DNA of 43,331 nucleotides from the IMG/VR virus record IMGVR_UViG_3300005516_000500, positions 1 to 43,331 of that record; one strand, 5' to 3'. The notes beneath the pieces are model-generated. The model made no database searches and was not told the origin of the DNA. It saw only the letters and a program-made list of their open reading frames with translations. Both the position numbers and the translations under genes were made by a program. This document shows, piece by piece, positions 1-43,331 of the stretch (its first letter is position 1; the number at the start of each line of letters is the position of its first letter). The stretch is from a virus.

Positions 1-204
1 GAAACATATGAAAAGATTATTAAATCTTCTATGCATGAAGGCAGTATGGCACATTTTGCCTCAAAGCTAATTGAAAACTTTAATGATGACCAAAAAGAAG
101 ATACACTTAACAAGATAAAAGGCTTTTCTAGTGTAGTTGATCGACTCAAATACTTACTAGAGTTATCAGAAGAGGAGGATTCGAATGGCGGACAAGACGA
201 ATGA
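1..204 (+). CDS. 3' end of an unrecognised protein (partial)
   Basis: Frame 1 is open from the window edge to a TGA at 202-204, giving 67 codons of a C-terminus rich in Lys, Glu and Leu and probably helical. It ends in a run of acidic residues followed by a short Gly/Asn/Gln tail. It overlaps the start of the next gene by 20 bases, and the strong Shine-Dalgarno AGAGGAGG of that gene lies inside its last codons, so the two are probably translated together. The position next to baseplate genes suggests a tail or baseplate role, but nothing in the fragment itself identifies it. Confidence 0.6.
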   Translation, partial: ETYEKIIKSSMHEGSMAHFASKLIENFNDDQKEDTLNKIKGFSSVVDRLKYLLELSEEEDSNGGQDE

Positions 205-3200
205 TACAAATTCAGACATAGAAGAAACTCCCACCAAGCTTTATAAGCCCGGCTACAATAAGGATGGCTCTAAGGACGGTGATTTAGTTAAAATCGGTGT
301 CCACGATATTTCAAAAGACGCAAAAAAAACCATTGGTGACTTTATGTCACGTGTGACAAAAGGGAAAGCAGGTTCAGCTGGTAAGCCCAATGTATTTACA
401 ATAGATGCAGGTGAAATCAAAGATGTTGCATTGACAGATCCGTCAACAGGATTACCTGCAGCTCAAACAAGCAATGATAGTGATGGAGCATCAATTGACG
501 CTATTAAGAATACCGGTACTACCCTAGGAAGCTTTATCAATACAGTTGATGAGCAAGGAAAAGCAAACTTCAATACGTTAAGTACAGGCGACTTTAATAA
601 TGCTGAAGATGTTCCTGGTTTAGCAACCAAAGAAGACAAGAATGGCCAAAAATTTGGTCATACTGTTCTTTCTGAAATTGAGCATATTCCTGCACCTTCG
701 GATCGATTGGGTGCACCACCAACATATGAGCCTGCAGGCTCTGAAATTCAAAAAAAGATTTCAGCAGTTTTAAAGTCAAATCGATTTAATCCATCACCAA
801 AGTCAACACCAATGATGGCAGATAATAAAAATCTTAGTATGGGCTGGACAAAGCAAACAGAGCTGGGTGTCTATAAACAAGATCAGCCACTTGTTTCTTT
901 AAAAAAATTATCAAAAGTTGGTCATCAAATGGTTGTTGCAGGTACAGGACACGCTGCTGACACTGAGAGCATGATCATCGCCGGCATATTACCGACGCTG
1001 GAGCAAATCACAGGCCTTCAAATGCTAGATAGTCAGGATCTTCGACCTCGCAAAATGCCGGCAGCATCTAGCATAACAGAAAATAAAGGTGAACTCGCCA
1101 CCGGTGAAAGTGTCAACTCTTCGCATGGACACCTAACATCACCTATTGAGCCTTTCGCAGAAGCACTACCTGTGGGTATGTTTGTTAATACAGTTGCAGG
1201 TATTGCAATTGTTGTTTTAGCTGCAAAAGGTTTGAGTGAGCTGCTAATGCTTTTTAAGCCAGAAGGGTCTGGAGGCTCTACACTTAAGCCTAGCGAACCC
1301 TATAATATGAAAAAAGGTCGACATGCTAAAATAAAAGGCGCACCCGGCGGCATGTTGTGGGATCTTTTAAATGTTCCAACTGTTGAGTATCCATTTGATG
1401 AATGTATGTTTTTAGGGATCTTGTCGTTTTATGGAATTACTAGTTTGCCCACAGACAAAGCTTTCGATTTATCAGCACTAATTGAAAATGCTAAAATAGT
1501 TGCAGGTTCTCCAGGTTACTATGGAATTATTACGAGAAATGTTATTCGAGATGTAGACGATATTGCTAACGCAGTTTCTAATATACCATTTGGACCTGAT
1601 GCGCTTATACAAATATTCAATATTGTTGAAGCACTTACTAATTCTGCAACATGGCGATTTTTAATGCAAATGGCAAAGCTAGGCAACCAAATTCGTATGG
1701 GGACTGAGGGACACCCTCGTCTCGAAACTATTGATGTTGATATGCTTAAAGAAAATGCTACAACTCGTGTAAAGATGGGTCGTATTGTAAATACTGAAGA
1801 GATTGCATGGTCACCAGGATCATCACGACCAGGTCGAATGGCATGGCGACACGGATCCTCACCGGCAAGATATCTATTGCCTTCTTCTTTCATTAGGGCT
1901 GCTACATCTGTAGGTGCTCAACATGCAAACATCTTGGAATCATCTCTTACTACATCACCAGATGGTGCACCATCATGGGACGATACTACAGGTATAACTT
2001 CTATTGGCGACGGTACTAGCTTTGAAGGTGATGCAACACCTACAACGCCGGGAAGACTTTCAAAAGAATACGTTCAGTGGATTGAGGATTCTCTAGAAGC
2101 AGAGTATATGCCATTTTATTTTCATGACTTAAGAACAAATGAGATTATATCTTTTCATGCATTTCTAGGAAGCTACTCAGACGGATTTAGTACAGACTAT
2201 ACTAGTACAGCTGGTTATGGTCGCTCTGATGAGGTCAAAATCTACAATAAAACAAATCGAGATATTAGTTTTGACTTTACAGTCGCAGCAACTTCGCCAG
2301 AAGACTTAGATGTAATGTATTGGAATATTAATAAGATGGTTTCAATGTGTTATCCTCAATGGTCTCGGGGTAGAGTTATGACAAATGGCGATGATAAGTT
2401 TATTCAACCATTTTCACAAATTCCTACAGCCTCACCTATGATACGTGTTAGATTGGGTGACATGCTTAAGTCAAATTATTCTAAATTTGGCTTGCAAAGA
2501 GCATTTGGTTTAGGTAACTCCTCTGAAGAGTTCAACTTAGATCAAGCAACTGAAAATCAAAAAGCAGAAAATTTAAAGGCGGCCAAGACCGCTGCCATTG
2601 AAGTAAAAAAGATTGTTCGCGCAAAAACCAAATTTGGTTCAAGTCCAGCACCTTCAGGCCCTGCAATTGCAGGATTTAATTTAGGCGGAGCTAAAGAAGA
2701 GCCCGGCTTTGGTTATGCTGTAGGAGATTTAGTAATGCTTGATCCTACACCAACAAGATATTGGCCTCGAACTTCTGACGGTAAAATGGGCAAAGAGCAA
2801 AAGCCTTCCTTAGGGCCTGAGAAGAAAGAAGGTCGATTGCACAGATATCCACAACAGGTAGAGGTTGAAATTGTAAAAAGGGTTCCTGGTCCTGGCAATA
2901 GTCCTTCGGGATTTGATTCAGCATTACAAAAATCAGAAAAAGATCCATCACGAGACCCTGGAATCGGAGAGCTGGCATATTTGGTTAAAATTGCCAATAA
3001 TTCAAAAGCTCATGAATCTCTAGGCTTAGATATTGATGCATCATTTTTACATCATAGAGCAGAACATTCTGAAATAGTAGGGCTATCAGATCGTGGAAAG
3101 AAAAGAATTAAAGACGCCGTTACAAAAGCCAACCCAGCAGCAACTATCAAGGAGTTAGAGGGCGCTGAGAGGCTCAAGAACTTCTTTGATGCTAATAAAA

Positions 3201-3601
3201 ATTTTATTGTTAGATCATTCGAAAGCTCAAGAGGCCGCGGCCTTGCAGGATTTATTACAGGCCTAAGCTTTGATTGGGCTGAAGCTACTTGGGATATCGA
3301 CCCCGGGCGTCGTGCTCCTAAAATGGCTAAAATTTCTGTTTCGTTTGCGCCCATACACGATCTACATCTTGGTCTAGATCACAATGGAATGATGACATCT
3401 GTGCCGTTTAATGTTGGCGCTATTTCAAATGTTATTGGTGGCGATCCATACGATGAAGTCAACTATCCCACATCTGGTAATACTGCAGGAGCACAAAAGA
3501 TAGCAGCTGCAGACGGTAAAGCAAAGAAGGCAACAGTTGCTAAAGATCCTGCTTTGAATGCAGCAAAGAAAGCGGCAGGCCCTGTAGGCGATCTTTTCTA
3601 A
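185..3601 (+). CDS. Large virion structural protein, probably tail/baseplate
   Basis: This 1138-residue protein has an ATG preceded by a strong AGAGGAGG ribosome site. The first ~300 residues are polar and low in predicted structure. A hydrophobic stretch of about 25 residues, rich in Val, Ala, Ile and Leu, lies near residues 328-355 and looks like a membrane segment or buried helix. A better ordered part follows (roughly residues 640-800) with aromatic-rich beta-type sequence (motifs such as FHDLRTNEI and MCYPQW), then a Lys/Ala-rich C-terminus. The next two genes look like a gp53-type baseplate protein and a tail hub protein, so a baseplate or tail role is inferred from size and context. 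I do not recognise a named family. The base composition matches its neighbours. Confidence 0.6.
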   Translation: MADKTNDTNSDIEETPTKLYKPGYNKDGSKDGDLVKIGVHDISKDAKKTIGDFMSRVTKGKAGSAGKPNVFTIDAGEIKDVALTDPSTGLPAAQTSNDSDGASIDAIKNTGTTLGSFINTVDEQGKANFNTLSTGDFNNAEDVPGLATKEDKNGQKFGHTVLSEIEHIPAPSDRLGAPPTYEPAGSEIQKKISAVLKSNRFNPSPKSTPMMADNKNLSMGWTKQTELGVYKQDQPLVSLKKLSKVGHQMVVAGTGHAADTESMIIAGILPTLEQITGLQMLDSQDLRPRKMPAASSITENKGELATGESVNSSHGHLTSPIEPFAEALPVGMFVNTVAGIAIVVLAAKGLSELLMLFKPEGSGGSTLKPSEPYNMKKGRHAKIKGAPGGMLWDLLNVPTVEYPFDECMFLGILSFYGITSLPTDKAFDLSALIENAKIVAGSPGYYGIITRNVIRDVDDIANAVSNIPFGPDALIQIFNIVEALTNSATWRFLMQMAKLGNQIRMGTEGHPRLETIDVDMLKENATTRVKMGRIVNTEEIAWSPGSSRPGRMAWRHGSSPARYLLPSSFIRAATSVGAQHANILESSLTTSPDGAPSWDDTTGITSIGDGTSFEGDATPTTPGRLSKEYVQWIEDSLEAEYMPFYFHDLRTNEIISFHAFLGSYSDGFSTDYTSTAGYGRSDEVKIYNKTNRDISFDFTVAATSPEDLDVMYWNINKMVSMCYPQWSRGRVMTNGDDKFIQPFSQIPTASPMIRVRLGDMLKSNYSKFGLQRAFGLGNSSEEFNLDQATENQKAENLKAAKTAAIEVKKIVRAKTKFGSSPAPSGPAIAGFNLGGAKEEPGFGYAVGDLVMLDPTPTRYWPRTSDGKMGKEQKPSLGPEKKEGRLHRYPQQVEVEIVKRVPGPGNSPSGFDSALQKSEKDPSRDPGIGELAYLVKIANNSKAHESLGLDIDASFLHHRAEHSEIVGLSDRGKKRIKDAVTKANPAATIKELEGAERLKNFFDANKNFIVRSFESSRGRGLAGFITGLSFDWAEATWDIDPGRRAPKMAKISVSFAPIHDLHLGLDHNGMMTSVPFNVGAISNVIGGDPYDEVNYPTSGNTAGAQKIAAADGKAKKATVAKDPALNAAKKAAGPVGDLF

Positions 3602-3610
3602 GGAGAAAAA

Positions 3611-3907
3611 GTGTCAACAAGTAGATACACAAGAACCAATAGAATATTGGGCGGCAAGCAATTAGGTACCTCACGAGCGCATTCAATTATTCACTTAGGG
3701 GTTCAAAATGGTAGTATAGCATATGAGACAATTGTTTCTGAAGAAGGAGATCGCTTGGATCATGTTGCAGCAAAAAAGTTGGGTGACGGTCGCTTATGGT
3801 GGGTAATTGCCGCTGCTTCTAGAATAGGTTGGTGGTTACAAGTTCCGCCAGGAACTGTTCTTAGAGTTCCAACAAATATGGCACAAATTCAGGCTTTAAT
3901 TGGATGA
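3611..3907 (+). CDS. Baseplate wedge gp53-like / LysM-like small tail protein
   Basis: This 98-residue protein starts at GTG with AGGAG directly upstream. The second half (about residues 45-92) has the pattern of a LysM or tail-protein-X module: GDRLDHVAAKKLGDGRLWW, then a hydrophobic core and a closing PPGTVLRVP strand. T4 gp53, a baseplate wedge protein, and tail protein X have this kind of module, which fits its place between two large tail proteins. It is expected to be a structural part of the baseplate rather than an enzyme. It overlaps the next gene by ATGA, a sign of translational coupling. A gp53-like role is inference from motif and context. Confidence 0.6.
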   Translation: MSTSRYTRTNRILGGKQLGTSRAHSIIHLGVQNGSIAYETIVSEEGDRLDHVAAKKLGDGRLWWVIAAASRIGWWLQVPPGTVLRVPTNMAQIQALIG

Positions 3908-6900
3908 AAGATCGAAAGATAGATAAAATTGTCAATCAAATGGCATCATATTATGGAACAATCACCAAAGCTTCATTTATTGCTGAAATGCTTGATCCAA
4001 CATATGATCCATCATCTGACTTTTTCCAGCCGCCGGATCCTAATCCAGAGGATAGAGCAGCAAATGCGTTATTAGATCTTTCTGAGGGTGGTAAAACTAT
4101 CAATGAATTTCTTAAAGAGCTAGAAGAAACGCTTGCTAAAAAACCAGAAAGTAGCTCAGGCTCCGGTAAGTCAATAGATGAGACTAGGCTAGATGTAGCT
4201 GAGACTTTTTGTATTACATTTGAACCTGGCGTTGTTAAGGATGATGAAAATCTTCATATGAATGGAAGTAAAAAATCACCATTTACATCAAAGCAAGGAA
4301 GTGCTCCAGGTAAAAAACAAAAAGGCGTGTGGTCTATAAAAGATGTTTTGGGAGTAAAGGGTGAAGGCGACAAATCACCAATAAATGGCAGGAAAGACGA
4401 CCCAGACAAGGTAGAATCACCAAACCTGTCAGTTGTTCAAATATATCCTGTAGCTTTTGGTCCAGGAACAACTGATACATCGGCACTTTCATTATTTCTT
4501 AATGCAATACCCACATTAGAATTTAGTAGATGTATTCCATTTATTGATTTAGTTGCTGTTACTGATTCTCCACCCGTAAGATCTGTTGACGATGAATCAG
4601 GTCGTCTATCAACAATATCACTTGCTCAATTTTTAATAGGCGCTGATAATGTAAAGTTTGGAGAGGCATCAGGCATTATGGCTACATCAGTTGATGCTGA
4701 TGTCTTTAGTGAATTTTTATCTAAGCCTCCCAAAAAGCCAAAAGAGGGCGCAAAACCACCTCCTCCTCCACCCCCCAATATTCCTCAAATTTCTACTGCT
4801 GGGATGGAGATGTTTACATCACCTCAAACTCTTGTTAATGCAGATGAAGTTCACTATGAAGCAGATTCTGCGGGTTTTAATAAGACTAATACACTTACAG
4901 GTGAGACCGAAGATGCTACAAGTCATCCTGGAGGTCGTAGAGCTGCACCTGTTATTGATAGATTTCGGCCCTTTATGTCACTCAAGGAGCTTAGCTTTAA
5001 TGTAGCTCCAGGCGGTGGAATGTTTGCATTTAAGACTGCTAATCTTAAATTAACATTACATGATAGGTCTCGTTTAGCAGAAATTCAACCTTTTGTAAAG
5101 CCTGATGCATTTGGTGGCACACATTTATTGCTAGAGTATGGATGGGCACATCCTGAGTATAAAGCACATCAAACACTTGCTAGTAATAGTAAGTGGTTAA
5201 TTGGTCACTTTTTAGGGGCATTACGATGTCGTGAAAAGTATAGAGTGGTTAATACATCTTATTCATTTGATGAAGTAGGACAGGTTGAAGTTGACATTAA
5301 GCTTACAATGTTGGGATCCGGATCAGTTCATCGTGTAAAAATTGGTATGGGTGGTAAGGTTTCTGATACTGTTAAGACAATGGAAAAACTTACCAAGGCA
5401 ATTTCTGAAATTCTTAAAAAGAATGGTGGTACAGGAATGTCTGCTGATGCAGGCGGAGAAGATTTTCTTGCTGCTTCTTCATCCACAAGCGGCGCTCTTT
5501 CCATGAATGAGGAGACACAAAAGAAAATTGCTCAATTTATTCGACGAAATGCAAAAGCAAAAGCAGGAAGTCCTATGAAAGAGCTCTCCGGAAAAATGGC
5601 TGAGCTATACGGTAAAAATGGAAAAGGTGGTTTAGCTAAGAAAACACAAGATACAGTTGCAAATGAAGTTAAGCGAAAAGTAGGTTTACTCAAGAAAACA
5701 CCTGATCCTTGGTTTGTACCGATAGGGACGTTTGAAAGTCTTATTTCTGCAAAGGCTGGTTTTGTTTCTCTGGCCAAGGTAATTATTACATTTTTAGGAT
5801 TGCCTATTGCAGCAACTAAACAATATGATGATATTCAATTTCTTTTCTATTCTATTAATGACAAAGCTAGCTATCTTAAAGGGATGAATTTAGCACAAAT
5901 GCCCATTGATGCTACCGATTTTGAGCTTATGTTTAAAGAAGAAACTAAAAACGATCCTAATCTATCTTTGGGAAGATTTATGAGCTTCTTAAATGGCAAC
6001 TTTTTAGCTGATCAAGGAAATCCAGTTTATGGTATGACTAGAATTTATGGAGAGCGAGACAAGGAAGATCTTAAGAAGCGCAAGGTAAATAAAAAATTTA
6101 AAGAAGCCTCACCCCAAGAAATTGCAATGGCACAAGCTGAAGTTCTAAAGCATGCATATGGCGGCTCAGATGAGGATCTTACATTTAAGATGCCAAGCAT
6201 AAAAATGATGATTGAATGTGTTCCAGGCAAAAAACCTGATGAAAACTCAGGATCATCAGCAGGAGAGGCACCAGCAGCAAAGTGTATTTTAAGAATTCAC
6301 TTATATGATAGTCAAGCTACTAAGTTTACTGCAATTAACAAAATGCTTCAGGCCCGTCAAGGAAATTCAACAGGTCAACTTACATCAGCAGCTGGAAAAG
6401 TCAAAAATCCTAGAGAACCTAGCAAAGCAGATATGAAAAAAGCAAACGAGGGACGAAAGAAAAAAGATAAGCTCGATTCTGCTGAGGTAAAAGCATTTGC
6501 AATGGATAAATCTGAAAGAGAGTTTGCAACTTTACTTCAAAAAGCACTTAAGTCTAATATGCTTGAAACTATACCCAAAGAAGCAGGACAAAAATTAAAA
6601 AGCAAGCAAGGCAATATTAATGTAGAAGAGTTTGCAAAAATTCGGTATAGGGTCAAAGGGGGATTTCCTGCACTTAAAAACTTTGTAATGTCGAATATGC
6701 CATCTGTTAGATACGGCTCACTACATTCAGGCATTATTTCTGCAAATTTATCAAGCATGCAAAATCCTCAATTAGCAACAGTTAATATGTTAAGAGCTGG
6801 GCAAGGAGGATCAACCGATCCGCAAGGACATCGAGACGCTGGTGTTCCTTTGCGAGTAGCCCCCATGGAATTACAAATTGAAACAATGGGCTGTCCTTTA

Positions 6901-7128
6901 TGGCGGTTCGGCCAGCAAATATTTATTGATTTCGGTACAGGAACAACGGCAGATAATGTATACGCTGTTACAGGAATTGATCACAGTATTGCTTCTGGAG
7001 AATTTAAGACAAATGTCAAGCTGGTTCAGCTTAATACGTTTGGCAAGTTTACTGCAATGACTGATCGCGTCGAAGAAGCCATCCTCGCGGTTGCCGAAGA
7101 AGGCACAAAAGAAGATAAGGGCAAATAG
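3904..7128 (+). CDS. Putative baseplate hub / tail structural protein
   Basis: This is a 1074-residue protein translated from an ATGA overlap. It has a Pro-rich linker (PPPPPPP near residue 290) and a Lys-rich central region. A beta-rich segment around residues 360-430 contains LKLTLHDRSRLAEIQPF and LLEYGWAHPE. The C-terminus (about residues 985-1055) reads like the last domain of phage hub proteins of the gp27/gpD superfamily: a conserved Gly-Gln pair before a strand, then YAVTGIDHSI, then GEFKTNVKLVQLN. Hub proteins form the central ring of the baseplate that holds the spike. The neighbouring gp53-like gene supports this. Length is well above T4 gp27, so extra domains are present. The assignment is by pattern and context only. 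Confidence 0.55.
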   Translation: MKDRKIDKIVNQMASYYGTITKASFIAEMLDPTYDPSSDFFQPPDPNPEDRAANALLDLSEGGKTINEFLKELEETLAKKPESSSGSGKSIDETRLDVAETFCITFEPGVVKDDENLHMNGSKKSPFTSKQGSAPGKKQKGVWSIKDVLGVKGEGDKSPINGRKDDPDKVESPNLSVVQIYPVAFGPGTTDTSALSLFLNAIPTLEFSRCIPFIDLVAVTDSPPVRSVDDESGRLSTISLAQFLIGADNVKFGEASGIMATSVDADVFSEFLSKPPKKPKEGAKPPPPPPPNIPQISTAGMEMFTSPQTLVNADEVHYEADSAGFNKTNTLTGETEDATSHPGGRRAAPVIDRFRPFMSLKELSFNVAPGGGMFAFKTANLKLTLHDRSRLAEIQPFVKPDAFGGTHLLLEYGWAHPEYKAHQTLASNSKWLIGHFLGALRCREKYRVVNTSYSFDEVGQVEVDIKLTMLGSGSVHRVKIGMGGKVSDTVKTMEKLTKAISEILKKNGGTGMSADAGGEDFLAASSSTSGALSMNEETQKKIAQFIRRNAKAKAGSPMKELSGKMAELYGKNGKGGLAKKTQDTVANEVKRKVGLLKKTPDPWFVPIGTFESLISAKAGFVSLAKVIITFLGLPIAATKQYDDIQFLFYSINDKASYLKGMNLAQMPIDATDFELMFKEETKNDPNLSLGRFMSFLNGNFLADQGNPVYGMTRIYGERDKEDLKKRKVNKKFKEASPQEIAMAQAEVLKHAYGGSDEDLTFKMPSIKMMIECVPGKKPDENSGSSAGEAPAAKCILRIHLYDSQATKFTAINKMLQARQGNSTGQLTSAAGKVKNPREPSKADMKKANEGRKKKDKLDSAEVKAFAMDKSEREFATLLQKALKSNMLETIPKEAGQKLKSKQGNINVEEFAKIRYRVKGGFPALKNFVMSNMPSVRYGSLHSGIISANLSSMQNPQLATVNMLRAGQGGSTDPQGHRDAGVPLRVAPMELQIETMGCPLWRFGQQIFIDFGTGTTADNVYAVTGIDHSIASGEFKTNVKLVQLNTFGKFTAMTDRVEEAILAVAEEGTKEDKGK

Positions 7129-7162
7129 CTGTACATCCTTCTTATTCGCTTTATATTTCTAT

Positions 7163-8374
7163 GTGCGAATACTCATTGCAAATTCAATATTAGGGACAGA
7201 GCAACACTTTGTATCAGATAGCAATACAGGTACCTGTCTATGGAGTAGTCATATTCCTAAAGATGTTTGGGTTGTAGGGCATCCAGGTCATGTGATGTCT
7301 ATTGAAGCATTGGGCAATGTACTAGGAGAAAAACCGATTCAAATGTTTCCTGATGCACATAAAAAAGCTTTTGAAACATTATGCCCAGAAGGTCTCAGTT
7401 CTAAAATTCCCTGGAGATGGGTTTTGGGTGATCAAGAGCATAGAACAAGACTTAAGGCGGTATTAGAGAGTGCCAGATTTAACGTCTGTGCTCTAGAAGA
7501 ATCTAATTATAAACAAACATACATAAAGATTAGAAAGTTCCTTCTAGAGTTAAACCAGCCTATTATTGATCTTTCTAAAATGAACAAGTATATTCAAACT
7601 AATGAAAAAGGTCAAACTGTTGAAGCGTCACTTAGGTCTTTCACTCCGATCAATGGACGTGCACCTAAAATCATATATGATCATGCAGCAACAGCAACAG
7701 GAAGATTGACTGTTAAGCAAGGTCCACGAATTTTAACATTACCTGCACGCCATCGAGATATCATTGCCCCTGAATCAAAATGTCAAATTGTTCAAATTGA
7801 TCTAGTTTCAGCAGAACCAAGAACAGCATTGTATGCTGCAGGAAAAGAACCTATGGGTGATATTTACAAAGATATTGCCAATTCATTAAGCTTGGATATT
7901 CCAAGGGCGTCTGTTAAGTTAGCTATTTTATCTGCACTATATGGCGCTAGTTCCTCACGCTTAGCATCAATACTGGGTAGCAAAGCAAGGTCTAAGAGAA
8001 TTATTGATCGCTTACGAGCTCATTTTGGAGTAGGCAGAATTGAATCGCAGCTTCACTTAGAAATGAAAGAAAAGGGCTATATTACAAATCTTTTTGGAAG
8101 AAAGCTCAAAACTCGTCGAGATGAGATTCAAAAGGCATATAGTCATTTTATGCAATCAACCACATCTGATGCTGCAATATGTATGTTTAGTGATATGTGT
8201 GAAGTATTATCGCAACATGACAAGCAGTTTAAGCCGCTATATGTTATTCATGATGCACTAGTATGTCAAGTTTCATCTAGACTTCGTCATGACTTAGAAA
8301 AGTTATCAAAAAGAATCCTTTTGGGCGGTGTTGGATTTTATGAGACAAAAATGACATCTGTGAATGATAATTAA
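7163..8374 (+). CDS. Family A (Pol I-type) DNA polymerase, polymerase domain only
   Basis: From the GTG at 7163 this gives 403 residues. The family A signatures appear in order: TATGRLTVKQGPR (residues 177-189), motif A with D213 and E218 (IDLVSAEPR), motif B with K252 and YG at 260-261, and motif C VIHDAL with H363 and D364. Both catalytic aspartates are present. In motif C the usual HDE is HDA (A365). There is no 3'-5' exonuclease domain and the ~170 N-terminal residues are unrecognised, so it is much shorter than Pol I or T7 polymerase. Start choice: an in-frame TTG at 7091 overlaps the previous gene by 38 bases; the GTG was preferred because MRILIAN looks like a natural N-terminus, though neither has a good ribosome site. 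The phage also encodes DnaE (26335), so this may be an accessory polymerase. Confidence 0.85.
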   Translation: MRILIANSILGTEQHFVSDSNTGTCLWSSHIPKDVWVVGHPGHVMSIEALGNVLGEKPIQMFPDAHKKAFETLCPEGLSSKIPWRWVLGDQEHRTRLKAVLESARFNVCALEESNYKQTYIKIRKFLLELNQPIIDLSKMNKYIQTNEKGQTVEASLRSFTPINGRAPKIIYDHAATATGRLTVKQGPRILTLPARHRDIIAPESKCQIVQIDLVSAEPRTALYAAGKEPMGDIYKDIANSLSLDIPRASVKLAILSALYGASSSRLASILGSKARSKRIIDRLRAHFGVGRIESQLHLEMKEKGYITNLFGRKLKTRRDEIQKAYSHFMQSTTSDAAICMFSDMCEVLSQHDKQFKPLYVIHDALVCQVSSRLRHDLEKLSKRILLGGVGFYETKMTSVNDN

Positions 8375-8393
8375 GAATACAAGGAGTCATATT

Positions 8394-8867
8394 ATGAACA
8401 ATACCAGCTTAAAAGACTTTCTCAAAAAAGAAGTCTCTAAGGTCCTTCAAGAAAAAGTCAAAAAAGGCAAAATGGGCCGCGGCGGCATTAAGAAAAAGAT
8501 CAAGGATATGAAGTCTTTGGCAGCCTCCAAGCCCCAAGAGTTAATGAAGAAGCTAGGCATTAAAGGTGCCCCGGGCGGTGCATCGGAGCATGATAAGGTT
8601 ATGAACTTAGTACGAAGTGCTATCTTTGGAAATGAAGTCATGTCAGCAGCATTTGGCGGCGCAAAAATTGTAACTACTAAAATCAAAGAAAAAGAGCAAA
8701 AAGTTGTGCATGTTACCACACGTAAAGTTAGTGAAAGAGATGGTGCAATGTATATTCTTCACACACTAACAGGGGCACATAATGCAGGTTTATTATCCGG
8801 TCTAAAGTCTGAGTTAGAAGTTTCAGTTGAAGGTGGTATGATTACTGTTGTTTTTAGTAATGAGTAG
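8394..8867 (+). CDS. Unrecognised small basic protein with N-terminal helix
   Basis: The start is the ATG at 8394, 7 bases after AAGGAG; the frame stays open upstream to 8364 but that start would lie inside the polymerase gene. The 157-residue product begins with an amphipathic helix (SLKDFLKKEVSKVLQEKVKK) and a Lys/Gly-rich basic segment to about residue 60. The second half is a small alpha/beta-like domain with a strand pair near the end (ELEVSVEGGMITVVFSNE). The basic first half could bind nucleic acid or pack in the virion; this is a guess. The N-terminal helix resembles those of several probable virion proteins at 38062-42804. No family is recognised. Confidence 0.6.
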   Translation: MNNTSLKDFLKKEVSKVLQEKVKKGKMGRGGIKKKIKDMKSLAASKPQELMKKLGIKGAPGGASEHDKVMNLVRSAIFGNEVMSAAFGGAKIVTTKIKEKEQKVVHVTTRKVSERDGAMYILHTLTGAHNAGLLSGLKSELEVSVEGGMITVVFSNE

Positions 8868-8873
8868 TCAATA

Positions 8874-8906
8874 CAATTAAGCCTTCATGTCTATAATATA
8901 ATAGAC
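8874..8906 (+). promoter_or_regulatory. Promoter-like element with dyad (copy A)
   Basis: A -35-like CAATTA (8874-8879) lies 17 bases from TATAAT (8897-8902). CATG stands at 8886-8889, and a dyad GTCTAT (8889-8894) / ATAGAC (8901-8906) with a 6-base centre spans the -10. The element shares its layout with copy B at 9742, including the ACAATTAA core, the CATG position and TATAATAG. It leads straight into the AAGGAGG ribosome site of the gene at 8918. Confidence 0.6.
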
Positions 8907-8917
8907 AAGGAGGATAC

Positions 8918-9478
8918 ATGTCACAACCTGATTTTGAGACAGTAAAGAATAATTGGGAGACGTTTGAGAAGCTCTGCGGTAGACTTAGCGACAATAACAT
9001 CAATACACTCTTGACCACACTTGGTGAGAGACTAATTACGACACCAGCCACTACACATGACAGTCGCCCCGGATGCTTTGGGGGTGGTCTAATTCAAACT
9101 TCCCTTGAGGTTACATCAAAGATGCGCAAAGTTGCATCAGAGTTTTATCCTGATATTCCAATTGCATCAATTCTTAAGGTCGGTCTTTTACATGAGATTG
9201 GAAAGGTGGGTACTCCGGAGGAAAACTTATTCTTAGAACAAGACTCGGATTGGCATCGAGAGAAATTAGGTCAATTTTATAAGTACAATGAGGATATTAG
9301 TAAATCTGCAACACCTGAAAGAACATTATTCTTATTGCAACATTTTGGTGTTAAGCTTACACATGATGAGTACTATGCAATTAGGCTATCTCAGGGATCA
9401 CATTTAGAAGAAAATCGTTTTTATGCTAACTTCGAACCTGACCTTGCTATCTGTCTTCAGGTGGCAAAAAGGCTATAA
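8918..9478 (+). CDS. HD-domain-like protein with altered metal motif
   Basis: This 186-residue protein follows AAGGAGG and promoter-like element A. Residues ~50-100 match the HD phosphohydrolase layout seen in many phage proteins: RPGCFGGGLIQTSLEVT (50-66), then LLHEIGKVG (90-98). Active HD proteins usually have His in the first block (HSLEV) and a His-Asp pair in the second; here these are Thr61 and His92-Glu93. It is therefore either a diverged hydrolase using other ligands or an inactive relative. HD proteins cleave phosphate esters of nucleotides. The function here is open; the fold assignment rests on the spacing and hydrophobic pattern of both blocks. Confidence 0.6.
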   Translation: MSQPDFETVKNNWETFEKLCGRLSDNNINTLLTTLGERLITTPATTHDSRPGCFGGGLIQTSLEVTSKMRKVASEFYPDIPIASILKVGLLHEIGKVGTPEENLFLEQDSDWHREKLGQFYKYNEDISKSATPERTLFLLQHFGVKLTHDEYYAIRLSQGSHLEENRFYANFEPDLAICLQVAKRL

Positions 9479-9489
9479 CAGATATAGTT

Positions 9490-9726
9490 ATGTTTATGCG
9501 TAATTTTCTACTTTTAAGAGAGTATGTTAGATATCTTTTGGAAAAGTCTGATGAAGTCAAGGATGATCTTTTGACCGAACCTGACGACATTGAAGAAAGA
9601 GAAGAAGAGGATGTGGATGAATTTTCTGCAGCAGGTGCAGTTGCGGGTGCATCTACACCGTTGGGGACCGGCCCAAAACATCCTGGCTATGACAAGCTTA
9701 AGAAAAAAAAGAAAAATCGCAAATAA
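9490..9726 (+). CDS. Small acidic/basic protein, possibly virion-associated
   Basis: The 78-residue product starts with a hydrophobic-amphipathic helix (LLLREYVRYLLEK), then an acidic run (about residues 27-45), a small Gly/Ala/Thr linker, and a very basic end (KKKKKNRK). There is no clear ribosome site; a second ATG two codons in is an alternative start. The N-terminal LREYVRYLLE resembles the N-terminal helices of the probable virion proteins encoded at 38062-42804, so it may be a minor head protein or scaffold piece made from this early-type region. This is inference; no family is recognised. Confidence 0.5.
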   Translation: MFMRNFLLLREYVRYLLEKSDEVKDDLLTEPDDIEEREEEDVDEFSAAGAVAGASTPLGTGPKHPGYDKLKKKKKNRK

Positions 9727-9741
9727 GCACTAACTATTGAA

Positions 9742-9774
9742 CAATTAACTAGACATGCCTAAACTATAATAGGC
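9742..9774 (+). promoter_or_regulatory. Promoter-like element with dyad (copy B)
   Basis: CAATTA (9742-9747), a 17-base spacer and TATAAT (9765-9770) match copy A at 8874. CATG is at 9754-9757, at the same distance from the -10. A dyad GCCTA (9757-9761) / TAGGC (9770-9774) spans the -10. Compared with copy A, one stem pair changes from T-A to C-G, so the symmetry is kept while the sequence changes. It precedes the SSB gene and probably drives the replication operon. Confidence 0.65.
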
Positions 9775-9812
9775 AATACGCAGTGACCATTAAACATTAA
9801 GGAGATTAAACA

Positions 9813-10598
9813 ATGGCAATTGATTTTGACGCAATTCGTCGAAAGCTGAATAAGCTTTCAGGACAAAACTCACGACAGAATACTACGTGGCGACCCCAAG
9901 AGGGCGAGGAACATACTGTTCGACTTCTATCATTTCCCGATAATGATGGACAACCTTTCAAAGAGCGATGGTTTTACTATAACATTGGTAATAATCCAGG
10001 TCTTTTAGCACCATATCAATTTGGAAATCCAGACCCTATTCAGGAGCTTATTACTAAGCTTCGAGATGATGGATCTAAGGAGTCATATGAGCTTGCAAAG
10101 AAGCTTTATCCCAAGATGCGTTGTTATGCACCTGTTATTGTTCGAGGAGAAGAAGACAAGGGTGTACGAATTTGGGCTTTTGGCAAGACAGTATATCAGT
10201 CACTTCTCAATATTATGCTTGATGAAGACTATGGAGATATTACAGACGCAGAAGATGGTCGTGATGTCAAGGTTGTATGCACAAAGGCACCCGGTCGTCA
10301 GTGGGCAACTACGGAAGTTCGTCCTCGTGGAAAGCAGTCACCACTTAGCGACAATGCTGATACAGTTAAGCAATACACGTCTAGCATTCCAAGCTTAGAT
10401 GACATGTATACATGCAAGACTTATGAAGAGCTAGAAAAGATTGTAAATGATTGGTTGAATGATGATGATACTGATTCTAGCGATGGTACAGCAAAGTTTG
10501 GAAGTTCAGAAAAGACGCAAACAACCACATCAACCGCCTCTGGGCAAAACAAGTATAAATCATTAGATGAGGCCTTCGCTGATCTAGAAGATCTTTAA
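9813..10598 (+). CDS. Single-stranded DNA-binding protein, gp32-like
   Basis: This 261-residue protein has AAGGAG 8 bases before the ATG. The layout fits T4 gp32: a short basic N-terminus (AIRRKLNKLSGQN) for cooperative binding, an OB-type core (about residues 25-195) starting with TTWRPQEGEEHTVRLL, a Ser/Thr-rich linker, and an acidic C-terminal tail ending FADLEDL that would recruit partner proteins. T4 gp32 has a His-Cys3 zinc site; no such cluster is visible here (only three scattered cysteines). It would coat single strands for the polymerase, helicase and UvsX encoded just downstream. It is the first gene after promoter element B. Confidence 0.8.
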   Translation: MAIDFDAIRRKLNKLSGQNSRQNTTWRPQEGEEHTVRLLSFPDNDGQPFKERWFYYNIGNNPGLLAPYQFGNPDPIQELITKLRDDGSKESYELAKKLYPKMRCYAPVIVRGEEDKGVRIWAFGKTVYQSLLNIMLDEDYGDITDAEDGRDVKVVCTKAPGRQWATTEVRPRGKQSPLSDNADTVKQYTSSIPSLDDMYTCKTYEELEKIVNDWLNDDDTDSSDGTAKFGSSEKTQTTTSTASGQNKYKSLDEAFADLEDL

Positions 10599-10618
10599 GA
10601 TAGGGGGCGAGAGTCAAA

Positions 10619-11797
10619 ATGGCACAAAGAAAGTATCCGGACCAGGATGGTTTTACCAGTGAGCTTATTGCTTCGCTAAATAAAGAGCATGGTAACAAGG
10701 TTGCATATAATCTTGCCTATGATGACTCTCCAACTCATGTTAATAGGTGGATTTCTACAGGTTCCCGTCAGCTTGATTACATTATTGCTAATCGTGCTGA
10801 CGGGGGTCTTCCCGAAGGAAGAATCGTTGAGATTTTTGGGCCTCCATCTATTGGTAAGTCACATATTGCAATTCAAATTGCTAAGTCTACACAGGATTTA
10901 GGCGGCATTGTTGTCTATATAGACACTGAAAATGCAACATCTGTTGAAAATCTTTCCCTCTTGGGGGTCAATATTTCTAATAGATTTGTCTATGTAGATA
11001 CACATTGCACCGAAGAAGTTTTGTCTATTGCTGAAGCTACAATTATGAGAGCTAAGGCAATGGATAAAGATGTACCCATTACAATTATTTGGGATTCTGT
11101 GGCAGCAACATCTCCTAAGGCAGAGCTAACAGGAGACTATGATCAAAATTCAATTGGGTTACAAGCTCGTGCAATATCAAAGGGTATGCGAAAAATTACA
11201 GGAGTAATTGCAAATCAAAATGTCTTAATGATATGCCTTAATCAGATTCGTACAAAAATTGGTGTTATGTATGGTGATCCTACAACAACCCCCGGGGGTA
11301 AGGCAATACCTTTTCATTCATCAGTTCGAATTAAATTAGGGGCAGGCCAGCCAATTGTCAACAAAGATAAAGAAGTTATTGGCATTAATTGTTCAGCAAA
11401 AACCATTAAAAATAAGGTTGCACCTCCATTTAGAACTGTTAATTTTGAGATTCATTTCGGTGTGGGAATTAGAGAACATGAACAAATGTTTGACTTGTTA
11501 AGAAAGCACGGAAAAACTGAATTTGAAAATAAAACAATTGAGTTATCCGGTACCGGCGCATGGAAAAAGCTTACTGTATATGACAATGATGCCAATAAGA
11601 ACATTATTGAAAAGAAATTTTATAAGGCTGACTTTAATAGCATCGTTCAAAATCCAGAGTATTCTGAGTATATTGAAGTCATGCTTGAAGATGCCTTGGT
11701 TAGAAAATCTAATCAAAGTGTCGATTTAGAGTCATATGAAGAGGTTCGAGCAGCAGCATTAGAAATTGAAGATGAACTGATATCTCCAGAGGATTAA
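10619..11797 (+). CDS. uvsX: UvsX/RecA-type strand-exchange recombinase
   Basis: This 392-residue ATPase belongs to the RecA/UvsX family. Walker A is GPPSIGKS at residues 74-81, and the Walker B region is VPITIIWDSVAA. The NQIRTKIGVMYGDP stretch with the following GGKAIPFHSS matches the RecA core and DNA-binding loop 2 region. The protein would load on SSB-coated DNA and start recombination-dependent replication, as UvsX does in T4. It sits 20 bases after the SSB gene and directly before the nuclease and helicase genes, a compact replication operon. The ATG at 10619 has GGGGGCGAGAG upstream. The family is clear; UvsX rather than bacterial RecA is inferred from context. Confidence 0.93.
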   Translation: MAQRKYPDQDGFTSELIASLNKEHGNKVAYNLAYDDSPTHVNRWISTGSRQLDYIIANRADGGLPEGRIVEIFGPPSIGKSHIAIQIAKSTQDLGGIVVYIDTENATSVENLSLLGVNISNRFVYVDTHCTEEVLSIAEATIMRAKAMDKDVPITIIWDSVAATSPKAELTGDYDQNSIGLQARAISKGMRKITGVIANQNVLMICLNQIRTKIGVMYGDPTTTPGGKAIPFHSSVRIKLGAGQPIVNKDKEVIGINCSAKTIKNKVAPPFRTVNFEIHFGVGIREHEQMFDLLRKHGKTEFENKTIELSGTGAWKKLTVYDNDANKNIIEKKFYKADFNSIVQNPEYSEYIEVMLEDALVRKSNQSVDLESYEEVRAAALEIEDELISPED

Positions 11798-11798
11798 T

Positions 11799-12746
11799 AT
11801 GAGCAATAAGCCTGTCCTAATAATTGATGGGTTGAACTTCTTTACACGACACTTTGTAGTTAATCCCACAATGAGTCAAAACGGAGAACATCTCGGAGGG
11901 TTCGTTGGTTTTCTTAAAGGTATACGCCTTTTAAGTGAAAGATGCTCTCCAGAACAAATTGTCGTTGTCTGGGAAGGTGGAGGGTCCGCTAGACGACGTG
12001 CAATATTCTCGGAATATAAGCAGGGGCGAAGACCTCAAAAACTAAATCGTTATTATGATGATATTCCAGACACAATCAGTAATCGAAACAAGCAAGTTGC
12101 TTTGCTAGTTGAAGCTTTAAAATACGTACCAATTCGACAAGTATATGTTACAGATTGTGAAGCTGATGATGCTATAGCGTATATGACAAAATACTTTTAT
12201 AGAAAAAGTCAATGCGTAATTGTGTCATCTGACAAGGATTTGTATCAACTCATAAATGAAAGAGTAACACAGTGGTCACCAGGGCAAAAAGCTTATATAA
12301 CTCCTTGCAAAGTTAGAGGAAAATTTGGTGTTTCTGTGTCTAATTTTGTTACTACACGTGCCTTTACGGGTGATCCATCTGATGGTATCAAGGGTGTGCC
12401 TCATGCAGGCTTTAAGTCATTATCAAAAAGATTTCCTGAACTAGGAGAGGATGAGCATGTATCAGTTTCTGATATTGTAAAGCAAGCAAAAGCTATGTCA
12501 GAGAGTAAAAAGCTAAAAATTCTAGAGTCTATTGATGAACACGGTGATGTTGCACTTAGAAACTGGAGATTGATGCATCTAGACATACAAAATATGCCGC
12601 CTCAACAAATTACAAAAATTGAAAATGTTCTTAGCGCTTTTGAGCCTAGACGTAATAAGATAGCACTAATGAAAATGTTAATGAGAGAAGGTGTCAATGA
12701 TTTTGATGTTGACTCTTATTATATCGCAATCAAAAACTGCAAGTAG
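11799..12746 (+). CDS. 5'-3' exonuclease / FEN-type nuclease (T4 RNase H-like)
   Basis: This 315-residue protein follows the recombinase gene after one base, with AGAGG upstream. The first block, VLIIDGLNFFTRHF, carries the first metal-binding Asp. Later blocks include DCEADDAIAYM and VIVSSDKDLYQL, the acidic clusters of the PIN/FEN family, followed by GDPSDGIKGVPHAG, the helix-hairpin-helix-type segment of 5' nucleases. The family removes RNA primers and flaps behind the replication fork. All the main acidic residues appear present, so it should be active. The size matches T4 RNase H (305 residues). Confidence 0.85.
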   Translation: MSNKPVLIIDGLNFFTRHFVVNPTMSQNGEHLGGFVGFLKGIRLLSERCSPEQIVVVWEGGGSARRRAIFSEYKQGRRPQKLNRYYDDIPDTISNRNKQVALLVEALKYVPIRQVYVTDCEADDAIAYMTKYFYRKSQCVIVSSDKDLYQLINERVTQWSPGQKAYITPCKVRGKFGVSVSNFVTTRAFTGDPSDGIKGVPHAGFKSLSKRFPELGEDEHVSVSDIVKQAKAMSESKKLKILESIDEHGDVALRNWRLMHLDIQNMPPQQITKIENVLSAFEPRRNKIALMKMLMREGVNDFDVDSYYIAIKNCK

Positions 12747-12763
12747 GTTAAACAGTTACTAAT

Positions 12764-14146
12764 ATGGAAAATACCGCAGATCATCCTGGGCTATTCTCAC
12801 AATATGGCAAGCAATTTCAGGAAACGATATTTCAAGGCCTAATTTCAGATCATACATGGGCTTCTCAAATGACAGAAGTTATGAGCCCAGATTATTTTGA
12901 AGTTAAGGCATTAAGTTACTTAGCAGAGAAGTATTTTGCATATAATAGAAAGTACAAGTGTTTTCCCACAATGGGACTTTTGATCTCTATTATCAAAGAA
13001 GAACTTACAGAAACTAATGATACAATTCTAAGAGATCAAGTTGTTGACTTTTTGCATCGAACAAAAACCAGCCCTAATGTATCAGATTTACAATATGTTA
13101 AGGACAAATCTTTAGATTTTTGCAAGCGCCAGGCTTTTAAGGACGCGCTAGAGCAGGCAGTTGAATTAATTTCAACTGATAAATTTGACAGTGTTGTTAC
13201 TCTTATGAAAAATGCTGTTTCTGTCGGTATGCCATCTTCTGTAGGGCATGATTTTTTTGAAGATTTGGAAGCCCGATTTGTTAAAACTCGTCGACAGGTT
13301 TGCCCAACAGGTCTTAAGCGCTTAGATGCAAAAGATATACTCCAAGGTGGTCTGGGTCGCGGAGAGATTGGAGTCATAACAGCAAATACAGGCGTAGGAA
13401 AATCCCATTGGTTAGTTGCTATGGGAGCTAATGCCTTGCGTGCGGGAAAGAATGTTGTCCACTATACATTTGAACTTTCAGAGCACTCTGTTGGTCTTCG
13501 TTATGATTCTAATTTTTGTGATATTCCAAGCAATGAAGTACCTGACAATAAAGAATTTGTTGTAAAGCAATATGAAAATTTAGATTTGGGACGTCTAATC
13601 ATTAAGGAATATCCAACTGGATCAGCCTCTATAATTACCATTAGAAATCATATTGAAAAATTAGCACTCAAGGGTTTTGTTCCTAGCTTAGTTGTCATTG
13701 ATTATGCAGATGTAATGAGATCAACACGTGCGTATGATTCTTTACGGCATGAACTTAAGCTCATATATGAAGAGTTAAGAAATTTAGCCATGGACATGAA
13801 TGTTCCAGTTTGGACAGCATCACAAGCAAATCGAGACTCAGCCAAGGCAGATATTGTAGGATTAGAAAATATGTCTGAGGCATATGGAAAAGCTATGGTT
13901 GCTGATGTTGTTTTATCACTTTCGCGAAAGCCTATGGAAAAATCTACTAATTCTGGAAGGCTTTTTGTAGCAAAAAATCGTGCGGGAAGAGATGGTTTAG
14001 TTTTTCCTGTACACATTGACACTGCTAAGTCTACTATTGAGATACTTGATGAAAAACATATGACACTAAATGAGGCAGTTAAGCAAGATGAGGCTAGCAT
14101 GAAGACACTATTAAAGCAAAAATGGTCAGAGGTAAGTGGGGCATGA
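12764..14146 (+). CDS. Replicative DNA helicase, DnaB/gp41-type
   Basis: The 460-residue protein has an alpha-helical N-terminal domain (to about residue 165) and a RecA-like motor. Walker A is ANTGVGKS at 207-214 and Walker B is LVVIDYADVM near 309-318; the ASQANR motif after it is typical of DnaB-type helicases. It would form a hexamer that unwinds the fork 5'-3'. No primase gene is visible in this window. It starts 17 bases after the nuclease gene without a good ribosome site, and its stop overlaps the RNR start by ATGA, so RNR is probably coupled to it. Confidence 0.92.
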   Translation: MENTADHPGLFSQYGKQFQETIFQGLISDHTWASQMTEVMSPDYFEVKALSYLAEKYFAYNRKYKCFPTMGLLISIIKEELTETNDTILRDQVVDFLHRTKTSPNVSDLQYVKDKSLDFCKRQAFKDALEQAVELISTDKFDSVVTLMKNAVSVGMPSSVGHDFFEDLEARFVKTRRQVCPTGLKRLDAKDILQGGLGRGEIGVITANTGVGKSHWLVAMGANALRAGKNVVHYTFELSEHSVGLRYDSNFCDIPSNEVPDNKEFVVKQYENLDLGRLIIKEYPTGSASIITIRNHIEKLALKGFVPSLVVIDYADVMRSTRAYDSLRHELKLIYEELRNLAMDMNVPVWTASQANRDSAKADIVGLENMSEAYGKAMVADVVLSLSRKPMEKSTNSGRLFVAKNRAGRDGLVFPVHIDTAKSTIEILDEKHMTLNEAVKQDEASMKTLLKQKWSEVSGA

Positions 14147-16608
14147 AAAAGACATATGATTATAATGACGCATTTAAAAAGTCTGTTGAGTATTTCGGAG
14201 GAGATGACTTAGCTGCAAACGTATTTTTGACAAAATATGCACTAACAGATAAGAACGGAAACCTCCAGGAATGTACTCCTGATGATATGCATCGTCGCTT
14301 AGCACAGGAATTTGCTAGAATTGAACAAAAGTATCCTAACCCCATGACAGAGGATGAGATTTATTCTTTGTTTGCAAAATTTAGATATGTTGTGCCTCAA
14401 GGGTCACCAATGTCTGGGATTGGAAACCCTCATCAAATTCAATCGATATCAAATTGTTTTGTAATAGGCTCTCCACATGATTCATATGGCGGGATTCTTA
14501 AGGCTGATCAAGAATTAGTTCAAATTGCCAAACGTCGTGGCGGCGTGGGATTTGATATATCAAGTATCAGACCAAAAGGTCAATCAACAGGAAACTGTGC
14601 TAGAACTACTGACGGTATTGAAGTATTCATGGACAGGTTTTCTAATTCATGCCGTGAAGTTGCACAAGGTGGCCGCCGCGGTGCCCTAATGATTACAATT
14701 TCAGTTCATCATCCACAAGTAAGAGATTTTATTCGAATTAAGCGAAATTTGACACGTGTAACAGGAGCAAATATTTCTGTAAGGCTTTCTGACGAATTTA
14801 TGAATGCTGTTCGAAATGAATCTGAGTTTCAACTTAAGTGGCCAGTAGATTCTGACACTCCAACTGTAACCCGCTCTGTGGATGCAAAAGAACTATGGCA
14901 TGAAATTATCGAAAGTGCCCATGCTTGTGCTGAACCCGGCCTTCTCTTTTGGGACAATGCAAAAAATACAACACCATCTGACATCTATGAAGATGAAGGA
15001 TTTGGATCTGTTTCTACAAATCCATGCGGCGAGATTATTTTATCACCATATGATAGTTGTCGTCTTATGCTTATCAATCTTAAGAATTTTGTTATAAATC
15101 CATTTTCGCCTAATGCAAAGTTTGATTATAAAAAATTAGAACAAGTTGCCCAAAAAGCACAGCGCTTAATGGATGACATGATTGATTTAGAAGTAGAGCA
15201 AGTTGATAAGATTATACAAAAAATTAAAAATGATCCAGAGCCCAATGCTGTTAAAAGAACAGAAATGGAAATGTGGGAATCTGTTCGAACACAGGCATTG
15301 CGAGGTCGACGAACAGGATTGGGTGTAACAGCCGTTGGTGATGCTGTTGCATCTTTAGGAATTCGATATGGAAGCGAAGAGTCTATTCGCACCGTTGAAT
15401 CAATTTATCGATGTATGACTTTAAATGCATATAAATCTTCATGTATGCTAGCAGGCGAACGAGGAACATTTCCTGTATATAGTGATGAAAAGGAACAAGG
15501 GCATCCGTATTTAGAACGACTTAAAGATGAAGATGATGAATTACGAAGCCTTCATGATACACATGGTCGTCGAAATATTGCGCTAACAACAACAGCTCCA
15601 GCAGGGTCAGTTTCAGTACTGACACAGACTACGAGTGGAATTGAACCAGCTTTTCTTTTAAAATATATGAGAAGAAAAAAGATAAGCACAGATTCTGAGC
15701 CTAATGCACGCATAGATTTTGTTGATGACGTTGGCGATGCATGGCAAGAGTACCCAGTATATCATCATGCTTTTCGAGAATGGATGGAAATAACAGGTCT
15801 AGAAGATGAAAAGATGTCACCTTACTGGAAAGCCACTGCTAATGAAATTGTTTGGACACAAAAAGTTAAGTTACAAGCCGCTGCGCAACAATGGATTTGT
15901 CATGCAATTTCAAATACAACAAATTTGCCAGAAGATACAACAGTTGATACAGTTAAAGATGTTTATATGACAGGATGGCAATTAGGTTGCAAAGGAGTAA
16001 CTGTATATAGAGATGGCTGTAGATCAGGTGTTTTAGTTTCAGATAAGCAGGATACAACGTTTGAAGAAAGATCTGCGCCAAAAAGAACAACTGAGCTAGA
16101 ATGCGATATTCATATTGCAACAATCAAAGGCGAGCGCTGGACAATATTGGTAGGACTTATGGAAGGAAGACCTTATGAGGTCATGGGAGGTCTTTCACAT
16201 TATGTTGAAATTCCTAGAAAATATAAGTCAGGATTAATTTCAAAAAAAGAAAGAAAGACTACAACGTCTATATACGATCTTACAGTAGGCGAAGATGATG
16301 ATCAAATGGTAATTAAGGATATTGTCAAAGTTTTTGACAATCCAAATTATGCAGGCTATACTCGAACAATTTCTTTAGCATTGCGCCATGGAGCACCGAT
16401 ACAATATCTTGTTGAACAACTTCAAAAAGATAAAGATGCTGATCTATTTAGTTTTTCAAAAGTAATTGCCCGATGTCTTAAGAAGTATATTGCCGATGGC
16501 ACAAGGTCAGGAAGCAAAGTGTGTGATGCATGTGAAACAGAAGGATCCCTAATATATCAAGAGGGATGTGTAACATGTGCTAACTGTGGAAGTTCAAAGT
16601 GTAGTTAG
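14143..16608 (+). CDS. nrdJ: Class II (adenosylcobalamin-dependent) ribonucleotide reductase
   Basis: This 821-residue enzyme reduces ribonucleotides to deoxyribonucleotides using a radical from vitamin B12 coenzyme, so it works with or without oxygen. Seen: the SNCFVIGS block, QELVQIAKRRGGVGFDIS, GGRRGALMIT, the active-site NPCGE (Cys295 with the Glu two residues on), and TAPAGSVSVL. The C-terminus has a zinc-ribbon-like set of cysteines (CDAC...CVTCANCGSSKCS) that also serves as the redox tail. The ATG at 14143 overlaps the helicase stop; an in-frame ATG at 14122 is the alternative. The enzyme needs cobalamin from the host or environment. Confidence 0.92.
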   Translation: MKKTYDYNDAFKKSVEYFGGDDLAANVFLTKYALTDKNGNLQECTPDDMHRRLAQEFARIEQKYPNPMTEDEIYSLFAKFRYVVPQGSPMSGIGNPHQIQSISNCFVIGSPHDSYGGILKADQELVQIAKRRGGVGFDISSIRPKGQSTGNCARTTDGIEVFMDRFSNSCREVAQGGRRGALMITISVHHPQVRDFIRIKRNLTRVTGANISVRLSDEFMNAVRNESEFQLKWPVDSDTPTVTRSVDAKELWHEIIESAHACAEPGLLFWDNAKNTTPSDIYEDEGFGSVSTNPCGEIILSPYDSCRLMLINLKNFVINPFSPNAKFDYKKLEQVAQKAQRLMDDMIDLEVEQVDKIIQKIKNDPEPNAVKRTEMEMWESVRTQALRGRRTGLGVTAVGDAVASLGIRYGSEESIRTVESIYRCMTLNAYKSSCMLAGERGTFPVYSDEKEQGHPYLERLKDEDDELRSLHDTHGRRNIALTTTAPAGSVSVLTQTTSGIEPAFLLKYMRRKKISTDSEPNARIDFVDDVGDAWQEYPVYHHAFREWMEITGLEDEKMSPYWKATANEIVWTQKVKLQAAAQQWICHAISNTTNLPEDTTVDTVKDVYMTGWQLGCKGVTVYRDGCRSGVLVSDKQDTTFEERSAPKRTTELECDIHIATIKGERWTILVGLMEGRPYEVMGGLSHYVEIPRKYKSGLISKKERKTTTSIYDLTVGEDDDQMVIKDIVKVFDNPNYAGYTRTISLALRHGAPIQYLVEQLQKDKDADLFSFSKVIARCLKKYIADGTRSGSKVCDACETEGSLIYQEGCVTCANCGSSKCS

Positions 16609-16616
16609 GAGCAAAA

Positions 16617-17219
16617 ATGAAGTGGACAACACAATACGACCCGAAAATTAAAGAGCTAGAGCTTAGATATAATCCCGTTATTGTGAGGGTAAATAAGTTT
16701 GATGAAGAGTCAGCTAAGAAATTTGATCAGGATATAGCACGTGCTCATAATACTGGTCAAAAGGTAATACCTGTTGTTATTGATTCGTATGGCGGTCAAG
16801 TATACTCCTTGATGGCAATGATATCGGCAATCAAGCATTCAGAAAAACCTGTTGCTACAGTAGTTGAAGGAAAAGCTATGAGTTGCGGCGCAGTCTTATT
16901 TTCATTCGGTGAAGATGGCCTTCGATTTATGGATCCCAATGCAACTGTAATGATTCATGATGTTTCATCAATGGACTGGGGAAAAGTAGAAGAGTTAAAA
17001 GCGGGTGCAAATGAAGCAGATCGTCTTAATAAGACTATTTATACTATGATGGCAAGAAATTGTGGCAAGAAAGATGATTACTTCATGAAAATTGTCGATA
17101 AGAAAAAGCATGCCGACTGGTTCTTAGATGCCGATGAGGCAAAAAAGCACGGGCTGGCAAACCAGTTACGTGTCCCTTCTGTAAGGGTAAATATTGATGT
17201 AGATATAGACTTAGAGTAA
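16617..17219 (+). CDS. ClpP-like serine peptidase
   Basis: The 200-residue protein has the ClpP/crotonase-type fold and triad: Ser89 in GKAMSCGAVL, His114 in VMIHDVS and Asp167 in KHADWFLDADEAKKHGL. IDSYGGQVYSLMAMI gives the oxyanion and alpha-handle region. The length fits bacterial ClpP (about 200). It has a good ribosome site (TTAGGAG). Phages use ClpP-fold peptidases either as prohead maturation proteases or as general proteases. It lies away from the head genes, next to a lysis amidase, so a ClpP-type housekeeping or host-control role is equally possible. No partner ATPase is seen in the window. Confidence 0.88.
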   Translation: MKWTTQYDPKIKELELRYNPVIVRVNKFDEESAKKFDQDIARAHNTGQKVIPVVIDSYGGQVYSLMAMISAIKHSEKPVATVVEGKAMSCGAVLFSFGEDGLRFMDPNATVMIHDVSSMDWGKVEELKAGANEADRLNKTIYTMMARNCGKKDDYFMKIVDKKKHADWFLDADEAKKHGLANQLRVPSVRVNIDVDIDLE

Positions 17220-17220
17220 C

Positions 17221-18126
17221 ATGGACAAGGATTTTTATAACCAGTGTTCATCTTCAAAGTTGGGATGGCACCCTGAATGGTTTGGTGTTTCTGACTTTGA
17301 TGATACTCTAGTGTCTGCTGTAAAGAAATGGCAACGTCGCCTCGGAATAAAGTCAGATGGTTTAGTTGGTCCTCAAACTTTTAGAAGAGTTTGGACAGAA
17401 CGAGAAAGTAGAATTAGTGACTTCAAACCAGGCGTATCTAATAGAAGCACAAACCACTTAGTTCATAATGGTAATTTTTATGAAATTAAGTGGGACAAGG
17501 TTGTTTTATGGGATGAACCAGACGGATTTGAATGTAAAGAAGGTACATATTCTTCTTACGCAGGTCGTGCCGATCGAGAACCTCATTTTTTTGTAACCCA
17601 TTGGGATGTTGCACTATCCTCAGAGTCTTGTGCAAAGATTGGTAAAAGAAGAGGTTTGTCAATTCATTTTTGTATTGACAACGATGGTACGATATATCAG
17701 CTGCTAGATACGCAACATTCTGCTTGGCAAGCAGGCAGCCGTATTTGGAATCATAATTCTGTGGGTGTAGAAATATCAAATGCATACTATCCAAAATATC
17801 AAGAGTGGTATACTAAGAATGGCTTGGGTGAACGACCTATAAAATCAGGTGTAAGGTGTCATGGATCTAAGCTTAAGGATTTTATGGGGTTCTATGATGT
17901 TCAAATTGATGCCTTAACAGCTTTGTATTCTGCAATTAGCAATCATTTAGATATTCCTTTAGAAAGCCCTCAAGATGAATCTGGGATGCAAGTAGAAACT
18001 GTATATCCTCCTGCCGCCGCCGGAAGGTTTAGAGGATTTGTTAGTCATTTTCATTTGACTAAGAGAAAGATTGATTGTGCCGGCCTAAATTTAATAGAAG
18101 TTTGTAGGAGAGCTAAAAATGTCTAA
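17221..18126 (+). CDS. N-acetylmuramoyl-L-alanine amidase endolysin with peptidoglycan-binding domain
   Basis: This 301-residue protein cuts the amide bond between muramic acid and the peptide stem of peptidoglycan. Residues ~25-60 form a PG_binding_1 module (VSAVKKWQRRLGIKSDGLVGPQTF). Residues ~118-290 form an Amidase_2-type domain: zinc His127 (FFVTHWD), HF near 149, the VGVEIS strand with Glu184, and a closing HFHLTKRKIDCAG block with His276/278, Lys and Asp285. There is no signal peptide, so export would need a holin (see 40383). It begins one base after the protease gene and overlaps the next gene by 8 bases. Confidence 0.9.
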   Translation: MDKDFYNQCSSSKLGWHPEWFGVSDFDDTLVSAVKKWQRRLGIKSDGLVGPQTFRRVWTERESRISDFKPGVSNRSTNHLVHNGNFYEIKWDKVVLWDEPDGFECKEGTYSSYAGRADREPHFFVTHWDVALSSESCAKIGKRRGLSIHFCIDNDGTIYQLLDTQHSAWQAGSRIWNHNSVGVEISNAYYPKYQEWYTKNGLGERPIKSGVRCHGSKLKDFMGFYDVQIDALTALYSAISNHLDIPLESPQDESGMQVETVYPPAAAGRFRGFVSHFHLTKRKIDCAGLNLIEVCRRAKNV

Positions 18127-18619
18127 TGAAATAATATTTGATTTAGAAAGCAAGCTTAAGAAAGATTTAAAAGAAACAGACATTCAAGGTCTAACTAATC
18201 AAGTTAGGTTGGCAGGTCAAATTCATGATACAATTATTCCCATGGTCAACGAAGTTGTAACATCAGTAGGTGATGCTTCATCATATGAAGATGCGTATAA
18301 GTTACTAATTGATAAGCTAAGAGCAATGCATGAAACAATTGTGAATACAAAAATTATAGCAGAGCAAACGTTGCTTAAGGCTATGGGAAGAGCTGAAGTT
18401 AATAGAGAGGTTTTAGAAGTTCTATCACCTGTAATTGATGACATTAGAGAAAAAATAAAACAGGAGCGCGTTGAGACCATTGCAAGTCAAATTCAAAGTG
18501 GAACATTAAATCCTGATGTACCACGGAAAATTGGATCACGCCCTGAAAAAATTCAAAATATCCGAGAAGCTAAAAGAACTCTTTTTGGAGAGCCTAATTC
18601 TAATGATGATCAAGGCTGA
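18119..18619 (+). CDS. Unrecognised helical protein
   Basis: A 166-residue, strongly helical and mostly charged protein with TAGGAG upstream. Heptad-like stretches run through about residues 5-120 (for example LESKLKKDLKETDIQGL, then VIDDIREKIKQERVE). The tail is polar with GSRPEKIQNIREAKRTLFGEP. It overlaps the amidase at its start and the J-domain gene at its stop (TGATG), so the three are probably translated together. It might be a small terminase or adaptor-type coiled-coil protein, but nothing identifies it. Confidence 0.6.
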   Translation: MSNEIIFDLESKLKKDLKETDIQGLTNQVRLAGQIHDTIIPMVNEVVTSVGDASSYEDAYKLLIDKLRAMHETIVNTKIIAEQTLLKAMGRAEVNREVLEVLSPVIDDIREKIKQERVETIASQIQSGTLNPDVPRKIGSRPEKIQNIREAKRTLFGEPNSNDDQG

Positions 18620-19350
18620 TGCTAGATTACTCTCTAAGAGCTGCTTATCGCAAACTTAAATTTTTAAATGGTGAGTTTAAAGATCATCAAGGTATATTTT
18701 CTCAATATGAAAATGATTTTAATGGTGTGGTTAAAATTGCACGCGGTAATATACGTGTACAGCAAGATCGACAGAGACTTAGAGAATGTCTAGAAAAGGC
18801 AGCACAACAAGAAGAAAAAGATCATGAGCTTCTAGAAGAAGATATTTCCGTTGACGATATACCACAAAAAAAGCTATATAGAAAAATTGCAATGGAATCA
18901 CATCCGGATCGTTATGATGTATTAGATGTGCCCAGTGAAGAAAGAAAGAATTTGCATGACATATTCAAAAAAGCTTCAGATGCATATGAAAGTGATAATG
19001 TTGCTGAAATGTTACGCTTAGCTTTAGAATTAGACATTGACATTAAAGACTTGGGCTTAGACGATAATGTTCTTTTAGATTATATGGATCGGGCAATCAA
19101 AAGAATAGAGTTTGATATTAAATCTATGGAAGAAACATTTGTTTGGTTGTGGGGTACTTCCTTAGGAAATCTTGAAGCAAGAGTAAGACTTTTAGATGCG
19201 TATCTTCGTCAAACCGGACATCCGCCCGTAGTCAATACAATCTTAAGAGATATTATTAGACACCATGAAGATCCCAATGCACCTAAAGATGGGTCTCGAG
19301 GCAGAAGCAAAAGAAAAATGGGCGAAAGACCAAAGAAGTTGATTAGATAA
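18619..19350 (+). CDS. J-domain (DnaJ-like) co-chaperone protein
   Basis: The 243-residue protein carries a J domain at about residues 80-140: KKLYRKIAMESHPDR with the HPD triad at 95-97, followed by a helix ending KKASDAYESDN and LRLALEL. HPD is the signature that stimulates the ATPase of DnaK/Hsp70. There is no Gly/Phe region or zinc domain, so it is not a full DnaJ; the ~75 N-terminal residues and the helical C-terminal half are unique and could choose the client protein. The end is very basic (RGRSKRKMGERPKK). It may bring host DnaK to a phage protein or assembly. The TGATG overlap links it to the previous gene. Confidence 0.8.
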   Translation: MLDYSLRAAYRKLKFLNGEFKDHQGIFSQYENDFNGVVKIARGNIRVQQDRQRLRECLEKAAQQEEKDHELLEEDISVDDIPQKKLYRKIAMESHPDRYDVLDVPSEERKNLHDIFKKASDAYESDNVAEMLRLALELDIDIKDLGLDDNVLLDYMDRAIKRIEFDIKSMEETFVWLWGTSLGNLEARVRLLDAYLRQTGHPPVVNTILRDIIRHHEDPNAPKDGSRGRSKRKMGERPKKLIR

Positions 19351-19352
19351 TT

Positions 19353-19384
19353 GTTCATTTGATATGAACGTATTATTGTTATAA
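19353..19384 (+). promoter_or_regulatory. Small dyad in the 5' leader of the glycosylase operon
   Basis: The gap 19351-19409 holds a perfect 6-base stem GTTCAT (19353-19358) / ATGAAC (19364-19369) with a 5-base loop, followed by AT-rich sequence with TTATAA (19379-19384). It is one of several intergenic dyads in the window. It might be an operator or an RNA hairpin; no clear promoter is seen. Confidence 0.3.
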
Positions 19385-19409
19385 GTGTTAACTATTGGAA
19401 GCGCTTAAA

Positions 19410-19619
19410 ATGAGTATTCTAGAAGAAAAAATTAAAAAAGTATTAGATAGACATGCCAGCTACCAGATTAACCTTGCAGCTGAAGCTGCAAGAGAGTTTA
19501 TGGCTCATGAGCTAGCACAAGAAATAGAAAGTACTTTTGGCCCATTTAGAGTAAAACCGACTCAGCCCAAAATTAATGATACATTAACTATGGATGTGGA
19601 AGATGACTTCAATCATTAG
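19410..19619 (+). CDS. Small unrecognised protein
   Basis: From the ATG at 19410 (GGAAG 8 bases upstream) the product has 69 residues; an in-frame TTG at 19395 is a weaker start. The first two thirds are helical (SILEEKIKKVLDRH, then AAEAAREFMAHELAQEIE) and the end is acidic. No motif is recognised. It sits 8 bases before the glycosylase gene and is likely expressed with it. Confidence 0.55.
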   Translation: MSILEEKIKKVLDRHASYQINLAAEAAREFMAHELAQEIESTFGPFRVKPTQPKINDTLTMDVEDDFNH

Positions 19620-19627
19620 GAGAAGAT

Positions 19628-20428
19628 ATGCCTGAAGGTGCAGAAGTTAGAAAGTATGGCCAGTCACTGGCGGAAAAGGTTAGCGGAACTACGTTAACAA
19701 GCATCAATATTGTGTCAGGTAGATATACAAAGAAGTTGCCGGAAGGGTTTGAAACTTTTTGTAATCAATTACCTGCACAAATTGTTGGTGTAGGCGTTCA
19801 TGGAAAGTTTTTGTATTGGATTCTTTCAAATGACACGTATATTCATAGTACTTTAGGTATGACAGGTCATTGGACAGATCAAGAAACGGGACATATAAGA
19901 GTTAGTTTTGAAACGTCTAGAGGGAACATAATTTATAGTGATCAAAGAAATTTTGGAACACTTAAATTTACGACAGGAAAAAGAACTCTAATTGAAAAGC
20001 TTGAAGCCCTAGGGCCAGATATGCTGTCAGATGTATCAGATGATCAATTTATTGAAGCAATAAGAAAAAAGCCAAAATGGTCTATCGCTAAAATTATAAT
20101 GGATCAAAATATTATTGCAGGTGTGGGTAATTATGTCAAAGCTGAATCTCTGTGGCTTTCAAAACTATCACCGCACAGAATATCAGGAGAGCTTACAGAT
20201 CATGAGCTCAAGATCTTAAATCACTCTATACAGACAGTCTTGCGAGAAAGTTTGCAAAATGGCGGTGCCTCTCTTCGAACTTATCGAGGCTTTGATGGAT
20301 CTGTCGGGCAATACACTTCTATGTTTGCTGTTTATAATCAATCACAGGATCCTGATGGCAATGAGGTCATTAAGGAAAAGACTGCAGATGGACGTACTAC
20401 ACATTGGGTACCTGCAGTTCAACTTTAG
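19628..20428 (+). CDS. Fpg/Nei-family DNA glycosylase with a zincless finger
   Basis: This 266-residue base-excision repair enzyme removes oxidised bases and cuts the strand. Seen: the catalytic N-terminal Pro2 with Glu3 (MPEGAEV), Lys60 in HGKFLYW, the H2TH region IIAGVGNYVKAE (with Asn168), and a C-terminal beta hairpin. The hairpin keeps Arg256 in DGRTTHWVPAVQ, but all four zinc cysteines of Fpg are missing, so it is a zincless finger as in NEIL1 and the mimivirus Nei proteins. AGGAG precedes the ATG. The N-terminal Met must be removed for activity. It would protect the phage genome against oxidation. Confidence 0.9.
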   Translation: MPEGAEVRKYGQSLAEKVSGTTLTSINIVSGRYTKKLPEGFETFCNQLPAQIVGVGVHGKFLYWILSNDTYIHSTLGMTGHWTDQETGHIRVSFETSRGNIIYSDQRNFGTLKFTTGKRTLIEKLEALGPDMLSDVSDDQFIEAIRKKPKWSIAKIIMDQNIIAGVGNYVKAESLWLSKLSPHRISGELTDHELKILNHSIQTVLRESLQNGGASLRTYRGFDGSVGQYTSMFAVYNQSQDPDGNEVIKEKTADGRTTHWVPAVQL

Positions 20429-20445
20429 TAAAAGAAGGAAAAGCC

Positions 20446-20673
20446 ATGACAACAAAGGCAACATTTACACTTTCAGACAGTTTAATTTCGACCTTAGCCA
20501 AACTAATTCAGGTGGCTATTTTAACGGGTACAGACGTCTATGATCACTTGAGAACAATTCAATGTGTCACCCAAGATGGACAAATTCATACATCTCCAGA
20601 ATTTGAAGAAAAGCTAAGTGAAGAAATTAATTTTATGCTTTCTAGGGCAGAATCACTCACATCGGAGAATTAA
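20446..20673 (+). CDS. Small unrecognised protein
   Basis: A 75-residue protein starting at ATG 20446 after AGAAGGAA; the frame extends upstream into the glycosylase gene. It is mixed alpha/beta (ATFTLSDSLISTLAKLIQVA, then a helix and a polar end). It lies directly before the dUTPase-like gene with no gap, so the two are probably co-translated. No family is recognised. Confidence 0.55.
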   Translation: MTTKATFTLSDSLISTLAKLIQVAILTGTDVYDHLRTIQCVTQDGQIHTSPEFEEKLSEEINFMLSRAESLTSEN

Positions 20674-21045
20674 ATGGATAAGTTAGATGAAATGTTTCGA
20701 CTTCGAGAGGCATTTATGTATGCTATGAGAGAGTCAAAACCTGACATATACCCAGATTGGCCTGTTGAAATTAATGAAAAGAAAAGTCAGCAACTTTTAA
20801 GAGACACTGCACTCAAAGGTGTTGAAGAAATGTTTGAGGCTCTTGGCCATCTTAAAAATTGGAAGCCGCATCGTAATACAGAGATCACTGAGTTTGATCA
20901 TGATGAGTTCTTAGAAGAGATCGTGGATGCTTTTAATTATTTTTTCTCAATTTTAGTACTTACTGGCGTAACATCAGATGAGCTTTATAGTACATACGTT
21001 AAGAAAGATAACATAATTCACCAAAGACTCCAAACTGGATATTGA
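20674..21045 (+). CDS. All-alpha NTP pyrophosphatase, dimeric dUTPase-like
   Basis: This 123-residue protein fits the all-alpha MazG/dimeric-dUTPase superfamily, which hydrolyses dUTP or other NTPs to NMP and pyrophosphate. The metal-binding acidic pattern is present: KGVEEMFEAL in helix 1 and EEIVDAFNYFFSI in helix 2, followed by the typical DELYSTYVKKDNIIHQR ending. T4 gp56 dCTPase/dUTPase belongs to the same superfamily, so dCTP is also a possible substrate. The N-terminal half of the fusion at 22642 aligns with it but has lost some of these acidic residues, so the two are likely paralogues. CGGAGAA lies before the ATG. Confidence 0.75.
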   Translation: MDKLDEMFRLREAFMYAMRESKPDIYPDWPVEINEKKSQQLLRDTALKGVEEMFEALGHLKNWKPHRNTEITEFDHDEFLEEIVDAFNYFFSILVLTGVTSDELYSTYVKKDNIIHQRLQTGY

Positions 21046-21052
21046 CATATTT

Positions 21053-21778
21053 ATGAATGATCGATTTGGTATACTGGGGCATACAATGAGTCATTCATTA
21101 AGAGAAATTTTATTAGCTGCAAAGAGGTTTGATACTTCTATGTGCGCTGCCGCAATTGCCAAGTCAATCTCTAGCCATTTTCTAAAAAATAAATTTATGG
21201 GCGACATTGTATACACATACGATGGCGACTGTATTGAGTCATTGCAAAAGAAAACGACAACAACAATTACAGATCGACTAGAGGGTCAATTCTTTGATAT
21301 GTTTCCAGACATTGATATAGAAGTTCATATTTCTGTAGACGAAAATATTGATATTGATGGGCTTTATTATCACACATATGATGATGAAGACTCGGGCTTG
21401 ATAGAAATTTGTGTTAAGCTTAGTAAGAATATTTTATCTAGTATTAAGCAGGATCATTTAGAAACTAGCATCCAAAGTATTTTGGTGCATGAAATGCAGC
21501 ACGTAGTTCAGCGATGTTATTTGGGCATAGATTTAGACCACGTTCCAGCAGCACATGTACATCTTGCTAGTTTGTGTGAAATTGATGCACGAATTGAGGA
21601 AGTTGTATGCAATATGAATGATGAAAAAGATAGAATATTATTTAAGGATAGAATGCTAAAGTATCTAGAAGAGTTCTATGTTCGAAACAATATTGATATT
21701 GATTATAAAAAAAGAGAGCTAGTTCTTAAGGATCATATTTTATTCTATGAAGAAAAGATATTAGGTCATCTTCATTAA
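21053..21778 (+). CDS. Zincin-like metallopeptidase (HExxH)
   Basis: The 241-residue protein contains HEMQH at 146-150 (zinc His146 and His150, catalytic Glu147). About 26 residues on, CEIDARIEE supplies a likely third ligand, Glu176, as in gluzincin-type peptidases. No signal peptide is seen, so it would act inside the cell. The ~90 N-terminal residues are unrecognised. It may process a phage protein or attack a host one. The ribosome site is weak. Its 3' end overlaps by 18 bases the 3' end of the reversed gene at 21761, so the two transcripts collide there. Confidence 0.65.
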   Translation: MNDRFGILGHTMSHSLREILLAAKRFDTSMCAAAIAKSISSHFLKNKFMGDIVYTYDGDCIESLQKKTTTTITDRLEGQFFDMFPDIDIEVHISVDENIDIDGLYYHTYDDEDSGLIEICVKLSKNILSSIKQDHLETSIQSILVHEMQHVVQRCYLGIDLDHVPAAHVHLASLCEIDARIEEVVCNMNDEKDRILFKDRMLKYLEEFYVRNNIDIDYKKRELVLKDHILFYEEKILGHLH

Positions 21779-22399
21779 AGCGGCTACATGAAGAATAAAA
21801 CCGCATGATGAGCATAAATGCCAAATTGTGTGAAAATATCTTCGATAATCAAAGAGATAGAATAGCGAACCAAATGTATAAACAATGCCACCTAGTAAAA
21901 CTAGCGATGCCGACTTAGGACGTGCTATACAATTAGCATCAATAAGAAAAATAACGTTTGCCCATGCAACAATCAAATAAACGCCAAGCGACGGCCAAAA
22001 GCTATTTGCATTATTAAATACTTTAAATTTGACAAAGATACATGTAAGTGTAAGTAAGATAGAAAACCCTGAATAAAGTATAAATTCAGGTGTAGGTAGC
22101 ATTACTCTAAATAGTGAAATAAACCCACCAGCAATTGCTATAAAGATTGAAATTAAATCTAGTATTCTTAACCTAGCCTTAAGAATAGGATTGATTGCAC
22201 CATGATACAAAACTGAAGATAAAAACGTACAAGACATTACACTTCCAAAAAGATAGAAGGGCCATGTAGTTATACCTGATTGTTGAGCAGAATCTACAAG
22301 CATGAAAGTACACATTAGACTAATGCCCAAAGTAATGGCATGCGTAAGAGAATTGACAAACTCTTCAGCATCGTCACGTAGGTATTGAATCTTTGCCAT
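21761..22399 (-). CDS. Hemolysin III / PAQR-family membrane protein
   Basis: This is the only gene read on the minus strand. The 212-residue product is very hydrophobic, with about seven membrane segments, the size and layout of bacterial hemolysin III (YqfA-like) proteins. Seen: EEFVNSLTHAIT near the N-terminus (Glu13, Asn16, His20), SSVLYHG with Ser62 and His66, LRILDLISIF with Asp81, GGIVYTFGSLFY, and RRYFHTIWHL with His190 and His194. Ser, His, Asp and two C-terminal His are the zinc-site residues of PAQR proteins, a family with predicted lipid-hydrolase activity. It would sit in the host inner membrane. No ribosome site is seen. The name hemolysin does not prove toxicity. Confidence 0.82.
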   Translation of the reverse strand: MAKIQYLRDDAEEFVNSLTHAITLGISLMCTFMLVDSAQQSGITTWPFYLFGSVMSCTFLSSVLYHGAINPILKARLRILDLISIFIAIAGGFISLFRVMLPTPEFILYSGFSILLTLTCIFVKFKVFNNANSFWPSLGVYLIVAWANVIFLIDANCIARPKSASLVLLGGIVYTFGSLFYLFDYRRYFHTIWHLCSSCGFILHVAALMKMT

Positions 22400-22438
22400 T
22401 TTGTACTTTTAAGAAATACTGTCTATATTTTTATTGTG
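22400..22438. promoter_or_regulatory. Divergent intergenic region
   Basis: These 39 bases separate the reversed membrane-protein gene from the + strand gene at 22439 and must hold both start regions unless the + genes are read through. The sequence is AT-rich (TATATTTTTATTG) and holds an imperfect dyad around GTACTTTTAAGAAATAC. No convincing -35/-10 pair or ribosome site is seen for either gene. Confidence 0.35.
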
Positions 22439-22642
22439 ATGCGTAGTGGTCAACTAGTAAAATTAAAACCTTATTCAATGGTGGACTATGGAACACCAGA
22501 AGGATCTATGTCGTTTCAGGTTGAAGACAACAATTGCTTCGGTGTCGTTTTAGACTTTTATAGCTATAGCGGAACATACGAAGTTTTGCTTGACGGAGAA
22601 GTCTGTTTTAACGTCTATCCAGACAGTTTGGAGGCTGTGTAA
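22439..22642 (+). CDS. Small unrecognised protein
   Basis: From the ATG at 22439 the product has 67 residues; the frame is open upstream to a TTG at 22385 inside the reversed gene, which is unlikely to be used. It is beta-rich (SGQLVKLKPYSMVDYG, ending YEVLLDGEVCFNVYPDSL), like a small SH3-type or beta-barrel fold. There is no clear ribosome site, and the stop shares a base with the start of the next gene (TAATG), which points to co-translation with the pyrophosphatase-HAD fusion. No family is recognised. Confidence 0.5.
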   Translation: MRSGQLVKLKPYSMVDYGTPEGSMSFQVEDNNCFGVVLDFYSYSGTYEVLLDGEVCFNVYPDSLEAV

Positions 22643-23598
22643 TGAATGACTGGAATAATACAGCAAGTGCAGCAGAACTACAAAAAAGATTTTCTGATTT
22701 GTTTTTCAATTCTAAAGACATGACGTCTGAAGAAAGACAAGAAATGATGAAAACTTTTGTTCTGTCCTTGCATGGTGAAATAAGTGATTTAGCATCATCT
22801 ATCAATTACAAAGATCATAGGCTTACAGAAAAGCCTGTTAATCATGAGACAATTCTGTTTAAAACAGTTGATGCCTATCGATATCTTTTGGCAATATTGA
22901 ACTTATGGGAAATTCCCGGTGAAGAATTTACCCGCGCTCTATCTCAAAAAGATGAGTTTCTTCATTATCGTCACTTTTTAGAAAACAAGAAATGGGAAGG
23001 CCAGCCTGTTGTTTTGTTTGACATGGATGATGTATTAGCAGAGTTCAGATCTGAATTTTGTGAGTTTGCCAGTAATCATACAGGCATTTATATTGATCCA
23101 AATACATCTGAATATTATAATACAACGGCATTTCGTGAAAATAATATTGACAGTGAAGAAGTGTTTCGAGAGTTCATTCGGAGTCGCTTGTTTGCCTCTC
23201 TAAAGCCCAATAAACATTTTGTTGATGTTTTTAATGAGCTCAAGCAAAAAGGCTTCTGGGTACAAATTCTAACTGCTCGACCTTCTGAAAGCTTATTTTG
23301 TTATTATGATACATTTACATGGCTTTCAAAGCATGGATTAGAAGCTGATGCAGTAGCATTTTCTACTGAGAAATTTAGATGGCTATCTGATCAAGAGTTT
23401 TATGGAAAGACAAAAGTATTTGCTATCGACGATTCAGCAAAGCACGCTAGCGAGTATGCCAAGCATGGAATTGATGTTATCGTACCAGAAACGTCTTACA
23501 ATAAAGAAGTCGATGGCCGTGAGAATATTTTGTACATGAAAGAAGGTACTGATATTGTAAACACAGTTAGGAGCTACATAAATGAAACAATATCTTAG
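22642..23598 (+). CDS. Fusion of MazG/dUTPase-like domain and HAD-family 5'-nucleotidase
   Basis: The 318-residue protein has two parts. Residues ~1-110 align with the whole dUTPase-like protein encoded at 20674 (LHGEISDLASSI, then KTVDAYRYLLAI and LSQKDEFLHYR), but the EE of helix 2 is Phe-Lys here, so the metal site is weakened. Residues ~120-315 are a HAD phosphatase of the 5'(3')-deoxyribonucleotidase type: FDMDDVL with nucleophile Asp127 and Asp129, ILTARPSES as motif II, and VFAIDDS as the acidic motif. The HAD part should remove phosphate from a nucleoside monophosphate. The fusion would link NTP to NMP to nucleoside steps, or the first domain may only sense the nucleotide. GGAGG precedes the ATG. 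Confidence 0.75.
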   Translation: MNDWNNTASAAELQKRFSDLFFNSKDMTSEERQEMMKTFVLSLHGEISDLASSINYKDHRLTEKPVNHETILFKTVDAYRYLLAILNLWEIPGEEFTRALSQKDEFLHYRHFLENKKWEGQPVVLFDMDDVLAEFRSEFCEFASNHTGIYIDPNTSEYYNTTAFRENNIDSEEVFREFIRSRLFASLKPNKHFVDVFNELKQKGFWVQILTARPSESLFCYYDTFTWLSKHGLEADAVAFSTEKFRWLSDQEFYGKTKVFAIDDSAKHASEYAKHGIDVIVPETSYNKEVDGRENILYMKEGTDIVNTVRSYINETIS

Positions 23599-23806
23599 AC
23601 AAGTTATTGAAGATACAAATTCTGGTGATAAGTGTCCAGTAGCTACTTTAGAAGAGATTCGAGACGCTGTACCAGCTGAAACTATACTAGAAGCTTGGCA
23701 TGGTGCCATTCTTACACTCTTTATGGAAGTGGGTGATACAGCCTACAATAGAGAGGGATATCATAAGACTATTAATTTAGTTGAAAATTATCTAATAAGC
23801 AGGTGA
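23582..23806 (+). CDS. Small unrecognised acidic protein
   Basis: A 74-residue protein with AGGAG 8 bases before its ATG, overlapping the fusion gene by 17 bases. It is helical and acidic (MKQYLRQVIEDTNSG, LEEIRDAVPAETILEAWHG). No motif is recognised; a small regulator or partner of the fusion protein is possible from the coupling alone. Confidence 0.55.
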   Translation: MKQYLRQVIEDTNSGDKCPVATLEEIRDAVPAETILEAWHGAILTLFMEVGDTAYNREGYHKTINLVENYLISR

Positions 23807-23811
23807 ACAGT

Positions 23812-23859
23812 TTGACACGCTGTGTTACACTTGCATTACCAAACGTGACTATGTGTCAA
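23812..23859 (+). promoter_or_regulatory. Possible promoter and inverted repeat before thyX
   Basis: A perfect -35 hexamer TTGACA (23812-23817) begins an inverted repeat TTGACAC (23812-23818) / GTGTCAA (23853-23859) separated by 34 bases. A 17-base spacer would place the -10 at ATTACC (23835-23840), which is weak. The right arm runs into the AAGGAG ribosome site of the ThyX gene. It could be an operator-controlled host-type promoter or an RNA fold over the ribosome site. Confidence 0.4.
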
Positions 23860-23869
23860 GGAGAAAAAT

Positions 23870-24847
23870 ATGCCCATCAATAAGGATCTACAACCCATTG
23901 AACTACCAATGGATTTGAAGTTCGGACAGCGATCAACAACTAGATTTCGAAATAATCTAGATGCTCTTGATGTAGAGCTGGTCGATGCTCCCACAACTGA
24001 CCAGGCAAGAAATGTTGCTTGGCATTATGTCAAGGCGACGTGGGCTGACGATCCTTATTCGATCGATCCCAGTAAAGCGCCAGAAAATTTAAAAAGTAAG
24101 AATCTTTTAGATGTGCTTCAATTCAGAGCACTTCCAACACCAATGGAATGTTTAGGCTTTACATTCCGCTTGTCAGGTTTGTCATTTCAGGAAGTTACAC
24201 ATATTATTCGTCATCGTGCTGGATCTTTTGCTGCGCAATGTACGGGTGATCGTGATTTAAGAGATGATGATGCAGTAATCCCGGAATCAGTTGAAAATTC
24301 ACCTGACTTTTTAGAAAGATACAAGAAATTAGTTGAGGATTCAAAGCAGCTCTATTCTGATATGACTGACTCCAAGGTTATCTCAATGATGGATGCTCGA
24401 ATGATTCTTCCAAAGTGCATGACTTCATTCTATTATATGCGATTAAATCTTAAGGATTTGATTGGTTTTGTGAATCAAAGACAAGATAAGCAGATTCAGC
24501 CGGCCGCAGATAATATTTTGGCCGCTCGAATGGCCATCGAGGCTTGCAAAGCAATTCCGGAGTTAACTCAGGTATTTAATTTTGATAAGCAGGATATTCA
24601 TTACATTAAAACATTTCGTGTTCAAGAGGGTGATAAGTGGATTTCGCGAGGTACCAATTTATATTGGCCTGAGCCGAAGAATGATACATTTGATTTTCAC
24701 CCTGAAGATACAATCTATCAATGTCGTCGAGAAGAATTAAACGGTACACATGGTAGCGGAGAAAAGGTATTTACACATATGTGGGGTGCCTTAATGAATG
24801 AATTCCAGATTCTTAAGGATCGATATAACAACCAAGGAGGAGAATAA
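23870..24847 (+). CDS. thyX: Flavin-dependent thymidylate synthase (ThyX)
   Basis: This 325-residue protein makes dTMP from dUMP with FAD, NADPH and methylene-tetrahydrofolate. The ThyX core is visible: MECLGFTFRLSGLSFQEVTHIIRHRAGSF with the RHR motif at 114-116, then a downstream block NLKDLIGFVNQRQDKQIQ. The usual RHRxxSxxxxSxRY reads RHRAGSFAAQCTGDRD, so the second Ser and the Tyr are replaced. It is longer than typical ThyX (about 220-250), with extra residues at both ends. The ribosome site AAGGAG is good. Together with the dUTPase-like protein, dCMP deaminase and TK it forms a full thymidylate supply route. Confidence 0.83.
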   Translation: MPINKDLQPIELPMDLKFGQRSTTRFRNNLDALDVELVDAPTTDQARNVAWHYVKATWADDPYSIDPSKAPENLKSKNLLDVLQFRALPTPMECLGFTFRLSGLSFQEVTHIIRHRAGSFAAQCTGDRDLRDDDAVIPESVENSPDFLERYKKLVEDSKQLYSDMTDSKVISMMDARMILPKCMTSFYYMRLNLKDLIGFVNQRQDKQIQPAADNILAARMAIEACKAIPELTQVFNFDKQDIHYIKTFRVQEGDKWISRGTNLYWPEPKNDTFDFHPEDTIYQCRREELNGTHGSGEKVFTHMWGALMNEFQILKDRYNNQGGE

Positions 24848-24850
24848 AAA

Positions 24851-25303
24851 ATGGCACAGAGAAAAGTTTATTTAGCATCAGGTTGGTTTAATCCAACTCA
24901 AGCAGCCGAACTAGATGCACTAGAAGATATTTGTGATGGCAGAGAGTGGATCGATCTAGCATCACCACGTAGAATTTTTGTATGCCCCCCGAACGCACCA
25001 AAAGAAACGCAGGATGCAACATTTGCGGGTAATCTTCATCATATTACAACCGCTGATTTTTTGATTGTCAATACTCGTGACAAGGATATTGGCACAATTT
25101 GGGAGGCAGGTTATGCGCATGCTAAGAATGTCCCCATTGTCTATTTTTGTGCAGGGCTACCATCAGGCGCCAAGTTTAATCTTATGTTGGCACGAAGCGG
25201 TGTCAAGGTGTGTACTTCGTATGCAGAATTAGAGGATTACTTAGATCGATGCTTTGAAGCAGAAACTCTCCTATTTGAACCTTACAGCGACGCGATCGAG
25301 TAG
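24851..25303 (+). CDS. Nucleoside 2-deoxyribosyltransferase-like protein
   Basis: The 150-residue protein matches the nucleoside 2'-deoxyribosyltransferase fold: VYLASGWFNPTQAAEL at the N-terminus, FAGNLHHITTADFLIVN in the middle, and KDIGTIWEAGYAHA with the likely catalytic Glu85. These enzymes swap bases between deoxynucleosides, or split deoxynucleotides, through a covalent sugar intermediate. In phages the role is salvage or making unusual deoxynucleotides. It starts three bases after thyX with AAGGAGGAG upstream, so it is in the same operon. Confidence 0.8.
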   Translation: MAQRKVYLASGWFNPTQAAELDALEDICDGREWIDLASPRRIFVCPPNAPKETQDATFAGNLHHITTADFLIVNTRDKDIGTIWEAGYAHAKNVPIVYFCAGLPSGAKFNLMLARSGVKVCTSYAELEDYLDRCFEAETLLFEPYSDAIE

Positions 25304-25314
25304 TCTCGTATGCG
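25291..25314 (+). promoter_or_regulatory. Hairpin covering a stop-start junction
   Basis: CGAG (25297-25300) pairs with CTCG (25305-25308) around a TAGT loop that contains the previous stop codon; outer CGC (25291-25293) can pair with GCG (25312-25314) across a 3x3 internal loop. The ATG of the next gene (25310) lies within the 3' arm and has no Shine-Dalgarno sequence. Ribosomes finishing the upstream gene would open the hairpin, so the downstream gene is probably translationally coupled. Confidence 0.4.
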
Positions 25315-26287
25315 AGTTTTTATCACTGGGGAGGCAGGTTTCATTGGTAGGAATCTGCCCGCCTCATTTAGAAAGCATGGTCACGTGGTTGTGTCTGGTG
25401 ATAGAGCTAGTATGCAAAAGACCCCAAAGGGTGAGCCGTGTGTGCATAGAAACAATACCGATCAGTGGGCTTCGTTTTTTAAAAACCTAGAGATTGATCT
25501 TGTTGTACACAATGCTGCCGTCGTCGGAACAGATGTGGTGGCACTCAACCAAAAAGAGTCTACACTAACGAATGTAATGGGTACACATAATATATGTCAG
25601 GCAGCAAAGGCTACAGGAATTCCTGTTTGCTATATGGGCACATCTGTCATATACGATACACCAAGCTACCAAGATGAAGCCATTCTCGAGGAAAGCATTG
25701 TGTCACCTAGTACGTTTTATGGTGCACAGAAGCTAGCTGGTGAATATGTCGTTAAGAGCACAGTCAAGGATTGGCTTATAATGAGGCCCCTCTTTGCTTA
25801 TGGCGGTGTTGGGGACATGAACTCCTTGGTGGCTAAGACATTTTACGCGCACAGGAACAAGAAAGATCGAGTCGATATGTTCTTGGATCCAAAAAAAGTC
25901 AAAGACTACATGCATGTAGAAGATTTTTGTGATGCTGTAGCCTTGGCATGCTCTTTGGAGCTATGGGGAAATGACTTCAATATTTCTGCTGAGGAGCCCA
26001 TTCCTACATGGCAAATCATAGACATGATGTCGGGCGCATGTGGACAAGATCTGGCATATATGATTAAGTGGTATCCAGAGACGGACTACTTGGGCAATCA
26101 TATTTTGTCATCGCAAAAATTTAGAAGAGAGACAGGCTGGAAACCTAAGTACACCTTCAACCGGGGCTTAGTCAAGTCATGGAGAAGTATTCTGTCTGCG
26201 GGTGACAGCTATAACCCTTTAGCTCACCTTGAGGAAGCCCAAGAAAAGGGAATAGACCTCAATCAATTTTTTCCTAAAAAAATGTAA
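25310..26287 (+). CDS. NAD-dependent epimerase/dehydratase (extended SDR)
   Basis: This 325-residue protein has the nucleotide-binding motif TGEAGFIGRNL (usually TGGxGFIG) near residues 6-16, Ser112 in MGTSVIY, and the YGAQKLAGEY motif with Tyr137 and Lys141, so the Ser-Tyr-Lys triad is complete. The family changes sugar nucleotides (4-epimerases, dehydratases, fucose or rhamnose synthesis). There is no ribosome site and the start lies in a hairpin, so it probably depends on translation of the upstream gene. Two sampled 60-base lines are 52 percent G+C against 35 percent in a sampled line of dnaE, and codon use is unlike its neighbours, so recent transfer is likely. Confidence 0.88.
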   Translation: MRVFITGEAGFIGRNLPASFRKHGHVVVSGDRASMQKTPKGEPCVHRNNTDQWASFFKNLEIDLVVHNAAVVGTDVVALNQKESTLTNVMGTHNICQAAKATGIPVCYMGTSVIYDTPSYQDEAILEESIVSPSTFYGAQKLAGEYVVKSTVKDWLIMRPLFAYGGVGDMNSLVAKTFYAHRNKKDRVDMFLDPKKVKDYMHVEDFCDAVALACSLELWGNDFNISAEEPIPTWQIIDMMSGACGQDLAYMIKWYPETDYLGNHILSSQKFRRETGWKPKYTFNRGLVKSWRSILSAGDSYNPLAHLEEAQEKGIDLNQFFPKKM

Positions 26288-26297
26288 ATCTTATGCT

Positions 26298-26330
26298 CAT
26301 GTAGTACAATTGATCTGTACTTTAAGGAGC
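26298..26330 (+). promoter_or_regulatory. Dyad element before dnaE
   Basis: CATG (26298-26301), a -10-like TACAAT (26305-26310) and a dyad AGTAC (26303-26307) / GTACT (26317-26321) precede the AAGGAG ribosome site of dnaE. The layout resembles promoter elements A and B but the CATG-to-hexamer distance is 4 bases shorter and no matching -35 is seen. Confidence 0.35.
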
Positions 26331-26334
26331 ATCT

Positions 26335-29300
26335 ATGACAATCAATATTATTCGTCCACCTGATCGCTTTGTTGGGCTTCATGCACATTCAAGCTTTTCA
26401 ACATTTGATGGATTAGGATATCCCAAAGAACATATTGATTTTGTTCTATCTGAACAACAAGGTATGGACGCATGGGCTCTTACTGATCATGGCAACGGTT
26501 CAGGATTAGCACATGCAAGATCTCATACTGTTAAGATGCAAAAAGCAGGTCGCAAGTATCGACAAATTTACGGCGTTGAATTTTACTTTGTACCCTCTTT
26601 AGAAGATTGGAGGGTGTCATATGAAGATCATCGTCAATCAATTAAAGATGCAAAGACAGCAAAGCAAAAAGAAAAGCTATCAACTGAAAAGACAGTTATC
26701 GTTGCTGACCAAGAAGTAGAACAAGGTGGTCATGTAATTGAGGATGAAGAAGAAACTAAGCGATCAAGGGGCAACAAGCCTGAGTGGAAGAGGTATTATC
26801 ACCTTGTTGTAGTTGCCAAAAATCAAGTAGGATTAGGTAATTTATTTACCCTTGTCAAAAAGTCATATAAGCATGGCTTTTATCGTTTTCCTCGAATTGA
26901 TTACAAGCTTTTAAAAGAGCATGGTGAAGGACTAGTAGTTTCTACTGCATGCGTCGGAGGTTTAGCGTCAGGTTTAATTTATAGGCAGTTTGCAGGACTT
27001 CGTTTTGATGAATTGCATCCTGACTTAATGAATAACTTGGATGACTATAATCCAATTATGTCACGCTTAGAAAATATGACTGATCGATTTGTTGACTGTG
27101 TAGGTCAGGATAATTTTTTCTTGGAAATGCAATTTAATGATTTGCCTGCACAACATCTAACAAATCGATGTCTTTTAGATCTTTCTCAAAAGACTAATAT
27201 ACCCCTTATTGCAACAGCAGATTCACACTTTCCCGATCCTCAAAAGTGGCAGGCTCGCGAGCTTTATAAGAAGCTAGGATGGATGGGCGCTAAACTTGAT
27301 CAAAGCATGCTACCTAAGGAAGAAGACTTAAAGTGCATGTTGTATCCTAAAAATGCACAGCAAATGTGGGATGAGTTTAAGCAAGGATATGATCAATATA
27401 ATTTTTATCAAGGACATGAAGAATCTGTTAGAGATGCTATTGAACGTACTCATGATATTACATGGCAAAAGTGCGAGGATACATGGATAGACACCTCAGT
27501 CAAGCTTCCCAAATTTGGAACACCGGAGAAGCCTGCATTTAAAATGTTGGCTGAGCTTGTTAAAGAAGCTATGATTCGAGAGGGGCTAGCATCTAATCCT
27601 GAATATGTCGAACGCATGAAGGAAGAGATGTCTGATATCAAGTATCTTGGTTATGAGGCGTACTTTTTGGCAATGTATAAGATTTTTCACCTTGCTGAAA
27701 AACGTACGCTCTTTGGGCCCGGTCGAGGTTCTGGTGCAGGCTCACTTGTAAACTATCTGTTAGGAATTACACAAATCGACCCTCTTCCTCATGGCCTTCT
27801 TTGGTCACGATTTCTTGGTCGCCATAGAACATCTTGGCCTGACATTGATACCGATGCTGGAGATCGCGATGCATTGATTGATGCTTCTAGAGAGTTGTTT
27901 GGAGATGATGCTGTTATTCCTGTGTCAAACTTTAATACGCTTAAACTTAAGTCGCTCATCAAGGATATTGCGAAGTTTTATGGAATTGATTTTACCGAAG
28001 TAAACAAAATGACAGGTCCGTTACAGGAAGAAGTTATGAAGTTTGCTAAGGATGAGAATCAAGAAAAGTCTGTGTTTGTTCTTAAACATGAAGATTGTCT
28101 AAAGTACTCTCAGGGCTATCGTGAATTCATGGAAAAATATCCAGAGGTAGGTCGACATGTCGAAACACTTTTTATGGAAAATCGATCTATTGGTCGCCAC
28201 GCCGGCGGTGTAATTATTGCCCCTCCAGAAGAACTAGCATCGACAATGCCTATCATTGGTGTAAGAGGAGACCTTCAGACTCCTTGGACAGAAGGTATGA
28301 ATTTTCGAAATCTTGAGGATAATGGGTTTCTAAAGTTTGACTTTTTAGGACTTACACTTCTTAAGGATGTTGAAAATTGTATTGGGCGCATTCTAAAAAA
28401 GCAAGGTAATACAAATCCAACTTTTGCTGATATTAAGACATTCTTCGATGAACATTTAAATTGTCGTTACAATGACCAAAATGACAATGATGTATGGAAG
28501 CACGTTTATCATAATGCGAGATTTACAGGAGTATTTCAATTTACAGCAACAGGTGCACGTCGTTTTTGCTTAGCGGCCCAACCAACTACCATTACAGAGT
28601 TGGCTGCATTAACCGCAATTTATCGCCCAGGACCACTTAAGGCAAATGTCCATAGGAAATATGTAAAAGCTAAAAAGAATGCCTCAGAGATCAAGTATGA
28701 TCACCCTGTAATTGAAAAAGTGTTGGGCCCAACTTTTAACTTTGTTGTTTTTCAAGAGCAATTTATGACTTTGGCTGTCGAGCTGGCTGGATTTACTCCT
28801 GGAGAATCTGATAAGCTTCGCAAAACACTAGTTAAAAAGTCATTAGACACAATGGGCAAAAAGGGCGGTGAAAGAGAGGCTGCACGTAAGAAGTTTGTTG
28901 AGGGTGCATATGAACTCCACGGTATTGATAAAAACATCACGGAGGCACTCTGGAAGACTATTGAAGCATTTTCTGTATATGGCTTTAATAAGTCACATGC
29001 AGTGTCTTACGCTATTGATTCTTATTACGCAGCATGGCTCCATACGCACTATGAGACTGATTGGCTATCAACAATTCTACAATCTGAAAACAATAGTCCA
29101 AAAGGGTTATCAAAAACTATAGCAGAAATCAAAGCCATAGGATATAAATTTGCGTCTGCTGATGTGAATTATTCAGGCGATGAATGGGTATATTCAGATG
29201 AGATCAGTGCTTTTGTTCCCCCGCTAAGTTCTGTTAAAGGCGTAGGTTCTGTAGCTATGCAAGAAATGATGATGATGCGACCATATAGCTCAGTTGATGA

Positions 29301-29967
29301 TATGCTATTTGATGAAGATGGAAAGTGGAAGCATTCTAAAATGAATAAGACATGCATTACTTCTCTTTGCAAAGTTGAAGCATTTTCATCTTTAACTGAA
29401 CTAAAAGACGGTGATATTGAAAATCACCATCAACTTCTAGCAATTATAACAGATGGAAAGAACTATGACAAGCTTAAGAAGGGCCGATATGGCTTGACAA
29501 AAACTCAGCTTCGTCGAATGGAGAAAAATGGAGAAATCCCTGTTCCAATGTTAAAAAACCTGAAGGAAGAATATAAAATGCTTCAGGATTGGACACGTAT
29601 TGAAAAAGTAAAAAATTATGTTGCTCTAACTCAAAGCGTTAATAATACATTAGTCTTTCCCGATGCTATGATGGAACGTGTACATGAAAAGAATATTGAA
29701 TCAATCTTTTCTGTTCCTGGGGGTGAAAAAGGTGTAGGATGGTTTTGTGTAATGGATATCATTCATAAGAAGACTAAAAATGGAAAGGATTTTATGAGAA
29801 TGAAAATTCTTGACATGGACAATAATACAGCATGGCTTCGGGTGTGGGGAAAGTTTCCTGAAGCACCCGATCCTTATACACTATGGGTTGCTAATGTTCA
29901 CAATGATAAGAATTGGGGAATGTCAACATCTGCATGGAAGATGAAACAAGTTACAGCATATGATTAA
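26335..29967 (+). CDS. dnaE: DNA polymerase III alpha subunit (family C, DnaE)
   Basis: This 1210-residue replicase has the bacterial DnaE layout. The PHP domain starts with FVGLHAHSSFSTFDG (His16, His18) and contains a charged insertion at about residues 110-145. The palm holds GPGRGSGAGSLV near 461 and PDIDTD with catalytic Asp503 and Asp505, and the third Asp669 is in LKFDFLGL. AIYRPGPL, VVFQEQFM and the GFNKSHAVSYA helix-hairpin-helix-type region follow, then an OB-fold-like C-terminus (about 1120-1200). All three catalytic aspartates are present and the PHP histidines suggest possible proofreading. No sliding clamp or DnaQ is seen in the window. The gene starts a unit with AAGGAG and an upstream dyad. 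Confidence 0.95.
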   Translation: MTINIIRPPDRFVGLHAHSSFSTFDGLGYPKEHIDFVLSEQQGMDAWALTDHGNGSGLAHARSHTVKMQKAGRKYRQIYGVEFYFVPSLEDWRVSYEDHRQSIKDAKTAKQKEKLSTEKTVIVADQEVEQGGHVIEDEEETKRSRGNKPEWKRYYHLVVVAKNQVGLGNLFTLVKKSYKHGFYRFPRIDYKLLKEHGEGLVVSTACVGGLASGLIYRQFAGLRFDELHPDLMNNLDDYNPIMSRLENMTDRFVDCVGQDNFFLEMQFNDLPAQHLTNRCLLDLSQKTNIPLIATADSHFPDPQKWQARELYKKLGWMGAKLDQSMLPKEEDLKCMLYPKNAQQMWDEFKQGYDQYNFYQGHEESVRDAIERTHDITWQKCEDTWIDTSVKLPKFGTPEKPAFKMLAELVKEAMIREGLASNPEYVERMKEEMSDIKYLGYEAYFLAMYKIFHLAEKRTLFGPGRGSGAGSLVNYLLGITQIDPLPHGLLWSRFLGRHRTSWPDIDTDAGDRDALIDASRELFGDDAVIPVSNFNTLKLKSLIKDIAKFYGIDFTEVNKMTGPLQEEVMKFAKDENQEKSVFVLKHEDCLKYSQGYREFMEKYPEVGRHVETLFMENRSIGRHAGGVIIAPPEELASTMPIIGVRGDLQTPWTEGMNFRNLEDNGFLKFDFLGLTLLKDVENCIGRILKKQGNTNPTFADIKTFFDEHLNCRYNDQNDNDVWKHVYHNARFTGVFQFTATGARRFCLAAQPTTITELAALTAIYRPGPLKANVHRKYVKAKKNASEIKYDHPVIEKVLGPTFNFVVFQEQFMTLAVELAGFTPGESDKLRKTLVKKSLDTMGKKGGEREAARKKFVEGAYELHGIDKNITEALWKTIEAFSVYGFNKSHAVSYAIDSYYAAWLHTHYETDWLSTILQSENNSPKGLSKTIAEIKAIGYKFASADVNYSGDEWVYSDEISAFVPPLSSVKGVGSVAMQEMMMMRPYSSVDDMLFDEDGKWKHSKMNKTCITSLCKVEAFSSLTELKDGDIENHHQLLAIITDGKNYDKLKKGRYGLTKTQLRRMEKNGEIPVPMLKNLKEEYKMLQDWTRIEKVKNYVALTQSVNNTLVFPDAMMERVHEKNIESIFSVPGGEKGVGWFCVMDIIHKKTKNGKDFMRMKILDMDNNTAWLRVWGKFPEAPDPYTLWVANVHNDKNWGMSTSAWKMKQVTAYD

Positions 29968-30880
29968 TAAGGGATTACGAATACATACAGTATGTATAGA
30001 AGGACCTGATTTGTCTGGTAAGTCTACACTCTATAGAAAGCTTCATAAGATGAGTGGGTTTAGATGGAATATTCAAGATCGATCTGAAGTAAGCATGCTA
30101 TGTTTTTCTAAGTTTTATAATAGAGGTGATGCAAATAATTGGCGATCAGCACTTAATGATCGCCTCCGAGACATGAATCATCGATATATCTTATTGTTGC
30201 CAGACATACAGCTTCTTAAAGAAAGGTATTTGTCGAGAGGCGATGAAATTCATACGCTTGAATCTCTTTGTAGATCATATGAGATATTTGATGAAGAGTT
30301 TCAATCTTTAAAGGTGTATCCAAATGTATTGTGCATTAATGTAACAAAAGAAAATGAAAACAATATTGCAAATATAGCGTATCAGTGGCTCGAAAATGAA
30401 GAGACTGAAACATTAATAGATTTAGCAAAACGATTTGAAAAGTCAGCTTATGCATGTGACAATGAAATATTGGGATCCCATGCTCAATATTTTCTAGATA
30501 GTGACTATACTGATGCTGATAGCTCTGTAATGGATTATGAGCCGGAAAAAGAATATTATCAAGGAATTCGAGATCAATTTTTAAGAAAAATTGCAAAAGA
30601 AATTTCCGGAGAAAATGAATTTATATCACCTCAAAATCCGCAAATCACGAGACGATTTGTTTATGCACATGATAGCTGTATTTCTATGATTAACTGTCTT
30701 ATAAGAAATAATCGATTGAACGTTTTCGCGGTAATTCGATCTTCTAATGCTAGAGACATATTATCTTATGACTTAAGATTTATTGTTACATTGATTAGTG
30801 AAGCAGAATCATTTTTTAATACTAAAATTGATGAAAGAGTATTGAATGTAACAATACATTCAGCTCATATCATAAACTAA
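29960..30880 (+). CDS. Deoxynucleotide kinase fused to a thymidylate synthase/dCMP-hydroxymethylase-type half domain
   Basis: The first ~150 of 306 residues form a P-loop kinase of the thymidylate/deoxynucleotide type (EGPDLSGKST at 14-23). The last ~70 residues align without gaps to the catalytic half of thymidylate synthase as I recall it: Cys240 matches the catalytic Cys, Arg260-Ser261 lies exactly 20 residues on as in the E. coli enzyme (Cys146-Arg166), and Asp271 falls on Asn177. Asn to Asp at that place is what T4 dCMP hydroxymethylase has. His303 may match the later His. The N-terminal half of the TS fold is not recognisable in residues 150-235, so activity is uncertain. It overlaps dnaE by 8 bases. 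Confidence 0.6.
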   Translation: MINKGLRIHTVCIEGPDLSGKSTLYRKLHKMSGFRWNIQDRSEVSMLCFSKFYNRGDANNWRSALNDRLRDMNHRYILLLPDIQLLKERYLSRGDEIHTLESLCRSYEIFDEEFQSLKVYPNVLCINVTKENENNIANIAYQWLENEETETLIDLAKRFEKSAYACDNEILGSHAQYFLDSDYTDADSSVMDYEPEKEYYQGIRDQFLRKIAKEISGENEFISPQNPQITRRFVYAHDSCISMINCLIRNNRLNVFAVIRSSNARDILSYDLRFIVTLISEAESFFNTKIDERVLNVTIHSAHIIN

Positions 30881-30925
30881 AATTATTATACGATTATATT
30901 GTAAGGATATTGTAAGGTGAGAGAT
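30881..30925 (+). promoter_or_regulatory. AT-rich leader with tandem ribosome sites
   Basis: This short gap is AT-rich (TTATACGATTATATTG) and could hold a -10 element, though no -35 is clear. Two Shine-Dalgarno-like runs, TAAGGATATTG and TAAGGTGAGAG, lie before a GTG (30917) and an ATG (30926) in the same frame, giving two possible starts for the epimerase. Confidence 0.35.
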
Positions 30926-31957
30926 ATGCAAAAAGTTTTAGTTACAGGAGGCTGTGGATTTATAGGCAGCCATTTAGTACGACAGTTAGTTAAGTTGGAA
31001 GAATATGATATTGATGTTGTTGATAATTTAGCATCAGGTAGTTTGGAAAGCTTATCTGGGCTTAAGACACGATGTGTTGCTTCTGGATTGTTACCAATTT
31101 ATGAGCAAAATGAAGAAAAGAATGATCCAAGCTCTATTTTAGTAATTGCGGGTGACTTTGTAGACCCTAATGTTTTAGAAAGAATTATGCAAAAACAATA
31201 TGATATTGTTTTTCATTTGGCTGCAAATCCTCGGGTAAGTTATAGTGTAGAAAACCCTACAATCACTACAGAAGAAAACATTTATAAGACAACTGCACTA
31301 TTCGAAGCTTGTCAAAAATCTGGTGTTCGTCGTGTCGTTTTTTCATCATCAAGTGCTGTATATGGAAACACACAAGATCTGCCAACAAAAGAAGATGATG
31401 CTATAGCTAGTAACATTCAGTCACCATACGGGTTGCAAAAAAAGGTATGCGAAGATTTTTCACAATTGTTTCATCGTTTGTATGGAACTGATATTGTGTC
31501 ACTAAGGTATTTTAATGTATACGGCCCTGGGCAAATGGGAGGTACGGCATATTCAACTGCTGTATCTGCATGGTGTAATGCAATACATTCAGGCTCAGTC
31601 TTAAGAAGCGACGGTGATGGATCTCAAACTAGAGACATGATATATGTTGATGATGTAGTATCTGCAAATATACTTGCTGCCGAAGCGCCACCTGCAGCTG
31701 CCGGCAAAATATTCAATATTGCTACTGGTTATTCTATTAGTAATTCTGAAATATTGACAATGTTTCATGATCATTATGGAGACCAAGTTAAAGTAAAGTC
31801 AGCACCTGAACGTCCTGGCGACGTTAAACATACATTGGCAAGTATTGAAAATGCAGAACTTGAATTGGGTTTCCGAGCTCGAACATCATTTTCTGAAGGT
31901 CTACAAAAAACATGGAAATGGTGGGACACATTAGACTCTGAAAGGAATGACACTTGA
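30926..31957 (+). CDS. NAD-dependent epimerase, GalE/UDP-sugar type (extended SDR)
   Basis: This 343-residue protein has a perfect nucleotide-binding motif VLVTGGCGFIGSHL at the N-terminus, VFSSSSAVYG with the active Ser, and SPYGLQKKVCEDF with Tyr and Lys. RYFNVYGPGQ and the RDMIYVDDV block are typical of UDP-glucose/UDP-glucuronate 4-epimerases. Its base composition is AT-rich like its neighbours, unlike the SDR at 25310. It may supply a sugar for phage DNA, capsid or host surface glycans. ATG 30926 was chosen after TAAGGTGAGAG; GTG 30917 would add three residues. Confidence 0.9.
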   Translation: MQKVLVTGGCGFIGSHLVRQLVKLEEYDIDVVDNLASGSLESLSGLKTRCVASGLLPIYEQNEEKNDPSSILVIAGDFVDPNVLERIMQKQYDIVFHLAANPRVSYSVENPTITTEENIYKTTALFEACQKSGVRRVVFSSSSAVYGNTQDLPTKEDDAIASNIQSPYGLQKKVCEDFSQLFHRLYGTDIVSLRYFNVYGPGQMGGTAYSTAVSAWCNAIHSGSVLRSDGDGSQTRDMIYVDDVVSANILAAEAPPAAAGKIFNIATGYSISNSEILTMFHDHYGDQVKVKSAPERPGDVKHTLASIENAELELGFRARTSFSEGLQKTWKWWDTLDSERNDT

Positions 31958-32517
31958 GAGATCCTGAATTTATCATATTCACGGGACCTATGTTTGGTTC
32001 CAAGACAACACGTTTATTGGCAGCTGTTGATAGATACAAGTATCAAAATAAAGATATTGTTGCATTCAAGCCACGAATGGATAATAGATATTCTAGCGTA
32101 GAAATATGTACGCACAGCGGTGGAAAAATAAGTGCTATTGGTGTAGAAACAGGTCATGATATTCTAAAATTTATAGATGATTTAGAGGGCGGCGTTGATG
32201 TTATTGCAATTGATGAAGCTTTTATGATTGATGATTGCGCAGCAGCAGCACTTACGCTATTCAGGAAAGGAGTTACAGTAATTGTAAGTTCACTACAACT
32301 TTCTGCTAGCGGAAATGTTTTTGAAGAAGTTCGAGATATGATGCCATGGGCGACAAGAATAGAAATTTGCCCGGCTGTGTGCCCTATTACCGGTCGGAAT
32401 GCATACTATACACATCGTAAGATAGATAGCATTGATGAGATTACAGTTGGCGGATCAGATATTTATGAGCCGCGGTGCTGGGAATTTCACGGTTTTATGA
32501 ACAGAAAGGAGCACTGA
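31954..32517 (+). CDS. tdk: Thymidine kinase, type II
   Basis: The 187-residue protein phosphorylates thymidine. Seen: P-loop GPMFGSKT at 11-18, VIAIDEAFMI as Walker B, and a lasso/zinc-ribbon region with CPAVCPITGR plus a late Cys in PRCWEF. The start is TTG, overlapping the epimerase stop as TTGA, with AAAGGAA 7 bases before it; no better in-frame start exists before the P-loop. The size fits the family (about 190). It recycles thymidine, feeding the same pool as ThyX. Confidence 0.9.
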   Translation: MRDPEFIIFTGPMFGSKTTRLLAAVDRYKYQNKDIVAFKPRMDNRYSSVEICTHSGGKISAIGVETGHDILKFIDDLEGGVDVIAIDEAFMIDDCAAAALTLFRKGVTVIVSSLQLSASGNVFEEVRDMMPWATRIEICPAVCPITGRNAYYTHRKIDSIDEITVGGSDIYEPRCWEFHGFMNRKEH

Positions 32518-32518
32518 T

Positions 32519-33448
32519 ATGGCATTCGTTGAACCAACTTCGGTCGACTGCGTTATTTATCACGCTGACTGTACTGACGGATTTGGTGCTGCGTATGCTG
32601 CATGGAAGCAACTAGGAAACAGAGCCGAGTATCATCCATGTAAGCATGGCACAGCTCCCCCAAATGTTAAGGGTAAAGTTGTTGCAATTTTAGATTTCTC
32701 ATTTGATAATGCAACAACAAAAAAGATGATTGAAGAAGCTGCAGGCTTAATTATTATTGATCATCACAAGTCAGCCATGGTTGAGCTCCATGATATATCT
32801 AATACACATTTTGATATGACAAAATCTGGTGCTACTTTGGCATGGAATTTTTTCCATCCAGGAAAAGAAGCCCCTAAATTTATCAACTATATTGAAGATC
32901 GTGATCTTTGGAAGTGGGAGTTGCCCTACTCAAAAGAGTTTGCTGCTGCTTTTGATATGGTTCCATTTGAATTTGAAGAATTTGAAAAATTTGAAGATGA
33001 CTCTGTTTTTGATGATGCAGTCAAAAGAGGGTCTTATATACTGGCATATTCAAAGACAGTCGTCAAGAAGGTTTGCGAAAAAGCATCACCAAGAAAGCTA
33101 GACGGTAAAGACATTCTAGTTGTTAATGCATCACACTGGATGTCCGAAATCGGTGCCCGCCTCTCTCCTGACTGTGATGTTGCCATGATTTGGTACTATG
33201 ATCACAACGACAGGGTAATTAAGGTGAGTCTTCGATCGTTTCATGATACTGTCGATGTTACAGAAGTTGCCAAGAAATTTGGCGGTGGTGGTCACAAGAA
33301 GGCATCTGGGTTTACACTGCCCGGTGATGCAAATGTCGACGACATATTTGATGACGTACGACAGAAGAAGGAAAGAAATGCAAAGCGGCAATCAAGATCT
33401 ACGCGAAAAAAGTCTACAACAAACTCAGGATCCGGATCAACGTCCTGA
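32519..33448 (+). CDS. DHH/DHHA1 phosphoesterase (NrnA/RecJ family)
   Basis: This 309-residue hydrolase has YHADCTDGFGAA (first metal residues, about 14-25), DFSFD near 59-63, DHHKS at 81-85, and the DHHA1 motif GGGGHKKASGF near the C-terminus. The family contains oligoribonuclease/pAp phosphatase NrnA and RecJ. The small size favours an NrnA-like enzyme that degrades short oligonucleotides to mononucleotides, feeding the pool. The C-terminus is basic and Ser/Thr-rich and overlaps the deaminase gene by 71 bases in another frame. AAAGGAG is upstream. Confidence 0.87.
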   Translation: MAFVEPTSVDCVIYHADCTDGFGAAYAAWKQLGNRAEYHPCKHGTAPPNVKGKVVAILDFSFDNATTKKMIEEAAGLIIIDHHKSAMVELHDISNTHFDMTKSGATLAWNFFHPGKEAPKFINYIEDRDLWKWELPYSKEFAAAFDMVPFEFEEFEKFEDDSVFDDAVKRGSYILAYSKTVVKKVCEKASPRKLDGKDILVVNASHWMSEIGARLSPDCDVAMIWYYDHNDRVIKVSLRSFHDTVDVTEVAKKFGGGGHKKASGFTLPGDANVDDIFDDVRQKKERNAKRQSRSTRKKSTTNSGSGSTS

Positions 33449-33854
33449 TTGGCATCAGACATGGATGGATGTTGCTCACGTCATTGCGCTTCGATCATAT
33501 GATAAAAGATACAAGGTGGGTGCTGTTGTTGTCACAGATGACAATACTCAGCTTTTATCACTGGGCTATAATGGCAATTATGCAGGCGGACCTAATATCG
33601 CAGAGTCAGAAGAACCAGGTCAATCGGGTTTTCTTCATGCAGAGATTAACGCACTTCTAAAGCTTGACTACAATAACCCTAAAAGAAAGAAAATGTATCT
33701 CACATTATCACCATGCCCGATGTGCGCAAAGGCTATCGTTAATGCAGGTGTGGATGAGGTAATCTATTTTCAGGAGTACAGGGACTTAACTGGCGTAAAG
33801 ATCCTTAAGGATTCGGGTGTAGTAACCAGAACTTTTTCATCTCCACGAGAATAG
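33378..33854 (+). CDS. dCMP/cytidine deaminase
   Basis: The 158-residue protein converts dCMP to dUMP. Zinc-site residues are clear: HAE at 87-89 (FLHAEINALL) and PCPMC with Cys113 and Cys116. The start at ATG 33378 has AGAAGGAAAG upstream and lies inside the DHH gene (71-base overlap); the frame is open further up, but the deaminase domain begins only near residue 24. dUMP made here is the ThyX substrate. The N-terminal 23 polar residues are probably disordered. Confidence 0.88.
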   Translation: MQSGNQDLREKSLQQTQDPDQRPDWHQTWMDVAHVIALRSYDKRYKVGAVVVTDDNTQLLSLGYNGNYAGGPNIAESEEPGQSGFLHAEINALLKLDYNNPKRKKMYLTLSPCPMCAKAIVNAGVDEVIYFQEYRDLTGVKILKDSGVVTRTFSSPRE

Positions 33855-33892
33855 ATATTATAGTAGGAGTAATTTTGTGTGGAGCCCCCTGA

Positions 33893-36800
33893 ATGTATTC
33901 TAAAGATAATATGACGCTAGCTGAAATTTCAAGAATTTGTACGGTAACATACGCAAAGTCTCTACGTGCCTGTGCAATAAGCCAAGGTCGATTGGTCGAG
34001 ACATTTCTAGAAACAAGAGATCTTGCCCTTCTTTTAGAAGAGGAAGAAGTAGCATTTACTGATGATGATGCTAATGCACTTAAGGCAGCAGTTGATGACT
34101 TAAAAAAGAAAGTCGATGATGTTAAAAAACTAAACGACTCAGTCTTAGGCGGCAAGATGAGCGGATCAGTCTCTGCCATTGAAGGATTAATGGGTGACAT
34201 ACCTGATGTTTCATCAATTGCCAGCCTTGCAACATCTGGCGACGGAGAAAAGCTAAAGGACGCGCTAGAAGAGCTTAATGAGCCTGTCAATAAGGTGGGC
34301 GAAGCCATAGCAATTATGACCCAAGCTCTGCAGGATGTTGCTCAAAATATTGCCGCAGCTGCTAAAGGACTAACAGACGAGCAAAAAGAGATGACCGTCG
34401 CAGAGCTTGCTGACAAGGCCAAAAATAAGGAGCTTAAGTCAGAGGATGGAAAGGAAATCGATTTTCCCGATCCTGACGCGATTAAGAAGGGCGCATCAAA
34501 GGCATTAGTCACCCCCGGGTGGTTCCAAAAGTCTCTTAAGTCTGGGATGGATGCGGCAAAGAAAGATGCAGGAGGATTTTTCGGTAAGGCTATGTCGTTT
34601 ATGAAGGGGCTCTTTGGCGGCGGCGGGAGTGATAAACTAATCGATCCTGAAACATTTGCTACAGAATTTATGGAGCTTACACTAGAGGAGCTTGAGGCAG
34701 GAGCAAAAGCCGCAGGTGACTTGTCTAGTTCTATGCAGGAAACTGTCGCGTCAAATGCTGAAGCAACCGGTGCAGCACAAGCCTCCGCTGCAGCCGAAGC
34801 CGAAGGCGACGATGGTAAGGAAGGAGAGCTCCCAGACTCTGCTAAGAAGGCTGAAAAGCGACCTGATTTTGACATTTCAGACCTTATAAAACTTTTATCT
34901 ATTACAAATGCTTCCGCTGCTAAATCTCTAGAGGGCTTACCAGAAGAAGAACAAGAAGCAGCCATGACTGATGATCTTGAAGCAATTCAAGGTGGTGAAG
35001 TTAGTCCTGAAGAGGCTTTAGACGGTGTTGCTGAAGAAGCCGAAGAAGCTGCTGATGCCCCTAAATGGTCTGAAATTTCAAAAGACTTTTTAGATGATCT
35101 AGGCGATGAATCAAAACCGGACGGCGAAGAGCTAATTGGCAATCTTAAAGATGATGAAGATTGGGCACAAAAAGTAGGTGCAGCAATCAATATGTCAGAA
35201 AGGTTTGTTCCTTCTAGGCTTCCAATGACAATTCTTCTTCAAGAAGACGTTGCTTTTGATGATATTATGACAGCAGCTTCATCCATAGTCGATGATGAAG
35301 CCAAAGCCAAGAAGTCTGCAATTACATTAGCACAATCAATTATTGATGCAGGTGTTGAAGTTAGTGACGTTCCAAGTGAAGATGAAGACGGTGAGGCGCC
35401 TGAGGCGAAAGAAGTTGAAGCTGCCTTAGATGAACTAGAACCTGGGCTTACATCTTATATAGACGATAATCAGGATATTATTGCAAAAGCACTTGCAGAT
35501 CTGCTTAAAGGAAATGAAGAGATTGCTGCCAAAGTTGCAGAGCTTCTCGCAGCAGATGAGGGTGAACGATCAGGTGAGGCAGAAGAGGTCGCTGATCTTG
35601 CCGATGATGCAGGAGTCTCACAGGATGATATCGATGCAGCCATTGAACAAGGAATTGAAGATGCCACAGAAGATCTTTCAGATGAAGTTGCTAGCGAAAT
35701 TGGTGATGGCCGAGAAGAGGCATTAACAAATTATCAAGCCGCTGAAGAAGCAGACGATGAAGATCTAGATGACAAAATAGCTGAAATCATATCAGATATC
35801 TCAGGTGAGTTAGGAGTTGATCCTGAAGAACTTGTAGCTGCTCTTGATGATGATGAAAAAATGGCAGAGTTCTTCATGGCGCTTGAAGATGATGTAAATA
35901 TTGATGATTTAGCTGAAGCAATTGAAGAATTACAAGAACTTCTTGCGCAGGCAGTTGAAGATGCAGGAGTTGCAGCAGAGGGAGAGTCTCAGCCTGGTGA
36001 AATGACGCCTGAAGAAAAAGAAGGTGCCATAGAAGCTATAAAAGATACAACAGAAAAGTGGCAAGAGGCAAAAGATGACGACGATGAAGCCAAGAAAGAA
36101 GAGGCTGAAGAGCTAATTGCAGCTGTTGCAGAAGAACAAGGTATTGATACAGATACGCTAATCAGTATCATTGAAGATCCAGAAGAAAATCTTGAAGATG
36201 CTGTTAAAGAAAATGAACTAGAAATTGATAAGCTTCAGGGTGCAATTGAAGATTTAGCAAATGAAATTGCAAACATGCTTAGCCGAGAAATTGAGGATGA
36301 ACCTGGAAATTTAACAGATGATGAAAAGGATGAGCTAGAAGCACTCTTAGAACCTGTTGCTGATGACTATGAAGAAGTAGAAGCTGAAGACTCTGATGAA
36401 GCTGAGGGTGTCATAGAAGAGCCGGCCCAGGAATTAGGTGTAAAACCTGATGAGCTTGGAGACGCTTTAGAAGATATCGATGCCTTGGATGCTTTAGTTA
36501 CTGATAAAGAGCTTAAGTTCTCTGATGTAAAGGATCAGTTGGTTGCTGCACAAGAAAATCTTGAAGGTGGTGCCGAGGGAGAAGAAGATGATCCTGCTGA
36601 AGTTGAAAAGATTGTAAGTGCTGCTACTGATTCCGCTGAAGACCCAGATGATTCAGAAGAAGCTGTTGAAGATGCAATAACACAAGCTATTGATAATTGG
36701 GAAGATCAGCTTTCAGATAGACAAAAGAAAAGAGTCAATTCTAAAGGAAGGTTAGATCAACTTAAGCAGGCAGTTGCAGATGCTACACCACCTCAAGTTG

Positions 36801-38023
36801 ATCCTCCAGCTGACCCTGAAGATGTACATAAGGCAGGTGAAGATTGGGGTAAACAACATAAGATTGATGATCCCACTAGCGCCCTAGGAAATCCCAAAAA
36901 TTTCTCTCCGGAGCAAATGAAAAAGCTTATTGATCTTTTTCCAGATATTGTACAAGATGTACAAGGCGAAGAGGGCGAAGAGGACGAAGACAAGGGTGAA
37001 AAGAACACCTATAAGCGCGGAGATTTTGAAAAGAAGCTAGAAGATGCATTTACTGCTGCAATGCCTGACTTAGCAAAGTCTGGTGGTGATATGTTGGCAG
37101 TTGCACTTGGCGACTGGATCATGAATAACGATGTTGAAGAAGTTGTTTTAGAAAACAAAGACTTCAGCAAGATTCTTTTAGAAAAGTACGACTTTAAAGC
37201 AATTTCAGATTATATGAAGGGCGAAATTAGTGATCTTGCTAAAGAGCTTGGCTATGAAGGAAAAGAAGATGCAGTTCTTGCTGACTTCTTAAGAGCAGTT
37301 GAGCCAGTCTTGGGAGAGGAAGGAATTGAAATAAACGGAATTCCTGATGACTCTACAGAAAAAGATGATGGCGACGGAAAACCTCAATCTGAAGATGAAG
37401 AAAAAGAGACCGATGACGCAACTGAAAAAGCATCTGCTGCTGCTGAAAAAGAAGCCGCGTCTAAAGGGCTTTCACCTTCCGCAGGCGCTCAAGAAATTGT
37501 TGCACAATGGGCTGAGTCTGGCAAAACACTTTCAAAGAATGTATCAAAGAAGCAACGAGAAAAGCTTAAGGGTGCATTAACTCCTATTCTAGATACTGCT
37601 GCTGAAAAGCTTAAGGGCGAAGTAGAAAAAGCAGTGGATGATTGGCGCGGAGCTCAAAAGGTATTGCAGAAACCAAACGTTTCAGATAAGCAAATCAATA
37701 CGCTCAAGCAAAGCCTTTCAGATTTTATATCAACTGTTGTTAAGTCAGAATCGCGAAATCTCTCTCAAACAAAGAAAATCTTGATCGAGAAAATTACAAA
37801 ATTTTTAATATCACAGGCAGGATTTACACGAGTTGAGCTCAGAACAATGGATCAAAAAACGCTTTTAGAAAATTTTGTTCATAGCTATTGCAATATACAA
37901 ACACACTCTCTGGACAGGAGAGGCATGCTGGTTGAGGTTTTAGATACAAGAACCAATTTTAAGACCAGTTATGCAGAAGAATCAACAGCGGACCGATGGA
38001 CGCGTCTGGCAGGATTATCATGA
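33893..38023 (+). CDS. Giant acidic repeat protein, probably virion-associated
   Basis: The 1376-residue protein is extremely rich in Asp, Glu and Ala and has long helical stretches. The N-terminus has several LLE/FLE-type helices (LVETFLE, ALLLEEEE). A Gly-rich hinge and hydrophobic patch (KGLFGGGG) lie near residue 240. Residues ~639-945 hold three degenerate copies of a ~100-residue unit, each starting like ELGVDPEEL (639), EQGIDTDTL (748) and ELGVKPDEL (847). The C-terminal ~120 residues are less acidic (KKILIEKITKFLI...). Neighbouring proteins are acidic too and may be head proteins, so a head-core or scaffold role is plausible; no family is recognised. GGAG precedes the ATG. Confidence 0.6.
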   Translation: MYSKDNMTLAEISRICTVTYAKSLRACAISQGRLVETFLETRDLALLLEEEEVAFTDDDANALKAAVDDLKKKVDDVKKLNDSVLGGKMSGSVSAIEGLMGDIPDVSSIASLATSGDGEKLKDALEELNEPVNKVGEAIAIMTQALQDVAQNIAAAAKGLTDEQKEMTVAELADKAKNKELKSEDGKEIDFPDPDAIKKGASKALVTPGWFQKSLKSGMDAAKKDAGGFFGKAMSFMKGLFGGGGSDKLIDPETFATEFMELTLEELEAGAKAAGDLSSSMQETVASNAEATGAAQASAAAEAEGDDGKEGELPDSAKKAEKRPDFDISDLIKLLSITNASAAKSLEGLPEEEQEAAMTDDLEAIQGGEVSPEEALDGVAEEAEEAADAPKWSEISKDFLDDLGDESKPDGEELIGNLKDDEDWAQKVGAAINMSERFVPSRLPMTILLQEDVAFDDIMTAASSIVDDEAKAKKSAITLAQSIIDAGVEVSDVPSEDEDGEAPEAKEVEAALDELEPGLTSYIDDNQDIIAKALADLLKGNEEIAAKVAELLAADEGERSGEAEEVADLADDAGVSQDDIDAAIEQGIEDATEDLSDEVASEIGDGREEALTNYQAAEEADDEDLDDKIAEIISDISGELGVDPEELVAALDDDEKMAEFFMALEDDVNIDDLAEAIEELQELLAQAVEDAGVAAEGESQPGEMTPEEKEGAIEAIKDTTEKWQEAKDDDDEAKKEEAEELIAAVAEEQGIDTDTLISIIEDPEENLEDAVKENELEIDKLQGAIEDLANEIANMLSREIEDEPGNLTDDEKDELEALLEPVADDYEEVEAEDSDEAEGVIEEPAQELGVKPDELGDALEDIDALDALVTDKELKFSDVKDQLVAAQENLEGGAEGEEDDPAEVEKIVSAATDSAEDPDDSEEAVEDAITQAIDNWEDQLSDRQKKRVNSKGRLDQLKQAVADATPPQVDPPADPEDVHKAGEDWGKQHKIDDPTSALGNPKNFSPEQMKKLIDLFPDIVQDVQGEEGEEDEDKGEKNTYKRGDFEKKLEDAFTAAMPDLAKSGGDMLAVALGDWIMNNDVEEVVLENKDFSKILLEKYDFKAISDYMKGEISDLAKELGYEGKEDAVLADFLRAVEPVLGEEGIEINGIPDDSTEKDDGDGKPQSEDEEKETDDATEKASAAAEKEAASKGLSPSAGAQEIVAQWAESGKTLSKNVSKKQREKLKGALTPILDTAAEKLKGEVEKAVDDWRGAQKVLQKPNVSDKQINTLKQSLSDFISTVVKSESRNLSQTKKILIEKITKFLISQAGFTRVELRTMDQKTLLENFVHSYCNIQTHSLDRRGMLVEVLDTRTNFKTSYAEESTADRWTRLAGLS
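35807..36730 (+). repeat. Three degenerate ~100-codon coding repeats
   Basis: Within the acidic protein, units start at residues 639 (nt 35807), 748 (36134) and 847 (36431), spaced 109 and 99 residues. Each opens with a G-[IV]-x-x-[DE/T]-x-L helix cap, then an acidic helix, and a second helix such as DLAEAIEELQELL. The DNA repeats are diverged, so the duplication is old. Confidence 0.5.
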
Positions 38024-38061
38024 GTAAGCAAATTCTTAAAATGCTCCGAAAGGAGTACACA

Positions 38062-38430
38062 ATGAGATTACTTGAGGCATTAACAGAAACAGATCTGTTA
38101 GACAAATCAGGAAAGGTAGTTGTTGGTCAAGGATTAAAAGTCCGACACAAAGATTCACAATTTGAATATACTATAGACACTATTGAACAGGGTCCTGACG
38201 GTAAGTACAAAGTAACTCTCCGTAATCCGGATGCACCAAGATTTGAACCTGCTGCATCTGATGCTCTATTAGGTGAGGAAGATGGTTTATTGGCTGCGCC
38301 ACCCGCTCCCTCAATTGAAGCTGAGCCTGCAGTAAAGGTAAAACCTGAAGAAGAAGAGCCACTAGTGGGGCCTGATGATTTAATTGTAATAGATCAAGAA
38401 GAGTTCGAAAAGGATTACGAGGTAAGATAA
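38062..38430 (+). CDS. Small acidic protein with N-terminal helix, possible virion protein
   Basis: From ATG 38062 (AAAGGAG 7 bases upstream) the product has 122 residues. A second candidate is ATG 38020, which overlaps the previous stop as ATGA and adds a helix MSKQILKMLRKEYT. The N-terminus has MRLLEALTETDLL, then a small beta domain (about residues 20-65; KVVVGQGLKVRHKDSQFEYTI), then an acidic Pro-rich tail. The stop overlaps the next gene (TAATG). The beta part looks like a small KOW/SH3-type barrel, but this is uncertain. Confidence 0.55.
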   Translation: MRLLEALTETDLLDKSGKVVVGQGLKVRHKDSQFEYTIDTIEQGPDGKYKVTLRNPDAPRFEPAASDALLGEEDGLLAAPPAPSIEAEPAVKVKPEEEEPLVGPDDLIVIDQEEFEKDYEVR

Positions 38431-39116
38431 TGAGTTTAGAAAAACAAATAAGAGAAGCAGTTGCCGCGGCGCTTGGAGTCAATAAGCTTAATGAGGCATA
38501 CGTTACAAAAGCTAAGAAGTTTAAGCTAGCAACGGAATTCATATCAGACAAAGTAAAGACAGCACGACAAAAAGATTTTGAAGCATATGTAGATGCTCTA
38601 AACGAGACCAGCGCGAGATTAGATACAGTATCAAGAGAAGATGCTGATCGTCATGCTTCTGAATATAGACAGCTTAGATGTGATGAAGTTTATTGTCTCA
38701 ATGCATCATTCTTAAGAGCATTTCATTTTGAAAATATAAGCGATCTTCAAAGTGAACTAACCATGGATTCATTAGCATTTATGCGTCTAGAGCGTGATTT
38801 TGGATCTTTTGATGAGTGGCAAAAGGATTTTATTGCTGCTGGTTTGTCATCTCGAGATGGCTATACTATTACAGCTTATAATGTATTTTTAGGTAGATAT
38901 ATGAATGTTGTAATTGATGGCGAGTCTGAAAATATTCCTGTAGGATGTTTACCTATCATATGTATTGACGTTTCAGAGGGTGCATACTTTAAAGACTACA
39001 TGGATGATAGAAAAACTTATCTAGTTGCTATGATGAAAGAACTTGACTGGGAAAAGATCGATGGGCGTATCAAAAAAACAGAAAAGGTCGCAAAAATTTA
39101 TGGAGCTGCTAAATGA
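38430..39116 (+). CDS. Fe/Mn superoxide dismutase-like protein lacking metal ligands
   Basis: The second half of this 228-residue protein follows the Fe/Mn-SOD C-terminal domain closely: FGSFDEWQKDF (124-134), then LPIICIDVSEGAYFKDYMDDRKTYL (174-198) and LDWEKI. Active SODs have DVWEHAY; here Asp180 is kept but the His is Gly184. The N-terminal ligand motif NHTFYW is matched by NASFLRAF (91-98), with Ala92 in place of His. At least two of four metal ligands are lost, so catalysis is unlikely. The N-terminus is an amphipathic helix (LEKQIREAVAAALG). It lies between acidic, probable virion proteins, suggesting a structural use of the fold. GAGGTAAG precedes the ATG. Confidence 0.75.
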   Translation: MSLEKQIREAVAAALGVNKLNEAYVTKAKKFKLATEFISDKVKTARQKDFEAYVDALNETSARLDTVSREDADRHASEYRQLRCDEVYCLNASFLRAFHFENISDLQSELTMDSLAFMRLERDFGSFDEWQKDFIAAGLSSRDGYTITAYNVFLGRYMNVVIDGESENIPVGCLPIICIDVSEGAYFKDYMDDRKTYLVAMMKELDWEKIDGRIKKTEKVAKIYGAAK

Positions 39117-39790
39117 AAAAACAAAAATCACTAGCTGATCTTCTTTTTGAGGATGATCGTCTGCTTAAGGAAGAAGAAGACGATGATATTTTTGGCGACG
39201 ATGATGATGGCGACGACGAAGCTGATGACGAAGGTGGCGACGACGAATCCGAAGATGATGAAGGTGATGAAGACGAAGAGGGCGAAGACGACGATTCCGA
39301 CGAAGAAGGAGGTGATGACGATTCCGACGGAGACGACGACGATAAAGAAGAAACACCCTCAGGTCCTGCTGATGACACTATCGATGGTGAGGTGAATAAC
39401 TTATTAGCAGATTTCGAAGCAGAAGCAGTTACATCAGCAGAACAAGCAGAAGAGCTGCAAGGTGAATCTGTTCGATTTAGTAATATGCATAAGCATCCAG
39501 TTTCAAAGCTTCTATTTGAAGGTGACCAACCATTTGATGTATCACACTTTGCAAATAATATTGCAAGAGTAATTGACAATTACCAGACACTTATGGATGT
39601 TGAAAAAATGATTTTCGATAAGGCAAAAGACTTTTTAGAAGCAAAATATGGTGAGCAGGTTGCAAAAGAGTTTGAAGATACCATGGAACAAGATCACCAG
39701 ATGACCTTTGTAACTGGTGCGCCTAACGATTCATCTGCAGAAAACTCAGATACACTTCCTGTTGCTGTTGGTGCAATGACACCTGCCTAA
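39113..39790 (+). CDS. Poly-acidic protein, prohead-core-like
   Basis: The 225-residue protein opens with SLADLLFEDDRLLKEE and continues with an almost pure Asp/Glu/Gly tract to about residue 80. A helical domain follows (about 90-200), beginning HKHPVSKLLFEGDQPF, which repeats the LLFE motif, then FANNIARVIDNYQTLM and a helix with KAKDFLEAKYGEQ. Very acidic internal proteins are typical of phage scaffold or head-core proteins. The D/E tract is built from GAT/GAC/GAA codons that make the DNA almost repetitive. It overlaps the SOD-like gene by ATGA with GGAG upstream. Confidence 0.6.
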   Translation: MKKQKSLADLLFEDDRLLKEEEDDDIFGDDDDGDDEADDEGGDDESEDDEGDEDEEGEDDDSDEEGGDDDSDGDDDDKEETPSGPADDTIDGEVNNLLADFEAEAVTSAEQAEELQGESVRFSNMHKHPVSKLLFEGDQPFDVSHFANNIARVIDNYQTLMDVEKMIFDKAKDFLEAKYGEQVAKEFEDTMEQDHQMTFVTGAPNDSSAENSDTLPVAVGAMTPA

Positions 39791-39803
39791 TTGAGGGGCC
39801 AAA

Positions 39804-40088
39804 ATGTCAAAACTAATTGATTTTGAAACAAAAAAGTCAGTCCATATTAATCTAACAAAATCTACTCATTCTGGCTTAAGAATTGAGCTCTTTGAAAGAG
39901 GTCTTTCTATGCAAGAGGTCTTTAATGCATTAGCATCAGCTATCTGCGAAGGAGACAACTACATTCATAAGCTTTTGGATGAAATTCAAGAAAATAAACG
40001 ACAAAAAACCATAAAGCAGGTAACAAATTCGGATGCAGAGTCTATCTTTAACGTAATAGAAGATCAAAGTCCATTAGATAAGAGGTAA
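39804..40088 (+). CDS. Ribbon-helix-helix (Arc/MetJ-type) small protein
   Basis: The 94-residue protein starts with a strand KKSVHINLTKSTHSGLRIEL (about 10-29) and a helix pair with GLSMQEVFNALASAICEGD, the pattern of ribbon-helix-helix DNA-binding proteins, which act as dimers. The remaining helix and polar tail may bind a partner. It could regulate phage promoters, for example the dyad elements at 8874 and 9742, or have a packaging or structural role given the virion neighbours. GAGGGG lies 7 bases before the ATG. Confidence 0.55.
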   Translation: MSKLIDFETKKSVHINLTKSTHSGLRIELFERGLSMQEVFNALASAICEGDNYIHKLLDEIQENKRQKTIKQVTNSDAESIFNVIEDQSPLDKR

Positions 40089-40089
40089 T

Positions 40090-40350
40090 TTGTTCGGTTT
40101 ACTCAATAAAAATCGTCTTCTTAACGCAGAAATTGAAATTGAAAAATTGCGATTGGAAAACGAACTATTACGTAAAAAACTCAGTGAAGCAGAGGCTGCA
40201 ATTCAAATTATTGCTACAAATCAAGCCTATTTAGCTAATGAAGTTGCTAATTTGGTTGTTCCTGCTGCAAGCTCTACAGCTAGAGATCCTTTAGATGAGT
40301 ATCTTAAGAAGTTTGGAGATGATGATGATAGTGGGGGCTACTTAAACTAG
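40090..40350 (+). CDS. Small coiled-coil protein
   Basis: The 86-residue product starts at TTG with AAGAGGT just upstream, one base after the previous stop. Residues ~8-40 form a leucine-heptad coiled coil (LLNAEIEIEKLRLENELLRKKL), then a small helical part and an acidic C-terminus with FGDDDDSGG. No motif is recognised; a small structural or chaperone role is possible. Confidence 0.5.
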   Translation: MFGLLNKNRLLNAEIEIEKLRLENELLRKKLSEAEAAIQIIATNQAYLANEVANLVVPAASSTARDPLDEYLKKFGDDDDSGGYLN

Positions 40351-40382
40351 TGACTGTCCAACTTGAACAAAAGGAATCTTCA

Positions 40383-40586
40383 ATGGTAGAAAAAATGAAG
40401 GCATTTGCTGATCGTTATGTAGAACGCTTTATTTCTAGAAAGTTTTTAGCATGGTTGACAGCTACAGGCCTATGTTTCGGCGGAATGGTAACTAGTGATA
40501 ATTGGGTAGCAGTAACTTTAGCATATATTGGAACACAGGCTTTAGTAGATATGGCAACACAATGGAAGCATGGTCCTAGAAGTTAA
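40383..40586 (+). CDS. Holin-like small membrane protein
   Basis: From ATG 40383 (AAAAGGAA 8 bases upstream) the product has 67 residues; a GTG at 40350 would overlap the previous stop. There are two short hydrophobic segments (FLAWLTATGLCFGGMV and WVAVTLAYIGTQALV) joined by a polar turn, preceded by a basic amphipathic helix and ending in charged residues. This size and layout fit class II-type holins that let the endolysin at 17221 reach the cell wall. The next two genes look spanin-like, which strengthens the reading. No homologue was identified. Confidence 0.55.
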   Translation: MVEKMKAFADRYVERFISRKFLAWLTATGLCFGGMVTSDNWVAVTLAYIGTQALVDMATQWKHGPRS

Positions 40587-40588
40587 AA

Positions 40589-40993
40589 ATGGGATGGGGT
40601 TCTACAATAGTATGGCTAAAGTCAGTCTGGTCATGGTGTAAAAAATATTGGCAAATAATCGTAGGCTTTTGTTCTGCTTTGCTTATATTTGTATTGACCA
40701 GAAAGCCTCCGGATCCACGTGCTGTCTTAGAAAAGTCTAATGAGACACACAAGAAGGAAGTTGATGCTCTTAGACGAGCACACGAAGCCGAAATTGCTGC
40801 TAGAGCTGCCGCACTAGATCGACAAAAAGAAACCATGAAGGATGTTGAAAAAGCTTTTGAAAAAGCAAGTAAAGATCTAACCACAAAGAAGCGCAAAGAG
40901 ATTACTAAAATCATTAAAGAAAATGACGGCGATCCAGATGCCATCACAGAAAAGCTATCAGAGCTTACAGGTTTTAAGATCAAGAATGATTGA
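40589..40993 (+). CDS. Inner-membrane spanin-like (Rz-type) coiled-coil protein
   Basis: A 134-residue protein with one N-terminal membrane segment (about residues 21-38: WQIIVGFCSALLIFVL), preceded by aromatic and basic residues, and a long charged helix (about 45-115) with an Ala/Glu/Arg-rich coiled coil. That is the layout of i-spanins that disrupt the outer membrane together with an outer lipoprotein. The gene begins three bases after the holin-like gene. A matching o-spanin lipoprotein was not found, so the role is inferred from topology. Confidence 0.5.
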   Translation: MGWGSTIVWLKSVWSWCKKYWQIIVGFCSALLIFVLTRKPPDPRAVLEKSNETHKKEVDALRRAHEAEIAARAAALDRQKETMKDVEKAFEKASKDLTTKKRKEITKIIKENDGDPDAITEKLSELTGFKIKND

Positions 40994-41031
40994 TCAATAA
41001 ACACTTGCGTATCCCTACGTAAATTTAGCTT

Positions 41032-41499
41032 ATGAAAACTAAAAAATACGTATCAGTTATCACCATATTTGCGTATCTTATGTGTGCCATGCCCATGTCA
41101 GCATTGGCAGACAATACAGAAGAAAAAATTACGTCTGTAAGAAAAGGGCAAGTAGCACCATATAGTGGAACACTGTTTAGTACTGCTGCAGCAGCAAGAC
41201 TTCAGGTAGATTTAAAATTCACTGAACAATCTTGTAAAATTGAAACAGATCGTCAGCTTGGTCTTTTGAGGTCAAAGCTTCAACTTGATATTGATCTTCT
41301 TAGTGCAAAAATAACAAGTCAGACACAGCTACATGAAGATATTTTAAAGGCTAAGAACGACCAGATTAAATTTTTGGAGGCTTATTCTTTAGAAACCAAG
41401 TGGTATAAATCAAATGAGTTTTGGTTAGTTACGGGATTAGTTGCAGGTATTGCAGTGACCGCAGTTGCAGGATGGTCCCTAGGACAAGCAGATAACTGA
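41032..41499 (+). CDS. Secreted/membrane coiled-coil protein, possible lysis partner
   Basis: The 155-residue protein has a signal peptide (KTKKYVSVITIFAYLMCAMPMSALAD, cleavage likely after ALA at residue 26), a GQVAPYSGTLFSTAAAA segment, a long helix (about 60-120), and a C-terminal membrane segment (WLVTGLVAGIAVTAVAGW). It should be exported and anchored with its coiled coil in the periplasm, which suits a spanin-like or lysis-control role. No Shine-Dalgarno sequence precedes the ATG. It follows the spanin-like gene. Confidence 0.6.
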   Translation: MKTKKYVSVITIFAYLMCAMPMSALADNTEEKITSVRKGQVAPYSGTLFSTAAAARLQVDLKFTEQSCKIETDRQLGLLRSKLQLDIDLLSAKITSQTQLHEDILKAKNDQIKFLEAYSLETKWYKSNEFWLVTGLVAGIAVTAVAGWSLGQADN

Positions 41500-41503
41500 T
41501 ACA

Positions 41504-41531
41504 TTGCAGTTACTAATGACATATTTATCAT
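41504..41531 (+). promoter_or_regulatory. Weak promoter-like pair
   Basis: TTGCAG (41504-41509) and TATCAT (41526-41531) are 16 bases apart, just upstream of the GGGAG ribosome site for the gene at 41551. Both hexamers deviate from consensus, so this is a candidate only. Confidence 0.3.
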
Positions 41532-41550
41532 AAAGACACGGGAGTGTGGA

Positions 41551-42804
41551 ATGAAAATTAAAAAGCATATACTTCGACAAGCTGTTCGAATGGCTTTATT
41601 TGAAGATGTTGGACATCGTATGGATACGGCGTACGGAATTTATGACAGACCCGGACCTGTTGATTCTGCTGATGAGGATTTTGACCCAACAGTTCCGGAT
41701 GAGGTACCTTTGCAACCAACTGAAATGATGAGTAATCAATTGGCAGTAGAACGACCGCCCATTGAAGATGAAGATTTCAAGCCTGACAATACAGCTCAAT
41801 TAAGTAAAAGCGCTGCAGCAATAGCACAACTTGTACCAGGTGATCAAATTGGATTTTTCTATAAAGAACTCCACAAGCTTTTAGATACTGCTACTGAAAA
41901 ACAAAATGCCCCCGATACAAAAGGGCAGCTTGGTGATCAAGAATCTGAAGCAGAAAAAGGTGAAACAGAGCCTCTTACACCTAAGGGTGAAGAAAAGAAA
42001 GAGGTAAAAGAAGAAACATTTCGCCACATGGTTCGAGAAATTCTTCTGGAAATGTTAAGTGATGACGATAAAGCAGAGTTTGAAGAGTATCGATCTGGCG
42101 CCGGCGCAGGCGGCGGCGGTGGTGATGACGGCGGTGGTGGTGGACCTGAGGGAGAAACTCTAGAAGATCTAGCAGATCAAATGGGATTTTCAGGTGCCCC
42201 TGGCGTTAGACAGCATATCGACAAGATTCTTAAGAAGACAAATTATTTTGCACTTAAGGTTAAACCTGAAGATATGAACGGGCTTCGTGATTTCGCAACC
42301 GGTGAGTATATAGATTTGATGGCTGCTACTGAAATGATTGATGCAGAGGATGTAGTTGAGCTTCAGCAGGCTCCCAATGCTGTTAATGAGCTGGATTCAT
42401 TTCGTTTCTTTTTTGTTGCTGCATTCTTGATGCCGGCATATCAAAAAGTATCGAGAGAAGCGCGAAAGAGAATTAAAGATCATATGGCTCAGCTAGGAAT
42501 TCCTGCAAAGCTTGACCAAAGTGTTATGAATCAGGTTACAGGTGGGGCGAAAAGGGATAGACAATCGCTTAAGATCAAACTAGATAAACTAATTAGTTCT
42601 GGTGATGTACCTGCGGAATCAAGAGATCAAATTATTGACAGTCTCGATAATCGATTTATAGAGCTAGAAGAAATGGGACAACTATCCGATGATCTAGTTC
42701 AGCAATCGCGTGCAATATGGGACGGCATGCCAGCTGCAAAAAGAGAGGCAGTTTTATCACAAGCTCTAAATCAAACAGCAGATTTTCAGGAGCAAGGTGC
42801 CTAA
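41551..42804 (+). CDS. Probable virion protein with N-terminal helix and Gly-rich linker
   Basis: The 417-residue protein begins with HILRQAVRMALFEDV, the same type of helix as its neighbours, and has a second one at about residues 150-165 (FRHMVREILLEML). A Gly/Asp-rich linker of about 20 residues follows near 186. The second half (about 205-400) is helical, without recognisable motif. The start has GGGAGTGTGG upstream. It lies in the acidic virion-type cluster; a head-core or internal protein is plausible, but no family is recognised. Confidence 0.6.
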   Translation: MKIKKHILRQAVRMALFEDVGHRMDTAYGIYDRPGPVDSADEDFDPTVPDEVPLQPTEMMSNQLAVERPPIEDEDFKPDNTAQLSKSAAAIAQLVPGDQIGFFYKELHKLLDTATEKQNAPDTKGQLGDQESEAEKGETEPLTPKGEEKKEVKEETFRHMVREILLEMLSDDDKAEFEEYRSGAGAGGGGGDDGGGGGPEGETLEDLADQMGFSGAPGVRQHIDKILKKTNYFALKVKPEDMNGLRDFATGEYIDLMAATEMIDAEDVVELQQAPNAVNELDSFRFFFVAAFLMPAYQKVSREARKRIKDHMAQLGIPAKLDQSVMNQVTGGAKRDRQSLKIKLDKLISSGDVPAESRDQIIDSLDNRFIELEEMGQLSDDLVQQSRAIWDGMPAAKREAVLSQALNQTADFQEQGA

Positions 42805-43190
42805 TGAGATCATTGCAGGAAATTATGGGAAATTATTTTGAAGAAGATAAAAGAAAGCCACTTAGGGAGTCTTCTATTACGCTTACAATAAATACACCCA
42901 TTACTCCTAAGCAATTTGATTGGGAACGATTGTCTGACCCTGAGAGACTAGGAAAAACATTTGAATTTAAGGATCATCATGAGTATAGAAGCTTTCTAAC
43001 AGAGCTATTTGCTTATGAGTCTGAAACAGGACATTATGCCAAAGTAATATCAGAGTTTCCAAAAGTTCATATTGAAGTTTATACACATGATGTCAATAAC
43101 ATCACAGAAAGAGATTTAGAGTATGCGGCAGAGATGGATGACATCCGACGCGATGTTGCATATTATGTAGAGGAGGATGAAAATGAGTGA
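42804..43190 (+). CDS. Pterin-4a-carbinolamine dehydratase-like protein, altered active site
   Basis: From ATG 42804, overlapping the previous stop as TAATG with GGAG and AAGG upstream, this gives 128 residues. After an N-terminal helix (SLQEIMGNYFEED) the sequence follows the PCD fold: FDWERL (38-43), LGKTFEFKDHHEYRSFL (49-65), GHYAKVISEF (76-85), VHIEVYTHDVNNITERDLEYA (88-108). PCD enzymes have HHP at the active site; ungapped alignment gives His77-Tyr78-Ala79 here, so the second His and Pro are lost. The Thr-His of the last strand (94-95) remain. Weak or lost enzyme activity is likely. It resembles the SOD-like gene at 38430 in having a tag-like helix and virion-type neighbours. Confidence 0.7.
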   Translation: MRSLQEIMGNYFEEDKRKPLRESSITLTINTPITPKQFDWERLSDPERLGKTFEFKDHHEYRSFLTELFAYESETGHYAKVISEFPKVHIEVYTHDVNNITERDLEYAAEMDDIRRDVAYYVEEDENE

Positions 43191-43331
43191 TCAAGAAGAA
43201 AAGAAAAGCCCAGATCAAATGTATACAGAGTGGCAAAGAGTACTGGGTAATCCTGATAATTTGATTGTATCAGATTCTTTACGATCTGCACTTCCTGATG
43301 AGTTTACAGAAAATGAAAATGTTAGCACTGT
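43183..43331 (+). CDS. 5' end of an unrecognised acidic protein (partial)
   Basis: The ATG follows AGAGGAGGATGAAA and overlaps the previous gene by 8 bases. It is open to the window edge (49 codons), so its C-terminus is outside. The start is polar and acidic (SDQEEKKSPDQMYTEW). No family can be assigned from this fragment. Confidence 0.65.
   Translation, partial: MSDQEEKKSPDQMYTEWQRVLGNPDNLIVSDSLRSALPDEFTENENVST

Follow-up and report, generated by a model that had tools for sequence, protein, structure and literature searches.

What is the function of a viral protein that joins a dNMP kinase to a domain resembling thymidylate synthase (TS)? The question is raised by an open reading frame (ORF) in a 43,331-base contig from an uncultured virus, the whole of which was analysed and is termed the window here (table 1). 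The first 8 bases of this ORF are shared with the end of the DNA polymerase III alpha gene, its upstream neighbour. Family libraries label the fusion as a thymidylate kinase only, and list its stand-alone TS-like relatives under unknown function. The initial annotation described the ORF as a kinase joined to the catalytic half of a TS or dCMP hydroxymethylase, and proposed that it serves a route to modified cytosine via hydroxymethyl-dCMP. The ORF is present as described, and the interpretation as a whole is partly supported.

Table 1. Coordinates of the kinase–TS fusion, its domains and active-site residues, the neighbouring genes, and stand-alone relatives of the TS-like domain. Positions refer to the window unless another record is named.
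Feature	Position	Strand	Remarks
Kinase–TS fusion ORF	29960..30880	+	306 aa, ATG start
P-loop dNMP kinase domain, residues 1-148	29960..30403	+	phrog_761 thymidylate kinase, E 1.3e-8
Compact TS-fold domain, residues 149-306	30404..30877	+	AF2, Foldseek, hhalign
Arg231-Arg232 (ThyA Arg126-Arg127)	30650..30655	+	42/42; phosphate site, from partner subunit in TS
Cys240 (ThyA Cys146, nucleophile)	30677..30679	+	42/42; next residue Ile, not His147
Arg260-Ser261 (ThyA Arg166-Ser167)	30737..30742	+	42/42, invariant
Asp271 (ThyA Asn177)	30770..30772	+	Asp in 42/42; Asp here favours cytosine (PMC8670742)
His303 (ThyA His207), motif SAHI	30866..30868	+	42/42; Tyr209 replaced by Ile/Leu; C terminus 3 residues later
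MazG-like all-alpha NTP pyrophosphatase	20674..21045	+	Assigned by reading of the sequence
ThyX330, divergent ThyX paralogue	23870..24847	+	325 aa, RHRx7C; Pfam Thy1, E 4.5e-19
Nucleoside 2-deoxyribosyltransferase/N-glycosidase-like	24851..25303	+	Pfam PF05014, E 1.6e-12; adjoins ThyX330
Second epimerase/dehydratase-like protein of the cluster	25310..26287	+	
DNA polymerase III alpha gene	26335-29967		Upstream of fusion ORF
NAD-dependent nucleotide-sugar epimerase (GalE-like)	30917..31957	+	Directly 3' of fusion ORF
Thymidine kinase	31954..32517	+	Pfam TK, E 3e-32
dCMP deaminase	33243..33854	+	Pfam E 1.4e-20; phrog_174 E 1.8e-45; domain at residues 69-176
Stand-alone TS-like domain genes	OK896991.1 29720-30175 (L102:12969-13424); L103:5001-5453; L104:5001-5432		Overlapping or directly after ThyX330

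A search of 50,697 sequenced phages returned no full-length homologue. Scans of viral contigs via the polymerase gene, then via an alignment, together with an ORF scan, turned up another 41 distinct homologues, each about 300 aa long and almost all from contigs of uncultured viruses; one more contig, binned as a Euryarchaeota MAG (L069), came from a subsequent genome scan. An assembly artefact can be rejected, as some 40 independent contigs carry the fusion. A match to a Klebsiella phage 'deoxynucleotide kinase' (H15) lies antisense to an annotated gene and was dismissed as chance.

The kinase domain is intact and of the dNMP-kinase type, judging by its motifs. The Walker A sequence EGPDLSGKST, D40-R41, R55, R89 and R93-G94-D95 are invariant or nearly so across the 42 sequences; those without exception in the family alignment are E14, G15, D17, G20 and K21, D40 and R41, R89, and R93, G94 and D95, such that Walker A, the DR motif and the LID arginines are all kept. 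The thymidylate kinase family phrog_761 is matched by 41 of the 42 members. The nearest solved relative by family profile is the deoxynucleotide kinase YorR of SPbeta (2axp/3kb2; E 8e-10), which has the P-loop, DR and RGD motifs in common with the kinase half, as has phrog_761, but, unlike the fusion, carries no TS-like domain.

Residues 151-306 on their own have no match in Pfam, and single-sequence searches of Pfam, PHROGs, the PDB and phages gave no significant TS match; only the family profile did so. The Pfam TS family PF00303 was likewise not matched in the 45 contigs that carry the fusion. When the domain alignment was compared with phage TS-superfamily sequences, hhalign returned 96.9% and 1.7e-10 using full alignments (96.8% with small ones), while a column-shuffle control reached at most 3.9% in 100 shuffles, which rejects a chance motif as the source of the likeness. 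Searched against all ORFs of the collected loci, the domain HMM picked out, beyond the family itself, only TS-superfamily proteins before noise set in at 0.38; these are PTm1 (1e-8), HTVC200P, HTVC119P, ATCCB and T4 gp42 (5e-5). In the PDB, hmmsearch placed T4 dCMP hydroxymethylase first (E 0.0027), with the entries 9iqu and 9iqc for AfhB, a phage enzyme discussed below, at 0.04.

Structure prediction leads to the same superfamily. AF2 models of the whole protein (pLDDT 95.4, pTM 0.90) and of the domain alone (pLDDT 94.8, pTM 0.89) each gave about 190 PDB matches at E<=0.001 in Foldseek, and the 50 listed all belong to the TS superfamily. AfhB takes the first two ranks (9iqu and 9iqc; E 9e-6 and 1.3e-5 for the whole protein, 5e-6 and 1.5e-5 for the domain), and in the domain search the T4 gp42 entries follow directly, with TSs next. 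Profiles, AF2 and Foldseek agree on a dNMP kinase fused to a TS-superfamily domain, and on this point they support the initial annotation.

The fold is reduced, as the TM-scores are moderate (0.41-0.62 by query length) and the rmsd is large. In the predicted secondary structure the domain retains helix A, strand i, strands ii-v and helix J of TS, with the segment between strands i and ii shortened from about 90 residues in ThyA to about 50; nearly everything past H207, including the C-terminal folate-closing tail, would be gone. Residues 149-306 therefore amount to a compact whole TS core. The 'catalytic half' of some 70 residues that was proposed at first is replaced by this core, which extends over about 149-306 in the predicted secondary structure.

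Conservation within the domain is concentrated in the nucleotide site. In E. coli ThyA numbering, R126, R127, C146, R166, S167, the Asp that replaces N177, and H207 are invariant in 42 of 42 sequences; by hhalign alignment they correspond to R231, R232, C240, R260, S261, D271 and H303 of the fusion. R249 and E196 are kept in 41 of 42. The domain has nine invariant columns, and these include seven of the 11 alignable dNMP-site positions of ThyA (hypergeometric 2.7e-8). For catalytic Glu58 and Tyr94 the counterparts can be placed only tentatively, with E196 and Y221 as conserved candidates. The alignment bears out the earlier observations that Cys240 and Arg260 are 20 residues apart, as are Cys146 and Arg166 of ThyA, and that Asp271 lies on Asn177, and both the catalytic Cys and the Asp at the base-specificity position proved universal in the family (42/42). 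The claim of an ungapped match holds for the stretch from the Cys to the following helix and fails beyond it, where Cys240 and His303 are 63 residues apart compared with 61 for Cys146 and His207, owing to a two-residue insertion.

These seven dNMP-site residues are invariant across 42 domains whose mean pairwise identity is only 35%, a pattern that speaks for a functional cytosine-nucleotide enzyme. Asp at 177 and a residue other than His at 147 are the states associated with cytosine: no other two positions discriminate as well between TS proteins from contigs with modified cytosine and the rest, and the modified group has Asp177 (PMC8670742). Features of TS proper are missing: position 177 is Asp instead of Asn, 147 is Ile or Leu instead of His, 209 is Ile or Leu instead of Tyr, and the folate-closing tail is absent.

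Which chemistry such an enzyme would perform depends on its closest relatives. AfhB is the flavin-dependent dCMP 5-hydroxylase of phage HY126 (PDB 9iqu, 9iqc) and is homologous to PTm1 and to the RB69/X20-type '5-hydroxy-dCMP synthases'. RB69-type enzymes make 5-hydroxy-dCMP (PMC13390438). AfhB is the best fold match of the TS-like domain; both retain Cys146, Arg126/127, Arg166, Ser167, Asp177 and His207, and in both a SAH(I/V) strand lies near the C terminus with no long tail after it. The best single-sequence match of the domain, PTm1, is itself of the AfhB class (E 3e-42 to 9iqu). Three positions were compared between the classes. At 173, gp42 and TS have Gly, four AfhB-class proteins have Val, and the fusion has mostly Thr, Ile, Lys or Asn; at 209, gp42 and TS have Tyr, the AfhB class has Phe, and the fusion has Ile or Leu; and 169 is Asn in the four AfhB-class proteins and Asp, Asn or Glu in the fusion family. 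AfhB itself is not fused to another protein, has about 230 aa and includes a longer stretch between its first strands, whereas the fusion domain has about 158 aa and is linked to a kinase. Neither the kinase–TS fusion nor AfhB itself was the subject of any paper found in the literature searched, whose scope left out most subscription journals and preprints.

The other candidate is an enzyme like T4 gp42, which would use folate to hydroxymethylate dCMP and leave the phosphorylation of hydroxymethyl-dCMP to the fused kinase. T4 offers the nearest parallel: there gp42 and the dNMP kinase gp1 act one after the other, two steps that T4 divides between two proteins and the fusion would hold in one chain. 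Like the domain, gp42 belongs to the TS superfamily and has Asp177 and a residue other than His at 147. The Asp and the Cys at 146 of the domain would fit such an enzyme, and gp42 is the top PDB profile match and comes directly after AfhB by fold. It is nonetheless a separate gene that retains Asp169, Gly173, Tyr209 and the C-terminal tail, whereas the fusion family has lost Gly173 and Tyr209, does not conserve Asp169 and ends soon after the SAH strand. The lost Gly173 and Tyr209 and the early chain end favour the AfhB type, and since the folate-binding parts are missing or not conserved and AfhB is nearest in fold, flavin-dependent hydroxylation at C5 is slightly favoured over folate-dependent hydroxymethylation. 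The hhalign scores for the three classes (AfhB 93%, gp42 90%, TS 95%) do not separate them. We regard the gp42-type enzyme as unlikely; hydroxymethyl-dCMP, the product initially proposed, is not supported so far, and on sequence and model 5-hydroxy-dCMP would be at least as likely. A third cytosine enzyme of the superfamily, the CMP hydroxymethylase MilA (PDB 5b6d), is paired in mildiomycin synthesis with a deoxyribosyltransferase-fold hydrolase. It differs in acting on the ribonucleotide CMP and in being full-length, and the family profile did not match it in the PDB search.

The broader idea of a modified-cytosine route is plausible. We put at about even the chance that the fusion is a bifunctional enzyme that makes a C5-modified deoxycytidine nucleotide, coupling modification of dCMP at C5 to phosphorylation. 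In such an enzyme dCMP would be bound by the compact TS-fold domain, with Asp271 reading the cytosine edge and Arg231/232, Arg260, Ser261 and His303 holding the phosphate and sugar. Cys240 would attack C6 and C5 would then be modified, possibly by flavin hydroxylation. The fused kinase would phosphorylate the modified dCMP to the diphosphate, much as gp1 follows gp42 in T4, and a cellular NDP kinase would complete the triphosphate for incorporation into DNA. We infer each of these elements: dCMP as the substrate, the C5 chemistry, the cofactor, channelling, kinase action on the product and entry into DNA.

A potential partner is encoded in the same gene cluster. ThyX proteins occur in 38 of the 45 contigs and, sorted by length and score, comprise a class with open frames of about 320-360 aa, termed ThyX330 (36 contigs), and the canonical form (13 contigs), with both in 11. 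The serine of the RHRx7S motif is Cys in 20 of 20 aligned ThyX330 sequences and Ser in all 12 canonical ThyX sequences of the same contig set; ThyX330 also has a conserved QCTGDR motif. In the 11 contigs where canonical ThyX stands beside it dTMP synthesis is covered, so ThyX330 probably has a role other than making dTMP. It is a likely pathway partner of the fusion.

Among sequenced phages, Geobacillus phage GR1 alone has a close ThyX330 (44% identity). In GR1 a protein of its own, UDY80710.1 (151 aa, hypothetical; E 1.2e-10 with the domain HMM), makes up the TS-like domain, and its gene comes next to that of ThyX330 and overlaps it; the same pair of genes is found in two more contigs, making three GR1-type phages. 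UDY80710.1 belongs to phrog_35203, a family of unknown function that consists of the stand-alone TS-like domain and is matched by three fusion members; it differs from the fusion in being a separate gene and, in GR1, in the replacement of Arg232 by Gln. Upstream of the pair GR1 encodes a phrog_761 kinase as a protein of its own; genes for a glycosyltransferase, a deoxyribosyltransferase and a flavoprotein of nitroreductase/dihydropteridine-reductase-like type are close by. Kinase and TS genes are also neighbours in other phages: in the pelagiphages HTVC119P and HTVC200P the TS gene is immediately preceded by a kinase-like one (gp15 of HTVC119P is phrog_761), and Gordonia phage GMA2 has a thymidylate kinase and then TS.

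One relative, a contig of 46 kb (L011), keeps the kinase (13549-14094) and ThyX330 without a TS domain; this domain is therefore dispensable there, a point against the bifunctional enzyme. Such a kinase, along with the strong reduction of the domain and its lack of folate parts, would suit a non-catalytic module that binds dCMP and tunes the kinase, either in its specificity or allosterically. We consider this improbable, given that the nucleophilic Cys is present in all 42 sequences and also in the split version of GR1, which is separate from any kinase. The same contig weighs against a single composite enzyme in which the flavin, and possibly a carbon donor too, would come from ThyX330, and the cytosine site and covalent Cys from the TS-like domain: ThyX330 of this contig retains the Cys with no TS domain alongside. 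So do some fusion contigs in which no ThyX330 was found, though these are fragments. The overlapping or directly adjacent genes of the three GR1-type phages, the RHRx7C replacement, and the presence of ThyX330 in the same cluster in 36 of 45 fusion contigs are what speak for a composite enzyme, to which we give an equally low probability.

The bifunctional enzyme that we prefer may act within a wider pathway, in which ThyX330 (RHRx7C), the deoxyribosyltransferase-like protein and the nucleotide-sugar epimerases are likely fellow members. We suggest, tentatively and with clearly less confidence than for the fusion enzyme itself, an undescribed modified-cytosine pathway in which a compact, folate-free TS-fold domain with its own kinase works with a repurposed ThyX (RHRx7S Ser to Cys). 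The fusion adds a minimal, kinase-fused form to the TS superfamily, linked to a divergent ThyX. Modified cytosine would be expected from it in a large and mainly uncultured group of phages, in whose contigs, as far as examined, no ThyA-type TS occurs; GR1, as a cultured phage with the split version, is a possible test case.

The gene order of the cluster recurs, with variations, as ThyX, deoxyribosyltransferase, epimerase, PolIII, kinase–TS, epimerase, thymidine kinase and DHH. In the window the GalE-like epimerase, which also lies downstream of the fusion in about 30 relatives, is followed by thymidine kinase, a DHH phosphoesterase and dCMP deaminase, the last of which probably starts further into its ORF. 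The deoxyribosyltransferase-like protein has a homologue in GR1. The MazG-like protein, a candidate source of dCMP, has no family model match but has homologues within the corresponding cluster of relatives. A second ORF (22642-23598) has an N-terminal part that, on our own reading, looks MazG-like, fused to a 5'-deoxyribonucleotidase (NT5C) domain. An Fpg/MutM-type DNA glycosylase with all three domains is encoded at 19628-20428 and is possibly related to modified or oxidised bases.

In the 43,331 bases of the window as a whole neither an Rfam family nor a tRNA was found. Within 3904-8374, a 427-aa ORF starting at 7091, which runs over the end of another of 1074 aa, aligns with no more than the C-terminal part of a PolA-type profile; a DnaE-type polymerase is also present in this phage. 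A very acidic, low-complexity protein of 1376 aa, with no role assigned, is encoded at 33893-38023.

The glycosyltransferase of GR1 has no relatives in the fusion loci. Of glycosyltransferase families in Pfam, the one tested, PF13692, was not found in most fusion contigs, which counts against the bifunctional enzyme; just four have members at a distance of up to about 8 kb from the fusion, and these may not act on DNA. Three contigs of a subgroup without the GalE-like epimerase have pairs of glycosyltransferase-like genes (440-500 aa) a few kilobases downstream of the fusion (L028:9701-12516, L045:9515-12276 and L062:10472-12900).

What the first reader, a model, noticed from the sequence alone, without database searches (positions are those of the whole stretch)
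38062..43190. Recurrent N-terminal amphipathic helix shared by unrelated proteins: possible head-targeting or cleaved tag
Very different proteins start alike: MRLLEALTETDLL (38062), LEKQIREAVAAALG (38430), SLADLLFEDDRLL (39113), HILRQAVRMALFED (41551), SLQEIMGNYFEED (42804), and outside the cluster LLLREYVRYLLEK (9490) and SLKDFLKKEVSKVLQE (8394). Internal copies occur too (SKLLFEGDQ in 39113; FRHMVREILLEML in 41551). T4 prohead protease cleaves after L/I-x-E, and many of these helices end in such sites. A common propeptide that sends cargo into the prohead would also explain the SOD-like and PCD-like proteins.
Basis: partly seen in the sequence, partly recalled or inferred. Interest (0 to 1): 0.8.

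Follow-up and report, generated by a model that had tools for sequence, protein, structure and literature searches.

The report
Shared head-targeting tag on phage proteins
About 5-13% of the genes in most of these large T4-related phage contigs begin with the same short helical tag ending in a protease cut site, which most likely sends dozens of otherwise unrelated proteins into the phage head, where the tag is cut off; if true, the tag alone marks a large new set of proteins that travel inside the virus and probably enter the bacterium.

Summary
In the window it is modest (6 of 46 genes have a T4-like targeting pattern, 1.8 expected, p=0.009). In 15 related contigs, unbiased motif discovery finds the N-terminal tag K-I-T-K-x-Q-L-R-x-I-I-R-E (159 of 1298 families; shuffled control 1 hit). 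Its residues -6, -3, -2 and 0 match the spacing of T4's capsid-targeting sequence MKTYQEFIAE, and it ends in the T4 prohead-protease site L/I-x-E. More such sites follow at +4/+5 and +7/+8. Glu, but not Asp/Lys/Arg/Gln, is enriched after L/I-x (odds ratio 5.4, p=1.6e-20; replicated on 167 independent ORFs, odds ratio 4.0). All nine tagged contigs >=190 kb encode a gp21-type protease. In the window's SOD-like protein the site L-N-E|A is conserved and falls in the only disordered stretch, just before the SOD fold. Best explanation: a cleaved capsid-targeting propeptide used at genome scale, a new variant of a known kind. Presence in virions and cleavage are not shown. No literature mention of the tag was found.

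The parts
38433..38495 (+). SOD-like protein (38430-39116): N-terminal helix SLEKQIREAVAAALG (38433-38477) and predicted cut site KLNE|AYV (Glu 22, ends 38495)
   Evidence: Helix 3-15 and only pLDDT<50 stretch at residues 19-23 = KLNEA in the AF2 model; Glu 22 invariant in 12 sequences, [LIV]xE|[AS] in 13/13; SOD fold by Foldseek
38023..38088 (+). Tag and sites of the 38020-38430 protein (true start upstream of 38062): SKQILKMLRKEYTMRLLE|ALTE|
   Evidence: [LI]xE at this place in 10/10 family members
39125..39151 (+). Acidic protein (39113-39790): N-terminal tag KSLADLLFE|
   Evidence: [LI]xE in the N-terminal tag in 13/13 family members, several with tags such as RRLIVEEL
39500..39520 (+). 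Acidic protein: internal site VSKLLFE|GD in front of the C-terminal domain
   Evidence: SLxxLLxE-like stretch in 13/13 family members
41554..41604 (+). 417-aa protein (41551-42804): N-terminal tag KIKKHILRQAVRMALFE|
   Evidence: 12.4 bits with the tag profile; Glu 18 nearly invariant; LFE in most family members; helix 5-16 followed by disorder
42019..42051 (+). 417-aa protein: internal second tag FRHMVREILLE
   Evidence: Helix 154-168 flanked by disorder; tag-like equivalents in several orthologs, e.g. NLRRYLKGLLKE
42810..42869 (+). PCD-like protein (42804-43190): degenerate tag SLQEIMGNYFEE and site KPLRE|S before the domain
   Evidence: Pterin_4a hit; LxE shortly before the domain in about half of the orthologs
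34022..34042 (+). 1376-aa acidic protein (33893-38023): predicted site ALLLE(E)| ending the N-terminal region; an earlier site GRLVE at 33986-34000
   Evidence: [LI]xE sites in this region in all 8 family members, FLLxE-type in most
8406..8453 (+). 8394-8867 protein: N-terminal tag SLKDFLKKEVSKVLQE|
   Evidence: Family of 9, 8 with [LI]xE after a tag-like helix
9508..9543 (+). 9490-9726 protein: LLREYIR-type tag LLLREYVRYLLE|
   Evidence: Same register as LLREYIRxLLxE tags in relatives

Best explanation
The N-terminal helix is a capsid-targeting propeptide of the T4 kind, used on a genome-wide scale. The basic amphipathic helix (K-[IL]-[TS]-[KR]-x-[QY]-[LI]-[RK]-x-[IL]-[IL]-x-E and relatives) binds the assembly core of the prohead and so brings each cargo protein inside. 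The gp21-type prohead protease then cuts after the Glu of one or more L/I-x-E sites at the end of the helix and in the linker, freeing the mature protein (SOD-like, PCD-like, acidic, and dozens of orphan proteins) in the head, to stay there or to be injected with the DNA. Shown by computation: the tag, its distribution, its site specificity, gp21 in the relatives, and conservation of the sites. Inferred: core binding, cleavage, presence in virions, and injection.
For: Unbiased motif. Residue spacing -6/-3/-2/0 equals that of the T4 IPII and IPIII tag MKTYQEFIAE, read from the T4 record; residues 4, 7 (targeting) and 8, 10 (processing) are the ones that matter in T4 (PMC9026906). Glu-specific enrichment after L/I-x, odds ratio 5.4, replicated on 167 new ORFs, odds ratio 4.0, with Asp depleted; extra sites at +4/+5/+7/+8. 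gp21 family in all nine tagged contigs >=190 kb; 14 tags and gp21 on one contig of a MAG. gp23 keeps L-[RK]-E|A near residue 60, gp22 starts with AIAE|A, and the small protein beside gp21 bears the tag. SOD-like site conserved and disordered. Tagged proteins match 5 Pfam families in 100 proteins, against 98 for 100 length-matched untagged ones. Synonymous codons vary, so selection acts on the peptide. Tag DNA pattern: 120+ stretches in IMG/VR, but 8 stretches in 4 MAGs among 84,980 genomes.
Against: No virion proteomics or cleavage data. The window itself contains no gp21 or gp23 (fragment); 9 of 25 tagged contigs show no gp21, all under 150 kb. A column-based conservation test over all families was weak (6 of 18 tagged against 20 of 103 untagged families with a conserved [LIV]xE in the first 60 residues). 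gp23's own propeptide does not match the tag beyond shuffles. In the independent set Lys is also mildly enriched after L/I-x (odds ratio 2.1). The binding partner is unknown.
Confidence: 0.8

Rival explanations
1. The helix is a permanent docking or membrane-binding amphipathic helix (for example for the inner membrane or another assembly site) and is not cut.
For: Raised hydrophobic moment (0.49 against 0.32 shuffled); basic first half.
Against: Does not explain the Glu enrichment after L/I-x, the conserved L-x-E|A in front of the SOD-like domain, or conserved internal LLFE sites. Acidic residues at the helix end are unfavourable for a plain helix (general knowledge).
Confidence: 0.08
2. The tag is a degron or adaptor signal for a phage-encoded Clp system (the window encodes ClpP at 16617; relatives encode ClpS and an AAA+ unfoldase).
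For: ClpP in the window, ClpS and ClpA/B-like families among untagged proteins of relatives.
Against: Degrons do not predict an L/I-x-E site at the edge of a folded domain, nor the tag on the small protein next to gp21; the tag occurs together with gp21 across contigs.
Confidence: 0.04
3. The shared sequence is a nucleic-acid element (translation enhancer, promoter or recombination site) that happens to encode the helix, spread by recent duplication of gene starts.
For: Some codon bias is shared (Arg at motif position 9 is AGA in 56 of 58); tags lie in gene islands.
Against: Codons vary at Ile, Leu, Gln and Lys; divergent flavours keep the peptide pattern; internal full tags occur far from starts.
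Confidence: 0.04
4. The tag is a non-head sorting signal, for instance for a phage replication compartment, and the L/I-x-E pattern serves another protease.
For: Many tagged proteins are orphans of unknown place of action.
Against: Carriers lack replication and metabolism families; spacing matches T4's head tag.
Confidence: 0.04

Closest known systems
T4 capsid-targeting sequence (CTS) of internal proteins IPI, IPII, IPIII, cut by gp21
   Same: Short N-terminal sequence, hydrophobic residues at -6, -3, -2 and Glu at the cut (L/I-x-E); unrelated cargo behind a shared tag; T4-type gp21, gp22 and gp23 in the same genomes.
   Different: Different consensus (KITKxQLRxIIRE, 13 residues, strongly basic); tens of genes per genome (24-34 in contigs over 200 kb) instead of a handful; often several cut sites; internal second tags in apparently fused proteins.
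phiKZ / SPN3US head propeptides (phiKZ cut after S/A-x-E)
   Same: Many head and ejected proteins processed by a gp21 relative; several redundant sites per propeptide (PMC9026906).
   Different: Different site motif, and the papers read here describe no shared helical tag.
P1 DarB N-terminal capsid signal
   Same: First 30 residues suffice to bring a reporter into the head (PMC9024508).
   Different: P1 appears to have no separate scaffold; no shared tag family is described.
Flavobacterium phage immuto (MW353175), cultured relative
   Same: T4-type capsid gene, protease and gp23 site IVSE|AN; several MKKSQLRQIIKEAL-like and NF[DN]LKKFLVENKLT-like N-termini.
   Different: Fewer and differently spelled tags.

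Membership tests
T4-type capsid-targeting propeptide | N-terminal position of a short shared tag on unrelated proteins | tested here: met
   159 families; motif start mostly at residue 2
T4-type capsid-targeting propeptide | Prohead-protease site L/I-x-E at the tag end | tested here: met
   150 of 159 tagged families against 226 of 993 untagged (partly built into the motif); Glu enrichment downstream of the motif core
T4-type capsid-targeting propeptide | gp21-type protease in the same phage | tested here: met
   PF03420 in all nine tagged contigs >=190 kb; not testable in the window fragment
T4-type capsid-targeting propeptide | Sequence similarity to MKTYQEFIAE | tested here: inconclusive
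   Same spacing of key residues, different residues otherwise; T4, P-SSM2, HTVC008M and RM378 give 0-1 hits with the profile
T4-type capsid-targeting propeptide | Tag is sufficient for packaging; mature protein lacks it | not testable with these tools
   needs virion mass spectrometry or reporter fusions
Fe/Mn superoxide dismutase (38430) | SOD fold | tested here: met
   Pfam Sod_Fe_C 2.4e-15; Foldseek to Fe-SOD 1coj, TM 0.78
Fe/Mn superoxide dismutase (38430) | Metal ligands (His, His, Asp, His) | tested here: not met
   Window has DVSEGAY instead of DxW[EQ]HAY and lacks the aligned His; several orthologs keep DxW[EQ]H (judged by eye)
Pterin-4a-carbinolamine dehydratase (42804) | Pfam domain | tested here: met
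   PF01329 3.6e-14

The most novel reading that the evidence does not exclude
A common, freely reusable address tag loads tens of unrelated proteins (5-13% of genes in most contigs) into the heads of a widespread group of uncultured T4-type phages, so that these phages inject a large, fast-changing set of effectors; some are made as fused pairs with a tag on each part and cut apart in the head.
Probability: 0.5. Interest if true: 0.87.

Novelty: new variant of a known kind. Interest (0 to 1): 0.77.

Why it matters
The tag turns a hard question (which of the many orphan proteins of giant T4-like phages travel in the virion and enter the host) into a sequence search. It predicts mature N-termini, gives a ready list of more than 150 candidate head or injected protein families, and offers new targeting peptides for loading phage heads.

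Tried and rejected
The first shuffled control was faulty because the same permutation was used for every sequence; it was replaced by independent shuffles. A search for a separate second motif after removing the strong carriers did not exceed the C-terminal control (485 against 483), so the LLREYIRxLLxE flavour is reported as a variant by register, not as an independent discovery. The idea that gp23's propeptide carries the same tag rested on a 15-wide score and vanished with the 18-wide profile. A column-based test of conserved [LIV]xE over all families was weak, probably because linker lengths vary. The tblastn search with a 23-aa tag in cultured phages gave one weak hit. The PCD query found no viral contigs by back-translated patterns. 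The fold of the 417-aa protein has no match. Literature searches for the tag strings returned nothing.

Full report
What the window is. The 43,331-base window is a whole virus record, probably a fragment of a larger genome. It encodes a DnaE-type polymerase, RecA, ClpP, thymidylate synthase and other enzymes. Relatives found through its SOD-like protein and DnaE include contigs of 120-293 kb that encode T4-type prohead protease gp21 and major capsid protein gp23. They are therefore large T4-type phages. The nearest cultured relative by gp23 is Flavobacterium phage immuto, at 45% identity.

The observation. I took whole contigs G001-G012, called genes with a simple script, grouped proteins by similarity of residues 31 onward, and looked for motifs in N-termini with one protein per family. 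The result is K-I-T-K-R-Q-L-R-R-I-I-R-E-E in about 15-17% of families, with log-likelihood 1671-1711 against 367-395 for shuffled N-termini and 382-517 for C-terminal and central stretches. With G013, G017 and G025 added, 159 of 1298 families carry it and a shuffled control gives 1. A second flavour, K-L-L-R-E-Y-I-R-x-L-L-x-E, runs in the same register. In the window the tags are more divergent: one gene reaches 8 bits, but six genes against 1.8 expected fit the general pattern (p=0.009), and orthologs confirm most of them.

Link to the T4 tag. The T4 record gives MKTYQEFIAE at the start of IPII and IPIII. In T4, residues 4 and 7 serve targeting and 8 and 10 processing by gp21, which cuts after L/I-x-E (PMC9026906). 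Counting from the Glu, these are positions -6, -3, -2 and 0. The new tag has L, I, I and E at exactly these places.

Test of cleavage against a plain helix. A helix alone would favour charged residues in general. In the eight residues that follow the core tag (+3 to +10 from its Glu), the residue two after Leu or Ile is Glu in 37.8% of cases against 10.2% elsewhere (odds ratio 5.4, p=1.6e-20), while Asp, Lys, Arg and Gln are not enriched; in untagged proteins the odds ratio is 1.6. On 167 independent ORFs from other contigs the result repeats (35.6% against 12.3%, odds ratio 4.0, p=1e-17; Asp odds ratio 0.4; Lys 2.1). Sites peak at +4/+5 and +7/+8 after the first Glu and fall to background beyond, like the redundant sites described for phiKZ (PMC9026906).

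Sites in the window cluster. Genes 33893-43190 form a block whose order is kept in eleven other contigs, with some genes missing here and there. Its SOD-like protein has a helix, a linker of variable length, and [LIV]-x-E|[AS] directly before the conserved domain in 13 of 13 family members; the site Glu is among the invariant residues of the protein. In the predicted model (mean pLDDT 85.5) the only stretch below 50 is K-L-N-E-A, the site itself, and the rest is an SOD fold. The 417-aa protein has L-F-E in most family members, at the end of a predicted helix followed by disorder. The acidic protein at 39113 has a second, internal SLxxLLxE-like site before its C-terminal domain in 13 of 13. The 38062 gene starts at 38020.

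Link to the head. gp23 of the relatives keeps L-[RK]-E|A near residue 60, gp22 begins with AIAE|A, and the small gene beside gp21 bears the tag. All nine tagged contigs of 190 kb or more encode gp21; the contigs without it are all under 150 kb. Only four MAGs among 84,980 genomes match the tag pattern, and one of these contigs holds 14 tags and gp21 together. One hundred tagged proteins match five Pfam families in all, including HEAT repeats and a ribosome modulation factor; 100 length-matched untagged ones match 98, including portal and ribonucleotide reductase. The tag thus sits on orphan proteins, as expected for cargo.

Extent. Tags make up 5-13% of called genes in most contigs, and 24-34 genes in each contig over 200 kb, mostly in islands on one strand. 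T4, HTVC008M, P-SSM2 and RM378 have 0-1 profile hits. Several proteins carry a second full tag inside, often with its Met kept and an E-G-like stretch before it, as if neighbouring tagged genes had fused.

Limits. Gene starts are from a simple caller. The L/I-x-E count within the tag (150/159) is partly built into the motif; the independent evidence is the downstream enrichment and the ortholog sites. Core binding, cleavage, presence in virions and injection are inferred. T4-type phages are known to vary internal proteins behind a constant targeting sequence (PMC3012670), so the kind is known; the tag sequence, its scale and its spread are new as far as the searches here show. Subscription literature and preprints were not searchable.

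Noticed in passing
window 38430-39116; orthologs in L051, L075, L099, L103, L107: The window's SOD-like protein has lost the usual metal ligands, while several orthologs keep DxW[EQ]H and aligned His, so some are probably active dismutases and others are not.
   Followed up: partly
G004_108, G002_97, G006_165, G008_247, G013_216, G025_262 (in L030, L048, L077, L094, L291, L311): Proteins with a second full tag inside, often still with its Met and preceded by EG-type residues: apparent fusions of neighbouring tagged genes, possibly cut apart in the head.
   Followed up: partly
L315-L318 (Flavobacterium phage immuto): Four or five proteins start with a different shared N-terminus, NF[DN]LKKFLVENKLTxNSxLLxE, which looks like a second tag family with L-x-E sites in a cultured phage.
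   Followed up: partly
T4 18966-19130 (L245): A 54-aa T4 ORF starts MKTFKEFIKED, very close to the internal-protein targeting sequence.
   Followed up: no
among the 100 tagged proteins of alignment A1: One tagged protein matches ribosome modulation factor (RMF, E=1e-4), a plausible host-takeover cargo.
   Followed up: no
L232, L236, L237 (NHDW01000006.1) and L233, L235 (PBIO01000025.1): Contigs of bacterial MAGs in GTDB carry phage tag islands; one of these contigs also carries gp21, so they are probably phage contigs binned by mistake.
   Followed up: partly
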